This document shows positions 1-64,000 of a stretch of 64,000 bases of DNA, piece after piece. Numbering within the stretch: the stretch's first letter is position 1; each line of letters starts with the position of its first letter. Position numbers and translations under genes: made by a program. This DNA is from Saprospirales bacterium. Lineage in GTDB: Bacteria > Bacteroidota > Bacteroidia > Chitinophagales > Saprospiraceae. The notes beneath the pieces are model-generated. The model did no database searches. It was given only the letters and a program-made list of their open reading frames with translations, and was not told the origin of the DNA. The stretch lies in contig JADJBL010000009.1 of the NCBI GenBank assembly GCA_016703765.1, positions 1 to 64,000 on the forward strand. Direction: 5' to 3'.

Positions 1-536
1 CCCCTTCCCCTCACCTTCTTCCCCCTCCCCGTCAACGCCACATCCTCAAACGCCAGTTCCACCCCTTCCAGCCGCTCCAGCTCCGGCCGCTTGTGCGGTG
101 TGAGGATGACGAGCTGCGGTGCGCAGCGAAACAAGGCCTGCACGAGGGGGTAGAGCTGTTTTTCGGGACACAGGTGCATCGCAAAACTGCAAATGACGGC
201 GGAGTAACTGCCCTGGAGCTTGCCCTGGATCACATCCTGAAAAGACCAGGATAGGCAGGGACGGCCGAGGTTGGCCTCGAAAAGGGATTGGGTGTAGGGG
301 TCGCAGCCCTCGCTGTGGTCGAAGCCGAGCTCCCGGAGCACCAGGCTCACCTCCCCGCCGCCGCAACAGAAATCGAGGACATGCGAGTAGTCGATGCGGT
401 GGACGTTGTTGCGCAGCAATTCGCGCACCTGCGGGAAATGCGGGTTTGCATACTCCTCCCCGTGGAGCCGATAATACGCCTCGACGCCGAGTTCGCTATA
501 TAAATTGCGAATGCCTTTGGAAGTATCCCCCTTCAA
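1..536 (-). CDS. class I SAM-dependent methyltransferase, 3' end cut by window edge
   Basis: The minus strand reads openly from about 536 to base 1. It contains a Rossmann motif I of the form VLDFCCGGGEVSLVL, followed by EGCDPY and SAVICSFAMHLCPE, the usual SAM-binding and post-motif regions of small methyltransferases. The N-terminus GIRNLYSELGVEAYYRLHG is also typical of these proteins. No ATG is available: an in-frame TAG lies directly upstream of a TTG at 536-534, so TTG is the most likely start. The substrate cannot be inferred. It lies 30 bp downstream of mlaD on the same strand, and the gap consists of AACTTTTC repeat units. The C-terminus runs off the window. Confidence 0.75.
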   Translation of the reverse strand, partial: MKGDTSKGIRNLYSELGVEAYYRLHGEEYANPHFPQVRELLRNNVHRIDYSHVLDFCCGGGEVSLVLRELGFDHSEGCDPYTQSLFEANLGRPCLSWSFQDVIQGKLQGSYSAVICSFAMHLCPEKQLYPLVQALFRCAPQLVILTPHKRPELERLEGVELAFEDVALTGRGKKVRGR

Positions 537-563
537 CTATAAACTTTTCAACTTTTCAACTCT
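534..563. repeat. short-unit tandem repeat, AACTTTTC family (degenerate copy)
   Basis: Two to three AACTTTTC units (period 8 bp) fill the gap between the methyltransferase start and the mlaD stop. Only one arm is clear. The same unit recurs near 14.8, 25.0, 55.8 and 62.95 kb. Confidence 0.6.
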
Positions 564-566
564 ACG

Positions 567-1586
567 TTACTTCTCCTCGTTTGCCGGATCATCCTCGGGC
601 TTCTCGTAGGGCTTGGATTTCTTCGACAACACGGTGGTGTATCGCTTCGGATTGAGGCGAATGTCTTGCGTGAGCAGGTCAATATTGGTGAGGGTCTTGT
701 TGAGCTGGTCGTACATCTCGCGGTCCTTGACCAGCAGGCCCAGAGTGCCCTGGCCTTCCTGTATACGTGACAGCACCGAAGTGAGGTCGGCCACGGCGCC
801 GTCGATCTGCTGGAGGGTGGATTTGAGTTGGGTGACGGTGGTGTTTACGTTGCCCACCACGTCTTCCTCTTTTAAGTCGCCGCTGACGGAGGCGAGGTTG
901 TCGATCATCTTCGAGATCTGTTCGTTGTTTTTCTTCAGGTTTTCCGTGACGGAGGCGATGTTGTCGAAACTATCGTCCAGGGAGCCGTTGAGTTGGCGGG
1001 TCAGGGTGGCGGAAGCCGAGTTGAGGTTGGCCAGAATGCTTTGCAGGTCTTTTCCGCTTTTCTGCAATTCCGGATTGTCGGAAAACCGGGAGATGATGGT
1101 ATCCGTCAGCCGGGTGAGCCGGGTTTCGAGAATCGTGAGGTAGGTGTCGAGGTTGTCGGTGCCCACCATGGAGTTGAGGAAGCCCAGGGTGCGGCCTTCC
1201 AGGACTTTTCCCGCCGGAGGGCAGCTCCCGTCGATGCACTCGGCCGGAAAGACCAGTTCGATGATCCGGCCGCCCATCAGGCTGCTGGTGTGGATCTCCG
1301 CAACGGTGCCGAGCGGCACTTTAATGTCCTTGCTCACGTCCATTTCGACGATGATGCTGGTCAGGTTTTGGGGATTGAGGTACACGGCCCGCACAATGCC
1401 CACCTGGAGTCCATTGACCTGAATGGGGTTGGATTTCTTGAGCTCGTCGACGTTGTCGTATTCCGAAATAAAGATTTGAGAAGATTGCAGGATGTTGCGG
1501 CCTTTGAGGAATTCATAGCCCCATATCAACAAGGCGAGGGCGCCGGCGGTGAGAAGGCCGATTTTTGTTTCTCTGCGAATTTGCAT
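567..1586 (-). CDS. mlaD: MCE-domain lipid-transport protein (MlaD-like)
   Basis: 339 aa. An N-terminal transmembrane anchor (IGLLTAGALALLIWGYEFL, residues about 9-27) is followed by an MCE domain (about 38-115; SNPIQVNGLQVGIVRAVYL, then SSLMGGRIIELVF). A long helical coiled-coil tail (about 150-310) and a charged C-terminus follow. MCE proteins bind phospholipid between inner and outer membrane as the substrate-binding part of Mla-type ABC transporters. This length and layout match the single-MCE proteins of Bacteroidota. No mlaE/mlaF partner lies in the window. Its neighbours are envelope genes (amidase, lptD), which fits an envelope-biogenesis cluster. ATG start is clear. Confidence 0.88.
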   Translation of the reverse strand: MQIRRETKIGLLTAGALALLIWGYEFLKGRNILQSSQIFISEYDNVDELKKSNPIQVNGLQVGIVRAVYLNPQNLTSIIVEMDVSKDIKVPLGTVAEIHTSSLMGGRIIELVFPAECIDGSCPPAGKVLEGRTLGFLNSMVGTDNLDTYLTILETRLTRLTDTIISRFSDNPELQKSGKDLQSILANLNSASATLTRQLNGSLDDSFDNIASVTENLKKNNEQISKMIDNLASVSGDLKEEDVVGNVNTTVTQLKSTLQQIDGAVADLTSVLSRIQEGQGTLGLLVKDREMYDQLNKTLTNIDLLTQDIRLNPKRYTTVLSKKSKPYEKPEDDPANEEK

Positions 1587-1650
1587 AGTCGGTGGATGTA
1601 TTTAAGCGGACAAAATTGAGGCATTTTTCCAAGAAAAACGGAAAATTATT

Positions 1651-1989
1651 TCATTCGAGGGATAGCAGCTTTTTGGCCTCATCCATGCTGATCCTGGCCC
1701 CGTTTTGGTAGGCCGCGATAAAAGCGTCGGGAAAACCTTTGGCCCGAGCGTCCAGGCGGATTCTGGAAGCCTCCTGCAGGTCGCCGCCGGCTGCGATCTG
1801 GTATTTGTTCAGGCCGCTTTCGGTCACTATTTCAATGGGATAAGCCAGGGCAGCCCATTCGCCTTTTTGGGTGTCGATAAATTTGGAAGAGGCAGCCAAC
1901 TGGATTTTAAAGACAATGCCCTTAGTAGGGGCCGGGGAGGCTACAAGAGCCGGAGGTGGTGGGGGAGGAGGGGGTGGCGCGACGAGGGC
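1651..1989 (-). pseudogene. out-of-frame SPOR-type C-terminal tail of the upstream amidase
   Basis: This frame encodes a proline run (LVAPPPPPPPPPALVASPAPTKG) followed by a SPOR-like domain (FKIQLAASSKFI, then GLNKYQIAAGG, then AFIAAYQNGARI). It has no convincing start of its own. The amidase frame enters the same proline-coding, C-rich stretch at about 1950-1980 and stops at 1941. A minus-1 shift (one missing base) in that tract would fuse the two into one amidase-linker-SPOR protein, an arrangement known in Bacteroidota amidases. I therefore read this as the amidase C-terminus disconnected by an indel, not as a separate gene. Confidence 0.7.
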
Positions 1990-2948
1990 TGAACCGTGTG
2001 CGTGGCGCTAATGGTTTGCATCGAGGTGTACACCGGCGTCGGTTTTTCGGCAAAGGTCCCTTCGATCTCGGCCTTGTAATCGCCGAATGCCGAGAGGATA
2101 GCCGCCGCGACCTGCAACTGGCCTTCTTCGGAGCGCAGGTATTTTTCCTCCTGGCTGTTGCTCAAAAAACCGGCTTCGATCAGCACGCTGGGCATGGCCG
2201 TTTCGCGGAGCACCAGAAAGCCGGCCTGTTTGACGCCCCGGCTTTGCCTGTTGGCGCTTTGCACCAGGTGTTGCTCGACCTTGCCCGCAAACAGGATACT
2301 TCGGCCCAGGTAGGCATTCTGAAACATCGACATGATGATATGCGCCTCCGGCGAATTGGGGTCGTACCCATAGATCGATTCGTAATTCTCCTCGTGGAGG
2401 ACCGCCGCGTTTTCCCGCAGGGCCACCTGGAGGTTTTCCTCCATCTTGTGGGCGCCGAGCACGTAGGTCTCGCTGCCCTGCACGTGGGAGGCCCTGGAGA
2501 TGTAATTGCAATGGACGGAGATGAACAGGTCGGCCAGGCTTCGGTTGGCGATCTGGGCCCGCTCGTTCAGGGGAATAAATTCGTCGGTATTGCGGGTCAG
2601 GATGACCTCCACATCGGGATAGGTGCCGGCGACATAGGCGGCCAGTTTCTGGGCGATGCCGAGGGCGATCTCCTTTTCAAATGAATGGGCGCCGAGGCAG
2701 CCCGGGTCGTGCCCGCCGTGCCCGGGGTCGATCACGATTTTTTTTACGCCGAATCCCTTCTTGGCATACTCGCCAGGTTTGGTATTTTTGTCGGCCACCT
2801 GCAGCGCCCGGCCCTCCTGCTTCAGCGAATCGGAATAAATGTTAAATTCGGCCGCAGAAGCAGACGGAAAGGCGAGAAGCAGCGTTTGTAATGCGAATGC
2901 AATACGAAAGGTCAATGGGGAGTGGGGTCTTGGATAGGTACTTTTCAA
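1941..2948 (-). CDS. N-acetylmuramoyl-L-alanine amidase (Amidase_3), C-terminus frameshifted
   Basis: Cleaves the amide bond between N-acetylmuramic acid and the stem peptide in peptidoglycan; acts in the periplasm. A signal peptide (FRIAFALQTLLLAFPSASA) is followed by the zinc amidase core. Zinc ligands and catalytic residues are visible in VIDPGHGGHDPG (His), SFEKEIAL (Glu), SVHCNY (His) and LIEAGFLSN (catalytic Glu). The start is uncertain: TTG at 2948 gives 335 aa, while TTG at 2915 starts directly at the signal peptide; no ATG is in frame. The last roughly 20 residues (PSSRHPLLPHHLRLL) look like out-of-frame reading of a proline linker; see the SPOR tail at 1651-1989. Divergent from lptD, whose 5' region it overlaps if the longest ORF is used. 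Confidence 0.85.
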   Translation of the reverse strand: MKSTYPRPHSPLTFRIAFALQTLLLAFPSASAAEFNIYSDSLKQEGRALQVADKNTKPGEYAKKGFGVKKIVIDPGHGGHDPGCLGAHSFEKEIALGIAQKLAAYVAGTYPDVEVILTRNTDEFIPLNERAQIANRSLADLFISVHCNYISRASHVQGSETYVLGAHKMEENLQVALRENAAVLHEENYESIYGYDPNSPEAHIIMSMFQNAYLGRSILFAGKVEQHLVQSANRQSRGVKQAGFLVLRETAMPSVLIEAGFLSNSQEEKYLRSEEGQLQVAAAILSAFGDYKAEIEGTFAEKPTPVYTSMQTISATHTVQPSSRHPLLPHHLRLL

Positions 2949-3001
2949 TATTTCTTCTTTTCAACCGTACTGGCGCCACAAAAATAACGGAATTTAAGCG
3001 C

Positions 3002-5626
3002 TTGAAAGCAAAAACGAAAATTACAATTTTATTAGTATTCTGCGCCATTGGCCTGAAAGCGCAAGACACCATTCCCTTGCAGGTACCGGTGCGCCTCTCC
3101 TCTGACGCCCCGGAGGAGCCCATAGAATACGGCGCCCGCGACTCTATGGTCTGGAATCTCGAAGACCGTAAGATCTTTCTCTACGGAGCCACTACGGTGA
3201 AATATACTTCCATTTCCCTGGCCGCCGGGTTTTCGGAATTCGACTGGAGTAGCAACCTGGTCCACGCCACCGGAATTGCCGACAGCACGGGGCGCATGAC
3301 GGAAAAACCCAAGTTTTCCGACGGTTCCAACGAGTTCGAAGCCCGGGAAATGAGGTACAACTACCTGACCCACAAGGGCACCATCCTCCAGGCCTCCACC
3401 ATCCAGAACAACCTCTACGTGATCGGCGAAAAAGCCAAATTCTTCAGCGCCGGCGGAGATACGACCAAGTCGGACATCATCTACAACCAAAACGCCATCT
3501 TCACCACCTGCGACCAGGAGGTGCCCCATTTCGGCGTGCGGAGCAACAAACAAAAGGTCATTCCCAACAAACTCGCCGTGATCGGGCCCTCCCACATCGA
3601 GGTCATGGGCGTGCCCACTCCTCTTTGGCTGCCTTTCGGTTTTTTTCCTTTGAAAAGCGGAAAACAAACCGGGCTCCTCTTCCCACGCAACTACGAAAAC
3701 TCCGACGCCTGGGGCTTCGGATTGAGAAATATCGGCTGGTACTTTCCCATCAGTGACAATTTCAACCTGCAAGTCACCGGCGATGTCTATCTGAAAGGCT
3801 CCTATCGCCTCCGCACCGTCGGATCGTATGCCAAACGATACAAATACCGTGGAAATTTCACACTCGAATACGGAAACCTGCGCACGGAAGACGCCCTGGC
3901 CACCCCTTTCCGGACCGAGACCTTCAGCGTGCAGCTTGCCCACAACCAGGATTCCAAGGCCCACCCATCGCGCAGCATCGGCGGCTCGATCAATCTCCAG
4001 ACCAACAACGCCCAGAGCGTGAACTACAACGACGTGGACGCCGTCCTGAACACGGTCCTCCGCTCCAACTTCACCTACAACGAGCGCTTCCCCGGCAAGC
4101 CCTACAACCTCTCGGTGGGCTTCCAGCATACCCAGAACACCAAGACCCGGAAGATGACCATCAATTTTCCGACCTTCAACTTTCAGACCCAAACCATCTA
4201 TCCCTTCAAGCGGAAAGGCGCTCCCTCGCAGCAGCGCTGGTATGAAAAATTCGCGATTACCTACCGCGGCGAGGCCAAAGCCGAGCTGCAGACCACGGAT
4301 ACCACCCTGTTCCGCGCCGAAACCCTCGAAGACATCCAGTACGGCGCCCGCCACAAGGTCGGGACCAACGCCTCCTTCAAGTTTTTCAAGTATTTCAACT
4401 TCACGCCCAGGGCCAACTACGACGAGGTCTGGTTTCTGGAGACCAGCCAAAAGACCTTCGACCCGAGCATTGTCGTCCTCTACGACACCATCGTGGTGGA
4501 AGGGGAGACGCAGATCATCCCGAGGGATACGATCTACGGCACGGTGCTCGACTCCACGGTGTTCGGGTTTAAGCCGCTGCGAAAATTCGATGCCGGCTTC
4601 AATGTGGACACGAAATTGTTCGGCACGGTGCTCTTCCGCAAAGGCCCCCTCCGCGGGCTGCGGCATACCATGACGCCCAGCATCGGGTTCAATTTTTCGC
4701 CCGATTACACCAATCCGACCTGGGGCTATTTCAAGAGCGTGCAGCAGGACGTCCGTTTTCCCGATTCGCTGGTCGACTACACCATTTTCGGCGAAGGCCT
4801 TTACGCCGGCGACCGCCCTTCCGCGACCGGCCGACAGATGGCGCTGACCTACGGGATCGGCAATTTTTTCGAGGCAAAAATGTTTTCGAAAAGGGATTCC
4901 ACGACCAAAAACGTGCGCATCATCCGCAGCCTGGGCATCAACGGCAACTACAACTTCGCGGCCGATTCGCTGCGCTTCAGTCCTATTTCAATAAACGCCA
5001 ACACCGCCTTGTTCAAGGACGTGGTGAGCGTGCTGTTCAACTCCAGTTGGGATCCCTACGAGGTCGACGCTAAAAACCGGCGGATCGACCGATTTGTCTG
5101 GGATACCCGCGGCAGGCCCCTTCGCTTCGTCGACGCCCGCCTGAGCCTGTCCACCAGCCTGACTGTCAAGACGATCCGCGGCTGGTTCGATCGGGAAAAG
5201 GGCAAGACCCCGATCATCCAGGCCGGTACGGCGCCTGTCGCGTCCAATGGTTTTTGGGAATTGCTCGACCGCTTCAACATCCGCTACAACCTGGTTATCC
5301 AGGGCAGAGGCCTGACCGACAAGGACACGATCTTCCTCGCCACCAACACCATCACCTTCAACGGCTCTGTGCCGCTCACGCCCAACTGGGACGTGCAAGT
5401 GGGGAGCATGGGTTATGATTTTGTCAGAAAAGATTTCACCTACCCCTCGCTCTCCGTCGCCCGCGACCTGCACTGCTGGGAGATGGGCGTGAGTTGGCAG
5501 CCCACCCGTAGTACCTACGCCTTCTTCATCCGCGTAGACCCCGGCTCGGTGTTCGATTTTATCAACCTGCCTTATCAGAAGGGGAATCAGGACACGATAT
5601 TTAGCGGGGGATTTGGGGGTTTTTGA
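3002..5626 (+). CDS. lptD: LPS-assembly outer-membrane protein LptD (OstA family)
   Basis: Outer-membrane beta-barrel that inserts lipopolysaccharide into the outer leaflet. After a signal peptide (KITILLVFCAIGLKAQ) comes an OstA/LptA-like N-terminal jellyroll (about residues 30-170 of the mature part; MVWNLEDRKIFLYGATTVKY), then a long region rich in alternating aromatic/polar beta strands ending at GFGGF, with the C-terminal aromatic residue usual for barrels. At about 875 aa it is in the normal range for Bacteroidota LptD. The ORF opens at ATG 2891, but that would overlap the divergent amidase and put a non-signal segment in front; TTG 3002 places the signal peptide at the N-terminus. Start is therefore inferred. 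Its stop abuts the stop of the convergent M43 gene with no gap. Confidence 0.88.
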   Translation: MKAKTKITILLVFCAIGLKAQDTIPLQVPVRLSSDAPEEPIEYGARDSMVWNLEDRKIFLYGATTVKYTSISLAAGFSEFDWSSNLVHATGIADSTGRMTEKPKFSDGSNEFEAREMRYNYLTHKGTILQASTIQNNLYVIGEKAKFFSAGGDTTKSDIIYNQNAIFTTCDQEVPHFGVRSNKQKVIPNKLAVIGPSHIEVMGVPTPLWLPFGFFPLKSGKQTGLLFPRNYENSDAWGFGLRNIGWYFPISDNFNLQVTGDVYLKGSYRLRTVGSYAKRYKYRGNFTLEYGNLRTEDALATPFRTETFSVQLAHNQDSKAHPSRSIGGSINLQTNNAQSVNYNDVDAVLNTVLRSNFTYNERFPGKPYNLSVGFQHTQNTKTRKMTINFPTFNFQTQTIYPFKRKGAPSQQRWYEKFAITYRGEAKAELQTTDTTLFRAETLEDIQYGARHKVGTNASFKFFKYFNFTPRANYDEVWFLETSQKTFDPSIVVLYDTIVVEGETQIIPRDTIYGTVLDSTVFGFKPLRKFDAGFNVDTKLFGTVLFRKGPLRGLRHTMTPSIGFNFSPDYTNPTWGYFKSVQQDVRFPDSLVDYTIFGEGLYAGDRPSATGRQMALTYGIGNFFEAKMFSKRDSTTKNVRIIRSLGINGNYNFAADSLRFSPISINANTALFKDVVSVLFNSSWDPYEVDAKNRRIDRFVWDTRGRPLRFVDARLSLSTSLTVKTIRGWFDREKGKTPIIQAGTAPVASNGFWELLDRFNIRYNLVIQGRGLTDKDTIFLATNTITFNGSVPLTPNWDVQVGSMGYDFVRKDFTYPSLSVARDLHCWEMGVSWQPTRSTYAFFIRVDPGSVFDFINLPYQKGNQDTIFSGGFGGF

Positions 5627-6850
5627 TCACCTGATCAACACCCACTTCCTCGCAATCACCCCTCCTCCCTGCTCCACCCTCACCCAATACACGCCATCCG
5701 CAAAAGATGTCGGAACTACCCACGGATAGGGCTGGTTGGCCGGTATGTCCAATTCCTGCAATAACCTGCCCATGGCGTCGAAAATAGCCAATTGGCAATT
5801 TACGCCCTCCCGGCCCCTGCATTCGAAAACCAGCTCGCCGGGGGAAGGGTTTGGCTCGATGGAAACCCCTACCAGGCTGGTGGGCATATTGCCCGTGCCG
5901 GAAGACTCGCAGCCCAGACTCATGCTCAGCTCCGATCGCGGACCGCTGAGCGTGGCCTGCAGGCGGAGCTTTTGCCCGGGGGTGAATTGGGCCAGGCAGG
6001 CGTCGTCGGTGTAGTACATGTAATTGGTGTACATATCGAGGGAGCCGCAAGTCGCTTGGAGGGTCGATGGGCATTCCTGGAGGTAACTCTCCGAGGTTTG
6101 GGGCGTATCGGCTACCTCGTCGTCGCCGTCGCAGTCGGGGAAATCGCTGCCCCAGGGGTGGTAGAGGTTGAGGTAATGTCCCACCTCGTGCACCGTCGTG
6201 CGCCCCAGGTTGTACGGCGCGGAGCCGGAAGCCAGGCCCGTGGTGCCGAAATACCGGGGGTCGATGACCACGCCGTCCTCCGGCAGGGGCACCGTGCCGG
6301 GGAAGGAGGCTCTGCCCACCACATTTTCGCCCATGTCGGCCACCCAGATATTGAGGTAGTGGAGGGGATCCCAGGCGTCGGCCCCGTCCTTGGCCAGGTA
6401 ATGCACGTCGGTGGAAAGGCCGATATTGTCCTTGTCCGTCTGGTTGCGCGTGATGCCGATGCTGGAATGCCCTTCCGGATCCCTCGACGCAAGGCAAAAC
6501 TCGATCTCGGTGTCGGCGATGAGGTTTTGAAATACGGAAGGAATGATGTTCAGGTTGTCGTTTTCGGCCCGGTAGTCTGCGTTCAAAACCAGCAGCTGCG
6601 ACTCGATCTGTTCCTGGGAAATATTCTGTTGCTCTGTCTGATAAACGACGTGAACCACCACCGGAATGGTGATGAGGGTTCGGGTCTGCAAGGGGAAATT
6701 ATTGGAAATGTGTTCCGATCCCTGTGCCAGCTCTGGATATTCTCTGGCATACATCTCCCTGAATAGGTCGGCCCCGCAGTGGGGCGAGGCCTGGGAGAAG
6801 AGCCAAATGGGCAGCAGGCTCAGCAATCCGGGAAGTATGGCTCTTTTCAT
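5627..6850 (-). CDS. secreted M43 (pappalysin-like) zinc metalloprotease with T9SS sorting domain
   Basis: About 407 aa. Signal peptide (MKRAILPGLLSLLPIWLFSQ), then a pappalysin-type catalytic domain with zinc motif HEVGHYLNLYH; the third His is present, and Asn replaces the usual Gly at position 8. A downstream Met-turn region reads TNYMYYTDDACLAQFTPGQ. The upstream VVVHVVYQ strand and FCLASRDPEG segment are typical of this family. The last about 80 residues (IEPNPSPGELVFE, MGRLLQELDI, DGVYWVRVEQ, ARKWVLIR) form a T9SS type A sorting domain, so it should be exported by the type IX system and processed at the surface. ATG 6850 is chosen over TTG 6856 because it starts the signal peptide. Substrate unknown. 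Confidence 0.88.
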   Translation of the reverse strand: MKRAILPGLLSLLPIWLFSQASPHCGADLFREMYAREYPELAQGSEHISNNFPLQTRTLITIPVVVHVVYQTEQQNISQEQIESQLLVLNADYRAENDNLNIIPSVFQNLIADTEIEFCLASRDPEGHSSIGITRNQTDKDNIGLSTDVHYLAKDGADAWDPLHYLNIWVADMGENVVGRASFPGTVPLPEDGVVIDPRYFGTTGLASGSAPYNLGRTTVHEVGHYLNLYHPWGSDFPDCDGDDEVADTPQTSESYLQECPSTLQATCGSLDMYTNYMYYTDDACLAQFTPGQKLRLQATLSGPRSELSMSLGCESSGTGNMPTSLVGVSIEPNPSPGELVFECRGREGVNCQLAIFDAMGRLLQELDIPANQPYPWVVPTSFADGVYWVRVEQGGGVIARKWVLIR

Positions 6851-6997
6851 CGACAAAGGGAAAAGTACAATAACGGAAATGTTGCGGAAAAATGCAACCG
6901 CAAAGACGAGTCATGCGAATAAACCCGGGGCCCCCCTCCTCATTCAGGGAGGAGCATTTGTGCTGAAAATCAGTTTATTAACACTTTTTGCAAGAGT

Positions 6998-7885
6998 TTA
7001 AATGCTTGAAATCCTTAACCCAAAACTCTCCTCAGGGGCGGGGGTCCGCCCCAATCCCCAAACCATCAAAAACTGCAACATCATCATCCCGTCCAACAAG
7101 CCGGAAAAGTAATAGTCGTGCCGCACCCGCCGGGCAAAGAGGATCAACAGGAAGGAGATACCCGCGGAAATGGCCAGTCCCGTCAAAACTCCGTTAGAAT
7201 AAGTATTTAACGCGGCAAACGCCATCATCGCCGCCAGCAGGAGAAAGGCAAGAACGATGGAAGGTTTTACACCCAGAGCCCCCGGGATGGTTTTTACCCC
7301 CGTATGCCGGTCTATTTCCAGGTCGCGGATATCGAAAGGGATGACCAGGGCAAAAATAAAGGCAAACCGTTCCAGCCCCATCAAGAGGACGCTCCGGCTG
7401 TGATCGGCCTGCAACTCGGCGGCGGGCAGCCATACGGTGATCCAGGACCACACGGCGGCGAGCAGGAAAATTTTCAGAAAATGAAGGTCGCGAAGCCTTT
7501 TTCCCGAACTGCTTAACGGCAGGGCATAACCCAACGCGATCATACAGGGGAGGGCGAGCATCCATTGCATGCGGAAGGGAAACTGGAGAAAGAAGGCCAG
7601 GGCGCCGGTTAACCCCAGGGCCGCATAAACCCGGAGATGCCCCTTTCGCTCGGCCATGACCTTATGCCTTCCCTCGGCGGTGAATGCCGCCAGCCGATCC
7701 AGGCCGGCGATCCGGTGCAGGGCGTAGAGGGAAAGGGCGCCGAAGAAGGCGAAGCCGGCGGCCGGAGTGAGTTCGACCTTTCCGCTCAGCAGGTAATGGG
7801 TTTGCACCACCTGCGCCAGGGCGTTGAGCGCAATCCAGACATTGCTGTAAAACAACCAATCGGCGATTTTTACGCCCTTCGTCAA
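6998..7885 (-). CDS. UbiA-like prenyltransferase-family membrane protein
   Basis: 295 aa with about eight hydrophobic segments. The second Asp-rich motif of UbiA proteins is clear (IRDLEIDRHTGVKTIPGALG). The first NDxxD motif is not: the equivalent loop reads LYALHRIAGLDRL. It may therefore be a divergent or catalytically altered UbiA member. UbiA enzymes transfer prenyl groups to aromatic or other acceptors in the membrane; the substrate here cannot be assigned. The TTG start (7885) overlaps the TGA of the upstream M42 gene as TTGA, so the two are probably translationally coupled and co-transcribed. Confidence 0.7.
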   Translation of the reverse strand: MTKGVKIADWLFYSNVWIALNALAQVVQTHYLLSGKVELTPAAGFAFFGALSLYALHRIAGLDRLAAFTAEGRHKVMAERKGHLRVYAALGLTGALAFFLQFPFRMQWMLALPCMIALGYALPLSSSGKRLRDLHFLKIFLLAAVWSWITVWLPAAELQADHSRSVLLMGLERFAFIFALVIPFDIRDLEIDRHTGVKTIPGALGVKPSIVLAFLLLAAMMAFAALNTYSNGVLTGLAISAGISFLLILFARRVRHDYYFSGLLDGMMMLQFLMVWGLGRTPAPEESFGLRISSI

Positions 7886-8976
7886 AAGTATTTAAAGTTG
7901 TGACCGGCTTGGATCTTCTTCAGCGATTCGTAGATCAGGCGGATGAGGTTTTCCACGTCGTCGCGGTGCGCCATTTCCACCGTGGTATGCATGTATCGCA
8001 GGGGCAGGGAGATCAGCACGGAAGGAACCCCGCCGTTGGAATAGGCGAATGCGTCGGTATCCGTGCCCGTGGAACGGGAAGCGGCTTCGCGCTGAAATGG
8101 GATTTCGTGCTCCTGCGCCGTATTCATGACCAGGTCGAGGAGGATGTTGTGCACCGCCGGAGCGTAAGTCACCGAAGGGCCGAGGCCCGCCTTGATGTCG
8201 CCGGTTTCTTTTTTATTGATGAGGGGCGTATTGGTGTCGTGGGTCACATCCGTGATGATGGCCACGTTGGGCTTGATCGTATGGGCGATCATTTCGGCGC
8301 CCCGCAATCCGATCTCTTCCTGCACCGCGTTGACGATGTAGAGGGAGAAGGGGAGTTCGGTCTTGTTTTCGTGGATCAGCCTCGCTACTTCGGCCACGCA
8401 GAAGCCGCCCATTCGGTTGTCGAGGGCCCTGCCCACGAAAAAGCGGTTGTTGAGGATGATCATCTCGTCTTCGTAAGTGATGACGCAACCCACGTGGATA
8501 CCCATGGCCAGCACCTCGTCCTTGTCCTTGGCGCCCACGTCGATGAAGATGTTTTCCAGTTTGGGGCTGATCTTCGAATCGTCGCCTTTCCGGATATGGA
8601 TGGCCGGCCAGCCGAAGACCCCTTTGACAATGCCTCCTTTGGTGTGGATATTCACCCGTTTGGAGGGGGCGATCATGTGGTCGGAACCGCCGTTGCGGAT
8701 CACGTTGATGAAGCCGTCGTCGGAGATGTAATTCACAAACCAGGATATCTCGTCGGCATGCCCTTCGATCACCACTCTATAGTCCTTGCCCGGGTTGATG
8801 ATCCCGTAGGCGGAGCCGTAGTTGTCGATGTGCCATTCGTGGATATAGGGTTTGATGTAATCCAGCCAGACCTTTTGGCCGGCCGACTCATAACCGGTCG
8901 GCGAAGCGTTGTTGAGGTATCTTTGTAGAAAAGCTTCGGAGTTGGAATTTAGAATCGGCATGTCGTTGGTTATCAT
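7882..8976 (-). CDS. M42 family metallo-aminopeptidase
   Basis: 364 aa, normal for M42 (tetrahedral TET aminopeptidases; often named endoglucanase M or glutamyl aminopeptidase). Dinuclear metal ligands and catalytic residues are recognisable: VIEGHADEISW (His/Asp), GRALDNRMGG (bridging Asp), AVQEEIGLRGA (catalytic Glu-Glu), ITDVTHD (Asp), and LRYMHTTVEM (His near the C-terminus). Cytoplasmic peptide trimming is the family role. It lies 12 bp downstream of pyrE on the same strand and overlaps the UbiA-like gene by 4 bp, so pyrE, M42 and UbiA-like form a likely operon. ATG start. Confidence 0.9.
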   Translation of the reverse strand: MITNDMPILNSNSEAFLQRYLNNASPTGYESAGQKVWLDYIKPYIHEWHIDNYGSAYGIINPGKDYRVVIEGHADEISWFVNYISDDGFINVIRNGGSDHMIAPSKRVNIHTKGGIVKGVFGWPAIHIRKGDDSKISPKLENIFIDVGAKDKDEVLAMGIHVGCVITYEDEMIILNNRFFVGRALDNRMGGFCVAEVARLIHENKTELPFSLYIVNAVQEEIGLRGAEMIAHTIKPNVAIITDVTHDTNTPLINKKETGDIKAGLGPSVTYAPAVHNILLDLVMNTAQEHEIPFQREAASRSTGTDTDAFAYSNGGVPSVLISLPLRYMHTTVEMAHRDDVENLIRLIYESLKKIQAGHNFKYF

Positions 8977-8988
8977 TTGGGTTGGGAA

Positions 8989-9609
8989 TCAGGCCACTCC
9001 TGTCATCTCGCGCCAGGCAAGGAGTTGTCGTAAGTCCTCCGTAGAAATATAGTTGCTTTTCACTGCTTCGTCGATAAGGGTGTCGTAGTTGGTCAGGGTT
9101 TCGAGCGGACAGGCGGCTTCGCGAAAAGCGCGGACGGCAGATTCGAACCCGTAAGAGAAGATGGCCAGGACCCCGGCCACTTCGCAGCCTTGTTCCCGAA
9201 GGATCTCCACTACGCGCAGGCTGCTCCCGCCGGTGGAAATGAGGTCTTCGACGACCAACACGCGCTGTCCTCCCTTCAGCTCTCCTTCGATCTGGTTTTT
9301 GCGCCCGTGAGACTTGGCCTCCGCCCGAACGTAGACGAACGGGAGTTTCAGCGCATCGGCCAGCATGATCCCGTGCGGGATACCCGCAGTGGCCACTCCA
9401 GCGATGGCGTCAATGGGCCCAAAGGCTTTGGATTTTTCGACCAGACACGATTTGATGAAATCCCTTTCTCCGGGATGCGACAGGACAATGCGGTTGTCGC
9501 AGTAGATAGGCGATTGGATACCCGAAGCCCAGGTGAAGGGGCTATGCGGGCTTAGTTTAATTGCCTTAATTTGTAGTAAGTTTTTTGCGACCCCTTCGGC
9601 ATTATTCAT
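8989..9609 (-). CDS. pyrE: orotate phosphoribosyltransferase
   Basis: 206 aa. Converts orotate and PRPP to orotidine monophosphate in de novo pyrimidine synthesis. The type I PRPP-binding motif is VLVVEDLISTGGSS, and upstream signatures are SPHSPFTWASGIQSPIYCDNR and AGVATAGIPHGIMLAD. The catalytic loop (VRAEAKSHGRKNQIEG) carries the expected basic residues. ATG start. It is the first gene of a probable operon with the M42 peptidase and UbiA-like protein. The divergent gap to the NUDIX gene holds two perfect palindromes. Confidence 0.95.
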   Translation of the reverse strand: MNNAEGVAKNLLQIKAIKLSPHSPFTWASGIQSPIYCDNRIVLSHPGERDFIKSCLVEKSKAFGPIDAIAGVATAGIPHGIMLADALKLPFVYVRAEAKSHGRKNQIEGELKGGQRVLVVEDLISTGGSSLRVVEILREQGCEVAGVLAIFSYGFESAVRAFREAACPLETLTNYDTLIDEAVKSNYISTEDLRQLLAWREMTGVA

Positions 9610-9640
9610 CGCCTGGCTTACATTTTCCTGTTAAATTCTT

Positions 9641-9657
9641 TGTCCGCCTGAGGCGGA
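9641..9657. repeat. small perfect palindrome (GTCCGCCT/AGGCGGAC)
   Basis: GTCCGCCT-g-AGGCGGAC hairpin in the divergent pyrE/NUDIX gap, followed by GCAGAAAGCT. A related string (GGCGGGCGCAGAAAACT) lies beside another palindrome near 23130, so this may be a small repeat family. Confidence 0.55.
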
Positions 9658-9670
9658 CGCAGAAAGCTAT

Positions 9671-9711
9671 AAAACAGGGATGGGCGGGCGAAGCCCGCCC
9701 ATCCCTGTTTT
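9671..9711. repeat. REP-like perfect palindrome, ATGGGCG family (19-bp arms)
   Basis: Arms AAAACAGGGATGGGCGGGC and its exact complement flank a GAA loop. T-rich sequence follows on the plus strand, so it could terminate transcription, but it lies between two divergent gene starts where a terminator is not expected. The core ATGGGCG recurs in palindromes at 55923 and 63671 with different outer arms. Confidence 0.8.
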
Positions 9712-9741
9712 GTTTTTATTTAGCTAAACCTATCGGAGCAA

Positions 9742-10374
9742 ATGTACAAAATCTACATAAATGACAACCCCTTATTTTTGGCAGCCAAGGACGAGGAAAA
9801 GACCCTCCTCGACCGCTACCCCGGCTGCCTCGCCGCACAATACAGGGGGCAGGTAAAATCCCTGCTCCACTACATCGACCTGCTGGAAAAATCATCCTCT
9901 CCCAGGGTCGTGGCGCTGTATGCCGCCGACCCCGAGGCGCTAAAGGCCGATTTTTTCGGCCTGTTCCGCTACCTGGAAGCCGCCGGCGGTCTCGTGTTCA
10001 ACCCCTCCGGCGAGGGCCTCTTCATTTTTCGACGGGGCAAATGGGACCTTCCAAAAGGGAAGATCGATCCCGGGGAAACGCCCCTGGAGGCGGCCCTTCG
10101 CGAGGTACGGGAAGAGACGGGCTTGCAGATCCTCGAGCCGGGCCCTGCCTTGCCTTCCACTTTTCACACCTATCGGGAAAAGGACAAACGCGTATTGAAG
10201 CAGACATATTGGTTTGTCATGGATACCCCGGACTTAATCCTCATTCCACAAACCGAAGAAGATATTGAAAAAGCTGTTTGGTTTGAAATTTCCTCTTTCC
10301 TCGGTCGGAAGCCAGACCTATATAATAGCATCCGGGACGTCGTGGAAGCTTATTTGAAGGAAGGGGAAGGATAA
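9742..10374 (+). CDS. NUDIX hydrolase
   Basis: 210 aa. Residues 1-80 form an unassigned N-terminal region ([20 protein letters not shown]). A NUDIX domain starts at [20 protein letters not shown]. The NUDIX box is complete: GKIDPGE at its start and REVREETGL at its end give the catalytic Gly, Glu, Arg and the paired Glu residues. Such enzymes hydrolyse nucleoside diphosphate-linked substrates; specificity cannot be read from the sequence. ATG start. It stands alone, divergent from pyrE. Confidence 0.9.
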
Positions 10375-10510
10375 AATTTAACAAAGAATATTCATCGGAA
10401 ATATCCATTATTGACCAAACCCTGCGTTTATCAATTGGAAAAATGAAGGACTAAAGTTTCGAAAAATTTATATATTTCGAAATCCAAATAATTTCCTGCC
10501 CAATCTTTCC

Positions 10511-10541
10511 TTTACAATGTTCGGGATATGTCGTACTTTTG
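10511..10541 (+). promoter_or_regulatory. probable Bacteroidota promoter (TAnnTTTG)
   Basis: TACTTTTG at 10534-10541 matches the Bacteroidota -7 element. TTTA at 10511-10514 lies 19 bp upstream as a weak -33. It sits 38 bp before the ATG of the 10579 gene. The rest of the gap 10375-10533 is AT-rich and holds nothing I recognise. Confidence 0.5.
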
Positions 10542-10578
10542 AAAACTATTTTTCGAGTTTCTAATCTATTTAAGAACC

Positions 10579-10947
10579 ATGAATCGTATCGCGGGAATTT
10601 TGGTCTTTTTTTTACTGGCGGGGGTCTCCAGCCAGCTGATGGGGCAATCCGGCATGGCCCCCGGCTCGGACACGCTTACCCCCAAAGGAGTTGGAGGGGA
10701 AAGCTTCTCTTTCTTCATCGACGAAGAGTCGGAGACGTATTTCATCGATTTTGAGTCCATCCGGGCCAATCTCAGTGAAATTGCCCTCAAAAACTCCAAA
10801 GGCGACATCCTCTTTCAGGAGCGCGTCAGCGACCTTCCGGTCGACGCAATCTATGAACTGGACGTTAGCTCCTACAGCCCCGGCCGCTACCGGATTGAAT
10901 TGCACACGTTTACAGGCGTCCTCACCAAGGACATTCAGGTTCGTTAA
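10579..10947 (+). CDS. small secreted hypothetical protein
   Basis: 122 aa. A signal peptide (MNRIAGILVFFLLAGVSSQLMG) precedes a short beta-rich domain ending SSYSPGRYRIELHTFTGVLTKDIQVR. That ending resembles the last strands of T9SS or DUF3244-like modules (YRIELxT...KxIxV), but the protein is too short to carry a separate cargo. No function assigned. ATG start with a matching promoter upstream; convergent with the 10979 gene. Confidence 0.6.
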   Translation: MNRIAGILVFFLLAGVSSQLMGQSGMAPGSDTLTPKGVGGESFSFFIDEESETYFIDFESIRANLSEIALKNSKGDILFQERVSDLPVDAIYELDVSSYSPGRYRIELHTFTGVLTKDIQVR

Positions 10948-10978
10948 TCGGACCAGACGTATTTCGAATCCTCCCTTT

Positions 10979-11452
10979 TTATTTCCCATTCCGATTTTTC
11001 TCCAAAAAGCCTTCAAGGGTCTTCATCATCGCCGGCAGGTCGTACTGATCTTCCGACAGAGAATGTTTTCTACCGCTCCGCTCTTCCAGTATTAACCATT
11101 TCACCGTATCCCTGCCCACGCCCGGATCGATGAGAGATTGTTCTATGTCCAGGTAGACGTAGACCCTCCTGAGATCGTCATACGCCGCCTTCCCGAAAGG
11201 CGTCTCGATCCCCGTCTCGTCGATCCGAACGGGACCCAGATTTTTCTGCTCCAAAAAGGTGTACAGCATCATGCCCAAGGCCAGCATCGTCACAAGGAAT
11301 CCCCATAACGGGACCACCTGCCGCCACATATTTCCTTTCAGGGAATGTTTTCCCGCCAGCAACCAGACGGTGACTCCCCCAGCAGCGAGTGCTACGGCCA
11401 GAGATAGCCAAAAGATCGCGGAGAAGGAGGAGTGAGTGGGGGGAAATACCAT
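10979..11452 (-). CDS. hypothetical membrane protein with two TM helices
   Basis: 157 aa. Two transmembrane helices (IFWLSLAVALAAGGVTVWLLAG and VPLWGFLVTMLALGMMLYTFL) are followed by a soluble domain of about 90 residues (GIETPFGKAAYDDLRRVYVYLD, then VKWLILEERSGRKHSLSEDQYD). Its pattern of a small membrane anchor plus a PH-like beta domain is seen in uncharacterised Bacteroidota proteins. ATG start. Not further recognised. Confidence 0.6.
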   Translation of the reverse strand: MVFPPTHSSFSAIFWLSLAVALAAGGVTVWLLAGKHSLKGNMWRQVVPLWGFLVTMLALGMMLYTFLEQKNLGPVRIDETGIETPFGKAAYDDLRRVYVYLDIEQSLIDPGVGRDTVKWLILEERSGRKHSLSEDQYDLPAMMKTLEGFLEKNRNGK

Positions 11453-11589
11453 AGCCTTAGTTTGTTTAGGTACTTATGCTAAGTTTATTATTCAACCGCT
11501 TGGGTTGCTTAGATTCAGATTCCTTTTTAGGTGGCAGGAGTCCTTCGGGGTCGATGCCTTGTTTGTTAAAAGGAGAGGATCGGGGTTTT

Positions 11590-11668
11590 TTTATACCAGT
11601 TTTGATATTGCTGTACCGGGCTTCGCTACGCAAACCCTGAAAGGGTTTAATCCACACGGGGTGGTAAA
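11590..11668. repeat. fragment of palindromic intergenic repeats
   Basis: The gap 11453-11682 has no gene. It contains the palindromes CCGGGCTTCGCTACG-like and AACCCTGAAAGGGTTTAAT. The second is the same AACCCTTTCAGGGTT palindrome present twice in the composite element at 53404-53670, so this looks like a degraded partial copy. Confidence 0.5.
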
Positions 11669-11682
11669 CACCGGCGTTGAAC

Positions 11683-14600
11683 CTATTCCTTCAATATCAC
11701 CGCCTCCACCTCCTTCTCCCGCATCATCCGGTTGAAGGCGGCTATTTCATTTTCCTTAATGTTTCTGAACAGGGTCAACTGCTCGTCGATAGCGCGGCTG
11801 AGCTCTTCCCTGACCTCCAGCGCCTGCTGGGTGGGCGGATAATCCCCCTGGGTCAGCGAATTGAGGTGCGCCAGCTTGTTGGTCAGGCGGATAGGGAAGT
11901 TGAGGGGGTCCTGGCCGCTTTGATTTTTTGTCTGGTAAAGGGTCTCCTCGACCTTCGTCAGCAGGGAGTCGATGAGGCCGGCCTGTTTGATCAGGGGCTC
12001 TACCCCCTCGCGGCCCTTGAGCCGGCCGGTATAATGGCCGAGCTGTCCCTTGATATCCCTGATCTCCAGGATGACCTCGTGGGCCTCGCTGACCTTGTCC
12101 AGCACTCCTCTCGTGAAATCGAGCTGCGCCCGGAAATCCTCCGGAGTGGCCGGCGACCGCGGATCAGCCAGTATCCGGAAACGCATGCTGTCCAGGAAGG
12201 CCCCCGTTTTCATTTTTACATAATATTCTCCCGGAATGGCCCTCGGACCCCTCAGGGAGCCCGACCAGAAGATCATTCCGTCGAAGTCCTTGCCGTCGGG
12301 GTAACGCAGGTTCCAGACAAAGCGGTTGGCCCCTTTTCGGACTGTTATTTTGTCGGCCTTTTCCTTTGGAGCGGTTTGATAGGAGCGGATGAGCTTTCCG
12401 TCCGCCTCGTGAAAAGAGAGATGGAGGGAATCCTTTTCGTTCCATTCCGGCAGATAGAAATGCACCATCACGCCGCCGGCGTGGTTGGTCCCCGCGCCTT
12501 GGGGCTTCTTCACCTGGAAGCCTCCCATGCGATAGCTGTCCTTCGGTTTGAAAAGGGCGAGGGCTTTCTCTTTGTGCCTGTCCGAGAGCTGGTGCAGCAG
12601 GGTCAGGTCGTCGATGATCCAGAGCGAACGACCCTGGGTCGCGGCGATGAGATGCTCGTCTTTCACTGCCAGGTCGGTGATGGGAACGATGGGAAGGTTG
12701 AGTTGGAGCGATTGCCAGTTCGCCCCGTCGTCGAAGGAGGCGAATATCCCGCTCTCAGTACCGCAGTACAACAGGCCCTTTCGCTTCGGGTCGGCGCGCA
12801 CCACGCGGGTGAATTGCTCCGGACCGATGCCCTCGTTCATTTGCTTCCAGGTCTTGCCGAAATCTTTGGTCCGGAACAGATAGGGCTTGAAATCGCCGCT
12901 TTTGTAGCGGGTGGCCGCTACGTAGAGCCCGCCCTCCTCGAAGGGGTCGGCTTCTATGCTGTTGATCTGGGCCCATTCGGGCAGGTTTTTGGGAGTCACG
13001 TTCACCCAGCTACGCCCCTGGTCGCGGGTGAGGTGGATCAGTCCATCGTCGGAACCGGTCCAGAGGACGTCGCCGTTCAGGGGCGATTCGGCCAGGGCGA
13101 AAATGGTGCAGTAATATTCCACGGAGGTATTGTCCTGGGTAATGGGCCCTCCTGAAGAACCCAGCCTGCTGGAGTCGTTGCGGGTGAGGTCGGGGCTGAT
13201 GGTCTGCCAGCTTTCGCCGCCGTTGGTCGTCACGTGGAGGTGGTTGGAGGCGGTGTATAGTTTTTTCGGATCGTGTTTGGAAAAGAGGATGGGGAAATTC
13301 CACTGAAAGCGGTATTTCATGGACTCGGCGCCGTGCCCGATGGGATTGTCCGGCCAGACGTTCACGCTGCGCGACAGGTCGTCGCGGTGGTCTTTTCGCT
13401 CGATATAGCCGCCATAGCAACCGCCGTAGACAATTTCGTCGTCGTTGGGGTCGACGGCCAGCCAGCCGCACTCGCAGCCGGCAGTGTGCTCCCAGTCGTC
13501 TTCGCTCAGGCCGGTTCCCGAATTTCGATGTGCGATCCGGATGGCGCTGTTGTCTTGCTGGGCGGCGTAGATGCGGAAGGGGAAATGGTTATCGGTGGTC
13601 AACCGGTAAAACTGAGCGGTGGGCTGATTGTGGTAGGTCGTCCAGGTCTCCCCCCGGTCGTAGGTGATCTGGGCGCCGCCGTCGTCGCCGACGATCATGC
13701 GCGTGGGGTCTTCCGGCGCGATCCACAGATCGTGGTGGTCGCCGTGGTTAGAATTGAAGTCGGAAAAGGTCCTTCCTCCGTCGGTAGAGCGGTGGTAATT
13801 GACATTGAGCACATACACAATATCAGCGTCTTTCGGGTCGGCGTAGATCCGGGTGTAATACCAGGCCCTTTGGCGCAGGCTGCGATCGCCGTTGAGCCGC
13901 GACCAGGTCTTGCCCGCGTCGTCGGAGCGGAATAAGCCGCCTTCCGGGGCTTCGATCATGGCCCAAACGCGGTTTGGGTTGGCGGGGGATACGGCTACCC
14001 CGATGATGCCCAGGGGGCCTTTCGGCATGCCCTGCGCCTTGCTCAGGGTGTCCCATTTGGTGCCGCCGTCGGTGCTTTTGTAAATGCCGGAGCCATCGCC
14101 GCCCGAAGAAAGGCTGTATGGGGTGCGCCTCACCCTCCAGGTGGTGGCATAGAGTATCCGCCAATTGCTGGGGTCGAAGCAGAGGTCTACGGCGCCGACC
14201 TCGTTATCGATGAAAAGGATTTTTTCCCAGGTCTTTCCCCCGTCGCGGCTCCGGAAAACGCCCCGCTCTTCGTTGGGGGCAAAGAGGTTGCCCATGGCTG
14301 CTACGTAGACGATATCCGGATTTTCCGGGTGGATGCGGATGCGCCCGATGTGGCGGGAGTCGGTCAGGCCCATTTGTTTCCAGGTTTTTCCGGCGTCCTC
14401 CGATTTCCAGATTCCATAACCGAAGGAAACGTTCCCTCTCACGGTTTGCTCGCCGCCCCCCACGTAGATCACGTTGGGGTCAGACTCGCTGACGGCGATG
14501 GCCCCGATCGAGCCGCCGAAATAGCCGTCGGAGATATTTTCCCAGCTTCGTCCCCCGGTGGTGGTGCGCCAGACCCCTCCGCCGGTGGCGCCGAAATAGA

Positions 14601-14775
14601 AGAGGTTGGGCGAGCCGGAAACCCCCGCTACGGCGCAAGAACGCCCGCCGCGGTAGGGGCCGAGTTCGCGCCATTCGAGGGAGTGGAAGTAGGAGGTGTC
14701 GTATGGGAGGCTGGAGCGCTGGGCCTGGACAGAAGCCGCGGCGCATAGTAAAAGCAAGGGTAGAAGCAGTTTCAT
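11683..14775 (-). CDS. secreted sortilin/VPS10-like BNR beta-propeller protein
   Basis: About 1030 aa. Signal peptide (MKLLLPLLLLCAAASVQAQ), then two tandem seven-bladed-propeller-like halves made of repeated YxSxDGGxTW Asp-box motifs: VWRTTTGGRSW, IWKSEDAGKTW, VFRSRDGGKTW, IYKSTDGGTKW, LFRSDDAGKTW, YHRSTDGGRTF. A C-terminal region of about 300 residues follows (PGEYYVKMKTG and helices). These proteins are widely annotated as glycosyl hydrolases in Bacteroidota, but I see no catalytic assignment beyond the fold. No T9SS C-terminal domain is evident. ATG 14775 is preferred over TTG 14790 because it starts the signal peptide. Confidence 0.85.
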   Translation of the reverse strand: MKLLLPLLLLCAAASVQAQRSSLPYDTSYFHSLEWRELGPYRGGRSCAVAGVSGSPNLFYFGATGGGVWRTTTGGRSWENISDGYFGGSIGAIAVSESDPNVIYVGGGEQTVRGNVSFGYGIWKSEDAGKTWKQMGLTDSRHIGRIRIHPENPDIVYVAAMGNLFAPNEERGVFRSRDGGKTWEKILFIDNEVGAVDLCFDPSNWRILYATTWRVRRTPYSLSSGGDGSGIYKSTDGGTKWDTLSKAQGMPKGPLGIIGVAVSPANPNRVWAMIEAPEGGLFRSDDAGKTWSRLNGDRSLRQRAWYYTRIYADPKDADIVYVLNVNYHRSTDGGRTFSDFNSNHGDHHDLWIAPEDPTRMIVGDDGGAQITYDRGETWTTYHNQPTAQFYRLTTDNHFPFRIYAAQQDNSAIRIAHRNSGTGLSEDDWEHTAGCECGWLAVDPNDDEIVYGGCYGGYIERKDHRDDLSRSVNVWPDNPIGHGAESMKYRFQWNFPILFSKHDPKKLYTASNHLHVTTNGGESWQTISPDLTRNDSSRLGSSGGPITQDNTSVEYYCTIFALAESPLNGDVLWTGSDDGLIHLTRDQGRSWVNVTPKNLPEWAQINSIEADPFEEGGLYVAATRYKSGDFKPYLFRTKDFGKTWKQMNEGIGPEQFTRVVRADPKRKGLLYCGTESGIFASFDDGANWQSLQLNLPIVPITDLAVKDEHLIAATQGRSLWIIDDLTLLHQLSDRHKEKALALFKPKDSYRMGGFQVKKPQGAGTNHAGGVMVHFYLPEWNEKDSLHLSFHEADGKLIRSYQTAPKEKADKITVRKGANRFVWNLRYPDGKDFDGMIFWSGSLRGPRAIPGEYYVKMKTGAFLDSMRFRILADPRSPATPEDFRAQLDFTRGVLDKVSEAHEVILEIRDIKGQLGHYTGRLKGREGVEPLIKQAGLIDSLLTKVEETLYQTKNQSGQDPLNFPIRLTNKLAHLNSLTQGDYPPTQQALEVREELSRAIDEQLTLFRNIKENEIAAFNRMMREKEVEAVILKE

Positions 14776-14803
14776 AGGCTCTGTTTTCAATGACGAGCAA
14801 GTT

Positions 14804-14908
14804 AGTTGAAAAGTTGAAAAGTTGAAGAGTTCAAAGGAGGCCTTTTTGGCAAAGCCAAAAAGGCCTTAATAAACTTTTCAACTTTTCAACTTTTCAACTC
14901 TTCAACTC
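14804..14908. repeat. inverted tandem-repeat element, AGTTGAAA family, nested around a second palindrome
   Basis: Left arm: about three AGTTGAAA units. Right arm: four AACTTTTC units ending TTCAACT. Between them sits a second perfect hairpin (GGCCTTTTTGGC-aaa-GCCAAAAAGGCC). The element lies just upstream of the start of the propeller gene, in a gap with no gene on the minus strand. The remainder of the gap to 15119 shows no clear coding. Confidence 0.75.
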
Positions 14909-15119
14909 AAAAATTGGCACGCTATTTGGAATATACAATTCGATTCATACTATGAGAATTCTTTCCCAGGGCGCTGGCTGCCCAACTTGCCGAGAAGGAA
15001 AAAGGCAGGGCAGCCAGCCTCCAAATGGGCCCGGAAATTCTCTTCCAACACTATGGTGTAACCCCGTCCGGTAATTTCGGTTTTGGATGGGAAGAGAAAA
15101 CAAAAAATCCGTTTGCCCC

Positions 15120-15305
15120 ATGAGAAGGAATACCTGGAAAAGGGCCGTGGCACATGCCTGGCTTGGATTTGCCTTGTTGCTGGCTTTTTATGTACTGACC
15201 TTTGGTTGGCCTGATGGCTCTGCCCCTTCCAAAAAGGGAGGGCAGCAGGAAGAGGCTTGGGAGGAAGGCAGGGAGCCCATGGTTTTGGGCGAGCGGCCGG
15301 AATAG
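15120..15305 (+). CDS. possible small membrane protein
   Basis: 61 aa from ATG 15120 (MRRNTWKRAVAHAWLGFALL). One transmembrane helix (AWLGFALLLAFYVLTFGW) is followed by a hydrophilic tail (KKGGQQEEAWEEG). A hairpin with a T-run on the plus strand lies 67 bp after the stop, which supports transcription in this direction. No family recognised. Composition and positive-inside pattern make it plausible, but it remains a weak call. Confidence 0.4.
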   Translation: MRRNTWKRAVAHAWLGFALLLAFYVLTFGWPDGSAPSKKGGQQEEAWEEGREPMVLGERPE

Positions 15306-15371
15306 ATATAAATATGCGGAACTACCCGGAGAGGGGGTTCCGGTTCAAGAATAATTTGGAGTGGATTTTTT

Positions 15372-15404
15372 GTGCCTGCCGGCAAATTGCCGGCAGGCAC
15401 TTTT
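15372..15404 (+). terminator. palindromic hairpin, probable plus-strand terminator
   Basis: GTGCCTGCCGGCAA and its exact complement are separated by a single A and followed by TTTT. On the minus strand the hairpin is followed by A residues, so it serves the plus-strand small ORF, not the PDZ gene. Confidence 0.6.
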
Positions 15405-15406
15405 CG

Positions 15407-17317
15407 TTATTTGCCACTCAACAATACTTTTTTCACATTGGATTTGTCGCCCTGGCGGACCTCGATGAAATAGGCGCCGGCGCCGTTTTGGGAAATATCC
15501 ACCCGGTCGCTGAAGGCGCCGGAGAAATTGCCCAGATCGTATTCGTAGATCATTCGGCCCTGGGCATTGAAGATGCGCACGGCCGTATTGCCGCGGGAGG
15601 CAACATCAAAGGTCAGGCTGAAATTCCCTTCCTGCGGGTTGGGGCTGAGCTTGAGATTTTGCACGCCCAGGTTATTGCCGCTCGCCATTTTGTAAGTCGA
15701 TTTGTCGTTGATCGAGCGGATCTCGGCATCCGTTGCGTCCTGAACATCTGCTTTCAAGGAGGCGACATCGCTCCTCGGAGTGGGAGGCGCCGGCGCCTTG
15801 GGCGTTCCAGGCAGGTTTGGAACGTGAATGGAGATTTCGGGTACCTCGACCTTGATCTTGTCCTCCCATTCCTCCAGTTCGTCGCAATCGCAATCCTCGC
15901 AGTTTTTGGTGGCGGCATAGGATTTGATCTTGCCGCTGGCTTTGGCTTCCTTGCCACCGCGCAGGTAGGTGACGCTGATCGGGTCGCCCGGTTTGAGGTT
16001 GTCGAGCACGTAGCTGATGTCCATCCAGTCGTACATGGGGTAGCCGTTGAGGGCCTTGATGACATCGCCCTCCTGGAGTCCGATGTCCATGGCGGTCGAG
16101 TTTTCGACCGGCGTGATCTCAATCCCTGTGAGTTCGGAGGTTTCGACGTCTTTGGTGGACATGATGCCCAGGAAAGTGTCCTCGCACTTGGTCAGCTCTT
16201 TTTTCTCCGTCATCTCGGGCTTTTTGCCGAAGGTGATCTCCGCGGTTTTGGCCTGGCCCTTGCGGATGAAATACAGCGTGGCTTTATCCCCGGCCTTGTA
16301 TTTGCCGAGAATAAATCCAAAATGCTGTTCTTCGCCGGCGCGCAGGGCATCGATGCCGTAGAGGTAGTCAAATAGCTGGAGACCGGCCTTCTCGGCGCCG
16401 GAATTGGGCACGATCCCGGTGACCAGGGTGCCGTAGTGGTGCTCCAGCCCCATTTTCATAGCTTTTTCTTCGGAAATTTCCTCCGCATAGATGCCCATAA
16501 ATGCCCTGTCCTCTCCCTGGATCTCGGGTTCGGGTTGCTCCTGGTAACCCTGGTATCCTTCATAACCCTCATACCCTTCGTATCCTTTATACCCTTCGTA
16601 TCCCTCGTAACCCTCGTATCCCTCGTAACCTTCATACCCCTCGTACGCCATATCCTTGAATTGGAGCGGGCCTTCAACCGCGTCAGCTTCTCCGTTGCGG
16701 TAATAATGAATCTGTACCTCTTGTCCGGGTTTGGCATTGGAAACGGCGATGGTAATATCCTCCCAGTCGAGCATGGGATATCCGTTGATGGATTGGATGA
16801 TATCGCCGTCCTGAAGGCCCATGGCGTCGGCGGCCGTGTCGTCGATGATTTCGACGGCCACCCCCGTGGAGGGCGCGCCTTGCGGCCGTTGAATTTCGGA
16901 TACTCCCAGAAAGGCTTGACCTTCCTCCGTATCCATTTCCTCCCAGTCGAGCGGGTATTTACCCAGCGCCACTTTTACGGTTTCCTTGGTTCCTTTCCGG
17001 ATAAAATGGACGGAAACCTCGTCCCCGGGCTGGTAATTTTCGAGAATGTCGACGAGGTCCTCGTTTCGGCTGAGTTCTTTGTCGTCGATCCGGTAGATGT
17101 AGTCGAAAGCTTGCAGCCCCGCTTGTTCGGCGGCCGTATGGGGGATAACTCTGGAAACATAGCTTCCGTAGGGGTTGTCGAAGCCCAGCAGGCGGGCCTT
17201 CTTCTCCGTCATATCGCCCGACTCGATGCCGAGGAATGCCTCGTCGGGACAGGTGTTGGCGAAAGCGGGGATAGAAAGTAGCAGACTTAAAATTGGAAAT
17301 AGAAAGAGGCGTTTCAT
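15407..17317 (-). CDS. secreted four-PDZ protein with YEG tripeptide repeat and T9SS sorting domain
   Basis: 636 aa. Signal peptide (MKRLFLFPILSLLLSIPAFA). Four PDZ-like domains at roughly 25-115, 130-215, 265-350 and 365-450, each with a DxIxxINGYPMxDW or FDYxYxID carboxylate-binding-type segment; the first and third, and the second and fourth, resemble each other most, suggesting duplication of a PDZ pair. A low-complexity linker of about 12 Tyr-X-Gly triplets (mostly YEG) sits between PDZ2 and PDZ3. A Cys-rich bit (CEDCDCDE) comes before a proline linker. The C-terminus (LSPNPQEGNFSLTFD, GRMIYEYDL, GAYFIEVRQG, KKVLLSGK) is a T9SS type A sorting domain. No protease domain is present, so a scaffold or peptide-binding role at the surface is inferred. 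Confidence 0.85.
   Translation of the reverse strand: MKRLFLFPILSLLLSIPAFANTCPDEAFLGIESGDMTEKKARLLGFDNPYGSYVSRVIPHTAAEQAGLQAFDYIYRIDDKELSRNEDLVDILENYQPGDEVSVHFIRKGTKETVKVALGKYPLDWEEMDTEEGQAFLGVSEIQRPQGAPSTGVAVEIIDDTAADAMGLQDGDIIQSINGYPMLDWEDITIAVSNAKPGQEVQIHYYRNGEADAVEGPLQFKDMAYEGYEGYEGYEGYEGYEGYKGYEGYEGYEGYQGYQEQPEPEIQGEDRAFMGIYAEEISEEKAMKMGLEHHYGTLVTGIVPNSGAEKAGLQLFDYLYGIDALRAGEEQHFGFILGKYKAGDKATLYFIRKGQAKTAEITFGKKPEMTEKKELTKCEDTFLGIMSTKDVETSELTGIEITPVENSTAMDIGLQEGDVIKALNGYPMYDWMDISYVLDNLKPGDPISVTYLRGGKEAKASGKIKSYAATKNCEDCDCDELEEWEDKIKVEVPEISIHVPNLPGTPKAPAPPTPRSDVASLKADVQDATDAEIRSINDKSTYKMASGNNLGVQNLKLSPNPQEGNFSLTFDVASRGNTAVRIFNAQGRMIYEYDLGNFSGAFSDRVDISQNGAGAYFIEVRQGDKSNVKKVLLSGK
16530..16652. 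repeat. in-frame 9-bp minisatellite encoding Tyr-Glu-Gly repeats
   Basis: About 12 tandem 9-bp units (consensus on the plus strand CCCTCGTAT/CCTTCATAA variants) within the PDZ gene encode YEG with two K/Q substitutions. The length is a multiple of 3, so copy-number change would keep the frame. Confidence 0.85.
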
Positions 17318-17408
17318 CTGTATGTTTTATTTTCGTCCGCGGCCAAAGACAAGTTTGAGGCAGGCGGGTTGCGTGTAAATTGCGTTTTCCCTCTTGCCCC
17401 GTTTATTT

Positions 17409-17489
17409 AGGTTTAGAAAGTTTAGAGAGTTTAGGAGGTTTAGTTTTTTATCCCTCTAAACCTTCTAAACTCTCTAAACCTCCTAAACC
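17409..17489. repeat. inverted tandem-repeat element, GGTTTAGAA family
   Basis: Left arm of four 9-bp units (GTTTAGAAA, GTTTAGAGA, GTTTAGGAG, GTTTAG), a T-rich loop, then a right arm of four CTAAACYYY units. The right arm ends 7 bp before the ATG of the DUF4403 gene. It sits between two divergent genes, so a terminator role is unlikely here. Confidence 0.8.
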
Positions 17490-17496
17490 ATAAAAA

Positions 17497-18849
17497 ATGA
17501 AAACTCCCTGCCTCTTTTTTCTGTTCACCCTTTGTACAATACCATCTGTCTGGACTATGTCCGAACCCGACACGACTGTTATCCCTCCGATCCCCTTATC
17601 GGTCATCGAAATACCGGTGCGGCTGCACCGTACGCAGTTGCAGGCAGATATCAACCGGCAACTGGGCGATACCCTTTTCAACGACAAAAATGCCGACGGA
17701 GAAAACCTGGAGATACTGGCCCGGAAAGCTTCTGAAATCGAGATACAGCTCACCGGGCAGGAGATCTTTTACAAGGTACCGCTCGATTTGTCGGTGCGCA
17801 AAAAAATGCGCCTGGCCAACCTCCAAGGCGCCGGGGCCATCACCCTGAATTTCAAGACCCGTTACCAGATCCTCGCTGACTGGAGCCTCGAAACCCATAC
17901 CGAACTGGTCGATTTTCAGTGGATTAAAAAGCCCGTGCTCAAGACCTCCGTCATCGACATCCCCCTCCAGTTTGTGGCAGACATCGTGATCAAAAAGAGC
18001 CGCAAAAAGCTGACCTCCGCCATCGACGAACAGGTGAAGGCCAATCTGGACCTCCGCAAAGAGGTCAATTCGGCCTGGAACATGCTGCACGAGCCTTTCC
18101 TCCTGTCGGAAGAATACGCCACCTGGATGGTCATGCGCCCCAAGTCGATCTATATGACCCCCTTCCAGACCGATTTCGACACAGTCCAGAGTGTCATCGG
18201 CATGGAATCCGAGCTCATCGTGTTACTCGGCGAGGAGCCGGCAGCGGGCATGCCGGGGATATTGCCGGCCCTGGAATGGCGAAAGAACGACAACAAGGGG
18301 TTTTCGCTCAGCCTTCAGGCCGATATCCCCTATGTGGAAGCCGAGCGCCTGGCCCGCGAAGGCATGGTCGGCCAGCGCTTCGAGCAGGGAAAAAAGCGCT
18401 ACGTGGTGGTCGAAGACCTGAAATTGTTCCGGCAAGGCGACAAACTGGTCGTGCAGACCTTTCTCTCCGGCTCCTACAAGGGCGCCATCAACTTATTGAG
18501 CACCCCGGTCTATTCCGAAGCAAAAGGCAAGATCGAGCTCGACGACATGGACATCGAACTGAAGACCAAAAACCTGCTGCACAAGACCCTGGGCTGGCTT
18601 TTCAAAGGGGTGTTCAAGAACGAGATCCGCAAGAGCCTGGATCATTACCTCAATTTCTACCTCGATCAAACCAAAAAGACGCTCCAGGAGGAATTGAAAG
18701 ACGTAGAAGTCGCTCCCGGCATTCAGCTTCGTGGCCAGCTCTCCCGCCTCGGTGTAGACCATATTTTCCTCACCCCCGACGCCATGCGGCTCTGGATCGG
18801 CATGAAAGGAGAGATCGAGGTGGATGTGGATGGGCTTTCTTTTAAGTAG
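17497..18849 (+). CDS. DUF4403 family protein
   Basis: 450 aa. Signal peptide-like N-terminus (MKTPCLFFLFTLCTIPSVWT) followed by a long beta-rich protein with repeated segments LPLSVIEIPVRLHRTQLQADIN, KAKGKIELDDMDIELKTKN and a C-terminal GIQLRGQLSRLGVDHIFLTPDAMRLWIGMKGEIEVDV. These match the DUF4403 family of Bacteroidota and Proteobacteria, whose tubular lipid-binding-like folds have unknown function. ATG start 7 bp after the repeat element. Probably exported. It is followed by a HAD gene across another repeat element. Confidence 0.8.
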   Translation: MKTPCLFFLFTLCTIPSVWTMSEPDTTVIPPIPLSVIEIPVRLHRTQLQADINRQLGDTLFNDKNADGENLEILARKASEIEIQLTGQEIFYKVPLDLSVRKKMRLANLQGAGAITLNFKTRYQILADWSLETHTELVDFQWIKKPVLKTSVIDIPLQFVADIVIKKSRKKLTSAIDEQVKANLDLRKEVNSAWNMLHEPFLLSEEYATWMVMRPKSIYMTPFQTDFDTVQSVIGMESELIVLLGEEPAAGMPGILPALEWRKNDNKGFSLSLQADIPYVEAERLAREGMVGQRFEQGKKRYVVVEDLKLFRQGDKLVVQTFLSGSYKGAINLLSTPVYSEAKGKIELDDMDIELKTKNLLHKTLGWLFKGVFKNEIRKSLDHYLNFYLDQTKKTLQEELKDVEVAPGIQLRGQLSRLGVDHIFLTPDAMRLWIGMKGEIEVDVDGLSFK

Positions 18850-18935
18850 TTTAGCAGGTTTAGAAAGTTTAGGAGGTTTAGATTTTTCTGCTAAAACCCT
18901 CTAAACCTTCTAAACCTCTAAACTTTCTAAACTCA
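18850..18935. repeat. inverted tandem-repeat element, GGTTTAGAA family
   Basis: Three to four GTTTAGNAG units, a short loop with ATTTTTCTG, then four CTAAACYYY units. It fills the whole gap between the DUF4403 stop and the HAD start, ending 4-5 bp before the TTG. Confidence 0.8.
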
Positions 18936-18939
18936 CAAA

Positions 18940-19659
18940 TTGAAAACCCTTATTCTCTTCGACGTCGACGGCACCCTCATCCATTCCAACCGGAACGATA
19001 GCCTGAGCTTTGCGGAGACGTATGAGGAGTTGTACGGAAAGCCTTTCCCGACGATCGACTGGCATACCTACCCGCACGTGACGGACACGGCCATCCTGCA
19101 ATCGGTGCTGGAGGAGCACTTCCAGCGCGGCTGCAACGCGGAGGAAATCGATCTGTTTCAGGACCATTATATCGCCAGGATGCAGTCCAAACGGGAGCGC
19201 GACGCCAGTCCCTACTGCGAGGTGCCCTTTGCCAGGGAGGCGATGGAGCGGCTGCTGGAAGATCCCCGTTTTTGCGTGGGCATCGCTACAGGCGGCTGGG
19301 AGCGGACGGCGCTGTTCAAGCTGCAATACCTGTCATTCCCCGTCGATCGCATTCCGCTGGCGGGCGCCGATGGCAAGCACAACCGGGAGGCCATTCTGGA
19401 AGACGCCATTCAACGGAGCCGGGACTTGCACCCTCAGATCAGCCGCATCGTCTACATCGGCGACGCGATCTGGGATGTGCGCACCACGCGGAGCATGAAC
19501 CTGAGTTTTGTAGGCATCCGCGTCAGGGGGGATGTGGAATTGTTGCACCGGGAAGGGGTGAGCCACGTATTCTGCGATTATTCGGGGTACGAGGAGTTTG
19601 TCGGGGCGATTGATGCGGCCGTGCCCCCGGGGGAACTTTCCCTTCTCTTCTTTCGTTAA
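18940..19659 (+). CDS. HAD-superfamily phosphatase (phosphoglycolate phosphatase-like)
   Basis: 239 aa. Motif I DVDGTLIHS (nucleophile Asp and acid/base Asp), motif II Thr in GIATGGWERT, and motif III IVYIGDAIWDVR are all present. A helical cap lies between motif I and II, as in subclass I HAD enzymes such as Gph. Hydrolyses a phosphate ester; the substrate is unknown. Start is TTG 18940 directly after the repeat element (MKTLILFDVDG); no earlier in-frame ATG exists. Confidence 0.88.
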   Translation: MKTLILFDVDGTLIHSNRNDSLSFAETYEELYGKPFPTIDWHTYPHVTDTAILQSVLEEHFQRGCNAEEIDLFQDHYIARMQSKRERDASPYCEVPFAREAMERLLEDPRFCVGIATGGWERTALFKLQYLSFPVDRIPLAGADGKHNREAILEDAIQRSRDLHPQISRIVYIGDAIWDVRTTRSMNLSFVGIRVRGDVELLHREGVSHVFCDYSGYEEFVGAIDAAVPPGELSLLFFR

Positions 19660-19683
19660 CCAATAACTTTTCCCTGGATCGTC

Positions 19684-19713
19684 TTGCGGGATTAAAAAAT
19701 CCCCGTATATTTG
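19684..19713 (+). promoter_or_regulatory. Bacteroidota sigma-A promoter of the tRNA pair
   Basis: TTG (19684-19686), 19 bp spacer, TATATTTG (19706-19713): an excellent match to TTTG-N19-TAnnTTTG. It lies 35 bp before tRNA-Lys. Confidence 0.75.
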
Positions 19714-19748
19714 CAACGCTTTTTAAAAAAGGGGGATACACCCCCGAT

Positions 19749-19821
19749 GATCTCGTAGCTCAGTCGGTAGAGCACTTGACTTTTAATCAAGGGGTCCTGG
19801 GTTCGAGTCCCAGCGGGATCA
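19749..19821 (+). tRNA. tRNA-Lys (anticodon TTT)
   Basis: 73 nt cloverleaf. Acceptor GATCTCG pairs with CGGGATC (one G-T wobble), D arm GCTC/GAGC, anticodon stem CTTGA/TCAAG with loop CTTTTAA giving anticodon TTT, T arm CTGGGTTCGAGTCCCAG, discriminator A. CCA is not encoded. Confidence 0.97.
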
Positions 19822-19839
19822 CAAGCACTCAAAACATAC

Positions 19840-19911
19840 GGTCCCGTAGTACAACGGATAGTATGTAGGTTTCCGGAACCTAAGATCATGGTTCGATTCC
19901 ATGCGGGACTA
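19840..19911 (+). tRNA. tRNA-Arg (anticodon CCG)
   Basis: 72 nt cloverleaf. Acceptor GGTCCCG/CGGGACT (first pair G-T), D stem GTAC/GTAT, anticodon stem TAGGT/ACCTA with loop TTCCGGA giving CCG, T arm CATGGTTCGATTCCATG, discriminator A. CCA not encoded. Confidence 0.95.
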
Positions 19912-19926
19912 CAGAAGAAAAGGATT

Positions 19927-19964
19927 AAAGCCTTGTAAATGAGTTACTTACAAGGCTTTTTCTT
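19927..19964 (+). terminator. intrinsic terminator of the tRNA transcript
   Basis: AAGCCTTGTAA/TTACAAGGCTT hairpin followed by a T-rich run, 16 bp after tRNA-Arg. Confidence 0.8.
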
Positions 19965-19971
19965 TACCCCC

Positions 19972-20466
19972 TCAATCCCTCAACTGCTGAATAATTCCCT
20001 CCAGATCCAGCTCCTGCCAGGAGCGTTTGATCTTGCCGTCTTCCATGTCGTATAGCACGACGCCGGTGGAGAAGAACTGCTTGCCCGTGGGCTGGAGGCC
20101 GAACATCTCTCCATGGTGCGTGGCCGTGACCTCGTAGCGAATGGCGGCGTGCTCGTCGTCGGCGAAGAGGTGGGTGATGGTGAACTGTGCGTCGGGAAAG
20201 GCTTTTCGGTAGGAGGCGATCAATTGCCGCATGCCGTCGAGCCCGATCCGCTGGTCGGCCTGGAGGGGGTTGCCGTCTTCCCAGTCTTCGCAAAAAGTGT
20301 GGAGGAGCAGCTCCTCATTGCGGTTGTGGTTCCAGCCCTCTTCAAACCAGAGGCGGATGGTCTCCCGGTTTTGTTCGGCCATTTTGAGCTTTTTGGCGGC
20401 CGTGCATTGGGTGAGCAAAAAAGGGCTAAGGACCAACAGGAGGAAAATGGGGGTGTAGGTTCTCAT
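19972..20466 (-). CDS. SnoaL-like (NTF2 fold) lipoprotein
   Basis: 164 aa. Lipoprotein signal with lipobox LLTQC (FLLLVLSPFLLTQCTAAKK). The mature domain is an NTF2/SnoaL-like fold: NRETIRLWFEEGWNHNRNEELL, then LDGMRQLIASYRKAFPDAQFTITHLFADDEHAAIRYEVTATHHGEMFG and a C-terminal GKIKRSWQELDLEGIIQQL. This matches the ester-cyclase/SnoaL-like families, many members of which are not cyclases. ATG 20466 starts the signal peptide; TTG 20472 is an alternative. Function unknown. Confidence 0.8.
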   Translation of the reverse strand: MRTYTPIFLLLVLSPFLLTQCTAAKKLKMAEQNRETIRLWFEEGWNHNRNEELLLHTFCEDWEDGNPLQADQRIGLDGMRQLIASYRKAFPDAQFTITHLFADDEHAAIRYEVTATHHGEMFGLQPTGKQFFSTGVVLYDMEDGKIKRSWQELDLEGIIQQLRD

Positions 20467-20499
20467 AGTCAACTGCTTTTTGTGAACAGAAACCAGCGC

Positions 20500-21180
20500 T
20501 TACTCGTCTGTAGTCATCTGGAATTCCTCGACGGCATAGCCCTTGGGCAGGTCGAATTCCTTGTTGCTCAGTTTGGTAAAATCCAGGTTGGTCGCCAGCA
20601 GGGTAATGGTCAATCCGGTCGTCGCATCGAAGGTAACGGATTTCATCGGGAAGCCGGGCACACCGTTGGCGCCCAGGTTCATGCCGGCTACGGCCCGCAG
20701 TTCGGGGGTGCTCACCTCGGGGGCTTTGAGTTCTTCGGTGGACCAGATGTACTGCACCGACTCGCCCCCGTCTTCCGTGTATTTTATGGTCTTGTATTTC
20801 TGGCAGCTCCGGCCCGAAATTTCAATGACCTCGTCTTCTTTAATCACCTCGTCGGGCAGGGTGACCTGGTTTCCTTCCAGATCCTCAGGCCCCATCAGGT
20901 AGGCCGTCAGCTCCTCGTCCTTCACCTGGAATATCTGGTTCTTCTTGCCGTTGAGCACGATCTTGCCCATCATGACAGACATGGCGCCCCCCTCGAAGTA
21001 CATCTTCATCCCCTTTTTGCCGTACTGAACCACCATCTTCTCGGGCATCATAAACCCGAGCATTTCCGCTCCCTCCCCCTCGACGGTGAACTGGTAGTCG
21101 ATGGTGCCGTAAAAGGTTTTTTGGGCCTGTGAAAAGGAGATGGTTGTTAAAAAGACCATCAATAGAATGCTCTGCTTCAT
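20500..21180 (-). CDS. DUF4412-like exported protein
   Basis: 226 aa. Signal peptide (MKQSILLMVFLTTISFSQAQ) then a beta-rich domain with FYGTIDYQFTVEGEG, MVVQYGKKGMKMYFEGGAMSVMMGKIVLNG and GRSCQKYKTIKYTEDGGE. This order (leakage of ions into 'MV..YGKKGMKM', then a Cys within a GRxCxKY strand) fits DUF4412/GLPGLI-type periplasmic proteins of Bacteroidota. Function unknown. ATG start. Follows the PLD-like gene on the same strand across a repeat element that fills the gap. Confidence 0.65.
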   Translation of the reverse strand: MKQSILLMVFLTTISFSQAQKTFYGTIDYQFTVEGEGAEMLGFMMPEKMVVQYGKKGMKMYFEGGAMSVMMGKIVLNGKKNQIFQVKDEELTAYLMGPEDLEGNQVTLPDEVIKEDEVIEISGRSCQKYKTIKYTEDGGESVQYIWSTEELKAPEVSTPELRAVAGMNLGANGVPGFPMKSVTFDATTGLTITLLATNLDFTKLSNKEFDLPKGYAVEEFQMTTDE

Positions 21181-21196
21181 TTGTTATATTTTTTTG

Positions 21197-21277
21197 TGAC
21201 TAGTGATTAGTGACTGGTGACTAGTATTTTGGTCACTAGTCACTAGTCACTAGTCACTAATCACCAGTGACCAGTCA
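21197..21277. repeat. inverted tandem-repeat element, GTGACTA (7-bp) family
   Basis: Left arm GTGACTA-GTGATTA-GTGACTG-GTGACTA, loop TTTT, right arm of TCACTAG units ending TCACTA. It fills the gap from just upstream of the DUF4412 start to the PLD stop codon. Confidence 0.8.
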
Positions 21278-22984
21278 CTAATCCATTCCCGCATACACCT
21301 GCCGCTCCCTGAACTTATAGCTCCGGGCGGTTTCTTTATACGAAGTATTGCTCCAGGAGCCATCGCCTTTGAGCAGCATTTGGGCTTTTTCTTCGGCTTT
21401 GCTGGCGGTTCGGTTGGCGTAGATGGTATTGATAAAAGCGCGGTTTTTATAGTGTTCCCACATCCGGACGAATTCGGTGGTGACGATAGCGGCCAGTCGC
21501 TGGTCGCCCTCGATGATCAAGAAATTCTCGTCGTTTTTCGTGCAGGCCTCGTCGCTGAAATTGCCGGTGCCGACAATGACCACGGGGTTTTCGCCCCAGG
21601 GGTCGGTCACAAGGCTCTTGGTGTGTATTTTGTGGCTGCCGAAGGCCTTGGCGTCCCAGTCCCGGCCCATGTAGGTCTCCAGACGGCTGGGGGTGAAGAA
21701 GCGGGTGTAGCGGGAATTGAGTCCTTCGATCTTCTTCCTGGCGGTAGTATTGCAGAGCCCGTACTCGATGATCTGCTGGGAGTTGTCGCCCAGGGCTTTG
21801 AGCAGGGCGTTGTCCAGGGCAAAGGGGGTGCTCATGAACAGGGCGCTCTTCGCCTTGGAGATGTATTCGGCCGTATAGTCCAGCAGGTGATCCGTGCTGA
21901 CGGGTGAGAAATTGACCTTCCAGTTTTTTTTGCTCAGATTCTTTTCCGCCTCCAAAATGAGTTTTTCGATTGTCGCCTTGTTGGGGTTGTTTCTCCCGCC
22001 GCAATCCGGGTCGGTTTTCATCAACTGATAATAGGCTTCGTAGGCCTCGGCCGTGGGGCCGTGCGACAATTGCAGGGCCATATTGGTCTGCAGGTAGAAA
22101 CCGGCGAAGGTGAAATTACAGGTGCCGGTCCAAACGGTATGGGGCTTGCCTGCTTTGAGGTAAATCAGGAATTTGTTGTGGCTGATATTCAGGGTTTTCT
22201 CCCTGGCGAAAGTGTTGTTTTGCAACTCGTGTTCGGCAATCATGTGCAGGTTTTCCTCCCTGGCCTTCCCGGTGCTCCCACTGCCTTTTTTGGCGTGAAA
22301 GGCGATCCCGACATCCACTCCTCTTAATACGGCGCTCCGAAGGGCAGCGGCGACGTCGTGGTCTTCGAATTCGTAGATGCAGATATGGAGCCCGTCGCCC
22401 TTGGCGGCGCCCTTGATGATTTCGAGGAGGGATTCCTTCAAGCCGCGGGAAAGCCAGGTTTGGGCTTCGCTGTCGTCCTGCGGATTAACGCTATTGAATC
22501 GCTCCTGATAGGCCATGGTGGAGGTGACGCCCCGGTTGGTATAGACGCCCCAATCGCCGACATGGGGCTGGCTGGGGCGGATATGGAGCTGGAGGGCTTC
22601 CTCCCGGCGCATGTTTTTTGGGTCGCCCCAGTAGGGCATGATCTCGTAGAGGTAGCTCCGGTTGGGGCTCACGCTGTAGTCGCTCCAGTTGAAGCGCTGG
22701 AGCGGGGCGTTGTAGGTCGAAATACTGGGCCCATAGTCCTTGTCCATCTGGTGGGAAAAGCGCTTGTTTCCGTAAAACCACTCGCTGCGGATCATTTTGC
22801 CGCTCAGCAGGTCGTAGTCCGTACGCCGGATGCCGAATCCGAGCATGTCTTTTCGGTCCAGTTTCTCGTCGAGGCTCCAGCCCAGTAATACGGAATTGAC
22901 ACCCACCAGCGCCGCGCCTGTGAGTTTGCCATCGGAGGTTTTTGCACGCACGACGGGCTTATAGGATTTTGCAATCGGACTCAT
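21278..22984 (-). CDS. phospholipase D-like (PLDc) domain protein
   Basis: 568 aa. N-terminal Ig/fibronectin-like region (residues about 1-165), then two PLD half-sites. First: SHNKFLIYLKAGKPHTVWTG (HxK present; no Asp at the usual D position). Second: KIHTKSLVTDPWGENPVVI with a full HxKxxxxD, followed by GTGNFSDEACTKNDENFLI, the conserved GTxN / D-E-N-F segment. PLD proteins form a phosphohistidine intermediate and may cut phospholipids or nucleic acids; here substrate is unknown. No signal peptide, so cytosolic. ATG start. It has no neighbour that would make it a defence nuclease. Confidence 0.85.
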   Translation of the reverse strand: MSPIAKSYKPVVRAKTSDGKLTGAALVGVNSVLLGWSLDEKLDRKDMLGFGIRRTDYDLLSGKMIRSEWFYGNKRFSHQMDKDYGPSISTYNAPLQRFNWSDYSVSPNRSYLYEIMPYWGDPKNMRREEALQLHIRPSQPHVGDWGVYTNRGVTSTMAYQERFNSVNPQDDSEAQTWLSRGLKESLLEIIKGAAKGDGLHICIYEFEDHDVAAALRSAVLRGVDVGIAFHAKKGSGSTGKAREENLHMIAEHELQNNTFAREKTLNISHNKFLIYLKAGKPHTVWTGTCNFTFAGFYLQTNMALQLSHGPTAEAYEAYYQLMKTDPDCGGRNNPNKATIEKLILEAEKNLSKKNWKVNFSPVSTDHLLDYTAEYISKAKSALFMSTPFALDNALLKALGDNSQQIIEYGLCNTTARKKIEGLNSRYTRFFTPSRLETYMGRDWDAKAFGSHKIHTKSLVTDPWGENPVVIVGTGNFSDEACTKNDENFLIIEGDQRLAAIVTTEFVRMWEHYKNRAFINTIYANRTASKAEEKAQMLLKGDGSWSNTSYKETARSYKFRERQVYAGMD

Positions 22985-23106
22985 ACCATTCTTTTAAACA
23001 CATCTGCCAAAGGCATGTGCATAGCAATCTTCTACAAGGTAGGGAAAAAATTGTTTCCGCTTTTTCTCTTTAACTTGACCCCGCAAAATCAGAACTAAAA
23101 ATTAAC

Positions 23107-23163
23107 CCGCCTGCGCTTTCGCTTCGGCGGGCGCAGAAAACTGAAAACTGAAAACTGAAAACT
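23107..23163. repeat. palindrome plus ACTGAAAA tandem repeat at a gene start
   Basis: CCCGCC...GGCGGG hairpin followed by four copies of the 8-bp unit ACTGAAAA (23139-23163), running directly into the coding sequence of the 23148 gene. Single-armed member of the short-unit repeats. Confidence 0.65.
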
Positions 23164-24944
23164 CCCTAATCGCCTGGCTGCTATGCTGCGCCCTCCTCGT
23201 CGGCGCCGCCTGCTGGTACCCAAAATGGTCCATCCCGGCCACGGAGGCGACCATCAGTTGGGATGTGAGCGGATACTACTGGTATTTGCCGGCCTACCTG
23301 ATCTACCAGGACCCTGTGCACATGGAGTTCAAGGACGAGATCCTCAAAAAATATATACCCACCTGGGACCTCTACCAGGCCTTTCCCTACGGCGAAGGTT
23401 ATGTGATGAAATACTCCCTCGGCCTGGCCCTCCAGTACCTTCCGTTTTTCGCGATCGGCCACATCTGGGCCTTGGGTAGCGACTATCCGGCCGACGGTTT
23501 TTCGCTTCCCTACCAGGTCGCCATCCACTGGGGAAGCCTGTTGGTGGCCTTCCTGGGCCTATGGGTCATGCGGCTCAACCTCCGGCGCTTTTTTTCGGAT
23601 ACCATTTCGGCCATCACCCTACTGGGGATCGGTATCGGTACCAATTACTTCAACTACGCCTCCGTCGATGCGGCGCTTTCGCATAATTACCTTTTTACCC
23701 TATACAGTCTGCTGATCTATGCCACGATCCGGTGGCATGAAAAGCCCGGCAGGGGGCTGAGCCTGGCCATCGGGGGCTTGGTTGGCCTGGCCGCCCTGAC
23801 CCGTCCGACGGACTTGCTCTGTGTCCTGATCCCCCTGTTGTGGGGTTGGGATGGTGGAAAAACCGGCTTTCCTTGTTTGGAAAGCAATGGCAAAAACTTC
23901 GCCCTGGCAGCCCTGGCGGCGGCTCTGGTCGGCTCCCTGCAACTCTTTTACTGGAAAAGCGTTTCCGGCGAATGGGTGGTCTATTCCTATCAGGATCAGG
24001 GTTTTAACTTTCTAAAACCGCATTTGGCGGATGTGTTCCTCTCGTATAAAAAAGGCTGGCTGGTTTACACTCCGATCATGGTCCTGGCCCTGTTGGGCAT
24101 CCCGCTTCTCCTTCGAAAAAAGGGTTTGTTTTGGTTGACGCTGATCTTTTTGGTCCTCAACTTCTGGATCGTTTCTTCCTGGGAGGTGTGGTGGTATGGC
24201 GGGAGTTTCGGGCAACGGGCCATGGTGCAATCCTACGCCCTGCTCGCCTTTCCCATGGCGGCCTTCTCCGAATGGGCCTGGAAGAAGGGGTGGAGCAGGA
24301 TGCTGTTTCTGACCTTCGCCCTGTTCTGTATCGCGCTCAACCTGTTTCAGACCTGGCAGGCCCGCGGCGAAGGGGGCTTCGACCCGGAAAACATGAACAA
24401 GGCCTATTACTGGCACATATTTTTCAACCCCCGGGTCACGGAAGAAGACCACCTGATCCTCGACTCCGACGAGCGGCCTTTCCGGAAAAAGGCCGAGGTG
24501 GAAACCCTGTTTTTCAGGAATTTCGAAAGCCCCGGCCCCGACTCCCTGCATATCAGCCGCGATACGGCCTTTCGGGGCAGTTTTCCAGCGAAGATCGAGC
24601 CCCTGACGAACAGCGTCATTTACTCCATCCCTTTCTCCTCCGACATGCGTGGCAAGCGCATCGGACTTCGCCTGAGCGGCCGCTTTTTCGGATATAAAAA
24701 GGAGTGGGATATCTGGAAAATGGGGCAGTTGCACCTGGCCTTCGCCCTGGAGGGCACAACCCTGCGCGACAAGCTGGTGCGCGTGCCCCGCCTGATGAAA
24801 TCCAGGCATTGGGTGGAGATCGGCGCCGATTTTCATTTCCCCGAAGAACCCTTTGACGAAATTCGCCTTTACTTTGCGAATCCCTCCGAGGTCAAAACGG
24901 TCTATATCGATGACCTGAAGCTGGAGGTTTTTGCAGGCAAATAG
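23148..24944 (+). CDS. GT39-like membrane glycosyltransferase / mannosyltransferase family
   Basis: About 598 aa if started at CTG 23148. Around ten hydrophobic segments and a soluble C-terminal domain. The first loop contains ISWDVSGYYWYLPAYLIYQDP, the catalytic-Asp region of GT-C glycosyltransferases. No ATG/GTG/TTG lies upstream of GTG 23265, yet the frame stays open and encodes a hydrophobic helix (SLIAWLLCCALLVGAACW) before the catalytic loop. CTG 23148, inside the ACTGAAAA repeat, would give MKTENSLIAWLL. GTG 23265 is the conservative start but would delete the first helix. Followed by a second GT39-like gene. The lipid-linked donor and acceptor are unknown. Confidence 0.7.
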   Translation: MKTENSLIAWLLCCALLVGAACWYPKWSIPATEATISWDVSGYYWYLPAYLIYQDPVHMEFKDEILKKYIPTWDLYQAFPYGEGYVMKYSLGLALQYLPFFAIGHIWALGSDYPADGFSLPYQVAIHWGSLLVAFLGLWVMRLNLRRFFSDTISAITLLGIGIGTNYFNYASVDAALSHNYLFTLYSLLIYATIRWHEKPGRGLSLAIGGLVGLAALTRPTDLLCVLIPLLWGWDGGKTGFPCLESNGKNFALAALAAALVGSLQLFYWKSVSGEWVVYSYQDQGFNFLKPHLADVFLSYKKGWLVYTPIMVLALLGIPLLLRKKGLFWLTLIFLVLNFWIVSSWEVWWYGGSFGQRAMVQSYALLAFPMAAFSEWAWKKGWSRMLFLTFALFCIALNLFQTWQARGEGGFDPENMNKAYYWHIFFNPRVTEEDHLILDSDERPFRKKAEVETLFFRNFESPGPDSLHISRDTAFRGSFPAKIEPLTNSVIYSIPFSSDMRGKRIGLRLSGRFFGYKKEWDIWKMGQLHLAFALEGTTLRDKLVRVPRLMKSRHWVEIGADFHFPEEPFDEIRLYFANPSEVKTVYIDDLKLEVFAGK

Positions 24945-25012
24945 TTGAAAAGTTGAAGAGTTGAATAGTTTATGGAATTCAACTTTTCAACTTTTCAACT
25001 TTTCAACTCTAA
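24944..25012. repeat. inverted tandem-repeat element, AGTTGAAA family
   Basis: AGTTGAAAAGTTGAAGAG units, a central TTTATGGAATT, then AACTTTTC units ending TCAACTCT. It begins at the stop codon of the first GT39-like gene and ends 4-8 bp before the ATG of the second, filling the gap. Confidence 0.85.
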
Positions 25013-25016
25013 ACCA

Positions 25017-26639
25017 ATGTCGTTTTCTACCAAAATACTGCTGGCTCTCTTCGTTGTCCTGTTGCTGCCCGCTCTGCTCATCAACCTGGGCCTGATGTCC
25101 TTTATAGACGACGAGGGAATCAGGTCTTTGGTGGCGCTGGAGATGAGGCTGTCGGGCAATTACATGGCGCCTACAATGAACGGGGAGTGGTATTACAACA
25201 AACCGCCACTATTCAACTGGATACTACTTGGGTATTACCAGGTGTTCGGGGTCTGGGAGGAATGGGTGCCCAGGCTGGCCACGGTCGTTTCCCTTTTGGG
25301 GTACGCAGGGACGATCTATTACTTTTTCCAGAAACACGGTTCCGTCCGCATGGCCCTGGTCAATGCCATGGCCTTTATCACCTGCGGCCGGGTGCTGTTG
25401 TGGGACAGCCAGCTTGGGCTTATCGACATCACCTTTTCCTGGGTCACGTTTCTGTCCTTTATGGCGCTTTACCACGCTTTCGAGAAAAAGCGCTGGTGGA
25501 CGCTTTTCCTTCTGACCTATTTATTAACCGCGGTGGGTTTCATGATGAAAGGCCTGCCCTCAGTCGTTTTCCAGGGACTTACGCTGTCTGCCTGGTTTGC
25601 CTACAAACGCGCCTGGCGGCCGTTTTTCTCCCTTGCCCACGTAGCGGGCGGGCTGCTGGCCATGGCGCTGATCGGCCTGTATTACTGGCAGTATAGCCAT
25701 TACCACCGCCTCGACGAGATATTACTGACCCTTTTCTCGGAATCTTCGAAACGGACGGTAGCCGAATACGGCTGGTGGAAAACCATCCTGCATCTTTTCA
25801 CCTTCCCTTTTGAAATGGTGTACCACTTTCTGCCCTGGTCGCTGGGCATATTGCTGGTCTTTCACCGCAAGGTATGGGCCTGGCTCCGGGAAGACCCCTT
25901 TGTCTTTTTCCTGTTCCTGGTTTTTGCCGTCAATATCGTGTTGTACTGGACTTCGGTTGGCGTGTATCCCCGCTATTTGCTCATGCATGCGCCGTTGCTG
26001 TTCGGGGTGTTTTTTTATTTACTCGAAAAACACAGCGCCGAAAAGTCGCTCCATGCCAGGACTTTGGAGGCGATCTGGGGTGGGCTGCTCGTGCTCTTCT
26101 TTGCCGCTTCCCTGCTTCCCTTGTTTTGGGATCGCCTCCAATTGACGGAGGGATATTGGTGGAAAGGGGGATTGCTCGCCGCGATGATGGGGGCCCTGGT
26201 CGCGGCATATTGGAGATGGCGGGAAGACCGGATTTTTGTCTTGCTCCTTGCGCTTTTGGTTTTTCGGCTGGGGTTCAACTGGTTTGTGCTGCCCGACCGG
26301 CACCGGGAGGACTGGGGCACGGTATGCAAGGAAAAAGCCGTCGATTTGGCCACCCTGCTCAAGGCCGAGCCCCGCTTGTTTATTTACAAGGACACGGGCA
26401 TGACGATCTCGAGCTCCTTTTATTTCACGGCGGTGCGGCAGCGCATTTTGGAAAGGAAGTACTCGGGTTTCGAAGAAGGAGATCTGATCATCATAGACCC
26501 AATTGGGTATCCCGATGTGGATTGGGAGCCAGTGGGGGAGTTGCCGATCCGATTTGAGAAAAAGGTCTTGCAGGTCGGGCGTTTCCGGGAGCGTGTGGAA
26601 CGCGGGGAAATTCCGACTCTTAGCAAGCACACCTTTTAG
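25017..26639 (+). CDS. GT39/ArnT-like membrane glycosyltransferase
   Basis: 540 aa, about 10-12 TM segments. The N-terminal loop carries DDEGIRSLVALEMRLSGNYMAPTMNGEWYYNKPPLFNW, whose DDEG catalytic acid pair and KPPLxxW signature are those of ArnT/PMT-like GT39 enzymes (key residues given; the motif spans residues about 31-69). A periplasmic C-terminal domain follows. These enzymes transfer sugars from polyprenyl-phosphate donors to envelope acceptors (lipid A, proteins, glycolipids). Start ATG 25017 follows the repeat element. It is co-oriented with the other GT39-like gene and probably co-transcribed. Confidence 0.85.
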   Translation: MSFSTKILLALFVVLLLPALLINLGLMSFIDDEGIRSLVALEMRLSGNYMAPTMNGEWYYNKPPLFNWILLGYYQVFGVWEEWVPRLATVVSLLGYAGTIYYFFQKHGSVRMALVNAMAFITCGRVLLWDSQLGLIDITFSWVTFLSFMALYHAFEKKRWWTLFLLTYLLTAVGFMMKGLPSVVFQGLTLSAWFAYKRAWRPFFSLAHVAGGLLAMALIGLYYWQYSHYHRLDEILLTLFSESSKRTVAEYGWWKTILHLFTFPFEMVYHFLPWSLGILLVFHRKVWAWLREDPFVFFLFLVFAVNIVLYWTSVGVYPRYLLMHAPLLFGVFFYLLEKHSAEKSLHARTLEAIWGGLLVLFFAASLLPLFWDRLQLTEGYWWKGGLLAAMMGALVAAYWRWREDRIFVLLLALLVFRLGFNWFVLPDRHREDWGTVCKEKAVDLATLLKAEPRLFIYKDTGMTISSSFYFTAVRQRILERKYSGFEEGDLIIIDPIGYPDVDWEPVGELPIRFEKKVLQVGRFRERVERGEIPTLSKHTF

Positions 26640-26750
26640 CAAATTATTAACAGGTCAATTTATGAATAATAGGTACCTTAACGTTCAAAGGAAGTCTAAA
26701 AGGTGTTTTGCGTATCCCAAAAATCGATTTCACCTTTAAAATCTTGCTTG

Positions 26751-27278
26751 ATGAACAGAGTACTACGGATTTCTGTGTTTAGTACCGTGGCCCTTATGGC
26801 CGGCTTTTTAGTCCAGGCCGGCGACCCTCCCGCATCTCCCTCCGTGGAAAGGTATTGCAACGCCAGGTACGGATTCTGTCTGGATTACCCGGGCGCGGTC
26901 CTCAATCAGAAGCACGTTTCGGAAAACAACGACGGGGTAGCCGTCCTCTCTGCCGACGGCAATTACCAGCTGCGCGTGTACGGTTATTTCAATGTGATGG
27001 GCTGGTCGGTCAGCGAAGAATACCAGGATTTCCTGGAGGTGATCCGCAGCAATAACAATGGCGCCCCGATCAAGGAACTGGAGAAGAATTTCACCGAAGA
27101 CCAGTTTGAAGTGCTTCTTCAGGTCGGAAAGATGCTGCACTACGAAAAGACGATCCTGAAAGGCAATCATTTCATCAGCCTGACGCTGGAAGCCAACCGC
27201 CGCGGCAACCTTTCCTTCGAGGACAGCCAGGTGCAGCTCAAACAGCTGCTGGACGAGACCAACCTGTCCATCAACTGA
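26751..27278 (+). CDS. hypothetical secreted protein
   Basis: 175 aa. Signal peptide (MNRVLRISVFSTVALMAGFLVQA) followed by a compact alpha/beta domain (YCNARYGFCLDYPGAVLNQK, then GVAVLSADGNYQLRVYGYFNVMGWSVSEEYQDFLEVI). Two Cys residues near the mature N-terminus could pair. The pattern 'RYGFCLDYP...SADGNYQLRVYG' resembles uncharacterised periplasmic PsbP-like fold proteins, but I cannot confirm this. ATG 26751 is chosen because it starts the signal peptide; a terminator hairpin follows. Confidence 0.6.
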   Translation: MNRVLRISVFSTVALMAGFLVQAGDPPASPSVERYCNARYGFCLDYPGAVLNQKHVSENNDGVAVLSADGNYQLRVYGYFNVMGWSVSEEYQDFLEVIRSNNNGAPIKELEKNFTEDQFEVLLQVGKMLHYEKTILKGNHFISLTLEANRRGNLSFEDSQVQLKQLLDETNLSIN

Positions 27279-27293
27279 GGTCTTTATCAAGTC

Positions 27294-27318
27294 AAGTGCC
27301 GCCGCAGGCGGCACTTTT
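27294..27318 (+). terminator. intrinsic terminator hairpin
   Basis: AAGTGCCGCC-gca-GGCGGCACTT followed by T's, 16 bp after the 26751 gene and overlapping the stop of the convergent aldehyde dehydrogenase. Confidence 0.75.
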
Positions 27319-28687
27319 AGGCCACATAGATCGTTTTGATATTCACAAATTCCAGTATTCCATACCGGGATAATTCCCTTCCATAACCACTGGTCTTGAT
27401 ACCGCCGAAAGGAAGTCGGGGGTCGGAGCGCACAAACGAATTGACGAAGCAGCTTCCGGCCTCCAGGTCTTTTGCGGCGATGGCTTCGGCGCGGGCCAGG
27501 TCCTGTGAAAACACCGCCGACCCCAACCCGAAAATGCTGTCGTTGGCAATCCGGATGGCATCTCGCTCGTCTTTGGCGCGGATCACGGAGGCCACCGGAC
27601 CGAACAGTTCTTCATCGTATGCGGGCATCCCTTTTTGCACATCCGTGAGGATGGTGGGCGGGTAAAATGCGCCGGGAGCGGGGAGCATTTGTCCGCCCAA
27701 TAAGCATTTCGCGCCTTTTTCCATGCTTTGAAGTACCTGGATGTGAAGTTGTTCCCGAAGATCCAGGCGAGCCAAAGGGCCCATATCCGCGGTGCGGTCG
27801 AAGGGGTCGCCGAGGATGGGTTCGGCCATCCGAACGCGAAAGCGCTCCAGAAATTCGTCGTAGATCGCAGCGACCGGTATGAAGCGTTTTGCCCCGATGC
27901 AGCTCTGCCCCGCGTTGATGAGACGGCTGTAGGCGCATACTTCTGCGGCCAGGTCGAGGTCGGCGTCTTCGAGGATGAGGTAGGCGTCGCTACCGCCGAG
28001 TTCGAGCACCGTTTTTTTGATGTGCTTTCCGGCATGGGCGGCCACGGAACTGCCCGCCTTTTCGCTGCCGGTGAGGGTCACGGCTTTCACCAGCGGGTGT
28101 TCGATCACCCCGGCGACGCGCGATCCCGGGATAGCCAGGTGCGAAAACAGGCCTTCGGGAACCCCGGCCTCCTCGAATACGGATTGAATGGCCCTGGCGC
28201 AGCCCGTGACGTTGGATGCGTGCTTTAGCAAGCCCGCATTGCCAGCCATCAGGGCCGGGGCCGCAAAACGGAACACCTGATAGAAGGGAAAATTCCAGGG
28301 CATCACCGCCAGCAGAACGCCCAAAGGCTGGAAATCGACATAGCTCAGCACCGCATCGGTGGCGATCCTTTCCGGGGCGAGAAAACCGGCGGCGTGCTGA
28401 GCGTAATGGCGGCAGGTCCAGGCGCATTTGGTCACCTCGGCTTCGGCTTCCGACAAAATTTTGCCCATTTCCAGGGTGATGAGCCGTGCAAACTCGTTGC
28501 GTTTTTCATCCAGTATATCGGCGGCTTTTTCCAGATATTTGGCTCGCTCGGAAATCGATACCGTTTTCCAGGTTAAAAATGCCCGGTGGGCTTGTCCGAT
28601 ACGGGATTCCACCTCTTCCGGAGGCATGACCTGGTAGGTGGCGATGAGCGCTTCGGTGGCTGGGTTTATGGATTTGAAATGTTCCAT
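27317..28687 (-). CDS. gabD: NAD(P)-dependent aldehyde dehydrogenase (succinate-semialdehyde type)
   Basis: 456 aa. Catalytic Cys in NAGQSCIGAKRF and catalytic Glu in TVLELGGSDAYLI; cofactor-binding VMPWNFPFYQVFRF and LTGSEKAG are present. The N-terminus (FKSINPATEALIATYQ) and short length match the GabD-like succinate-semialdehyde dehydrogenases. It oxidises an aldehyde to the acid with NAD(P). The exact aldehyde is inferred from family similarity only. ATG start. Convergent with the 26751 gene, divergent from the M14 gene. Confidence 0.88.
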   Translation of the reverse strand: MEHFKSINPATEALIATYQVMPPEEVESRIGQAHRAFLTWKTVSISERAKYLEKAADILDEKRNEFARLITLEMGKILSEAEAEVTKCAWTCRHYAQHAAGFLAPERIATDAVLSYVDFQPLGVLLAVMPWNFPFYQVFRFAAPALMAGNAGLLKHASNVTGCARAIQSVFEEAGVPEGLFSHLAIPGSRVAGVIEHPLVKAVTLTGSEKAGSSVAAHAGKHIKKTVLELGGSDAYLILEDADLDLAAEVCAYSRLINAGQSCIGAKRFIPVAAIYDEFLERFRVRMAEPILGDPFDRTADMGPLARLDLREQLHIQVLQSMEKGAKCLLGGQMLPAPGAFYPPTILTDVQKGMPAYDEELFGPVASVIRAKDERDAIRIANDSIFGLGSAVFSQDLARAEAIAAKDLEAGSCFVNSFVRSDPRLPFGGIKTSGYGRELSRYGILEFVNIKTIYVA

Positions 28688-28764
28688 GGGTATTCTTTTT
28701 TTCCTCTCGGGGAGAAAGGAGAAATTTACATAATTTTAATGAGCGAGTGACTTAAAGAAAGACT

Positions 28765-30195
28765 ATGACCAGATTATTTTTCATCATCCTGATAATAGGA
28801 GGCTACCTGGCTTCCGGCAGCGCCCAATCACCCGGCTGGGCCGACGAATTGCTCAACCGCTACGACCGCTACAAGGAGAAGTCTATCGAGGACCGGCGCT
28901 TCAAGCACGCGGAAATGGCGCCCTTTATCACGGGCCTTTCCGGACGTTCGTGTTTTGAGGTGAAAGAACGCGGCAAATCGATCGAAGGCCGTCCCATCTA
29001 TCTGGTCAAGTATGGAGACGGGCCTGTGAAGGTGTTGCTCTGGTCCCAGATGCACGGGGATGAGCCGACCGCCACGATGGCCTTGCTCGACCTGTTCAAT
29101 TTCCTCAAGGCCGATGACGAATACAACGATTTGAGGGCCTTGATCCGGAAAGAGCTCACCCTGTATGTTCTGCCGATGCTCAACCCCGACGGGGCCGAGT
29201 CTTTTCAGCGCCGCAATGCCATCGACGTCGATATCAACCGCGACGCCCTGAGGCTGCAAACTCCTGAGGGCAAGCTCCTCAAGAAGATCCGCGACGAGGT
29301 CGATGCCGAATGGGGATTCAACCTCCACGACCAGTCGAAATACAACTCCGTGGGTACCACCTCAGGGGAGGCCACCTTCTCCTTTCTGGCCCCCGCCTAC
29401 GACGAGGAAAAAAACATCAACGAGGTCCGGAAGAATGCCATGCAGATGATCTCCGGCCTCAATCGCTGGCTCCAGCAATACATTCCCGGCCAGGTCGGCC
29501 GCTTTGACGACACCTTCGAGCCGCGGGCTTTCGGCGACAATATGCAGAAATGGGGCACCCGCACCATCCTCATCGAATGCGGAGGAATGGACGGCGACCC
29601 CGAAAAGCAGAAGATACGCAGATTGCATTTCGGGCTCTTCCTGGTTGCCTTCGACGCCATCGCCCGAAAATCGTACGAGGCCCAATCCATCCAATCCTAC
29701 CAGGAACTCGACTACAACAACCGCCGGCTTTTCGACCTCCTGATCCGCGACGCCAAGCTCGTGGAAAACGGGAAGAGCTACACCATGGACCTGGCCTTTT
29801 CCAGAAATGAAAACCATATCAACTCCAGCCGCAACTTCTATTACAGCAGCTCCATCAGCGACATGGGCGATCTCTCCACCCACAATGCCTACGAGGAGTT
29901 GTTCGCATCCGGATATACCATCGAGCCCGGCAAGACCTACCCCAGCGTGGTATCCAGCTACTCAGCCCTGAAGAACATGAATTTCAAGGACCTGCATAGC
30001 CAGGGTTATACCGATGTCAAACTGAGCAATCTTCCCGAAAAGAAGGACACCGACCGCCTTCCCTTTCGGGTGCACGCCTCTAACGCCAAAACCCCGAAAA
30101 ACAAGGTCCGCATCGGAGAGAACCCCTCCTTTTTCCTGGTCCGGGACGGAAAAAAGGAGTATGTGGTCGTGAATGGGTTTTTGTATAAAATGTAG
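28765..30195 (+). CDS. secreted M14-family zinc carboxypeptidase
   Basis: 476 aa. Signal peptide (MTRLFFIILIIGGYLASGSAQ). Zinc ligands in SQMHGDEPTA (HxxE) and FNLHDQSKYN (His), substrate-binding NRDA after DVDI, and catalytic Glu in TILIECGGMDG. All of the M14 catalytic set is visible. A C-terminal extension of about 140 residues follows (LDYNNRRLFDLLIRDAKLVE...), commonly seen in Bacteroidota M14 proteins. Peptide substrate unknown. ATG start; the stop codon lies at the edge of an inverted-repeat element. Confidence 0.88.
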   Translation: MTRLFFIILIIGGYLASGSAQSPGWADELLNRYDRYKEKSIEDRRFKHAEMAPFITGLSGRSCFEVKERGKSIEGRPIYLVKYGDGPVKVLLWSQMHGDEPTATMALLDLFNFLKADDEYNDLRALIRKELTLYVLPMLNPDGAESFQRRNAIDVDINRDALRLQTPEGKLLKKIRDEVDAEWGFNLHDQSKYNSVGTTSGEATFSFLAPAYDEEKNINEVRKNAMQMISGLNRWLQQYIPGQVGRFDDTFEPRAFGDNMQKWGTRTILIECGGMDGDPEKQKIRRLHFGLFLVAFDAIARKSYEAQSIQSYQELDYNNRRLFDLLIRDAKLVENGKSYTMDLAFSRNENHINSSRNFYYSSSISDMGDLSTHNAYEELFASGYTIEPGKTYPSVVSSYSALKNMNFKDLHSQGYTDVKLSNLPEKKDTDRLPFRVHASNAKTPKNKVRIGENPSFFLVRDGKKEYVVVNGFLYKM

Positions 30196-30277
30196 AGACG
30201 CGATTAATCGCGTCTCCGCCCAGAAACGCAATGTTTTGCGAAAGCATAACAGAGACGCGATTAATCGCGTCTCTACA
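30191..30277. repeat. 87-bp inverted-repeat element with two perfect GAGACGCGATTAATCGCGTCTC palindromes
   Basis: Each end is a 22-bp perfect palindrome (GAGACGCGATT and complement); the whole element is itself inverted (TGTAGAGACGCG ... CGCGTCTCTACA). A small CGCAA/TTGCG hairpin lies in the middle. It occupies the convergent gap between the M14 gene and the PCS-like gene. GTAGAGACGCG-type palindromes are common dispersed repeats in bacteria. Confidence 0.85.
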
Positions 30278-30282
30278 AGGGA

Positions 30283-30987
30283 TTATTTGAGCGAATCCTT
30301 AATCGTCAGCGCCCCGAAGCCCGCCAGCAAGAGGAGCAATCCCCCATTCAGCATCCGGTTGGTTTCCGGATAGATCCAGAGGATGGCGGCAGAGAGCAGG
30401 AGCCAGAGGAAAGCCAGGGAGAAAGTCAGCCACCTCATGGATTTGGCGCGGCTGGGATAGGCGACCTTGAGGGGTACGAAGTGCAGAATACAGAGTATAA
30501 CGATCACTACGAAATTGGCGGTGGAGGAGAGGTCGAGGACAAAAAAGAGGTAAAAAGCCACGAGGTTCCAAAGCACGGGGAAACCAACGAAATAATAATC
30601 TTCGGAGATCATGCCGTCCTTTCCGTAATACAGGGCGGAAACCACCAGGATCAGCGCGGCGGCCAATTCGTTGAGAGGCGAGGCCATGAGGCCGGCGGCG
30701 TAGATAAAGTATGCCGGGATCAGGGCGTAATTGGCAAAATCAACTACCGCATCGATCATCTTTCCACTCATATTGGGCAATACGGCTTCCACATTCACCC
30801 AGCGCGCCAGGGTGCCGTCGAATCCGTCGATGAACTGGCAGGCGGCCAGCCAGAGCATGGCTTCGCGAAAATGACCCTGCGAAACAGCCAGGAGGGCCAT
30901 GAATCCGGTGACCATCCCGGAGGCGGTGAAGATATGGACGCCCCAGGCGGCCAGTTTTCTGTAAACTGGGAAGGAGTTGCTTTGCAT
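30283..30987 (-). CDS. pcs: CDP-alcohol phosphatidyltransferase, phosphatidylcholine synthase (Pcs)-like
   Basis: 234 aa with about eight TM helices. The CDP-OH-P motif is present as DGFDGTLARW...LPNMSGKMIDAVVDF: both Asp pairs of the signature are intact, with the longer spacing before GxxxD that is characteristic of Pcs enzymes. Pcs condenses choline directly with CDP-diacylglycerol to make phosphatidylcholine in the inner membrane. The family assignment rests on this spacing and length and on the divergent choline-type symporter; other CDP-alcohol substrates remain possible. ATG start at 30987. Shares a 41-bp divergent promoter region with the symporter. Confidence 0.78.
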   Translation of the reverse strand: MQSNSFPVYRKLAAWGVHIFTASGMVTGFMALLAVSQGHFREAMLWLAACQFIDGFDGTLARWVNVEAVLPNMSGKMIDAVVDFANYALIPAYFIYAAGLMASPLNELAAALILVVSALYYGKDGMISEDYYFVGFPVLWNLVAFYLFFVLDLSSTANFVVIVILCILHFVPLKVAYPSRAKSMRWLTFSLAFLWLLLSAAILWIYPETNRMLNGGLLLLLAGFGALTIKDSLK

Positions 30988-31010
30988 GGACCTAAAAATA
31001 AGTAGTTTTG
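30981..31010 (+). promoter_or_regulatory. Bacteroidota promoter of the choline-type symporter
   Basis: TTTG (30981-30984), 18-bp spacer, TAGTTTTG (31003-31010). On the minus strand the same gap has TTTG-N18-TATTTTTA toward pcs, so overlapping divergent promoters are likely. Confidence 0.6.
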
Positions 31011-31028
31011 GTCAGCAACAAAGAAACT

Positions 31029-32644
31029 ATGGCTAATAGCTTGTATCGCCTGCTCGACCGGTACCACCTTCTTCCGACCCTGGTGCTTTTTTTTCTGCTG
31101 TTGATCCTGGCGGGTATCCTGTATTATTTCACGGGGCATGATGTCAACTGGCCTGGTTTTTTTGCTATGATGGGCTTCTACGGGCTTATCTTTTATCTGG
31201 GTTCCTGGGCCGGCAAAATGCGTGCGACGGAAACGGCCGGCAGCCTGATGCTGGCGGGAAGGAACCTCCCCCTCGGGATTTCGGTCTTCACGATGGCAGC
31301 CACCTGGATTGACGGGGGCTATATTCTCGGCTCGGCAGAATACACGGCCGCAGCCAACCAGGGTTTGGTTTGGGTCCAGGCGCCCTGGGGGTATGCCCTG
31401 AGTTTGATCTTCGGAGGCCTGGTTTTTGCCGTTCCAATGCGGAAATATCGCTTCCACACCATACTGGACCCCTGGAGCAGCGATTTGGCAAGCGGGTGGC
31501 CGCCATCCAGTTTCTACCGGCCCTGACCGGCGAACTGTTCTGGTCGGGGGCCATTTTGACCGCATTGGGCATGACCTTTGCGATCGTGCTGGACCTCGAT
31601 ACGCAAAGCGCCATTATCGTTTCGGCGGCTATTGCCGTGGCCTACACCTCTTTGGGCGGCCTCTGGGCGGTGGCTGTTACCGACGTGGCTCAACTGATTA
31701 TTTTAGTGGTGGGGCTTCTGTTCGTCTTGCCGGATGCATTGGGCGAATTGGGCGGCGCTTCGGCGGTATGGTCGGCCTACCAGGCGGAGCGCGGGGCTTC
31801 GGCTACCCTTTTTCCGAGCCGGGAGGCGCTGGGGGATTATTACTGGTATTGGTGGGATTATGCGCTGTTGCTGGTTTGCGGCGGCGTGGCCTGGCAGAGT
31901 TATTTTCAGCGGGTGTTGTCCGCAAAAGATACCCGGACCGCGCGCCGGCTTTCCTACCTGGCAGGGGTGATCTGCCTGTTTGCGGCCATTCCTTCCATCC
32001 TGATCGGCATGGGCGGGTCGCTGACCGACTGGGCAGCCATGGGGCTGCCTTCTCCCGCCAATGACGCCTCGATCCTGCCGCACGTGATCCGCTACCTGAC
32101 CGATCCCTGGGTGGCGACCATCGGCCTGGGCGCCGTAGCGGCCGGGGTCTTGTCTTCGGTCGATGCGTCTATTTTATCCGCATCCTCCATGGCTACCTGG
32201 AATGTTTACCGGCCTTTGGTGAAACCCAAAGCGGATAGCAGGGAGCTTGCCAAGGTGATCAAAAAATGTATCTGGATCATCGGAGTCGCGGCGACCTTGC
32301 TGGCGCTCCGGGTGAAGAGCATTTACGTCCTCTGGGCCCTGTGCAGCGATTTTGTCTATTGCCTGTTATTTCCGGCGCTGGTTGCGGCGCTGTTCGATAA
32401 AAAAGCAAATACCTGGGGGGCGATGGCCGGATTTTTCGTGGCCTTCGTGTTGCGCTTTGGGGGCGGAGAACCCGCGCTGGGCTTGCCTGCGTTACTTCCC
32501 TATCCGATGATGAAAGAGGGGGTGGTGTTGTTTCCGTTTCGCACTTTTTCCATGCTGAGCGGCATGATCACGATATTTGTTGTTTCCCGCCTGAGCGGCA
32601 AATGGTCCCCTCCAAAACCATTAAAGGTGCAAGACCTGGAATAA
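31029..32644 (+). pseudogene. SSS-family symporter resembling the high-affinity choline transporter CHT1, split by a 1-bp deletion
   Basis: Sodium:solute symporter. As sequenced, one frame runs 31029 to about 31473 and the rest of the protein continues in another frame to 32644. The break is at GACCCCTGGAG: one extra C would restore DPLEQRFGKRVAAIQFLPAL. The repaired protein has about 13 TM helices, 538 aa. Segments such as FTMAATWIDGGYILGSAEY, QAPWGYALSLIFGGLVFA, GVAWQSYFQRVLSAKDT, SSVDASILSASSMATWNVY and RFGGGEPALGLPAL match the human/animal choline transporter SLC5A7 family closely from memory. It probably imports choline. The frameshift lies in a homopolymer and may be an assembly error, so the gene may be intact in the cell. 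Confidence 0.75.
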
Positions 32645-32779
32645 TCCTGTCTCCTTTTTTGCTTTGTCCGACTTTCTATTTTATATTTGCTATCAGCTAG
32701 CAATGGTTTCTTCTAGTGCCGGATCCATCCTTTCTTCCGGCTACATTGTTAGCGCCTTCTCGGAGCGTTTTTTAAGTTG

Positions 32780-32813
32780 TAGTTCCCGTAAACTCGGGAA
32801 CTATTTTTTTTTT
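32780..32813 (+). terminator. intrinsic terminator of the symporter gene
   Basis: TAGTTCCCG / CGGGAACTA hairpin followed by about ten T's. It lies in the convergent gap between the symporter and fbp, 135 bp after the symporter stop. Confidence 0.8.
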
Positions 32814-33819
32814 AGTCCGTAGACACCGAGGTATACCGCTGTACAAATTCCTTCATTTCGTCGACCATATCGGGAGAGCCGATGGTGATGGTCGAGCGCT
32901 GGTGCAATTTCTGGGGTTTCATATCCAGGATGCGCTGCAAATTTCCATCGATGGCTTTGCCTCCGGCCTGCTCCACGACAAAGGAGAGGGGATTGCATTC
33001 GTATACGACCCGGAGTTTGCCCTGCGGGTATTTGCGGGTTTGGGGGTAGAGGAAAATACCGCCCTGGAAAAGAATGCGATGGATGTCGGAGACCATGGAG
33101 CCGATATAGCGAAGGCTGAGGTTCATTTCGGAGCAATGGTCGATATAGCGGCGCATTTCCACGTCGAATTTGAGGTAATAGCCCTGGTTGACGGCGTAGT
33201 AGGCGCCGCGGGCAGGGATCTGGATATCGCGGTGGGAAAGGCAAAATTCGCCGATGCTCGGATCGAGGGTAAAGGCGTTTACGCCGTTGCCTGCAGTGTA
33301 GACCAGCAGGGTGGAGGTGCCGTAGAGGACATAACCCGCGGCCACCAGATCGGTTCCTTTTTGCAGAAAATCCTCCATCATGCAGGGGCCGTCCTCCGAG
33401 CTTTTCCGGCGGTAAATGCCGAAGATGGTCCCCACGGAGACATTGACGTCGATATTGGAAGAGCCGTCGAGCGGATCAAAAACGACCACGTATTTGGACG
33501 ATTTGCCGGTTACCGGCGGGATGGGCATGAAGTCCTCGTTTTCCTCGGAGGCGATGCCGCAGCATTCCCCGCTATTCTGAAGGCACTCGATGAGTTTTTC
33601 GTTGGCGTAGAGGTCCAGTTTCTGCACCAGGTCGCCCGATTCGTTTTGGCGGTCGGCCATGCCGAGGACGTTCACCAGTCCGGCCTTGTTGACTTCTCGG
33701 TTTACTATTTTGGCGGCTACGCCGATATCCCGGAGCAATCCGGTCAATTCTCCCGACGCATAGGGGAAATCCTTTTGGCGACGGATGATAAATTCGTCCA
33801 GGGTTACGATCCTGTTCAT
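32812..33819 (-). CDS. fbp: class 1 fructose-1,6-bisphosphatase
   Basis: 335 aa. Hydrolyses fructose-1,6-bisphosphate to fructose-6-phosphate in gluconeogenesis. Signatures: metal site YVVVFDPLDGSSNIDVN with the DPLDGS motif, upstream GIASEENEDF (metal Glu), and substrate region RYIGSMVSDIHRILFQGGIFLYP. Length is normal. ATG start. Divergent from the ABC exporter with closely spaced back-to-back -7 boxes. Confidence 0.95.
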   Translation of the reverse strand: MNRIVTLDEFIIRRQKDFPYASGELTGLLRDIGVAAKIVNREVNKAGLVNVLGMADRQNESGDLVQKLDLYANEKLIECLQNSGECCGIASEENEDFMPIPPVTGKSSKYVVVFDPLDGSSNIDVNVSVGTIFGIYRRKSSEDGPCMMEDFLQKGTDLVAAGYVLYGTSTLLVYTAGNGVNAFTLDPSIGEFCLSHRDIQIPARGAYYAVNQGYYLKFDVEMRRYIDHCSEMNLSLRYIGSMVSDIHRILFQGGIFLYPQTRKYPQGKLRVVYECNPLSFVVEQAGGKAIDGNLQRILDMKPQKLHQRSTITIGSPDMVDEMKEFVQRYTSVSTD

Positions 33820-33872
33820 ACTGTGGTGGTTGAGGTTTTACAATCGTTCAGGTCAGGGCTTGCCTATGGTCC

Positions 33873-33908
33873 CAAAGATAGGGCATTTGGCGGAAATTCC
33901 TACCTTTG
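33873..33908. promoter_or_regulatory. back-to-back -7 boxes for fbp and the ABC exporter
   Basis: TATCTTTG on the minus strand (33873-33880, toward fbp) and TACCTTTG on the plus strand (33901-33908, toward the ABC gene) both match TAnnTTTG; -33 boxes are weak. Their spacing suggests overlapping divergent promoters. Confidence 0.5.
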
Positions 33909-33967
33909 AGGGGTCAACCAACCGGCCGTTCCGGCGGTTTAATGCTTTTATCACTCCAATCCCGAAT

Positions 33968-35794
33968 GTGAAAGATCTGCGTTTCCTCAACAAGTATTTT
34001 ATCCGCTACAAGTGGCAGCTCATTTGGGGTATCCTCTTCGTATCGGCTTCCAATTATTTTCGCGTGTTGCAGCCTCAGGTCATCCGCGACGCTCTCGATT
34101 TGGTGGTGGAAAATATTACCCTGTACCGCCAGTTCGACGGCTTCGCCCTGCAGGAGGTATTTTTCAAGGAATTGGGGAGCATATTGTTATTTTTCGGCAT
34201 TCTGGTGCTTCTTCTCGCCCTGCTGATGGGCCTTTTCATGTATTACATGCGGCAAACCATCGTGGTGGTTTCGCGTTTGATCGAATACGACCTCCGGAAA
34301 GAGATTTTCGGCCACTACGAAAAATTGCACCTTGCTTTTTACAAGCGCAACAACACAGGCGACCTCATGTCGCGGATTACGGAAGACGTATCGAAGGTGC
34401 GCAACTACCTCGGCCCGGGCATCCTGTACGGCATCAACCTGGTCTCCCTTTTCGTGATGGTGATCTACGCCATGTTTTCGGTGAGCTGGGAACTGACGCT
34501 TTACAGCCTGGCGCCCATCCCGCTTTTGGTTATTTCGATTTATTATGTGAGCGACCTGATCAACAAGCGCAGCGAGGTGATCCAGCGGCAATTGGCGCAG
34601 TTGAACTCCATCGCACAGGAAGTGTACTCGGGTATCCGGGTAGTTAAATCCTATGTCCAGGAGCGATTTATGGGGAAATATTTTGCCGCCCAGAGCGAGG
34701 TGTACAAGGAAAAAGCCCTGCACCTGGCGCGGGTCGACGCCTTTTTCTTTCCCATCATGTTGTTCATGATCGGGGCCAGCACGGTTATCACGGTTTATAT
34801 CGGCGGCTTGCAGGTGGTGAGCGGAAAGATCACGACGGGCAATATTGCCGAATTCGTCATTTACGTCAACATTTTGACCTGGCCGGTCACCTCCATCGGC
34901 TGGATCGCCTCCATCGTACAGCAGGCAGCCGCTTCGCAGCGGCGGATCAACGAGTTTCTGGAAACCGATCCGGCCATCCAAAGCCCGGTGGTGGATCCGG
35001 TAAACCTGGGCGGCGCCATCGAGTTCGACCGGGTCACCTTTGTGTACCCCGACACGGGCACCCGCGCGCTGGAGGAAGTCTCGTTCCGCCTGAGTCCCGG
35101 GCAAAAAATGGCCGTCGTAGGCCGAACGGGCTCGGGGAAGAGCTCCCTGGCCGAGTTGTTGGTGCGCATGTACGACGTAACCGAAGGCGCCATCCGGCTC
35201 GACGGGAAGGATGTCCGGGAGATGGATCTGGCCAATTTGCGCAGGCGGATCGGCTATGTGCCGCAGGATGTCTTCCTGTTTTCCGATACCGTGGCCAACA
35301 ATATCGCATTTGGCAGGGCCGACGCCACCTGGTCGGAGGTGCATGGATTCGCCAAACATTCGGCAATTTACGAGGAGATCATGGACCTCCCCGACGGCTT
35401 TGAAACGATGGTCGGCGAACGGGGAGTTACCCTCTCGGGCGGGCAGAAGCAGCGGATCTCCATCGCCCGGGCCCTCATCAAGCGCCCCGATATCGTGGTG
35501 CTGGACGATTGCCTGTCGGCCGTGGATACCAATACCGAAAAGAAGATCCTGGGTTACCTGAGCGAGGACCTGGCGGATAAAACAGCCATCATCATTACCC
35601 ACCGAATTTATTCCCTTCTCACTTTCGACAAGATCATCGTCCTGGATCAGGGCCGGATCATCGAGGAAGGCACCCACGAAGAGCTGATTGCCAAAGGGAG
35701 GATACTACTCGGATATGTACGAAAAACAACGCTCGGAGGACGAAGTAGATGCCTGATTTTTATTAGCAAAAACAGGCCGTGCCCGATCCTTTAG
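33968..35794 (+). CDS. ABC exporter, fused permease-ATPase (multidrug/lipid type), C-terminus frameshifted
   Basis: About 600 aa. Six-TM permease (residues about 1-320) then ATPase with Walker A GRTGSGKSS, Q-loop YVPQDVFLF, signature LSGGQKQR, Walker B IVVLDDCLSAVD and switch His in ITHR. Typical of MsbA/LmrA-like exporters; the substrate is unknown. GTG 33968 is the likely start (MKDLRFLNKYFIRYKWQL). After EELIAKG the frame goes wrong: removing one G from AAAGGG gives GGYYSDMYEKQRSEDEVDA and a TGA at 35754-35756, a normal exporter C-terminus. As sequenced, the ORF instead runs to 35794 with an unrelated tail. Confidence 0.88.
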   Translation: MKDLRFLNKYFIRYKWQLIWGILFVSASNYFRVLQPQVIRDALDLVVENITLYRQFDGFALQEVFFKELGSILLFFGILVLLLALLMGLFMYYMRQTIVVVSRLIEYDLRKEIFGHYEKLHLAFYKRNNTGDLMSRITEDVSKVRNYLGPGILYGINLVSLFVMVIYAMFSVSWELTLYSLAPIPLLVISIYYVSDLINKRSEVIQRQLAQLNSIAQEVYSGIRVVKSYVQERFMGKYFAAQSEVYKEKALHLARVDAFFFPIMLFMIGASTVITVYIGGLQVVSGKITTGNIAEFVIYVNILTWPVTSIGWIASIVQQAAASQRRINEFLETDPAIQSPVVDPVNLGGAIEFDRVTFVYPDTGTRALEEVSFRLSPGQKMAVVGRTGSGKSSLAELLVRMYDVTEGAIRLDGKDVREMDLANLRRRIGYVPQDVFLFSDTVANNIAFGRADATWSEVHGFAKHSAIYEEIMDLPDGFETMVGERGVTLSGGQKQRISIARALIKRPDIVVLDDCLSAVDTNTEKKILGYLSEDLADKTAIIITHRIYSLLTFDKIIVLDQGRIIEEGTHEELIAKGRILLGYVRKTTLGGRSRCLIFISKNRPCPIL

Positions 35795-35800
35795 AAAAGT

Positions 35801-35830
35801 TTTGATTTTTTGTTTATTGTTTTACTTTTG
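35801..35830 (+). promoter_or_regulatory. Bacteroidota promoter upstream of the PUR-family gene
   Basis: TTTG (35801-35804), 18-bp spacer, TACTTTTG (35823-35830), 66 bp before the GTG start. It overlaps the tail of the ABC gene as sequenced. Confidence 0.65.
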
Positions 35831-35896
35831 TGTAGGAGGCCGGGCTTTGAGCTTTCTTCATGTCCCCGGCTTTTTTACTCACAAATAAAGAGCAAA

Positions 35897-36310
35897 GTGG
35901 AAAACGACAAAAATTCGAACAATCAGGACAGTGCTTATTCGAAAAAAGTCAAGGCGGGTCGGAGGAGAACGTATTTCTTTGATGTGCGCAAGACTAAGGG
36001 GGATGATTTTTATTTGACCCTGACGGAAAGTACCAAGCGGTTTAACGGCGATGGGTATGAGCGCCACAAGATTTTTCTGTACAAAGAAGATTTCAACCGC
36101 TTCGTGACCACCCTGGAAGATGTGATCAACTACGTGAAGACCGAATTGATGCCTCATTACGATTACGACGAATTTACCCGCAGGCAGGAAGAGTGGGAGG
36201 CCAGGGAAGCAGAAGAGAACAATGGCGCTTCCGAAAATAGTGGAGAACCACGGCCAACTACAACCCGCAGCTCCAAACCGGAAAACGAGGAAGATAATAT
36301 CGGATGGTAG
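35897..36310 (+). CDS. PUR-alpha-like (DUF3276) DNA/RNA-binding protein
   Basis: 137 aa. A single PUR repeat: RRRTYFFDVRKTKGDDFYLTLTESTKRFNGDGYERHKIFLYKEDFNRFVTTLEDVINYVKTEL (key segments RTYFFDVR, FYLTLTES, RHKIFLYKEDFNRF). PUR domains bind single-stranded DNA or RNA. The acidic/Ser-rich C-terminus is usual in Bacteroidota members. GTG 35897 is chosen because the upstream part of the ORF is non-homologous and contains the promoter. Confidence 0.88.
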   Translation: MENDKNSNNQDSAYSKKVKAGRRRTYFFDVRKTKGDDFYLTLTESTKRFNGDGYERHKIFLYKEDFNRFVTTLEDVINYVKTELMPHYDYDEFTRRQEEWEAREAEENNGASENSGEPRPTTTRSSKPENEEDNIGW

Positions 36311-36330
36311 GGCAGAACCCTTTTATCTGA

Positions 36331-36367
36331 AAAAGGGCGGACCGCTGTGCGATCCGCCCTTTTTTTT
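36331..36367. terminator. bidirectional intrinsic terminator
   Basis: GGGCGGACCGC-tgt-GCGATCCGCCC hairpin with A-run before and T-run after, in the 55-bp convergent gap between the PUR-family and VWA genes. Confidence 0.85.
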
Positions 36368-38465
36368 AATACCCTCCGAGGTAGCGCCGCAAAAACCACT
36401 CCAGGAAGAGCAGGCCCGCCAGCAGGAAAAAGAGCCAGCGGAATTGCAGCACGGATTGGGTAGTCGTGCTTTCATAAATGACCGGCTTGAGCCGGTCCAG
36501 TTGATTCAGTTCCTCGCTAATGGTCCCGATCTGGGAGGGGTAGCGCAACTGCCCTCCGTATTCTTCGCTCAAAAGGCGCAGCAGACCGTGGTCGGCCGTG
36601 GTTTCGTAAAGTTCGAGCTGCACGGGCTGGATGCTGAATTGCCCGTCGAAAGTCAGGGCCTCTCCACCCACGCTCACCTTGCCCTGGTACTTGTAAGAGC
36701 CCGGGGGCAGGAAGCCGGCGTTCAGGGTATAGGTTTTTCCCGACTTGTCGAAGGTGAAGTTGTATTGCCGTTTTTGGCCATCTGTCAGGGTGATCAGCAC
36801 ATCCGGGTCGTTGATGAGCTCGAAGCTCTCGTTGTACAGCTCGGCGTCGAACACCACGGGGTCGGTTTCGGAGAAGATCGTTTTGCTGGGGGTGATGCGA
36901 AAACGCCGCTTGTCCTCCTTGAGGCTGAGGTATTGCACGACCTTTCCGCTGAGCTCGTCGAAGAGTTCGTGGTTTTCGTGCTGGAGAAAATCGAAAAGCC
37001 GCCATTTCCAGAGGCCCTCGGCCGCGAGGACGGAGGTTTTGATGCCCCGCTCTTCGCCCATGACCCAGAGGGGATATTGGGTTTCCACGCGCCCGATCCG
37101 CTGATAGAGCAGGATCTGGCTTCCGGCGGAGGCTTTGAAATCGCCGAAGGGGACGATCAGGGGGGCAAACTGGGGCAATTCCCGTTGGAGGGGTTCGCTG
37201 ACGGTGAAGAGACTGAAACCTTCGTTCAGGATACCCTGCACGTCGTTGTTGCTGGTGCTGCTGGTGGTGACCTGGAGCAGCGATTGGACGGCATTGAGCC
37301 GCAAAAAATTGGTCTGGGTCCCACCGATGAATAGGCGGGGCGTTTTTTTGTCGTTGAGCTGGTTGATGATAGCCGACAGGTCGTTGGTGCGGCTGGGCAA
37401 CTGGTGCAGGACCACGAGGTCGTACTCCTCGGCTTTGACGTTTAGGGCACTCACATAGGCGATATCTACCTGGTAGTTTTTATTCCGCTGGATGGATTGT
37501 TTCAGTGCGCTGAGGTCCGGATGCGGTGCGTTGGCCAGGAGGAGGATTTTCTGCCTGGCATCTAGTACGTCGATATAGAACTCGCGGACGTTGTTAGCCG
37601 TGCCGGCCTCGCCGGGCACCGCGCTCAACTGGATGCGGTAGCGCTGCACCCCGGATTGGTTGGCGTCGATCGTGAATTCGACCGTTTTGAAAAAGTCGTC
37701 GTTGTCGATGCCGATCGGGATCTGTTGGAGGGTCTGGGCGCTTTCTCCTTCGAGCCGGTAGATGCTCAGGGTGGGCGAGGCGCCTTTGCAATTGCGGGCG
37801 CCTACGTCAGTCTGGATGGTGAACTTGTCGCCCAGGTAGGCGATGCGGTTGTGGAAAACCCTTTTCAGGACGGCGTCCCTTTTGGGAATGGTATCGCCCA
37901 GGGCGATGGAATAGACCGGGGCGTTGAGCTTGGCGCCGGAATACAGGGGGTTGCTGCCCTCGTTGTAGATTCCGTCGCTGGCGAGGATCACGGCGCCGAG
38001 GTTTTGGTTGCTGTACAGGTCGTATATGCCGCTCAGGGCCTTGGAGAGGTTGCTGGATTTATCTTCGAAAGAAAATTCGAGCCCTTCGCGGAATTCCTCC
38101 CCGAAGGAGTAGGAGGCTACTTCGTATTTTTCGCCCAGTTGATCGGCCAGTGCCTGCATCTCTTCCGCGTATTTGGTGCGGCCCGCTTCGTCAAAGGAGG
38201 CGCCGACCGATTCGGAGACATCCTGTGCGATGACGATCACGGGCTTGCGGGTCTCGGTTTGGAGCAGGCGGAGCAGGGGTTCGAGCAGGAGAATGGCGAT
38301 ACCGGTGACAGCCAGAAAGCGGAGCAAGGCCAATCCGGCCCGTATGTAAGCGGAGTGCTCGCCAAAGGAACGGCTTCGGAAATACAGGATGCCTGCATAG
38401 CCCAGGCCCAGTGCAATACAAAGGAGGAGGTACCAGGAGGGATATTGAAAAGTCAATTGCTGCAT
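36366..38465 (-). CDS. VWA-domain membrane protein
   Basis: 699 aa. Two N-terminal TM helices (YPSWYLLLCIALGLGYAGILYF; AGLALLRFLAVTGIAILLLEPLL), a VWA-like domain with MIDAS-type DVSESVGAS and ASDGIYNEGS, several Ig-like beta segments, and a C-terminal TM helix (FRWLFFLLAGLLFLEWFL). This layout matches the large membrane VWA/BatA-like proteins of Bacteroidota. Probably a periplasm-facing envelope stress or assembly protein; no partner genes (BatB, MoxR) are near. ATG start. Confidence 0.75.
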   Translation of the reverse strand: MQQLTFQYPSWYLLLCIALGLGYAGILYFRSRSFGEHSAYIRAGLALLRFLAVTGIAILLLEPLLRLLQTETRKPVIVIAQDVSESVGASFDEAGRTKYAEEMQALADQLGEKYEVASYSFGEEFREGLEFSFEDKSSNLSKALSGIYDLYSNQNLGAVILASDGIYNEGSNPLYSGAKLNAPVYSIALGDTIPKRDAVLKRVFHNRIAYLGDKFTIQTDVGARNCKGASPTLSIYRLEGESAQTLQQIPIGIDNDDFFKTVEFTIDANQSGVQRYRIQLSAVPGEAGTANNVREFYIDVLDARQKILLLANAPHPDLSALKQSIQRNKNYQVDIAYVSALNVKAEEYDLVVLHQLPSRTNDLSAIINQLNDKKTPRLFIGGTQTNFLRLNAVQSLLQVTTSSTSNNDVQGILNEGFSLFTVSEPLQRELPQFAPLIVPFGDFKASAGSQILLYQRIGRVETQYPLWVMGEERGIKTSVLAAEGLWKWRLFDFLQHENHELFDELSGKVVQYLSLKEDKRRFRITPSKTIFSETDPVVFDAELYNESFELINDPDVLITLTDGQKRQYNFTFDKSGKTYTLNAGFLPPGSYKYQGKVSVGGEALTFDGQFSIQPVQLELYETTADHGLLRLLSEEYGGQLRYPSQIGTISEELNQLDRLKPVIYESTTTQSVLQFRWLFFLLAGLLFLEWFLRRYLGGY

Positions 38466-38570
38466 GCGGGGAATAGAGTTATACGCAGTAAAATTAACGG
38501 CGAAAATACTTCTATATGCGTACTTTCGTTTCTTTTAAGGATTAAATTAAACGCAAAGAGGACAATTGAG

Positions 38571-39851
38571 ATGAAGAAGTTCTGGATCATACTTTTCGGA
38601 GTGCTGTTTTTTCTCCCCACCGCGAGAGGAGCCTATATGCTGCTCCCCATGGATGCGGAAACGCAGACCGACCACCTCAAGGCATACGGCATCACCTATT
38701 GGGTGCTGGATAATGGCGTGGAGGCCTGGTGGTTGCTCAATTACCGAGGGGGGAGTTTTGCCTTCCGCCACAATATTCTTTTTGAAAAGGAATGCAAAAC
38801 CCGGGGGGTCGTCTTTGAGATCATCGCCGACGCGGCTTTCAACCTCATCCTCGACGAGATCGCCGACCCGGAAGTCAATATGGACGCGGTCAAGCTCGAA
38901 AAGGCCCCGAAGATCGCGGTCTATACCCCCGACTTCAACCAGCAAGGAGAAAAGATCCAGCCCTGGGACGACGCGGTGACCCTCGTGCTCACCTATGCCG
39001 AGATCCCCTACGAAACGCTTTACGATAACCAGGTGCTCACCGACCGGCTTGCTGAATACGACTGGCTGCACCTCCATCACGAAGATTTTACCGGACAATA
39101 CGGGCGCTTTTACAATTCTTACCACAATTTTCCCTGGTATAAGGAGCACGTGGCCAAGATGGAAGAACTGGCGGCTCAGAATTCTTTTGAAAAAGTTTCT
39201 CACCTCAAACTGGCTGTGGCCAAAAAGATCCGGGAATACGTGATCGGCGGCGGGTTCATGTTTGCCATGTGCTCTGCCACCGACACCTACGACATCGCCC
39301 TGGCAGCTGAAGGCATCGATATCTGTGCCCAATACTACGACTACGATCCCGCCGATCCGGGTGCACAGGAGAAGCTCGATTTTACCAATACCTTTGCCTT
39401 TAGGGATTTTGAATTGTCGAAAAACCCGCTCGAATACGAGTTTTCTACCATCGACAACAACTTCGGCCGCAACGTGCCGCCCGAGCAGGACTACTTTACG
39501 CTCTTCGATTTTTCGGCCAAATGGGATCCCATTCCCACCATGCTCACCCAAAATCATACCCGCACGGTAAAGGGCTTTATGGGCCAGACCACCGCGTTCC
39601 GCAATAACTTCATCAAACCCAACGTGCTGATCCTCGGCGAAAATAAACCGGCCGGCGAAACCCGCTACATCCATGGCACTATGGCCGAGGGAACCTGGAC
39701 CTTCTACGGCGGCCACGATCCGGAAGACTACCGGCATTTCGTCAACGACCCGGAGACGGACCTCAGTCTGCACCCCAATTCGCCCGGCTACCGGCTCATT
39801 CTGAACAATGTGTTGTTTCCGGCGGCGAAGAAGAAGAAGCAAAAAACGTAA
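38571..39851 (+). CDS. conserved exported protein commonly misnamed asparagine synthetase B
   Basis: 426 aa. Signal peptide (MKKFWIILFGVLFFLPTARG), then AYMLLPMDAETQTDHLKAYGITYWVLDNGVEAWWLLNYRGGSFAFRH (first about 40 mature residues), and a Rossmann-like middle with IAVYTPDFNQ, DWLHLHHEDFTGQ and GGGFMFAMCSATDTYDIALA. From memory this family is annotated asparagine synthetase B in Bacteroidota, but there is no N-terminal Cys2 glutaminase nucleophile and it is exported, so that name is not supported. The second half recalls glutamine-amidotransferase-like folds. ATG start. Confidence 0.7.
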   Translation: MKKFWIILFGVLFFLPTARGAYMLLPMDAETQTDHLKAYGITYWVLDNGVEAWWLLNYRGGSFAFRHNILFEKECKTRGVVFEIIADAAFNLILDEIADPEVNMDAVKLEKAPKIAVYTPDFNQQGEKIQPWDDAVTLVLTYAEIPYETLYDNQVLTDRLAEYDWLHLHHEDFTGQYGRFYNSYHNFPWYKEHVAKMEELAAQNSFEKVSHLKLAVAKKIREYVIGGGFMFAMCSATDTYDIALAAEGIDICAQYYDYDPADPGAQEKLDFTNTFAFRDFELSKNPLEYEFSTIDNNFGRNVPPEQDYFTLFDFSAKWDPIPTMLTQNHTRTVKGFMGQTTAFRNNFIKPNVLILGENKPAGETRYIHGTMAEGTWTFYGGHDPEDYRHFVNDPETDLSLHPNSPGYRLILNNVLFPAAKKKKQKT

Positions 39852-39920
39852 TCAGGATTTGGCAGGATTTTGCCAGATCGCCAGGATTGATTTTTCTGAT
39901 TATTCAAAGTATAATTTTTC

Positions 39921-39946
39921 TAAGTTTGCGCTAAAAGCGCAAACTT
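39921..39946 (+). promoter_or_regulatory. -7 box and start-abutting hairpin of the cytidylyltransferase gene
   Basis: TAAGTTTG (39921-39928) matches TAnnTTTG. AAGTTTGCGCT-aaa-AGCGCAAACTT forms an 11-bp perfect hairpin (39922-39946) that ends at the base before the ATG, so if the transcript includes it the ribosome entry site would be folded. Confidence 0.5.
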
Positions 39947-40618
39947 ATGACCAGGATCGCAGCCATCGTCCCGATGCGGCATTCCAGCGAGCGGGTTCCC
40001 GGAAAGAACTACCGCGGCTTTGCGGGGAAACCCCTCTACCGACATATTGTGGAAAATTTGCTCGCCTGTCCCTCCATCCAGCAGGTGGTGATCGACACCG
40101 ACAGCCCGGTTATTCTGGAAGACGCGGCAAAACATTTTCCCCAGGTGCTCCTGCTCGAACGCCCCGAAAACCTCCGCGCCGGGGATATCCCGATGAACGA
40201 CGTCCTGCTCCACACCACGGGGCAGGTAGATGCGGACCTGTTTCTCCAGACCCATAGCACCAATCCGCTTCTTTCGGCGGCTACTATCGAGCAAGGAGTG
40301 CAGCTATTTTTGAAGCAATTCCCCATCTACGACAGCCTCTTCACCGTGACCCGCCTGCAAACCAGGCTCTGGGACAGCCTCACCCGGGCCGTCAACCACA
40401 ACCCCAATATCCTCCTTCGCACCCAGGACCTCCCCCCGATCTACGAGGAAAACTCCTGCATGTATATCTTTTCCCGTCAGATCCTACTCCAAAAGCACAA
40501 CCGCCTCGGCGACCGCCCCTTTATGCTGGAGATCCCCCGCGAAGAAGCCCAGGACATCGACGTGGAACTGGATTTCAGGATAGCGGAATTTTTGTATAAG
40601 CAAACTGAAGGGAGTTAA
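39947..40618 (+). CDS. NTP-sugar/acylneuraminate cytidylyltransferase-like enzyme
   Basis: 223 aa. Nucleotide-binding N-terminus IAAIVPMRHSSERVPGKNYR is the signature of CMP-NeuNAc and CMP-KDO synthetases (RxxSxRxPGKN). Further segments QVVIDTDSP, LLLERPENLRAGDIPMNDVL and LFLQTHSTNPLLSA follow the family. The C-terminal IPREEAQDIDVELDFRIAEFL has the metal-binding Asp pair. It activates a sugar acid with CTP for surface glycan synthesis. Which sugar is unknown. ATG start. Confidence 0.82.
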   Translation: MTRIAAIVPMRHSSERVPGKNYRGFAGKPLYRHIVENLLACPSIQQVVIDTDSPVILEDAAKHFPQVLLLERPENLRAGDIPMNDVLLHTTGQVDADLFLQTHSTNPLLSAATIEQGVQLFLKQFPIYDSLFTVTRLQTRLWDSLTRAVNHNPNILLRTQDLPPIYEENSCMYIFSRQILLQKHNRLGDRPFMLEIPREEAQDIDVELDFRIAEFLYKQTEGS

Positions 40619-40643
40619 TTAATGTTTGGCCTTGATTCATAAG

Positions 40644-40722
40644 GGTTTAAAAGGTTTAGGAGGTTTAGAAAGTTTAGTTTTACCTCCTCTAAACCTCCTA
40701 AACTTCCTAAACCTCCTAAACT
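40644..40722. repeat. inverted tandem-repeat element, GGTTTAGAA family
   Basis: GGTTTAAAA-GGTTTAGGA-GGTTTAGAA-AGTTTAG left arm, TTTTACCTC loop, right arm of CTAAACCTC-type units ending CTAAACTA directly before the ATG at 40724. Confidence 0.85.
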
Positions 40723-40723
40723 A

Positions 40724-41500
40724 ATGTTCCAAAATCTCCTCCTCTCCGAAACCAATCGCATCCTGATCGTGACGATCAACCGGGAGAAGTCCCTCAATGC
40801 CATCGACGTAAAAACCATGGAGGAACTCCGGAGGGTGTTCACCGTCGACGCACCCGGGCGTGACATCAACGGGGTGATCCTGACGGGGGCCGGGCAAAAG
40901 GCTTTTGCGGCGGGCGCCGATATCAGCGAGTTTATGGCCCTCGATGTGGCGAGGGCCACGGAGATGTCGCGATACGGGCACGAGACCTATTTCGCCATCG
41001 AGCAATTTCCCAAACCCGTCATCGCTGCGGTGAACGGCTATGCCCTGGGCGGAGGCTGCGAACTTACGATGGCCTGCCACCTGCGCATAGCCAGCGACAA
41101 CGCACGTTTCGGCCAGCCGGAACTCAACCTCGGCATCACCCCCGGTTATGGAGGCACCCAGCGGCTGGTCCAGTATATCGGTAGGGGAAAGGCCCTCGAA
41201 CTCCTCCTCACCGGCGATATGATCTCCGCCGAAGAAGCGCTGCGTCTGGGCTTGGTCAACTACGTCGTTCCACAGGAAGCGCTGATGACCAAAGCCCTCG
41301 AACTGATGGAAAAGATCACCTCCAAAGGCCCGCTGGCCATCGCCAAAGTCATCGAGGCGGTGAATGCCCATTTCCAATATGCCCAATCCGGCTACGAGCA
41401 CGAATCGAACGCCTTCGGCGAATGCGCGGGCACAGAAGATTTCAAGGAGGGCTCGGCGGCGTTTATGGAGAAGAGGAAGGCGGTGTTTAAGGGGAAGTAA
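40724..41500 (+). CDS. enoyl-CoA hydratase/isomerase (crotonase) family protein
   Basis: 258 aa. Oxyanion-hole segment FAAGADISEF, both catalytic glutamates in GGGCELTMACHLRIAS and FGQPELNLGITPGYGGTQRL, and C-terminal KGPLAIAKVIEAVN are present. This residue set matches short-chain enoyl-CoA hydratases that hydrate trans-2-enoyl-CoA in fatty acid beta-oxidation, with possible other substrates. ATG directly follows the repeat element. Confidence 0.92.
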   Translation: MFQNLLLSETNRILIVTINREKSLNAIDVKTMEELRRVFTVDAPGRDINGVILTGAGQKAFAAGADISEFMALDVARATEMSRYGHETYFAIEQFPKPVIAAVNGYALGGGCELTMACHLRIASDNARFGQPELNLGITPGYGGTQRLVQYIGRGKALELLLTGDMISAEEALRLGLVNYVVPQEALMTKALELMEKITSKGPLAIAKVIEAVNAHFQYAQSGYEHESNAFGECAGTEDFKEGSAAFMEKRKAVFKGK

Positions 41501-41524
41501 AACAAACTCACTCCACCAAATTAA

Positions 41525-44218
41525 TCAACACCCTGAAATCATCATACCTGCATCTTCCGTCTTCATCTCCAGCAGGTCCATGATGCGGGGGTCGTCCTGG
41601 TATTCGAGCTCGAGGTCGGGCAGGGTAGGGGTGCAGCGCACTTCGACGGCGCCATGGGATAGCTGCTCCATGCGCCAGCGGTAGGTTTCCTCCATCCTCT
41701 TCCAGATTCGGCGGTTGACTTCCTTGGGGTCGCTTTGCGGTGCGATCGGGATGATCTCTTTGAAAGCGTGGGTGGTCCGGGACAGGAGCTTGCCGCGGCT
41801 GATGATAAAATAGGAGGTGTGGGCCCAGTCCTGCAAGTCGCAGACCAGGTGGGCGTAAAGCGCCAACTGCAAATCTTCTTCGTTCCGGATGCTTTGCTCC
41901 CGGTAGCTCAGGCCCCGCCACTTCAGGTCGATGACCGCTTTTTCCGATTCTCCGCGTTGCAGGACCAGGTCGGCGATGCCCTTCACCCGGGTGCCGGCAA
42001 AATCGCCTTCCACCGCCAGCTCGCTGCCGGCGACGGTCCAGGCGTTGTTTCGTATATGGGTCAGCAGAGTCCAGGCTGCGTAGTGTAATTGCTTGAGAAA
42101 ACCGACCCGCTCCGGCTCCCTGCCGTAAAGCAGTAATACCGACCCTTCTTTGAGAAAAAGATCCTGCGCCGTTTCGTCCACCCAATTGGCTAGTTGGGGA
42201 CGGGTCCAGTCGTAGAAAGGTTCGTGGAAGAGTTTTTCAAACACGCGATGCGCCAGATTGCCCATCAGGGTTTCATCGGGAACGATACTGAGGATGGACG
42301 ACTTTTTCAGTTTGAGCTTGTATTGGAATACCCACTGGTAGGGATAGTAAAACAGCGAATTAAGGCTGCTGAAGGTCTCGTTTTCCCGTTCCGCCAGTTG
42401 CAGGAGGCCGGGCGCCTCGATGAAAGGCTGGGGCCGGCCCAGGCGGCGGTATGCGAGTGGAACGGAAACAGGGAGGTTAAACGCCTGGCCGGGTAATTGG
42501 ACCGACTCGCCCGGGTTCAGGTGGCAGCGAAGGACGCCGGGGTTGGAAAAGCAGGCCTCCAGATCGCCCATCAGGGGGTGTGGGTTGGTGGCCTCGCCCC
42601 GCAGGGTTTCGGGGATGACCAGAATCAGCCGCTTTCCGGTTTTGAGCACGGGCTGGATACGCTGCCAAAGCAGTCGTTGGTTTTGGACCGAAGGGAGTTC
42701 GGGTTTTACGCCGATGGACTCCAGGAATTGCCTTTCCTGCGGATACCATCGGGAAAAAAACTGCACCGGATCGGGGTCGACGAAATTCCACCAGACCAGG
42801 TCCCCGACCGGGTCGAGGAATGCGCCGGGCTGGTGTACGTAGGGCAGTCGACCCAGTTCGGACTCCTGAAACACGACGGGCGAGGGCTCGTAGATCGTGC
42901 GGACAATGCGCTCCAGTTCGAGCTGGCTGAGGGTTTCCTCGGGCAGGGCGGAGAGGAGCTGGGCGATCCGTTTGGCCTGTTCGCTGAGCACCAGGAGGGA
43001 GTTGCCCTTTCCGGCGTCGAAAGCCTGGTAGGCCCAAAACCGCACTTTTTCAAATAACTGAATTGCCTCTTCCACGGGTATGGCTTGTCCTATCGGGTAT
43101 CGCCTGCGGGCAAACCAGAAACGGTATTGTTCGTTGGCTTCGTCGTAGGCCCCCGGGCGGTTGGTCCTCAGTTCGTCGAAATACCGGGCGATGGCGCGGT
43201 TCCAGTCGTCGCCCTGGATGCCGGGCGATTGCGACATCTGGGTAGCGATCACGTGGGCCAGGTCGTCGGGCAGGGGTTTGAGGGGCAGGGAAACGAATTC
43301 AAGTATCTTATAAGGATCTACCGGCGACCAGAGAAAGGCCGGGACCAGCTTGAGGATTTGAAGGCTTGGCCGCGCCAGGGATGCAGATTGAATGCCCAGG
43401 CTGGGCAAGCCTTCCTGAATGAGCGCCGCATCGATCGACCGGTTCTTTTCGGGGATCAGGAGGGCGGGTTTGAAGGAGGGGTTTTGCCGAAGCAATTGCG
43501 CGAAGTATTCCGCTCCGTCCAGGCTGCTCTGGCAGGAAAGCAGGATCAGGGAACCGTCGCCGAGGGCAGCTGTTTTTTCGCGCTTCCCGTTTCCCCGTTC
43601 CAGCAAGGCCCTGCGGAAAACGCCCAGGTCGCCGTCGGGGTTTGGGGAAGGAGGATTGTATTCACCCAAAACGAAGGGGCCGTTTGCTGTAGCGGAAAGC
43701 GCCTCGATCAAGCGCTGGATCGGTCGGGATAACAGGTGGATCGGTTCGAGGTATTTGAACTCGCGGATGGAGTGTCCTATGGCCGGAAGCAACTGAATGA
43801 CTGCTTCGAGGCGATCGGCAAAGCCGGGCAGGGCGGCGGCAGATGAGCTCTTCCGGAGGTTTTCCAGGTCTTTCAAAGCCTCCAGGCGCGGAGGCATGCC
43901 CGGATGAGGGTGGAAATCCCAGCCCGCCGACAGCAATTCATCCCGCCGATCGAGCAGGTCGGAGGCGGTGGCAAACTGGTCGGCCAGGAAAGAGGAGGCG
44001 AAAAAGGCGTCGGGGTGGTCTTCGAGGTATTGCCGGATGATCTGGCGATAGGCTTCCAGACGGAGGTATTCGTCGTCGTTGGGGTGTCCGCTCAGGCCGA
44101 GTGCAGATTCGAGCAGGAACAGGAGGCCCTGGGGGCCAACCCGGTGAATGCCCGCTTCGGCGGCAGCTTCCCGGTGCATGCTTCCGCCATCCAGATTGGA
44201 ACCGAAAAATACTATCAT
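41525..44218 (-). CDS. AddB-like PD-(D/E)XK nuclease (inactive-helicase type)
   Basis: 897 aa. The C-terminal about 270 residues form a PD-(D/E)XK nuclease: a FSSLNSLFYYPYQWVFQYKLK entry, AHRVFEKLFHEPF (His of the motif), GTRVKGIADLVL (Asp), AVIDLKWRGLSY (D-x-K equivalent), and QLALYAHLV. The N-terminal two thirds look like an UvrD-like domain with no Walker A, as in AddB. It probably processes double-strand breaks with an AddA-type helicase-nuclease, which is not in the window. ATG start. Adjacent to the START-like gene with a 6-bp gap. Confidence 0.8.
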   Translation of the reverse strand: MIVFFGSNLDGGSMHREAAAEAGIHRVGPQGLLFLLESALGLSGHPNDDEYLRLEAYRQIIRQYLEDHPDAFFASSFLADQFATASDLLDRRDELLSAGWDFHPHPGMPPRLEALKDLENLRKSSSAAALPGFADRLEAVIQLLPAIGHSIREFKYLEPIHLLSRPIQRLIEALSATANGPFVLGEYNPPSPNPDGDLGVFRRALLERGNGKREKTAALGDGSLILLSCQSSLDGAEYFAQLLRQNPSFKPALLIPEKNRSIDAALIQEGLPSLGIQSASLARPSLQILKLVPAFLWSPVDPYKILEFVSLPLKPLPDDLAHVIATQMSQSPGIQGDDWNRAIARYFDELRTNRPGAYDEANEQYRFWFARRRYPIGQAIPVEEAIQLFEKVRFWAYQAFDAGKGNSLLVLSEQAKRIAQLLSALPEETLSQLELERIVRTIYEPSPVVFQESELGRLPYVHQPGAFLDPVGDLVWWNFVDPDPVQFFSRWYPQERQFLESIGVKPELPSVQNQRLLWQRIQPVLKTGKRLILVIPETLRGEATNPHPLMGDLEACFSNPGVLRCHLNPGESVQLPGQAFNLPVSVPLAYRRLGRPQPFIEAPGLLQLAERENETFSSLNSLFYYPYQWVFQYKLKLKKSSILSIVPDETLMGNLAHRVFEKLFHEPFYDWTRPQLANWVDETAQDLFLKEGSVLLLYGREPERVGFLKQLHYAAWTLLTHIRNNAWTVAGSELAVEGDFAGTRVKGIADLVLQRGESEKAVIDLKWRGLSYREQSIRNEEDLQLALYAHLVCDLQDWAHTSYFIISRGKLLSRTTHAFKEIIPIAPQSDPKEVNRRIWKRMEETYRWRMEQLSHGAVEVRCTPTLPDLELEYQDDPRIMDLLEMKTEDAGMMISGC

Positions 44219-44224
44219 GTCGAG

Positions 44225-44605
44225 TTAAGCGTCGCCCGTCTCCTTCCGAAGATTGCGCATCTGGCTCTCCCAGAGGCTCATATAGTCGTCCACCTCGTCC
44301 GAATCACAGAAATCGGTGATATCCAGTATGGTCTCTCCCGTAACCGGGGAGGAGGAAAGACGGAATTCGAGGAACTCGCCCTCGTCCTTGTCGACCCATT
44401 CGAATCGGACCTTTTCCTCTTCGATGTCCTCGGTGAGGTTTGCGGTTTCTATCGATTCATTCCAGGAAAAGGCGTACTCTATCCCGTTGATATCCACAGC
44501 ATCACAGAACCAACGAACCAGACAGGCGGGAGCTGTAAGGAAATTGTAAATGATGGTCGGGGATGCCCGAAAAATAAACTCCAGCTCGATCTTCTTGCGT
44601 TCCAT
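44225..44605 (-). CDS. START-like domain protein
   Basis: 126 aa. START/SRPBCC-like fold: ELEFIFRASPTIIYNFLTAPACLVRWFCDAVDINGIEYAFSWN, then FEWVDKDEGEFLEFRLSSSPVTGETILDITDF (shorter cores quoted here are FIFRASPTIIYNFLTAP and FLEFRL). Such proteins usually bind a hydrophobic ligand; the Bacteroidota type is a highly conserved small protein of unknown role. ATG start. It likely forms an operon with the AddB-like gene and sits divergent from the sigma-factor gene. Confidence 0.85.
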   Translation of the reverse strand: MERKKIELEFIFRASPTIIYNFLTAPACLVRWFCDAVDINGIEYAFSWNESIETANLTEDIEEEKVRFEWVDKDEGEFLEFRLSSSPVTGETILDITDFCDSDEVDDYMSLWESQMRNLRKETGDA

Positions 44606-44708
44606 GCCGGGGAAGGGTTTTGATAAGTCCCGCTTTCTTGGCCACTGCCCCGCAATAAAGAATAAAATTCCGATTTATCCAAATAGAATAATTCATTGCG
44701 GACACATA

Positions 44709-44739
44709 TTGACACCAAGGTCGTATTGGATTACCTTTG
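44709..44739 (+). promoter_or_regulatory. Bacteroidota promoter upstream of rpoD
   Basis: TTG (44709-44711), 20-bp spacer, TACCTTTG (44732-44739), about 120 bp before the ATG, implying a 5' UTR of roughly 110 nt. The 44606-44858 gap shows nothing else recognisable. Confidence 0.7.
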
Positions 44740-44858
44740 CATCGCTAAAAAGGGAGTAGACTTACCAACAAATTTCGTCCCATCTACAGATTCTCTCCAA
44801 ACTCAAGCCGCCTTTGAGTTGTTAACTATTGTTCAGTACACTAAAATTACGCCTCTGC

Positions 44859-45728
44859 ATGAGACAACTGAAGATCACAAAATCCATTACCAACCGTGAA
44901 AGCCAGTCGCTGGAAAAGTATTTGCAGGAAATTGGAAAAGTGGATTTGCTTACCCCGGAAGAGGAAGTAGAACTTGCCAAACGAATCAAACAAGGAGACC
45001 AGGTAGCCCTGGAAAAATTGACTAAAGCCAACCTCCGTTTTGTCGTCTCCGTCGCCAAACAATACCAAAACCAAGGCTTGTCGCTCAGCGACCTGATCAA
45101 CGAAGGCAACCTCGGCCTGATCAAAGCCGCCCAACGCTTCGACGAAACCCGCGGATTTAAATTTATCTCCTACGCAGTATGGTGGATCCGCCAGTCCATC
45201 CTCCAGGCACTGGCCGAACAGTCCCGCATCGTCCGCCTGCCCCTCAATAAGGTAGGCTCTTTGAATAAGATCAACAAAGCATTTTCGGAACTGGAGCAGG
45301 AGTTCGAACGCGAGCCCTCCCCCGAGGAACTGGCAGAAATGCTGGAGATCCCCACCGAAGAAGTGGAGACCACCCTCGGTGTTGCCGCCCGCCACGTATC
45401 GATGGACGCCCCGTTCGTAGAAGGGGAGGACAACTCCCTGCTCGACGTCCTCGAAAACAGCGCCACCCCCGGCACCGATGAACCCCTGGAATACCAGGAG
45501 TCCCTGCGCCGCGAGATCGAGCGCTCGCTCAGCACGCTCACCGACCGTCAGTGCGACGTCATCAAGCTGTATTTCGGCATTGGCGTCGAACACCCGATGT
45601 CGCTCGAAGACATTGGCGACAAATTTGGACTGACCCGCGAGCGCGTTCGCCAGATCAAAGACAAAGCCATTAATAAACTGCGCTCGGCAAACCGCAGCAA
45701 GCTGCTGAAGCATTACCTGGGCGCCTGA
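44859..45728 (+). CDS. rpoD: primary RNA polymerase sigma factor (SigA/RpoD)
   Basis: 289 aa from ATG 44859. N-terminus [20 protein letters not shown] is that of Bacteroidota primary sigma factors, which lack region 1.1. Regions 1.2-2.4 ([63 protein letters not shown]), region 3 and region 4 ([43 protein letters not shown]) are all present. It recruits RNA polymerase to the TTTG/TAnnTTTG promoters seen in this window. Upstream in-frame residues from 44829 are not conserved. Confidence 0.97.
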
Positions 45729-45778
45729 TCCACAGCCCCGCATGAAGGCAAACTTTACAAAGAAAAAACCGCTCCTGG

Positions 45779-47395
45779 ATGGTGTGGATACCCCTCTCGC
45801 TGGCTCTTATGCTGGCCACGGGCATCGCCATCGGTATGCAATTGCAATCCAGAGGCCCCGCGTTTCTCCTCAGTCCCGAAGAGGCTCTTTCCACCGAAGG
45901 GGCCCGCCATGGAAAACTGGAGGAACTGCTCCGCTATATCGAGGCCAAATACGTCGATTCGGTCGACCGCGAGGAATTGATCCGCACGGCGATCGACCAC
46001 ATGCTCGAAAACCTGGACCCGCATTCCACCTATCTCTCGGCCGAACGAGTTATTGAGGAGGAGGAAAAGCTCGACGGCAATTTCGAGGGGATCGGCATCG
46101 AGTTCATGATCCTCGACGACACGATCCGCGTCGTGTTGCCGGTCGCCAACGGCCCTTCGGCCAAAGCCGGAATATTGGCAGGCGATAACATCATCACCAT
46201 CGGAGATTCGCTGGTTTCCGGGGTCAACATGGAAACCGAGGAGATTATGCGCAGATTCCGGGGGCCGAAAGACAGCGAGATCCGGGTCGGCGTCCTGCGG
46301 CACGGAGAGAAAAAACTCCGGCAGATCAGCCTCCTGCGCGATATGATCCCGGTGGAAAGCGTGGACGCGGCCTATATGATCGAGCCGGGTATCGGCTATA
46401 TCCGCATCAACCGCTTTAGCGCCACCACCGCGCAGGAATTTAATACCCACATGAAGGAAATGGTCGGGGAACAACAATTGAAAGACCTCATCCTCGACCT
46501 GCGCCAGAATCCGGGCGGATACCTTCGGGCCGCCACGGAGATCCTCAGCCAGTTTTTTACGGAAAAAGATAAATTGCTCGTCTATACCCAGGGAAGGACC
46601 TCCCAGCGGCAGGATTACGAAACGTCCGGACGCGTGCTGGTCGACATCCGCAACGTAGTGGTGCTCATCGACGAGGGCTCCGCTTCCGCCAGCGAGATTC
46701 TTGCCGGCGCCATTCAGGACAACGACCGGGGCCTCATCCTGGGACGCCGCTCCTACGGCAAGGGCCTGGTCCAGGAACAATACCAGCTCAGCGATGGCTC
46801 GGCCATCCGGCTCACTGTCGCCCGATACTACATCCCCTCCGGGCGCTCGATCCAGAAACCATACGACGACCGCGTTGCCTACGAGCACGATCTGGAAGAC
46901 CGCCTTCAAAACGGAGAGCTATTCATCAAAGACAGCCTTCCCGACACCGATACCCTGCCTTTTTATACCCTGAGCGGAAGAAAAGTGTACGGCGGGGGAG
47001 GAATCTATCCCGATGTGTTCGTTCCACTCGATACCACGTATCAAAACCAGGCGGTGTTTCAGCTTCAGGCTCAGATTCCCGCCTTTGTTTTTACCCGCTT
47101 TCATCAGTTCCGCGAAAAATATAAGGGCCTTAGCCTGGACCAGTTCCGCCGCCAGTTCGATGGCGGAGACGAGTTGTTGGACGATCTGATCCGTTATGCG
47201 ATCCAAAAAGGCTCGGAGCTCGATCCGGAGGAAGCCCGAAAGGTTAAAACGCAGGCGCTCCAATTGCTGAAATCCCGCATCGCCAAGCAACTATATGGCA
47301 ACGAAAGCCTCTACGTCGTCCTCAACGAACGGGACCGGGATGTGCTGAAAGCGTTGGAGGAAATAAAAAAGCCCGGGCCTTTGGCAAGACAGTAG
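45779..47395 (+). CDS. S41-family carboxy-terminal processing protease (CtpA-like)
   Basis: 538 aa. N-terminal membrane anchor (VWIPLSLALMLATGIAIGMQ), a PDZ domain (about 75-170; GIGIEFMILDDTIRVVLPVANGPSAKAGI), then the S41 domain with catalytic Ser-Lys segments DEGSASASEILAGAIQD and GRRSYGKGLVQEQYQL, and a C-terminal extension. Periplasmic tail-specific proteolysis is the family role. ATG 45779 gives a charged-poor start; an alternative ATG at 45742 (MKANFTKKKP) lies in another frame and would join if one A of the six-A run were removed, giving a more typical basic N-terminus. Downstream of rpoD by about 50 bp. Confidence 0.9.
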   Translation: MVWIPLSLALMLATGIAIGMQLQSRGPAFLLSPEEALSTEGARHGKLEELLRYIEAKYVDSVDREELIRTAIDHMLENLDPHSTYLSAERVIEEEEKLDGNFEGIGIEFMILDDTIRVVLPVANGPSAKAGILAGDNIITIGDSLVSGVNMETEEIMRRFRGPKDSEIRVGVLRHGEKKLRQISLLRDMIPVESVDAAYMIEPGIGYIRINRFSATTAQEFNTHMKEMVGEQQLKDLILDLRQNPGGYLRAATEILSQFFTEKDKLLVYTQGRTSQRQDYETSGRVLVDIRNVVVLIDEGSASASEILAGAIQDNDRGLILGRRSYGKGLVQEQYQLSDGSAIRLTVARYYIPSGRSIQKPYDDRVAYEHDLEDRLQNGELFIKDSLPDTDTLPFYTLSGRKVYGGGGIYPDVFVPLDTTYQNQAVFQLQAQIPAFVFTRFHQFREKYKGLSLDQFRRQFDGGDELLDDLIRYAIQKGSELDPEEARKVKTQALQLLKSRIAKQLYGNESLYVVLNERDRDVLKALEEIKKPGPLARQ

Positions 47396-47399
47396 AGGT

Positions 47400-47474
47400 G
47401 GGTTTAGAAAGTTTAGGAGGTTTAGGAAGTTTAGAAAAAACTAAACCTCCTAAACCTCCTAAACATTTTAAACT
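47400..47474. repeat. inverted tandem-repeat element, GGTTTAGAA family
   Basis: GGTTTAGAA-AGTTTAGGA-GGTTTAGGA-AGTTTAG, AAAAAA loop, CTAAACCTC units. It fills the convergent gap between the S41 and TsaC stops and could act as a two-way terminator here. Confidence 0.85.
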
Positions 47475-47489
47475 GCTTCAAAGCAGCCA

Positions 47490-48083
47490 CTAGTCTCTAA
47501 GAAACTCCAGCTCCTCCTGCTCATCGAGCCTGGCGATGACGGAGAGATCTTCGAAGTGCCGTTCCTTCTGGCGGTGCTTGGCCACCCAATCGACTCCCGA
47601 GAGAATATCCGATTGAATTTCCCCGAAATGGCGCGGAACCTGACCGGGTTCGCGGTAGGCGGTGGTAGCGACCACCGGTTTGCCGAGGGCCTGGATGAAG
47701 CCGCGGCAATAATCGTCCTGCACTACCCGGATGGCGACAGTACCGTCGGGCGCGATCAGTTCTTTGGGCAGCTGGCGGGGCTCCTCGTAGATGACGGTCA
47801 GCGGCCGGTTGTGGAAATACAGCAGGGTTTCGATCCGTGGATGGACGTGGCCGACATACTCCTTGAGCATATCGACGGAGTCGACCAGGATGATAAAAGG
47901 ATGTTGGGGAGTTCTGTTCTTGAGGGTGTAAAGGCGCCGGATAGAGGCGGGTTGTGTGGCATCGCAGCCAATTGCCCAAACCGTGTCGGAGGGGAAAAGC
48001 ACCAGACCTCCGGATTGAAGGGTTTTAAGGAAGTCCTGTAGTTCTGCACTTCGCAGGGTGGACGTGTAGTTGTTTAATACCAT
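47490..48083 (-). CDS. tsaC: threonylcarbamoyl-AMP synthase (TsaC/Sua5/YrdC family)
   Basis: 197 aa. YrdC fold: ALQSGGLVLFPSDTVWAIGCDA near the N-terminus (start GGLVLFPSDTVWAIGCDA), KNRTPQHPFIILV (the K-R-x-x-x-P nucleotide-binding loop of the family), and VAIRVVQDD with VATTAYREPG. Makes threonylcarbamoyl-AMP for the t6A37 modification of ANN-decoding tRNAs. Short C-terminus, so TsaC-type, no Sua5 domain. ATG start. Convergent with the S41 gene. Confidence 0.9.
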   Translation of the reverse strand: MVLNNYTSTLRSAELQDFLKTLQSGGLVLFPSDTVWAIGCDATQPASIRRLYTLKNRTPQHPFIILVDSVDMLKEYVGHVHPRIETLLYFHNRPLTVIYEEPRQLPKELIAPDGTVAIRVVQDDYCRGFIQALGKPVVATTAYREPGQVPRHFGEIQSDILSGVDWVAKHRQKERHFEDLSVIARLDEQEELEFLRD

Positions 48084-48247
48084 TTTTTATTGGTTTTAAA
48101 AGACGTATCGCGCCTGCGGCGGGGTACGCCCTTTAATATAGTGCGCAAAAATTAGATGGCAGTTGTATTTGAATCGCTGCCTGAAGAAATAAATTTTGAC
48201 GGATTGACGACGAAACAGCTGGGGATTTTCATCGTTCTTTGTTTATA

Positions 48248-48284
48248 ATCCCATTCAATCCCTCAACCCCATTCAATCCCATAA
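48248..48284. repeat. short tandem repeat CATTCAATCC-type
   Basis: CCCATTCAATCCCTCAACCCCATTCAATCCC: 9-bp units in single orientation, 45 bp before the ATG of the PKD/CHU_C gene. The rest of the 48084-48328 gap holds nothing I recognise. Confidence 0.5.
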
Positions 48285-48328
48285 GCAAATTAAGGTCATC
48301 TTTATTCTATCATAGAATTCAATTCCCT

Positions 48329-50555
48329 ATGCGCTTACTTTTACTGCTAATTGCCTTGCTAACCCTGAGTCCCGCCTGGGCAGCGCATATTATTGGAGGG
48401 GAATTCAGCTATGAATGCCTGGGCGGCGGAAACTACCGCTTTACCTTGCGCCTTTACCGCGACTGCGCGGGAGGAGGGGCCCTGTTCGATGGCGCTCCCG
48501 GCGCTCCTTTCGATGCCACGGTGAGCATTTTCAATGGAAATTCCAACAACCCGACCAATATTACCCTGGGCACCCCTGTGGTGACGAACATCCCCCCGGA
48601 GATCAGCAACCCCTGCCTGGTCGTGCCTCCGGGCGTATGCGTGCAAGAGGGCGTGTACACCTTTACCAGAAACCTGCCGCTCAGCAACCAGTCCTACCAC
48701 ATCACCTACCAACGTTGCTGCCGCAACAACTCCATCACCAATATCGTAGACCCCGGGAACGTGGGCGCAACCTATACCATCGAACTGACTGCGCTGGCGC
48801 AGACCGTTTGCAACAACAGCCCTTCGTTCAACAAAGTGCCGCCCATCATCATTTGCGCGGGGGAAGACATCAACTACGATTTTTCGGCATCCGATTCGGA
48901 CGGCGACCAATTGCAGTATTCCCTTTGCACGCCATTTCAGGGCGGCGGCACCAACCAGACGCAGTGGTCGCTTCCCAACGGCGTGGCGCCCAATCCCGAT
49001 CTGCCTCCGCCCTACATCCCGATTTTATTCCTTCCTACCTACTCCGCCGCAAACCCCATGGGTGGCTCGCCTCAGGTGAGCATCGACATGAATACAGGCC
49101 TCATTTCGGGCGTGCCCATGATACAGGGGCAGTTTGTGGTGGGCGTCTGTGTGTCGGAATACCGCAACGGGCAATTGCTCAGCGTGAGCAGGAGGGATTT
49201 CCAGTTCAACGTGGCCAACTGCGAACCCACAGTGGTGGCGGATATTTTGGAAGACGCGATCATCAACGGGGATGATTTTCTGGTGGTCTCCTGCGGAGAA
49301 AATACGGTCAATTTTGTGAATGAAAGCTACCAGCAGCAATTCATCGACGTATCCGAGTGGAATTTTGACATCAACGGTGTCACCGAACAGTTCGACGAGT
49401 GGAATGCCACCGTGGTCTTTCCGGGCGTGGGCACCTATACCGGGAAACTGATGCTCAACCCGGGCACGGTTTGCGCCGATACGGCGGACATCTTCGTGAC
49501 CATCTACCCGGAGATCTTCTCGGATTTTTCATTTGTATACGATACCTGCGACGCCGGCCCGGTCAGTTTTACAGACCAGTCTTTTTCCAACGCAGGCCCG
49601 GGTACCATCACCGATTGGGACTGGGACTTCGACGACGGCTTCGGCTCTGCGGTGAAAGATCCCGATCACCTCTACGTCATTCCGGGCACTTTTGACGTCA
49701 GCCTCGTGGTCACGGACGTCAACTCCTGCTCCGATACATCTGTGTATGCCTTGCCGTATTACCCGGTTCCCGACCTCATCGTGGTGGCGCCCAGCGAGTT
49801 CGTCGGCTGCGAGCCCGCGCTGATTACCTTCAACAATCTTTCTTTCCCCATCGATGAGTCCTATAATATAGTCTGGGATTTCGGCGACGGAAACTTCGGG
49901 ACAGGGGTGAGCCCGACGCACGAATACACCGCGGAGGGCGTGTACACCGTGCTATTGAGCATTACCTCTCCGATCGGCTGTTTCAAGGATACGATATTTC
50001 CCGATTTGATCGAGGTGTTGCCATCGCCGGTGGCGGGGTTTACATTTTCTCCGAAAAAGGTGAGCAACCTGGAGCCCACGGTCACCTTTACGGATCAATC
50101 GCAGGAGGCGGCCAGCTGGCGCTGGGACTTTTCGGGCATTGGCTTTTCGCTACAACCCAATCCGGTGTACACTTTTCCCGATACCGGCGTGCAGGTGGTC
50201 ACCCAGATCGTCACACATATCAGCGGGTGCAGGGATACGGCCGTCCAGGTGATCGATGTGGAGCCCCAGGTGCGGTATTTCCTGCCCAACGCCTTTTCGC
50301 CGAATAGCGATGGCATCAACGACACCTTCCGGGGGGAAGGGGTGATGGAAGGGGCCCTGAATTTTCAATTCCAGATCTGGAATCGCTACGGGGAATTGGT
50401 CTTCGAGACCGGCGACCCCTACCAGAGTTGGAACGGCAGAAAATACAATACGGGGAGATCCCTCTCCCTCCGGAGTATATGTTGTGGTGGTTTCCTACCT
50501 GACGCCCCGAAACCAGCCGGTACGGCTGAACGGCTTCGCGGTGCTTTTGAATTAG
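48329..50555 (+). CDS. large secreted PKD-repeat protein with CHU_C (gliding-associated) C-terminal domain, paralogue 1
   Basis: About 740 aa. Signal peptide (MRLLLLLIALLTLSPAWA), N-terminal module AAHIIGGEFSYECLGGGNYRF with a long Cys-rich domain (YQRCCRNNSI; SFCNNSP pattern), several PKD-like domains (WDWDFDDGFG; NIVWDFGDGNFGTG; WRWDFSGIGF), and a CHU_C domain starting FLPNAFSPNSDGINDTFRG. CHU_C proteins are surface adhesins or matrix proteins handled by T9SS. The reading frame fails inside the last 35 residues: removing one G from ACGGGGAGATCC gives GVYVVVVSYLTPRNQPVRLNGFAVLLN and a stop at 50553-50555. As sequenced the frame continues to 50764 with an unrelated tail. Confidence 0.82.
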
Positions 50556-50603
50556 GAACCGGTTTTATTCGTAACTTTCCAGGATCAAAACCCCCGGACG
50601 CCT

Positions 50604-52830
50604 ATGCGCCTTTTGCTACTTTCCCTATTTCTTTTTCTCACCGGAACCCTGCAGGCAGCCCACATCATCGGCGGGGTGCTCACCTACGAATGCCTCGGCA
50701 ACGGCATGTACGAATTTACGATGAAAATGTACCGGGATTGCGCCGGCGGCGGGGCGGGGTTTGACAACAACGCGCCCGTGTCCATTTATAAAGGAGCGGC
50801 GAATAACCCCCTGATCACCCTGAGCGTATCTCCTCTGACCATCCAGAATATCCAGCCGGTGATCAACGATCCCTGCCTGATCCTTCCTCCGAATATCTGT
50901 GTTCAGGAAGCGACCTATAAGTTTACCTATGATTTTGCCGATTGGCCTTCCCTGCAGAGCTACACGATCTCCTACCAGCGCTGCTGCCGGAATGCGACCG
51001 TTTCGAATATGTTTCAGCCCGACGATACCGGCGCCACGTTCTCGGTGGAGATCACCCCGGCTTCGCAATCGTTTTGCAACAACAGCCCGGTGTTCGAGAC
51101 CTTTCCACCGATCGTCATTTGCGCCAATCAGAACCTCAATTATTTGCACACCGCCATCGACGAGGAAGGCGATCAGTTGATCTACTCCCTCTGCGCTCCC
51201 TTGAAAGGAGCCGGCCCGGTCGGCGGACCCGGCAATCCGGGCAATGCGAACGGCTGCGACGGAATCGTGCCCAACCCCGCCTGCCCGCCCCCTTACGACC
51301 CGATCGACTACGTGCCGCCCTATAACCCGCTGAGCCCTCTGCCGGCTACCCCGGGCATGTCCATAAACCCCGTGTCGGGCCTGCTCACCGGAATGCCCAC
51401 CGCTGGGCCAGTACGTGGTAGGGGTTTGCGTGGAAGAATTCCGCAACGGGCAGTTGCTGAGCGTGGTGCGCAGGGATTTCCAGTTCAACGTGGCCAGTTG
51501 CGAGCCGGTGGTATATGCCAGCCTTCAGGCCGATTCCCTGCTGGGCACTCAAACTTATGTCATTTCCGCCTGTGTGGGCGAACCGGTGGTGATCATCAAC
51601 GAAAGCACCCTGAACCAGTCTCAGGACGAATTTTTCTGGGAGTTCAATATAAACGGCACGATTGTTCAGTATTCCGAGATGGAGCCCGTGATCAATTTTC
51701 CGGGCCCCGGGACCTATGTCGGGCAATTCATGATCAACCCCGGGAGTAATGCCTGCGGCGATACCGCCACTTTGCTGGTGGAGATATTTACCGGGCCCCA
51801 TGCGGATTTCGACTTTCACTACGACACCTGCGTGTCCGGCCCCGTGTATTTTGTCGACCACTCCGCTCCCGGCAGCGGCCCCATTGAGCAATGGTCCTGG
51901 GATTTTGGAGACGGGGGCATCTCCGATTTTGACTCCCCGACACATATTTATTCCGAATCGGGCGAGAAGTGGGCGGTGCTCGAGGTCACCGACAGCAACG
52001 GTTGCGCCGACGACACCATCCGGAAGGTCTCCTACTTCCCGGTGCCCGCGCTGATCCTGGTGTCGCCCAACGATACCACCAGTTGCCCCCCGGCGACGAT
52101 CACGTTCACCAATCTATCCACGCCGATCGACGAGACGTATATCCTTCGCTGGGATTTTGGGGACGGGGGCGTCGATTCGGTCATCAGTCCGGTGCATACC
52201 TATACGACGGATGGCTTATTTTCCGTGTATCTGGAGATCACCTCGCCGATCGGGTGCTACACGGATACTTTGTTCAAGAATCTTATTTCGATCAAAAAGA
52301 ACCCCATCGCCAATTTCGGCTTCTACCCGCCTCGCCCGACGAACCTCGATCCGGTGGTCCAATTGATCGATTCCTCCCTATATGCCTCGGGCTGGGATTA
52401 TTACCTCGACGGGGTGCGCATCGGCCCGGGCCCCAACCTGACTCACACCATGCCGGACACGGGCTGGCAGGAGATCCGCCTGATCGTGTCGAACGAGCTG
52501 GGTTGCAGGGATACGCTGTTCCGGCTGATCGACGTGTTTCCGGAATTCCGGTTTTTTCTGCCCAACGCCTTTACCCCGAATTACGACGATCTCAACGATT
52601 TTTTCGGAGGGACCGGGGTCATGCCCGGGTTCAGCGATTTCGCCCTTCAGATTTGGGATCGATGGGGCGAGTTGATTTACGAAGCGGGTAGTCCCTTCGA
52701 ATATTGGAATGGCCTGTACCGCAACTCCGGCAAAGAAGCGCCGGACGGCGTCTACGTCTGTATGGTGCGGTTTACCGGCCCCCGCGGGGAGGCCTTTGAA
52801 TATCAAGGCTTTGTGGCTTTGATGAGGTGA
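50604..52830 (+). pseudogene. large secreted PKD/CHU_C protein, paralogue 2, split by a 1-2 bp indel
   Basis: About 741 aa when repaired. Same architecture as the upstream gene: signal peptide (MRLLLLSLFLFLTGTLQA), AAHIIGGVLTYECLGNGMYEF, YQRCCRNATVSN and Cys-rich N-terminal domain, PKD-like domains (WSWDFGDGGIS; LRWDFGDGGVDS) and a CHU_C domain FLPNAFTPNYDDLNDFFGG, ending EAFEYQGFVALMR. The frame breaks near 51403 at ACCGCTGGGCCAG, where the second frame resumes as GQYVVGVCVEEFRNGQLLS. Gap to the paralogue is 48 bp. Likely a tandem duplication that has diverged. Confidence 0.78.
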
Positions 52831-52851
52831 AAAATAATTTGTCCGGCACTA

Positions 52852-52882
52852 TTTGTTAATTTACTGAAATGCCATACCTTTG
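52852..52882 (+). promoter_or_regulatory. Bacteroidota promoter of rplS
   Basis: TTTG (52852-52855), exactly 19-bp spacer, TACCTTTG (52875-52882), 48 bp before the ATG. Textbook match. Confidence 0.85.
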
Positions 52883-52930
52883 TGGGCCCTCGTTAAAAAA
52901 TGGCGGGAGCGCCGGAAAACAGAAGAAATC

Positions 52931-53314
52931 ATGGATGCAATAAAGTTTGTGCAAGAGCAGCTGGCCAAAAAGATCAACTTCCCCAAGTTTCGGGCAGGCG
53001 ACAACATCGTGGTCAGTTATAAGATTGTGGAAGGCGCCAAAGAGCGTATTCAGGACTATCGCGGCGATGTGATCCAGATCAAGGGTCAGGGCGCCACGAA
53101 GACCTTTACGGTTCGCAAAATTTCCAACGGGGTAGGCGTCGAGCGTATTTTCCCCTTTACCTCCCCCGCGATCGTCGAGATCAAGGTGGTGAAGCGCGGA
53201 AAAGTGCGCAGAGCCAGATTGTATTACCTGCGCGGCCTGGTCGGCAAGAAAGCCCGTATCAAGGAGCGCAAATTTACGGCTTCCCACGCGCCGGTTGTCG
53301 TGGCAGAAGATTGA
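52931..53314 (+). CDS. rplS: 50S ribosomal protein L19
   Basis: 127 aa from ATG 52931 ([20 protein letters not shown]). Core of bL19: [22 protein letters not shown], then [58 protein letters not shown] (key cores quoted: [33 protein letters not shown]). Binds 23S rRNA at the subunit interface. The C-terminal extension [17 protein letters not shown] is usual in Bacteroidota. The earlier in-frame start at 52880 would read through the promoter. Confidence 0.97.
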
Positions 53315-53340
53315 ACCATTCCTTTTGAAGGATATAAAAA

Positions 53341-53369
53341 GGGCGAACGGTACAACCGTTCGCCCTTTT
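53341..53369 (+). terminator. intrinsic terminator of rplS
   Basis: GGGCGAACGGT-aca-ACCGTTCGCCC followed by TTTT, 26 bp after the stop. Confidence 0.9.
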
Positions 53370-53403
53370 CTGTTTTAATCTAAGGATTGCCTTGTTCAAA
53401 TAA

Positions 53404-53671
53404 ATTCAACCGCTTCGCGGTTGTTAAAACACCTCGTTTTTACCCCCGATTGCATCGGGGGCTATGAATATTTAACCCTTTCAGGGTTTGTTGCGTTTTT
53501 CTCCAATTGCATCGGGGGCTATGAATATTTAACCCTTTCAGGGTTTGTTGCGTTTTTTCTACAATTGGACCAGCAATTTTATCAATCCCGGAGGGATTCA
53601 ACATTCATAGCCCCGGATGAAATCCGGGGGCCGAGGGAATTAATACGAAACAACCGCGAAGCGGTTGAATT
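53404..53671. repeat. composite MITE-like element of nested palindromes with terminal inverted repeats
   Basis: Ends: ATTCAACCGCTTCGCGGTTG (53405) and its inverted copy CAACCGCGAAGCGGTTGAAT (53651). Inside: a 52-bp direct repeat present twice (53449-53500, 53506-53557) containing GGGGCTATGAAT and the palindrome AACCCTTTCAGGGTT, then TCCCGGAGGGA and CCCCGGATGAAATCCGGGG, with an inverted ATTCATAGCCCC. No ORF. This explains the 53370-53702 gap; palindromes of this kind are associated with REP-type mobilisation in Bacteroidota. Confidence 0.8.
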
Positions 53672-53702
53672 ACAATCTCCCCGGTTTGGTAATCCTGAAA
53701 GC

Positions 53703-55436
53703 TCATAACCTCTTCTCCCCGATCAGAAACAGCTCCAGGGAAACGCGGATATCCTCCACCCGACAATTTTCCAGGGTGCTTGTCTTGCGCTTGCCGCTTT
53801 CGGGGTTGAGCCGCCAACGACGGTCCTTTCCCTGCAAGGTTACCGGCATGTTGAAACCCGGGGCGGAGGCCTTCCACTGATAAGTAACCTTCACGTCTTT
53901 TCCCCGTTGCTCCAGCTTATAAACCAGCACCGGAATGTCCGGATACCAGAGGTATTGCTCAAAAAAGGAGGAATAATCCGTTCCGGTGTAGTGGTTTACA
54001 AATTGCACGAAGGTGTCGGTGTTGATCTGCTGCAGGGCATATTGGTCGTAAAACGCCCGGAGCAGGGCAAACCATTGCTCGTCGTCGCCGATGGCGTGGC
54101 GCAGGGTGTGCAGCATCCAGGCGCCTTTGTAGTATTGGTCGGTACCGCCTTTCCAATGGTCCCAGTTCACGTCTTTCGGGCCGAGGATGGGTTCCTTGTT
54201 GAGGATGATGGCGCGCTGGCTGTTCATATAGCGAACGGCGTCGGCATAGCCATATCTACATTCCACGAAAAGAGCCTCCATGTAGGTGGTAAACGATTCG
54301 TGGATCCACATTTCCGACAGGTCGCTGCAGCCGATGGAGTTGCCGAAATACTCGTGACCGGATTCGTGGACGATGGCGTAATCCCAGTTCATATCTTCGG
54401 GGATCATGCCGCCCAGGTAGCCCCGCATATATTGGTTGCCGTAGGCGATGGCGCTTTGGTGCTCCATGGCCAGGTAGGGCGCCTCGACCAGTGCGAAGCC
54501 GTCGTCCCAGAAGGGGTATTTTCCGAAATATTTCTCGAAGCAGGCCAGGGTAGGGGCCACCTGCTCGAAATGCCTCCTGGCTTTTTCGATGTTGTAATGG
54601 AGGACGTAGTAATCCAGCGGCATTTCCGAGCCGTCCTCTGCACGGTATGTTTCGGAGAAATGCGTGTAGTTGCCGATGTTGAGGGTGACGTTGTAATTGT
54701 TGATGGGGTAGGAGACGAACCAGTCGTAGCGGGTATGGTTGTTCTTTTCGGGCACCTTGGCCCGGAGGTTGCCGTTGGAAATGCATTGAAGCGGATTGGG
54801 CACGGACACGCTGATCTTCATGCTGTCGGGCTCGTCGGACAGGTGGTCTTTGTTGGGCCACCAGAGGCTGGCGCCGTCGCCCTCGCAGGCCACGCCGATC
54901 CAGGGCTTTTTGTATTGGTCCTCCGCCCAGACGAAGCCCCCCTGCCAGGGGGCGTTGGGCGCTTCGCGCGGGAAGCCCTCGTAGGTGACGCGGAACACCC
55001 CCGAGCTGCCTTTTTCCTGAGGAGGAAAGGTTACAAACACAGCGCCGGCCAGCCGTTCGTAGGCCAGATCCAGGCCGTTCCACTGGATGGACTTGATCTC
55101 CATCTTACGGTCCAGGTCGATTTGCAGCCGCTCGAAGGGTTCGAGCGCCTGGTAGTGGATATAGACCCAGCCCTCCAGCCAACGCCGGTTGGGGTCGACC
55201 CGGACGTAGAGATCGTAGAAGGTGACATCGTAGCAGGTCCGCTCCGGGCGGAGCATTCCTCTCAAGGAGTCGGCGCGGGAAAAAGAGTAAGATTTGTAGA
55301 AATCTCGTTGGGCGTTTGCCTCCCCGGCGTTAAAGAGGGAGCAGCATAAAATGATGGCAAGGGAAATGCAGTTTTTTGTACATTTACCCCAGCTTTTACC
55401 TCCAAATAATCCTGAATCTAGTATGCGCACTCTCAT
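53703..55436 (-). CDS. M1-family metallo-aminopeptidase (LTA4 hydrolase-like)
   Basis: 577 aa. Signal peptide (KNCISLAIILCCSLFNAGEANA). N-terminal beta domain, exopeptidase motif AMEHQSAIAYGN (GxMEN variant of this subfamily), zinc site HESGHEYFG with Glu in MWIHESFTTYMEAL, and catalytic Tyr region GAWMLHTLRHAIG. Exports and trims peptides in the periplasm or outside. A short C-terminal domain. ATG 55436 gives an unusually long basic stretch before the signal peptide and overlaps the divergent lipoprotein start (55423) by 14 bp, so the real start may lie further in. Confidence 0.88.
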   Translation of the reverse strand: MRVRILDSGLFGGKSWGKCTKNCISLAIILCCSLFNAGEANAQRDFYKSYSFSRADSLRGMLRPERTCYDVTFYDLYVRVDPNRRWLEGWVYIHYQALEPFERLQIDLDRKMEIKSIQWNGLDLAYERLAGAVFVTFPPQEKGSSGVFRVTYEGFPREAPNAPWQGGFVWAEDQYKKPWIGVACEGDGASLWWPNKDHLSDEPDSMKISVSVPNPLQCISNGNLRAKVPEKNNHTRYDWFVSYPINNYNVTLNIGNYTHFSETYRAEDGSEMPLDYYVLHYNIEKARRHFEQVAPTLACFEKYFGKYPFWDDGFALVEAPYLAMEHQSAIAYGNQYMRGYLGGMIPEDMNWDYAIVHESGHEYFGNSIGCSDLSEMWIHESFTTYMEALFVECRYGYADAVRYMNSQRAIILNKEPILGPKDVNWDHWKGGTDQYYKGAWMLHTLRHAIGDDEQWFALLRAFYDQYALQQINTDTFVQFVNHYTGTDYSSFFEQYLWYPDIPVLVYKLEQRGKDVKVTYQWKASAPGFNMPVTLQGKDRRWRLNPESGKRKTSTLENCRVEDIRVSLELFLIGEKRL

Positions 55437-55812
55437 TTGGTCTGGTTTATGCCTGATTTTGGTGTTCGCAGCCTGTCAAAGCGATTCGAAAGATACCAAT
55501 TATGAGGAATTAATCCTCGGCCGTTGGGAGATCCGGGAAGCGATCCGAAACGGCCGCCCCACCGAGACCATGACCGGTGCATTCATGGAATTCCTGCCCA
55601 AAGGCCGCCTGCTCTCCAACGTGGCCGGCTCGCCGGAAGAATCGGCCTATTCGGTTCAGGGAAATATCATCTCCTCCAAAAGCGAACGCCTTCCGGCAGA
55701 CTATACCATCCTCTTCGTAGCGGATTCCTCGATGGTGTTGAAATTTATCGTTCGGGATATCCCCTTTCAATTCAGCCTCGCCAGAGCAGCCGCGAAACCA
55801 TTCGAACAATAA
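55423..55812 (+). CDS. small lipocalin-like lipoprotein
   Basis: 129 aa. Lipoprotein signal MRTLIWSGLCLILVFAAC with Cys at the lipobox (VFAAC), then a short beta-barrel-like domain: LILGRWEIREAIRNGRPTETMTGAFMEFLPKGRLLSN, then SYSVQGNIIS and YTILFVADSSMVLKF. Resembles lipocalin-like (DUF) domains frequent in Bacteroidota. Function unknown. ATG 55423 overlaps the divergent M1 gene start. Confidence 0.7.
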   Translation: MRTLIWSGLCLILVFAACQSDSKDTNYEELILGRWEIREAIRNGRPTETMTGAFMEFLPKGRLLSNVAGSPEESAYSVQGNIISSKSERLPADYTILFVADSSMVLKFIVRDIPFQFSLARAAAKPFEQ

Positions 55813-55837
55813 TACCGTTTTTCATAAAAGGAATTGG

Positions 55838-55892
55838 AGTTGAAAAGTTGAATAGATGAAAAGTTGAGCTTTTCACTCATTCAATTTCTCTT
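55838..55892. repeat. degenerate inverted tandem repeat, AGTTGAAA family
   Basis: GAGTTGAAAAGTTGAATAG-ATGAAAAGTTGA left arm, weaker TTTTCACTCATTCAATTTC right arm. Eroded copy in the gap before the GWxTD gene. Confidence 0.55.
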
Positions 55893-55922
55893 ATTTTCTG
55901 ATAGTGAAATGGTTACATTATC

Positions 55923-55959
55923 TTGAGACATGGGCGACCGCAGGTCGCCCATGTCTCAA
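55923..55959. repeat. REP-like perfect palindrome, ATGGGCG family (17-bp arms)
   Basis: TTGAGACATGGGCGACC-gca-GGTCGCCCATGTCTCAA. A second small hairpin (CTTCGCC-gaa-GGCGAAG) follows at about 55970-55986. Both lie in the gap before the GWxTD gene. Confidence 0.75.
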
Positions 55960-56004
55960 AACTCCCATCTTCGCCGAAGGCGAAGGTGATAAATACTTTA
56001 AGCT

Positions 56005-57456
56005 ATGAAAAAAATTAAAACCGTCCTCGCAGGGCTGTTGCTCCTGCAACATGCGCTTTGGGGGCTCGACGCCAGCGTGACCTACGCCACCTTCAAAGCC
56101 GCCGAATCCCAATACGTCGAGATCGGCGTTTTCGTGGTAGGCTCTACCGTGAGTTTTGTTTCCATCGACAGCACCCTCCTGCAGGCGGCGGTGGAAGTGA
56201 TCGTGCTCTTCAAGCAAAACGATGCCATTGTCCGTTTCGACAAATTTACCCTGAACAGTCCGGAGGTGAAGCGCCCCAGGGATTTTATCGACCTCAAACG
56301 GTATGCCCTCGGGCCGGGCCGCTACGACCTGGAAGTGACGATCAAAGACCTCCACCAGGAGGATAACGCCAAAGTCTATACGGCGGGCTTTTGACATGGA
56401 CTACCAAAGAGAAGGGTCCTCCAGTCCGACATCCAGCTCCTTTCCCATACGGAGGCTTCGCAGGTGGAGAGTCCTTTCGTGAAGAACGGGTACCACCTGG
56501 AGCCGCTTCCCTTTAATTTTTACGGAAAAAACGCCGAAAAGCTCATTTTATACAACGAGATCTACCAGACGGATGTGGCGCTCGGCGACGATTTCATGGT
56601 GAGCTACCTGGTGGACAAGGTCGACGGCAACGGGAATACCGAGCCCGTGCTGGTGGGCCACAAACGCCGCACCCCCGCTCCCGTGTCGGTGCTGCTGCTG
56701 CACCTGGATATCACCGAGCTGGAATCGGGCAATTATTTGTTGGCCGTGGAGGTGCGCAACCGCCACAAGGAATTGCTCAGCCGCAAGGAGACCCCCTTCC
56801 AGCGCTCGAACCCCTACCTCCATGCAAACCAGGAAAGCCTGGCCGGTGCGGCCCTGCAGGATGAGTTTGTGGGAAAATTGTCAGCCGAGGACCTCGTGTA
56901 CAGCCTCAAGGCCATTGCGGCGGTGGTGCCTTCGGACGAGGCCGAATGGCTCAACCAGCTGATCAAGGGAGGGAGCCCGGAGGCGCAGCGTTTGTATCTC
57001 TTCGCCTATTGGTCCAAAAAGAACCCCAACCGGCCGGACATCCCTTATATGGCCTATATGGAGGTGGCCAACGCCCTCGACGAGATGTTCAACTCCGGCC
57101 TGGGCTACGGCTTCGAGACCGATCGCGGGTACATCTATTTAAAATACGGCAGTCCCGCCGACATGCTCAAGGAGGACAACGACCTCGTGGCGCCGCCTTA
57201 CGAGATCTGGGTTTACAACGAATTTCCGGTTACCAACCAAACCAATGTCCGCTTCATTTTCTACAATCCCAGCCTGACGCCCAACGACTTTCGGCTGTTG
57301 CACTCCACCGCCCGCGGCGAGCTCAACAACCCGCGCTGGGAGCTGGAGCTGTACAAAAATTCCCCCAACGAAGTGGATGGGGACGATCCCTTCGGCGCTA
57401 CGGAGATGCAGGGGAATTTCGGGAGGCAGGCTAGGAAGTGGTTTAATGATTATTGA
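56005..57456 (+). pseudogene. GWxTD-domain protein interrupted by paired indels
   Basis: About 483 aa in one frame. The frame has an in-frame TGA at 56392-56394. If one T of TTTT (56389-56392) is removed and one G is added at GGG (56414-56416), the sequence between reads AGFDMDYQREGVLQSDIQLL, which flows into VESPFVKNGYHLEPLPFNFYGKN. Signal peptide MKKIKTVLAGLLLLQHALWG. The C-terminal half has RGYIYLKYGSPADMLKEDND, the GWxTD-type core. Function of GWxTD proteins is unknown. Two compensating homopolymer indels suggest sequencing error. Confidence 0.75.
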
Positions 57457-57463
57457 GTAGGAT

Positions 57464-57909
57464 ATGGATGTATTACCCAGTTTCACCGAGGAGCATTTTT
57501 GGAATATTATTGCCCTTCTGGATTGGAATACCCCGGAAGATCGCGACGAAGTGTTGGCGCCTGCTGTTGCGAGTTTATCCGCTCATCCGGTTAGTCATAT
57601 TTATCTGTTTGAAGATATGCTTTCGGAAAAGCTTTACCAATTGGATACAAGGGCTCATGCTCAGGCAGCTTATCCCGATGGCAGTCATTTTTCCGAAGAT
57701 GGTTTCTTTATATCCGTGCCGCAGTAGTTGCAAGCGGCAGGGAAGGGTTTGAAGCCGTATTGCGCGACCCCTCTCAAATGCCTTTCGGAGAAGACTTCGA
57801 ACCGCTTCTTCTTTGCCGGCACTGGCCTATGAGCGCCAAACCGGAGTTCCATTTGATTATGTATCCCCCACAAGCTGAGACGTATGCCAACGAAGGAGGG
57901 TGGTTATAG
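57464..57909 (+). pseudogene. DUF4240 protein, frameshifted
   Basis: MDVLPSFTEEHFWNIIALLDW starts at ATG 57464; FEDMLSEKLYQLDT and SEDGFF match DUF4240. The frame ends at 57727, but with one T restored at TTCTTTATATCC it continues as YIRAAVVASGREGFEAVLRD to a stop at 57907-57909 (about 148 aa). The protein probably binds nothing known; DUF4240 members are sometimes found as immunity-type proteins, which I cannot verify here. It starts 7 bp after the GWxTD stop. Confidence 0.6.
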
Positions 57910-58863
57910 AAAATACGAGATCCTCGGTATCAAGAGCTGGAGGTATTCAAATATGGCATCAGTTCGGACTCCATAAAGCAAGGCGGTATGAGCCGTCGTA
58001 TTCGCAGAACGACCATTTTTCCTGTCTGAACCACAGATTAAGCGGATTAATCTGTGGTCCAGAAATTGGGGTTGTCGATGCTCCCCACCAACGGGTAGGA
58101 ATTGAAAAGGTGTTGATCATCTGCGTCACGCGATGATTGGCATCGTAGTGAGTTATTTCGCATCAGCCCGAGGCGCAGTCCGAACCGATCCCTGGGTAAT
58201 TCCAAGCCGTTATAGGTGATGAAGCGGTGTTTGTTGCCTTCTATTTTCTTATCACAATTTCCAGACATTTTTGTCAGTATAACTGATAATTTGCCTTCTA
58301 TTCATTGTCCCAATTCAATATCATTGAGGTTTTCCTTATATACATCCAGGTACAGAAACTTTTTGCAACCCATAGATCAACATTGATGGGAGAATTGCAA
58401 AACATGTGGGGGATTGATCGCTGATGGGATCCCCCCGTAAACCTATCGTTGGCATAAAACCAAACCCATACATACCAATTCACCCCCAAATCCTCATTCA
58501 CTCCTTCCCTAAGACAATCACCCCGGCGGTCCGAATCAAAACCTTCATCCAAGGGTAGTAGTAGTTTCGCTGTAAAAAGGGCATCTCATCGGTTAATATA
58601 TCCAGGTCCCGTTTCGAAGAGCGCGGTGTTGCCCAAGGGTGGCGCTTATACGGAAGCGCAGTTGCGCCATACGCCTTCCTTCGAGGTAAAAGCCTCAAAC
58701 CGTCCCACCCCCTGCCAGAAAAGGGGCTTCGCGCCGCTGTTCTTCGGCTTGCCCGCGAAGGTGAATCGCAGATGAAGTCTGTTTGGTCCGTGATACTGTC
58801 GGGGAAAGGGGAACCCATCCATGAAATCCATAAAATCCGTTTAATCTGTGTCCAAACTGACAT
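57910..58863. other. gene-poor stretch with small repeats
   Basis: About 950 bp without a convincing gene. Contains the hairpin ACCACAGATTAA-gcgga-TTAATCTGTGGT (58030-58058), a 9-bp tandem repeat ATCCATGAA-ATCCATAAA-ATCCGTTTA-ATCTGTGTC (about 58817-58852), and minus-strand fragments that look protein-like but lack starts or continuity (a 73-aa ORF 58047-58268 and the end of 58498-58863). It may be decayed coding sequence. No IS or tRNA detected. Confidence 0.5.
58047..58268 (-). CDS. unrecognised small ORF
   Basis: 73 aa (MSGNCDKKIEGNKHRFITYN), ending in the 58030-58058 hairpin. Mixed polar composition, no signal or TM. Might be a relic of a larger gene. Low confidence. Confidence 0.15.
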   Translation of the reverse strand: MSGNCDKKIEGNKHRFITYNGLELPRDRFGLRLGLMRNNSLRCQSSRDADDQHLFNSYPLVGSIDNPNFWTTD

Positions 58864-58864
58864 T

Positions 58865-58880
58865 TTTAGACCCCTCTAAA
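58865..58880. promoter_or_regulatory. DtxR/MntR-like operator, site 1 (upstream of promoter)
   Basis: TTTAGACCCCTCTAAA dyad, with 7-bp arms TTTTAGA/TCTAAAA when extended by one base each side. Shares TTTAGAC......CTAAA with site 2. Just upstream of the tro promoter. Confidence 0.5.
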
Positions 58881-58885
58881 ATTTA

Positions 58886-58917
58886 TTTGCACCCTATTCG
58901 AAAAATATTTAGCTTTG
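58886..58917 (+). promoter_or_regulatory. Bacteroidota promoter of the tro operon
   Basis: TTTG (58886-58889), 20-bp spacer, TAGCTTTG (58910-58917), 38 bp before the SBP start, flanked by two operator-like dyads. Confidence 0.75.
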
Positions 58918-58929
58918 TCCGTAAATTAT

Positions 58930-58945
58930 TTTAGACAAGCCTAAA
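58930..58945. promoter_or_regulatory. DtxR/MntR-like operator, site 2 (downstream of promoter)
   Basis: TTTAGACAAGCCTAAA: TTTAG-rC..Gy-CTAAA dyad, similar to DtxR/IdeR/TroR boxes. It lies between the -7 box and the start codon, a position that would block transcription when bound. Confidence 0.6.
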
Positions 58946-58955
58946 TTTTTCGAAT

Positions 58956-59903
58956 ATGTGGCAATACTCCTTTCTCGCAATCCCCGTTTTTTCCTTGCTC
59001 CTGGCGGGTTGCCAGGCTACCCCGCCCGATAGCGCAAACGGCAAGATCCGGATCGTCAGTACCACCGGCATGATCGGCGACGCAGTGGCGAAGATCGCTG
59101 GCGATAGGGCAGAGGTGAGCGCCTTGATGGGGCCTGGCGTCGACCCGCACCTGTACAAGGCCTCCCAGGGCGACCTCCGGAAACTCAGCGAAGCAGACCT
59201 CATTTTTTACAACGGCCTCCACCTCGAAGGCAAAATGGTAGAGATCCTCGAAAAAGTGGGAAAAACCAAACCCGTCTTCGCCGTAGCCGAAGGACTGGAC
59301 CATAGCAAAATTCTCCAACTCGCCGGGCAGGCCGAGGTCCACGACCCGCATATCTGGTTCGACGTGCGGATGTGGGCGGATGTGGCGACCTACATCGGCG
59401 CCAGCCTGGAAAAACACGACGCCCCCCACGCCGCAGCATACCGCCAACGCGCCGCGGCCTACCGAGATTCGCTGCTCGCCCTCGACGAATGGGTGCGCAG
59501 CGAACTGAGCACCGTGCCGAAAGACCATCGGGTGCTCATCACCGCCCACGACGCTTTCGCCTATTTCGGCAGGGCCTACGAGGTGGAGGTCAGAGGCCTC
59601 CAGGGCATCTCTACCGTGTCGGAATACGGGCTCAAAGACGTGTCCGACCTCGTCAGCTTCATTTCCCAACGAAAGATCAAAGCGGTATTCGTCGAAAGCT
59701 CCGTGCCCACCAAATCGCTGGAAGCGGTGGTCGAAGGCTGCCAAAAACGTGGCCACAAAGTGACCATCGGCGGCACCCTGTATTCGGACGCCATGGGGCA
59801 GGCCGGCACGCCCGAAGGAGAATACATCGGAATGGTGCGCGCCAACGTGCGCACGATCGTTCACGCCTTAAAAGGAGAAAGCCATGCCGAAGTCAGCCGT
59901 TGA
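58956..59903 (+). CDS. troA: metal-binding lipoprotein of a Mn/Zn ABC importer (TroA-like)
   Basis: 315 aa. Lipoprotein signal with SLLLAGC lipobox. Cluster A-I solute-binding protein with metal ligands in GPGVDPHLYK (His), VHDPHIWFDV (His), ITAHDAFAYF (His) and GTLYSDAMGQ (Asp). The His-His-His-Asp set is that of TroA (the Mn-type MntC/PsaA has Glu at the third position). Captures Mn2+ or Zn2+ in the periplasm for the permeases downstream. ATG start. Overlaps the ATPase gene by 20 bp. Confidence 0.92.
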   Translation: MWQYSFLAIPVFSLLLAGCQATPPDSANGKIRIVSTTGMIGDAVAKIAGDRAEVSALMGPGVDPHLYKASQGDLRKLSEADLIFYNGLHLEGKMVEILEKVGKTKPVFAVAEGLDHSKILQLAGQAEVHDPHIWFDVRMWADVATYIGASLEKHDAPHAAAYRQRAAAYRDSLLALDEWVRSELSTVPKDHRVLITAHDAFAYFGRAYEVEVRGLQGISTVSEYGLKDVSDLVSFISQRKIKAVFVESSVPTKSLEAVVEGCQKRGHKVTIGGTLYSDAMGQAGTPEGEYIGMVRANVRTIVHALKGESHAEVSR

Positions 59904-60672
59904 AGTACACAACCTCACCGTCAGCTATAGCCAGCGCCCCGTGCTGTGGGACGTCGATTTTTCGCTCCCCGAAGGCAAGCTGATCGCCATAGTCGGGCCC
60001 AACGGATCGGGCAAGACCACCTTGTTGAAAAGTATCATGGGCCTCACCCCGATGAGCGGCGGCTTCGTCCGGATATTCGACCAGCCCCTCGACGAGGTGC
60101 GCAGTCAGGTGAGCTACGTGCCGCAGCGGGAATCGGTCGACTGGGACTTTCCGGCCCGGGTGCGCGATGTGGTGCTCATGGGCCGCTACCGCCCGAAAAA
60201 CCTGCTCAGCCGCCTGAGCAAAACGGATCGCGAAGTCGCCGATTGGGCGCTCGATCAGGTGCGGATGAGGGAATTTTCCCAAAGGCAGATCTCCCAGCTC
60301 TCGGGCGGGCAGCAACAGCGGGTGTTCATCGCCCGCTCCCTGGCGCAACAAGCCAAATTGTACCTCATGGACGAGCCCTTTGCCGGGGTGGACGCCGCCT
60401 CCGAAAGGGCTATCCTCGACCTGCTGATGCAATTGAAAGAAAGCGGCAAGACCCTGCTGATCGTGCACCACGACCTGAACACCGTGCGCCAGTACTTCGA
60501 CTGGGTGGTATTAATGAATACCCGCCTGGTAGCCGCCGGTCCGGTGGAAGAAGTATTTACCGACGCCAACCTGCAGGCGGCATACGGCGGGCAGCTCACC
60601 GTGTTGTCCAAAGTGGCCGACCGGGTGAAGGAAGGCGGATTTCCCGTTCGGGAGAAGAAAGTAAAAAGCTGA
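59884..60672 (+). CDS. troB: ATP-binding subunit of the Mn/Zn ABC importer (TroB-like)
   Basis: 262 aa. Walker A GPNGSGKTTLLKS, Q-loop YVPQRESVDWDFP, signature LSGGQQQRVFIARSLAQ, Walker B KLYLMDEPFAGVD, H-loop VHHDL. The QRESVDWDFP segment is the metal-ABC-ATPase hallmark. Energises uptake. ATG overlaps the troA stop; 2 bp to the permease. Same operon. Confidence 0.95.
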   Translation: MPKSAVEVHNLTVSYSQRPVLWDVDFSLPEGKLIAIVGPNGSGKTTLLKSIMGLTPMSGGFVRIFDQPLDEVRSQVSYVPQRESVDWDFPARVRDVVLMGRYRPKNLLSRLSKTDREVADWALDQVRMREFSQRQISQLSGGQQQRVFIARSLAQQAKLYLMDEPFAGVDAASERAILDLLMQLKESGKTLLIVHHDLNTVRQYFDWVVLMNTRLVAAGPVEEVFTDANLQAAYGGQLTVLSKVADRVKEGGFPVREKKVKS

Positions 60673-60674
60673 TT

Positions 60675-61958
60675 ATGAACAACCTGCTCCAATTCTTATC
60701 CCTGTCTGATCCCAACGTGCGGATGGTGGTGCTGGGCGCCACCCTGCTGGGGGCCGGGGCGGGACTGGTGGGGGTTTTCACCCTGCTCCGCAAGCGGGCG
60801 CTTTTGGGCGACGCGGTGGCGCACTCCATCCTCCCCGGCGTCTGTCTGGCCTTTATGGTCGGCCAAAGCAAAAACCCCTTCGTCCTGCTGCTGGGCGCCC
60901 TGATTGCGGGCTGGCTTTCCCTGCTCGCCATGGACTATCTCGTGCGCCGCACCAAGCTCAAGGCCGATGGCGTCATCGGGCTGGTGTTGAGCGTGTTTTT
61001 CGGGCTGGGCATCTGGTTGCTGACCATCATTCAGCAATCCGGCGCCGCCAGCCAGAGCGGCCTGGATAAATTTTTATTCGGAAAAGCCGCCTCGATCACC
61101 AGCCAGGATGTGAATATGTTCACCTGGGTGGTGCTGGGCCTGGTGCTCGTCCTGCTGCTGTTTTACAAAGGATTCAAGCTCATCGCCTTCGACCAGGACT
61201 TTGCCCGCTCGGTCGGCATGCCGGTCCGGCTGTTGGAATTCCTGCTGTCGACCATCACCGTGCTGTCCATCGCCGTGGGCATTCAGGCCGTAGGCGTTGT
61301 GCTGATGGCCTCCCTATTGATCGCCCCCGCCGCCGCTGCGCGATACTGGACCGACCGGCTGTCGGTCATGCTCTTGCTGGCTGCCGGGATGGGCATCATC
61401 GCCGCCTGGTCGGGCGCTTATGTGTCCTTTGCGGCGCCTTCCATGCCCACAGGCCCCTGGATCGTCATGGCGCTGGCCTTGCTGACCGGTATTTCCATGC
61501 TCTGGGCGCCCAAACGGGGCATCCTCGGCCGCAGCCTTCGACAATGGCGATACGCCCGTAAGATTGCCCTTGAAAACGTGCTCAAGATTCTTTTTCAATT
61601 GGAAGAAAGAAGCGGGATGGCCGGCAAGGGGTATTCCCGGGTGAGTATCCTGGAACACCGCGAGATCGAGCCCGGCCCGCTGAATATGGTGCTGCGACGC
61701 TTAAAACGCAAGGCCTGGGCCACGGAAATCAATTCCCTGTGGCGCCTCACAGAAGAAGGCCTCACAGAAGCCAGACAAATCGTGCGCCGCCACCGGCTCT
61801 GGGAATTATACCTCCACGAAAGGCTCAATTTGCCTGCCGACCACGTGCACCCCGGCGCCGAAGCCATGGAGCACTTACTGACCCCCGAACTGGAAGAAGC
61901 CCTGCAACGCGACCTCGGCTATCCGGTTACGGATCCGCATCAGAGCCCTATTCCTTAA
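60675..61958 (+). CDS. troC: metal ABC permease fused to a DtxR-like domain (TroC-like)
   Basis: 427 aa. Residues 1 to about 285: eight-TM permease of the ABC-3 family (LLGAGAGLVGVFTLLRKRALLGDAVAHSILPGV, GVVLMASLLIAPAAAARYWTD). Residues about 300-427 are a DtxR-like region: ENVLKILFQLEE, HREIEPGPLNMVLRRLKRKAWATEINSLWRLTEEGLTEA (winged helix), RRHRLWELYLHERLNLPADHVHPGAEAMEHLL (dimerisation and metal-site region). Such permease-DtxR fusions occur in Bacteroidota. The true start is ATG 60675; a longer upstream reading frame overlaps troB and is spurious. Confidence 0.9.
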   Translation: MNNLLQFLSLSDPNVRMVVLGATLLGAGAGLVGVFTLLRKRALLGDAVAHSILPGVCLAFMVGQSKNPFVLLLGALIAGWLSLLAMDYLVRRTKLKADGVIGLVLSVFFGLGIWLLTIIQQSGAASQSGLDKFLFGKAASITSQDVNMFTWVVLGLVLVLLLFYKGFKLIAFDQDFARSVGMPVRLLEFLLSTITVLSIAVGIQAVGVVLMASLLIAPAAAARYWTDRLSVMLLLAAGMGIIAAWSGAYVSFAAPSMPTGPWIVMALALLTGISMLWAPKRGILGRSLRQWRYARKIALENVLKILFQLEERSGMAGKGYSRVSILEHREIEPGPLNMVLRRLKRKAWATEINSLWRLTEEGLTEARQIVRRHRLWELYLHERLNLPADHVHPGAEAMEHLLTPELEEALQRDLGYPVTDPHQSPIP

Positions 61959-61962
61959 TCAT

Positions 61963-62058
61963 TGAGTGATTGGTGATTGAGTGATTGAGTGAGAGGAAAA
62001 AATCACTCAATCACTCAATCACCAATCACTCAATGGCTCACTCACTCAATCACTCAAT
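61963..62058. repeat. inverted tandem-repeat element, GATTGAGT (8-bp) family, 31-bp perfect arms
   Basis: Left arm of ATTGAGTG / ATTGGTG / ATTGAGTG / ATTGAGTG units, loop GAGGAAAAAA, and a right arm that is the exact reverse complement over 31 bp. Extra CACTCAAT units continue to 62058, just before the ATG of troD. It fills the troC-troD gap. Confidence 0.9.
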
Positions 62059-62061
62059 GAC

Positions 62062-62931
62062 ATGGATGCATTCTGGATCATCCTCACCGGCGCCCTTGTC
62101 GCCTTGTGTTGCGGCCTCTTGGGCAGCTTTTTACTCCTCCGGCAAATGGCTATGGTGGGCGACGCTATTTCCCACGCCGTGTTGCCGGGTATCGTGATCG
62201 CCTTTTTGCTGTCCGGCTCGCGGGATTCCATTCCCATGCTGGCGGGGGCGGCTGTGCTGGGCGTATTTGCCACGGTCCTGATCGAATGGCTGCACCGGGT
62301 GGGGCGCATGCAGTCGGATGCCTCGATCGGCTTGTCGTATACCACTTTATTTGCCATCGGCATCATCCTCATTTCGCTGTTCACGCGGCAGGTGGACCTC
62401 GACCAGGACTGCGTCCTGTACGGAGAGATCGCCTACGTGCCGCTGGACCTGTGGATCCTGGCCGGGGGGCAGTCCCTCGGTCCGCGGGCGGTGTGGATAT
62501 TGGGCGGCGCTTTTGTGCTGATCCTTACCTTTGTGCTGGTGGGATACAAGGGGCTGCAACTGACTACGTTTGACCCCGCTTATGCCGCCACGCTGGGCAT
62601 TTCCACCTTTTTCTGGCACTACGCCCTGATGGGCACCGTGTCGATGGCCACGGTGGTGTCGTTCGAGTCGGTAGGGGCCATCCTGGTGGTCGCCTTCCTG
62701 ATCGTGCCGCCCGCCACAGCCTATTTGCTGACCGACCGTTTGCCTGTGATGTTGGGATTGTCGGCCCTGTTCGGGCTCCTTTCCTCCATCCTGGGCTATG
62801 TCATGGCCGCTGCCACCAACGGTTCGGTGGCCGGCGCGATGTCGGTGGCGGCGGGGATCTGGTTTGTGCTGGCGCTTGCGTTTGTTCAGGTAAAAAAGTC
62901 TATACTCCGTTCCCAAAGCGTCTCCCGATAG
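62062..62931 (+). CDS. troD: second metal ABC permease (TroD-like)
   Basis: 289 aa, eight TM helices of the ABC-3 family: LLGSFLLLRQMAMVGDAISHAVLPGIVIAFLLSG, then VSFESVGAILVVAFLIVPPATAYLLTDRLPVML. Pairs with TroC as a heterodimeric channel. Only the fusion partner differs. ATG follows the repeat element. Same operon. Confidence 0.92.
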   Translation: MDAFWIILTGALVALCCGLLGSFLLLRQMAMVGDAISHAVLPGIVIAFLLSGSRDSIPMLAGAAVLGVFATVLIEWLHRVGRMQSDASIGLSYTTLFAIGIILISLFTRQVDLDQDCVLYGEIAYVPLDLWILAGGQSLGPRAVWILGGAFVLILTFVLVGYKGLQLTTFDPAYAATLGISTFFWHYALMGTVSMATVVSFESVGAILVVAFLIVPPATAYLLTDRLPVMLGLSALFGLLSSILGYVMAAATNGSVAGAMSVAAGIWFVLALAFVQVKKSILRSQSVSR

Positions 62932-62943
62932 GGGACGCTTTGG
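62913..62943 (+). terminator. hairpin spanning the troD stop codon
   Basis: CCAAAGCGTC...GACGCTTTGG with the TAG inside the loop region; AT-rich, pyrimidine-rich sequence follows. Could attenuate transcription into dtxR. Confidence 0.45.
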
Positions 62944-62949
62944 CTTTAA

Positions 62950-62985
62950 GACTCTTCAACTTTTCAACTTTTCAACTTTTCAACT
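62950..62985. repeat. tandem repeat AACTTTTC (single arm)
   Basis: Four CTTTTCAA units ending TCAACTAATTTCC directly before the ATG at 62993. Right arm only; the left side is the troD-stop hairpin. Confidence 0.7.
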
Positions 62986-62992
62986 AATTTCC

Positions 62993-63661
62993 ATGCATTC
63001 CCAGATCGAAGAAAACTATCTCAAAGCCATTTTCAACCTTTCGGTAGAAGAGGAAGGCAAGGCCGTCAGCACTTCCGCGCTGGCGCGGGAACTGGACGTT
63101 CAGGCCGCCTCGGTGACCGATATGATCAAAAAGCTGGCCGTCAAGGGCCTGATCGAATACGAAAAATACCAGGGCGTGATGCTCACTGCCCGCGGCCGTA
63201 CGGTGGCGGTGGACATCGTGCGGAAGCACCGGATCTGGGAGGTATTTCTTTCGGAGAAACTGGGCTTCAACTGGAGCGAGGTGCACGATATTGCGGAGCA
63301 ACTCGAACATATTCAATCCGAAGAGCTCATCAGCCGCCTGGACGATTTTTTGGGCAACCCCGCTTTCGATCCCCACGGAGGCCCCATTCCCGACAAAAAA
63401 GGCAGACTGCCGGACCGGAACATCGTATTGTTGTCGTCCCTGCCGGAAAAAAGCGAAACGGTGGTCGCTGGGGTGAAAGACGATGCCAAGGAGTTGCTTC
63501 AATACCTGGAGCAGGTGGGGTTGCTGATCGGCGCCCGCATTCGCATCCTGGAGCGCATGGCCTTCGACGATTCGATGGTGCTGGAATCTCCCTCCGGAAA
63601 GATCTCCATTTCCAGCAAAGTGGCCGACAATTTGATGGTTCGGCCACCCAAGGCGGAGTGA
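62993..63661 (+). CDS. DtxR/MntR-family metal-dependent repressor with FeoA-like C-terminus
   Basis: 222 aa. N-terminal winged helix (ENYLKAIFNLSVEEEGKAVSTSALARELDVQAASVTDMIKKLAVKGLIEYEKYQGVMLTARG), dimerisation/metal region with RKHRIWEVFLSEKLGFNWSEVHDIAEQLEHIQSEEL, then PHGGPIPDKKG, and a C-terminal SH3/FeoA-like domain (VGLLIGARIRILERMAFDDSMVLESPSGKISISSKVADNLMV). Corepressor would be Mn2+ or Fe2+. It is the last gene of the tro operon and probably binds the TTTAGAC/CTAAA dyads upstream. ATG start. Confidence 0.93.
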   Translation: MHSQIEENYLKAIFNLSVEEEGKAVSTSALARELDVQAASVTDMIKKLAVKGLIEYEKYQGVMLTARGRTVAVDIVRKHRIWEVFLSEKLGFNWSEVHDIAEQLEHIQSEELISRLDDFLGNPAFDPHGGPIPDKKGRLPDRNIVLLSSLPEKSETVVAGVKDDAKELLQYLEQVGLLIGARIRILERMAFDDSMVLESPSGKISISSKVADNLMVRPPKAE

Positions 63662-63670
63662 AGTTTGTAC

Positions 63671-63717
63671 TTTAAAAGTCGAATGGGCGGCCTAAAGCCG
63701 CCCATTCGACTTTTAAA
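63671..63717. repeat. REP-like perfect palindrome, ATGGGCG family (21-bp arms)
   Basis: Arms start TTTAAAAGTCGAATGGGCGG on the left and are exactly complementary on the right with loop CTAAA. Follows the regulator stop by 10 bp and could end the tro transcript. Confidence 0.8.
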
Positions 63718-63720
63718 ATA

Positions 63721-63728
63721 TATTTTTG
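63721..63728 (+). promoter_or_regulatory. -7 box of the last gene
   Basis: TATTTTTG matches TAnnTTTG, 25 bp before the ATG at 63754. No good -33 element because the palindrome occupies that place. Confidence 0.4.
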
Positions 63729-63753
63729 TCGGATTAAAGTAAAACGGATTGAT

Positions 63754-64000
63754 ATGAAGCTTGCCTGGACACTTTTATTATTGGCGCTATGCCCCGCGCT
63801 ATTTGCGCAGAATTTTCGCGAAGAGGTCGTCTCCACCCACCTGTTGGAGCGCATGGCGAACCAACCGGACGACATGCATTCCTTTTATATCATCCTGAAA
63901 GACAGGGTGGATGCGGTAGCCCTGAACCACAGCCTTCGCGAGAGCAAGGCGAGCCTCGACCGGCGCGCAAAGGAGGTCATTGGAACCTTGCAGGCAAAAG
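63754..64000 (+). CDS. probable S8 serine protease, N-terminus only (runs off the window)
   Basis: 82 residues visible from ATG 63754. Signal peptide (MKLAWTLLLLALCPALFAQ) then a propeptide-inhibitor-like segment HSFYIILKDRVDAVALNHSL and ASLDRRAKEVIGTLQAK. The FYIILKDRVDA start recalls I9-like propeptides of secreted subtilases in Saprospiria. The catalytic domain is not in the window, so this is inferred. Confidence 0.5.
   Translation, partial: MKLAWTLLLLALCPALFAQNFREEVVSTHLLERMANQPDDMHSFYIILKDRVDAVALNHSLRESKASLDRRAKEVIGTLQAK

Follow-up and report, generated by a model that had tools for sequence, protein, structure and literature searches.

Results

The Element in the Metal-Transport Cluster

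The window analyzed here, i.e., the whole 64-kb stretch of DNA, contains a metal ABC-transporter cluster in which the space separating two ABC-3 permease genes is taken up by an inverted pair of short-unit arrays. The features of this region are as follows.

59884-60672: ATP-binding protein gene of the metal ABC-transporter cluster
60675-61958: gene in which an ABC-3 permease is joined to a DtxR-type domain for metal binding and dimerisation (Fe_dep_repr_C)
61960..62058, no strand: element with GATTGAGT units in both arms
62062-62931: ABC-3 permease gene, downstream of the element
62993-63661: complete DtxR/MntR-type regulator gene of the same cluster

The regulator at 62993 is a complete DtxR/MntR-type protein and stands in this cluster alongside the permease with the fused Fe_dep_repr_C domain (60675-61958). 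The arms of the element (61960-61992 and 62003-62035) are 33 bp long and 100% complementary and enclose a 10-nt loop, in agreement with the perfect arms described in an earlier note on this DNA. An irregular 7-bp unit, GATTGGT, is present in both arms and is mirrored. Equal numbers of units in the two arms had also been claimed; the arms are in fact unequal in this respect, because extra C-strand units extend to 62058. These are unpaired in the plus-strand RNA fold (−58.4 kcal/mol, z −10.6; minus strand, −61.4 kcal/mol, z −11.1) and belong to the final 26 nt ahead of the ATG, all of which remain unpaired. The stop codon lies 1 nt upstream of the element and the ATG at 62062 lies 3 nt past the last unit. 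The paired stem stops approximately 25 nt short of this ATG, which only the unpaired extra units reach.

No repeat was seen by eye ahead of the permease start in five Saprospiraceae-type relatives (loci L001, L014, L028, L053, and L066), where the end of the upstream gene, again judged by eye, appears to be no more than a few tens of bases away. A periodic inverted repeat was found in this gap in none of 30 loci of the order, one of which (L317) holds a single ordinary inverted repeat. Since none of the 30 order loci has it and these relatives show no repeat, the element is most simply read as having been gained in the lineage of the window. In 27 Pontibacter loci, the 300 nt ahead of the permease were also inspected: an array was found in five (L003, L010, L024, L029, and L030), a periodic inverted repeat in one (L013), and an ordinary one in another (L044). 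The L010 array carries the AATCACTC word of the window, and the L013 word is close to AATCACTC.

Periodic Inverted Repeats in the Window

A strict detector was used, which sought the inverted repeat first (arm of at least 18, identity of at least 0.85, spacer of at most 150) and then required an arm period of 6–12; it replaced an earlier detector that needed a tandem array in both arms and gave only 4 elements in the window. Of 12 inverted repeats detected, 8 were periodic, starting at 14804, 17410, 18856, 21199, 24943, 40654, 47402, and 61960. Ten dinucleotide-preserving shuffles of the window gave 0 periodic and 1 other inverted repeat. The units are 7–9 bp long, stand head to tail between genes as in short-unit tandem arrays, and are built on the words AGTTGAAA, GGTTTAGAA, GTGACTA, GATTGAGT, and GAAAACT. 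In addition to 61960..62058, the catalogue contains the following elements and arrays.

14804..14907, no strand: AGTTGAAA element whose loop contains a further hairpin, GGCCTTTTTGGC/GCCAAAAAGGCC
17410..17489, no strand: GGTTTAGAA element in a divergent gap, 7 nt ahead of the ATG at 17497
18848..18932, no strand: GGTTTAGAA element filling a co-directional gap
21196..21283, no strand: GTGACTA element with a longer 3' arm
24943..25008, no strand: AGTTGAAA element overlapping the stop of 23265-24944, with the ATG at 25017 8 nt on
40644..40721, no strand: GGTTTAGAA element in a co-directional gap, with the ATG at 40724 2 nt on
47402..47473, no strand: GGTTTAGAA element in a convergent gap, 6 and 16 nt from the stops
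55838..55895, no strand: degenerate AGTTGAAA element, seemingly two-armed, under the strict threshold
534..561, minus strand: one-armed AACTTTTC array, its G-strand 5 nt past the stop of 567-1586
23136..23163, no strand: one-armed GAAAACT array in a divergent gap
62951..62985, plus strand: one-armed C-strand AACTTTTC array, 7 nt ahead of the ATG of the regulator gene 62993-63661

The description as one plan executed with several unrelated unit words was borne out by the 8 periodic inverted repeats, in every one of which (8/8) a single unit family is common to both arms, as the earlier note had stated. Its count of at least ten two-armed elements was reduced to 8 strict ones and the degenerate one at 55838, which is set apart because it falls under the detection threshold; the arrays at 534, 62951, and 23136, the last absent from its list, are one-armed. 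For six of the eight strict elements, RNA folding gave energies between −33 and −61 kcal/mol, with z between −6 and −11. At gathering score, Rfam 15 gave no match to any element; its sole matches in the window were two tRNAs, and it gave nothing in four stretches of the related genome G194 described below. These two tRNA genes adjoin each other on the plus strand (19749-19821 and 19840-19911).

The 18848 element overlaps the stop of 17497-18849 and ends 7 nt ahead of a called TTG start at 18940, and that at 21196-21283 reaches the minus-strand gene 21278-22984 at its stop end. Arrays ending within about 10 bp of a start codon, as previously claimed, were verified at 17410 (7 nt), 18848 (7 nt), 24943 (8 nt), 40644 (2 nt), 61960 (3 nt, by its unpaired units), and 62951 (7 nt). 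The loop of the 24943 element contains an in-frame ATG (24972-25017), from which translation could run through the C-arm array and so add an N-terminal extension.

Three further repeat structures were observed in the window. A 57-bp tandem duplication (53449-53567, 96% matches) with GGGGGCTATGAATATTTAACCCTTTCAGGGTT has an inverted partner just downstream (53584-53623), and the whole (53449-53623) looks like a different, non-periodic palindrome. An array with a 9-bp period (16540-16646) lies inside the minus-strand gene 15407-17317 and would encode a three-residue repeat. A nested palindrome at 30191-30277 has 26-bp perfect arms, each containing the palindrome GAGACGCGATTAATCGCGTCTC.

Occurrence in Other Genomes

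A related finished genome, taken as Haliscomenobacter hydrossis (G194), was sampled as 60 stretches of 20 kb (1.2 Mb) placed by coordinate and independent of hits. It gave 72 periodic inverted repeats, a density of 6.0 per 100 kb, besides 173 others, while one shuffle per stretch, again 1.2 Mb, gave 0 and 1, respectively. The unit order differs from element to element. In 27 Pontibacter loci 14 periodic elements were found (2.5 per 100 kb), so that the family, proposed on the window alone and pursued here by an inverted-repeat search of relatives, is present in several genomes.

The density is 12.5 per 100 kb in the window, 10.0 in 40 kb of G214 (stretches chosen by hits), 2.5 in 200 kb of G176 (six of ten stretches chosen by hits), 1.3 in 150 kb of the plasmid pHALHY01, and 0.7 in the other 53 Bacteroidota loci. 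No periodic inverted repeat was detected in 149 kb of G001, 200 kb of G211, 50 kb of E. coli, or 50 kb of a Trichormus plasmid. G200 (100 kb) and G177 (60 kb), both chosen by AACTTTTC hits, gave one-armed arrays only and 0 periodic inverted repeats. The AACTTTTC array is patchy, as a match with at most one mismatch was found in 24 of 396 genomes of the order, and a few of these have dozens. Contigs of related assemblies were observed to stop in or beside element gaps (L172 in G299; L176 and L159 in G408), and draft genomes therefore probably under-count the elements. The elements are real, numerous in some lineages, lineage-specific, and rule-bound.

Placement Relative to Stops and Starts

Genes of G194 were called by using our own hexamer gene caller. 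Of its 72 elements, 45 lie in co-directional, 19 in convergent, and 5 in divergent gaps, and 3 lie at a stretch edge. Gaps of at least 60 bp numbered 388, 91, and 136 in the same order, so that divergent gaps are depleted (p = 0.003) and convergent ones enriched (p = 0.009). The 45 co-directional elements begin at a median of 4 nt from the stop (35 within 20 nt) and end at a median of 29 nt from the next start (18 within 20 nt), and 15 lie within 20 nt of both. In 15 of the 19 convergent cases both stops are at most 20 nt away. On pHALHY01, a plasmid with RefSeq annotation, the two elements are separated from a stop by 12 and 14 nt. Ordinary G194 hairpins were found at a median of 27.5 nt from the stop, so the periodic elements are closer (p = 3e-6); distance alone differs, as the preference for the stop over the start is no stronger (closer to the stop in 34/45 elements versus 77/106 ordinary hairpins).

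The one-armed arrays were examined in the same co-directional gaps. Those with the G-strand in the sense direction (n = 14) lie at a median of 1 nt past the stop, with 10 of the 14 nearer to the stop. Those with the C-strand in the sense direction (n = 14) exhibited no proximity to starts (median 119 nt; 8/14 nearer to the stop), and a placement of such arrays before starts was not borne out in G194.

Elements between divergent genes, which had been reported as a group, were recovered clearly at 17410 and weakly at 14804 and the one-armed 23136, and such gaps are depleted in G194. The minus-strand gene 11683-14775 has its called start 28 nt from the 14804 element, whose right-hand gene is a 73-codon low-score call.

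The location at 3' ends and the enrichment in convergent gaps might suggest transcription terminators of the upstream gene, acting in both directions in convergent gaps and possibly through Rho on the G-poor 3' arm. This reading is improbable. A T-tract (at least 6 T in the 10 nt past the stem) follows only 3 of the 45 co-directional elements, below the 14 of 106 for ordinary hairpins, and a canonical intrinsic terminator was rejected as a general account. The 61960 element, moreover, stands between two permease genes of one metal ABC-transporter cluster, where the gap of relatives is very short. The view that simple termination does not cover these elements, already taken in the earlier note, was hence upheld.

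Arm Polarity and Mirrored Unit Order

The 5' arm is the G-richer one (G > C) in 89 of 103 elements overall: 8/8 in the window, 60/72 in G194 (11 fewer, 1 tie), 5/5 in G176, 4/4 in G214, and 12/14 in Pontibacter (2 ties). CAGATT words occur in 6 of the 11 G194 exceptions. In convergent gaps the elements split 16:2:1 (G-richer, fewer, tie) versus 17:16:4 for ordinary hairpins, and in co-directional gaps 36:9:0 versus 69:31:6. Hairpin-free upstream regions contain little G (0.148, versus 0.224 for C); leader composition was considered as the source of the polarity and fails to explain that of convergent gaps. The stop-anchored location and the rule of the G-richer 5' arm go beyond what the earlier note had described.

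Mirroring of the unit order was evaluated on 58 informative elements, which gave a mean arm identity of 0.933 against 0.866 after permutation of the units. The observed order tops every permutation in 18 of the 58 and is at or below the permutation mean in 6. The arms therefore mirror each other beyond the shared unit word, as template switching would leave them, and as was anticipated in the statement that the arms look copied or corrected together; the test is a moderate one, because the detector requires arms that are at least 85% complementary and so itself favours matched arms. Mismatched pairs on the transcript strand of co-directional elements were G-U in 33 cases and A-C in 34; selection on RNA pairing is not visible, because G-U shows no excess over A-C. 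The G-arm may conceivably serve as a fail-safe stop for translation. The 5' arms of G194 close 1.31 of the three reading frames versus 0.61 for the 3' arms (1.81 and 0.87 without the 25 GTTCG-family elements). Frame closing is above that of shuffled arms for G194, for Pontibacter, and for G214 and G176 together, and not for the window.

Turnover at Orthologous Gaps

Thirteen periodic-element gaps from four G194 stretches were traced to 33 orthologous gaps in the congeners G407, G299, and G408. An inverted repeat with an arm of at least 14 is held by 20 of the 33, often with another unit family; 5 of these pass the periodic test, 13 more have arms of at least 18, and 2 have only shorter ones. 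In the remaining 13 the detector found no inverted repeat, and the element is hence dispensable at many places. These gaps measure 7, 11, 11, 17, 17, 20, 25, 37, 37, 102, and 123 bp, and two more are negative in length through start calling; the 102- and 123-bp gaps show unit-like words by eye that stay below detection. Several elements thus fill gaps that in congeners measure 7–37 bp, as within operons, which is a further point against terminators. For comparison, 3 ordinary-hairpin G194 gaps had an inverted repeat in 9 of 9 orthologous gaps and 5 repeat-less ones in 5 of 14, so that hairpin retention at the element gaps is modest.

Individual gaps show how far the sequence has changed. One convergent gap contains GTGAAAA units in G194, TGAAAAA in G408 (at a contig end), and GACGAAT in G407. 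Another contains AGCGAAA in G194, GACGAAT in G299, and a long CACAGAG/GACACAAAG hairpin in G408. A third holds a GGTTCG element in G194 and a GC-rich hairpin in three congeners, the latter being an arrangement that terminators would also give. At the gap L214:14942, a GGTTCG hairpin in G194 corresponds to a mirrored GTTGAG-type array in G176 and an unrelated long hairpin in G408, and the gap is near-empty in G299 and G407. A GAACC unit stands just ahead of the ATG in G299 and G408, with a GAACCTTG remnant nearby in G407, and the case looks like growth from a local seed. A comparison of homologous gaps had been proposed with changes of unit number and identity in mind; between these congeneric species the whole hairpin sequence is replaced or absent, beyond a change in unit number. 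Since related species differ or lack the hairpin at the same spot, the hairpin shape seems to be kept or remade while its sequence is replaced.

Two additional observations were made. A loop core, GGCTACCGC...GCGGTAGCC, recurs with different outer units (L220 10549-10753, L244, L243, L242, L232, and L176), and the G299 gap at L228 contains two elements, one nested in the other.

The turnover bears on a possible though doubtful explanation, namely that the elements are mutational by-products without function, generated by slippage and template switching and surviving wherever selection fails to purge them, namely just past stops and not in promoters. The balance of G-U and A-C pairs, the 13 gaps with no inverted repeat, and the uneven density, from 12.5 in the window and 6.0 in G194 to 0 in G001 and G211, would all be in keeping with it, and depletion from divergent gaps is expected if promoters were damaged. 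By-products would not readily account for the tight stop spacing (4 versus 27.5 nt) or the G-first polarity of convergent gaps, which ordinary hairpins do not exhibit, nor for the hairpin of unrelated sequence that congeners often hold in the same gap.

Tests of Mobility

The spacers were used to ask whether the elements share an interior. Of the 72 G194 elements, 53 have a spacer of at least 16 nt; among 172 compared spacers (periodic and ordinary repeats), 38 of the 53 are without a similar partner and 15 fall in similarity clusters. No target-site duplication was seen by eye at seven filled/empty G194 gaps, where flank divergence could hide short ones. Y1 transposases are present in all 8 genomes searched, and these include G001 and G211, where elements were not found. 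At 7 G194 Y1 loci, no periodic element occurred within approximately 1.5 kb on either side, and other inverted repeats flank 6 of them. A GTAG or CGTC tag within 6 nt of either end was found in 0/8 window and 9/72 G194 elements, against approximately 17% by chance. A REP/RAYT reading was rejected, as there is no tag enrichment, no shared consensus, and no element at the seven Y1 loci.

Mobile palindromes of REP or MITE type, spread by Y1 (RAYT-like) or another transposase and since diversified, are accordingly a very improbable source. They would accommodate the presence and absence between congeners with tight empty states, the ubiquity of Y1 transposases, the REP-like location, the one nested element, the recurring loop core, and the clustered 15 of 53 spacers; the unpartnered spacers, the seven gaps in which no target-site duplication was visible, the non-enriched tags, and Y1 loci and genomes without elements count against them. 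Ordinary transposition appears unlikely, because most loops are unrelated, no target-site duplication was seen, and the Y1 genes are without flanking elements. Beside two of the G194 Y1 loci lie GAAACCCCGAAGGGGTG palindromes (L343 2105-2305 and L344 1174-1259), which possibly form a separate REP/RAYT system with them, and palindromes similar to GAAACCCCGAAGGGGTG recur in a two-member spacer cluster elsewhere in G194.

Discussion

Comparison with Known Systems

Short-unit tandem arrays are familiar from the cyanobacterial STRR, and hairpin arms are known to be corrected by replication template switching (quasipalindrome correction). The elements described here differ from an array of direct repeats only, as mirror arms are present in the 8 window and 72 G194 elements, with one-armed arrays coexisting. 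The heptamer TAACTGA forms arrays in Beggiatoaceae, Cyanobacteria, and some Bacteroidetes (MacGregor 2015, PMC4679880). There they are direct repeats, with one indirect among 169 sets, vary by unit-step indels in one strain comparison, contain other admixed heptamers, and have no predicted RNA structure of their own; in the main genome most of them precede start codons. Both kinds are intergenic tandem units (7 bp there, 7–9 bp here) that are patchy across species, whereas ours are mirror pairs that fold and stand close after stops.

The closest parallel in location is provided by REP elements of the GTAG and CGTC superfamilies, intergenic palindromes present in many copies per genome (Di Nocera et al. 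2013, PMC3733652). As described there, they lie less than 20 bp from 3' ends, occupy unidirectional and convergent and not divergent gaps, and may supply the stop codon; they are 20–40 bp long with a family consensus and an unpaired tetranucleotide tag, and the GTAG ones are linked to RAYT transposases. Our elements likewise favour convergent and unidirectional gaps near 3' ends. Unlike REPs, they consist of short tandem arrays in which unit words and order vary and most loops differ, and they exhibit no tag enrichment, no shared consensus, and no link to RAYT that we could see.

The BrickBuilt MITE of Porphyromonas gingivalis is likewise a Bacteroidetes intergenic element joining tandem repeats and inverted ends. 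Its 23-nt units all run the same way and are bounded by small inverted ends; it occurs in 19 copies at 49–591 nt from genes and has promoter activity (PMC4596501), whereas ours are mirrored arrays at gene ends with many unit words. RNA hairpins can be generated and maintained by template switching (Monttinen and Loytynoja 2022, PMC8794818). The likeness lies in a mechanism that keeps arms matched and can make a perfect stem in one event; the abstract of that paper concerns RNA genes and does not describe short-unit arrays at bacterial gene ends. We found no published description of mirrored short-unit arrays at gene ends in a search that lay outside most of the subscription literature and so leaves their absence unproven. 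By location the elements resemble REPs, and by composition they are mirrored short-unit arrays.

Proposed Origin and Role

The common layout is a G-richer array at the stop or a few nucleotides past it, a loop, and then the mirror-image C-richer array, which comes within 20 nt of the next start in approximately one-third of co-directional cases and reaches the opposite stop in most convergent ones. The elements are stop-anchored hairpins with periodic arms, and we consider it an evenly balanced proposition that they arise by slippage and template switching and have a REP-like role at the mRNA 3' end. Replication slippage would multiply the units, and hairpin template switching would copy one arm into the other or correct it against the other; the arms could stay matched while unit words change because of this copying or correction. 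Growth may begin from a short sequence already in the gap, such as the GAACC-type unit beside the ATG in three congeners without the G194 hairpin. One unit family recurs at many places with unrelated loops, for which local slippage alone is insufficient.

By analogy with REP elements, the stem would be transcribed at the 3' end of the upstream cistron, where it probably shields the upstream mRNA terminus, uncouples the expression of adjacent cistrons, or does both. Control of expression ratios, RNase entry, and slippage within a species, put forward in the earlier note, are further candidate roles. We infer a role from the polarity rule and from an anchoring to stops that ordinary hairpins show less tightly. 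Against an RNA role stand the missing G-U bias, the few T-tracts, and the dispensability between congeners.

An effect on the downstream gene can also be predicted. Bacteroidetes initiate translation without Shine–Dalgarno pairing, and structure in the start region lowers expression (PMC3155529 and PMC6847099). In one Bacteroidetes species, a hairpin of −5.2 kcal/mol at the initiation region reduced expression five-fold, whereas strong structure is stated to leave translation uninhibited when placed 20 bp upstream (PMC3155529). In Flavobacterium johnsoniae, mRNA structure tunes initiation (PMC6847099). Since such leaders need to be unstructured, stems ending 2–9 nt from a start (17410, 18848, 24943, and 40644) should lower downstream translation. 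The permease gene downstream of the 61960 element would be spared, because the stem of this element ends approximately 25 nt before the ATG and structure 20 bp upstream is stated not to inhibit.

A broader and rather unlikely extension is that these hairpins form a genome-wide gene-end class in Bacteroidota of which shape, polarity, and stop anchoring would be inherited while the sequence is repeatedly replaced. Short seeds next to a stop or start codon would grow into arrays and be doubled into mirror arms, and preferred unit words would be spread within each genome by template switching between loci or by a dedicated enzyme. If the proposed origin is true, the elements would document in nature how hairpins arise, are corrected, and give way to others, as in the five congeneric genomes at L214:14942, with two near-empty states, two unit families, and one unrelated hairpin. 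The template-switch account of stem evolution would then become directly testable in bacteria. It would also explain how a class of Bacteroidota gene-end structures escapes searches based on sequence conservation, and unstable intercistronic hairpins of this type could retune operons between strains.
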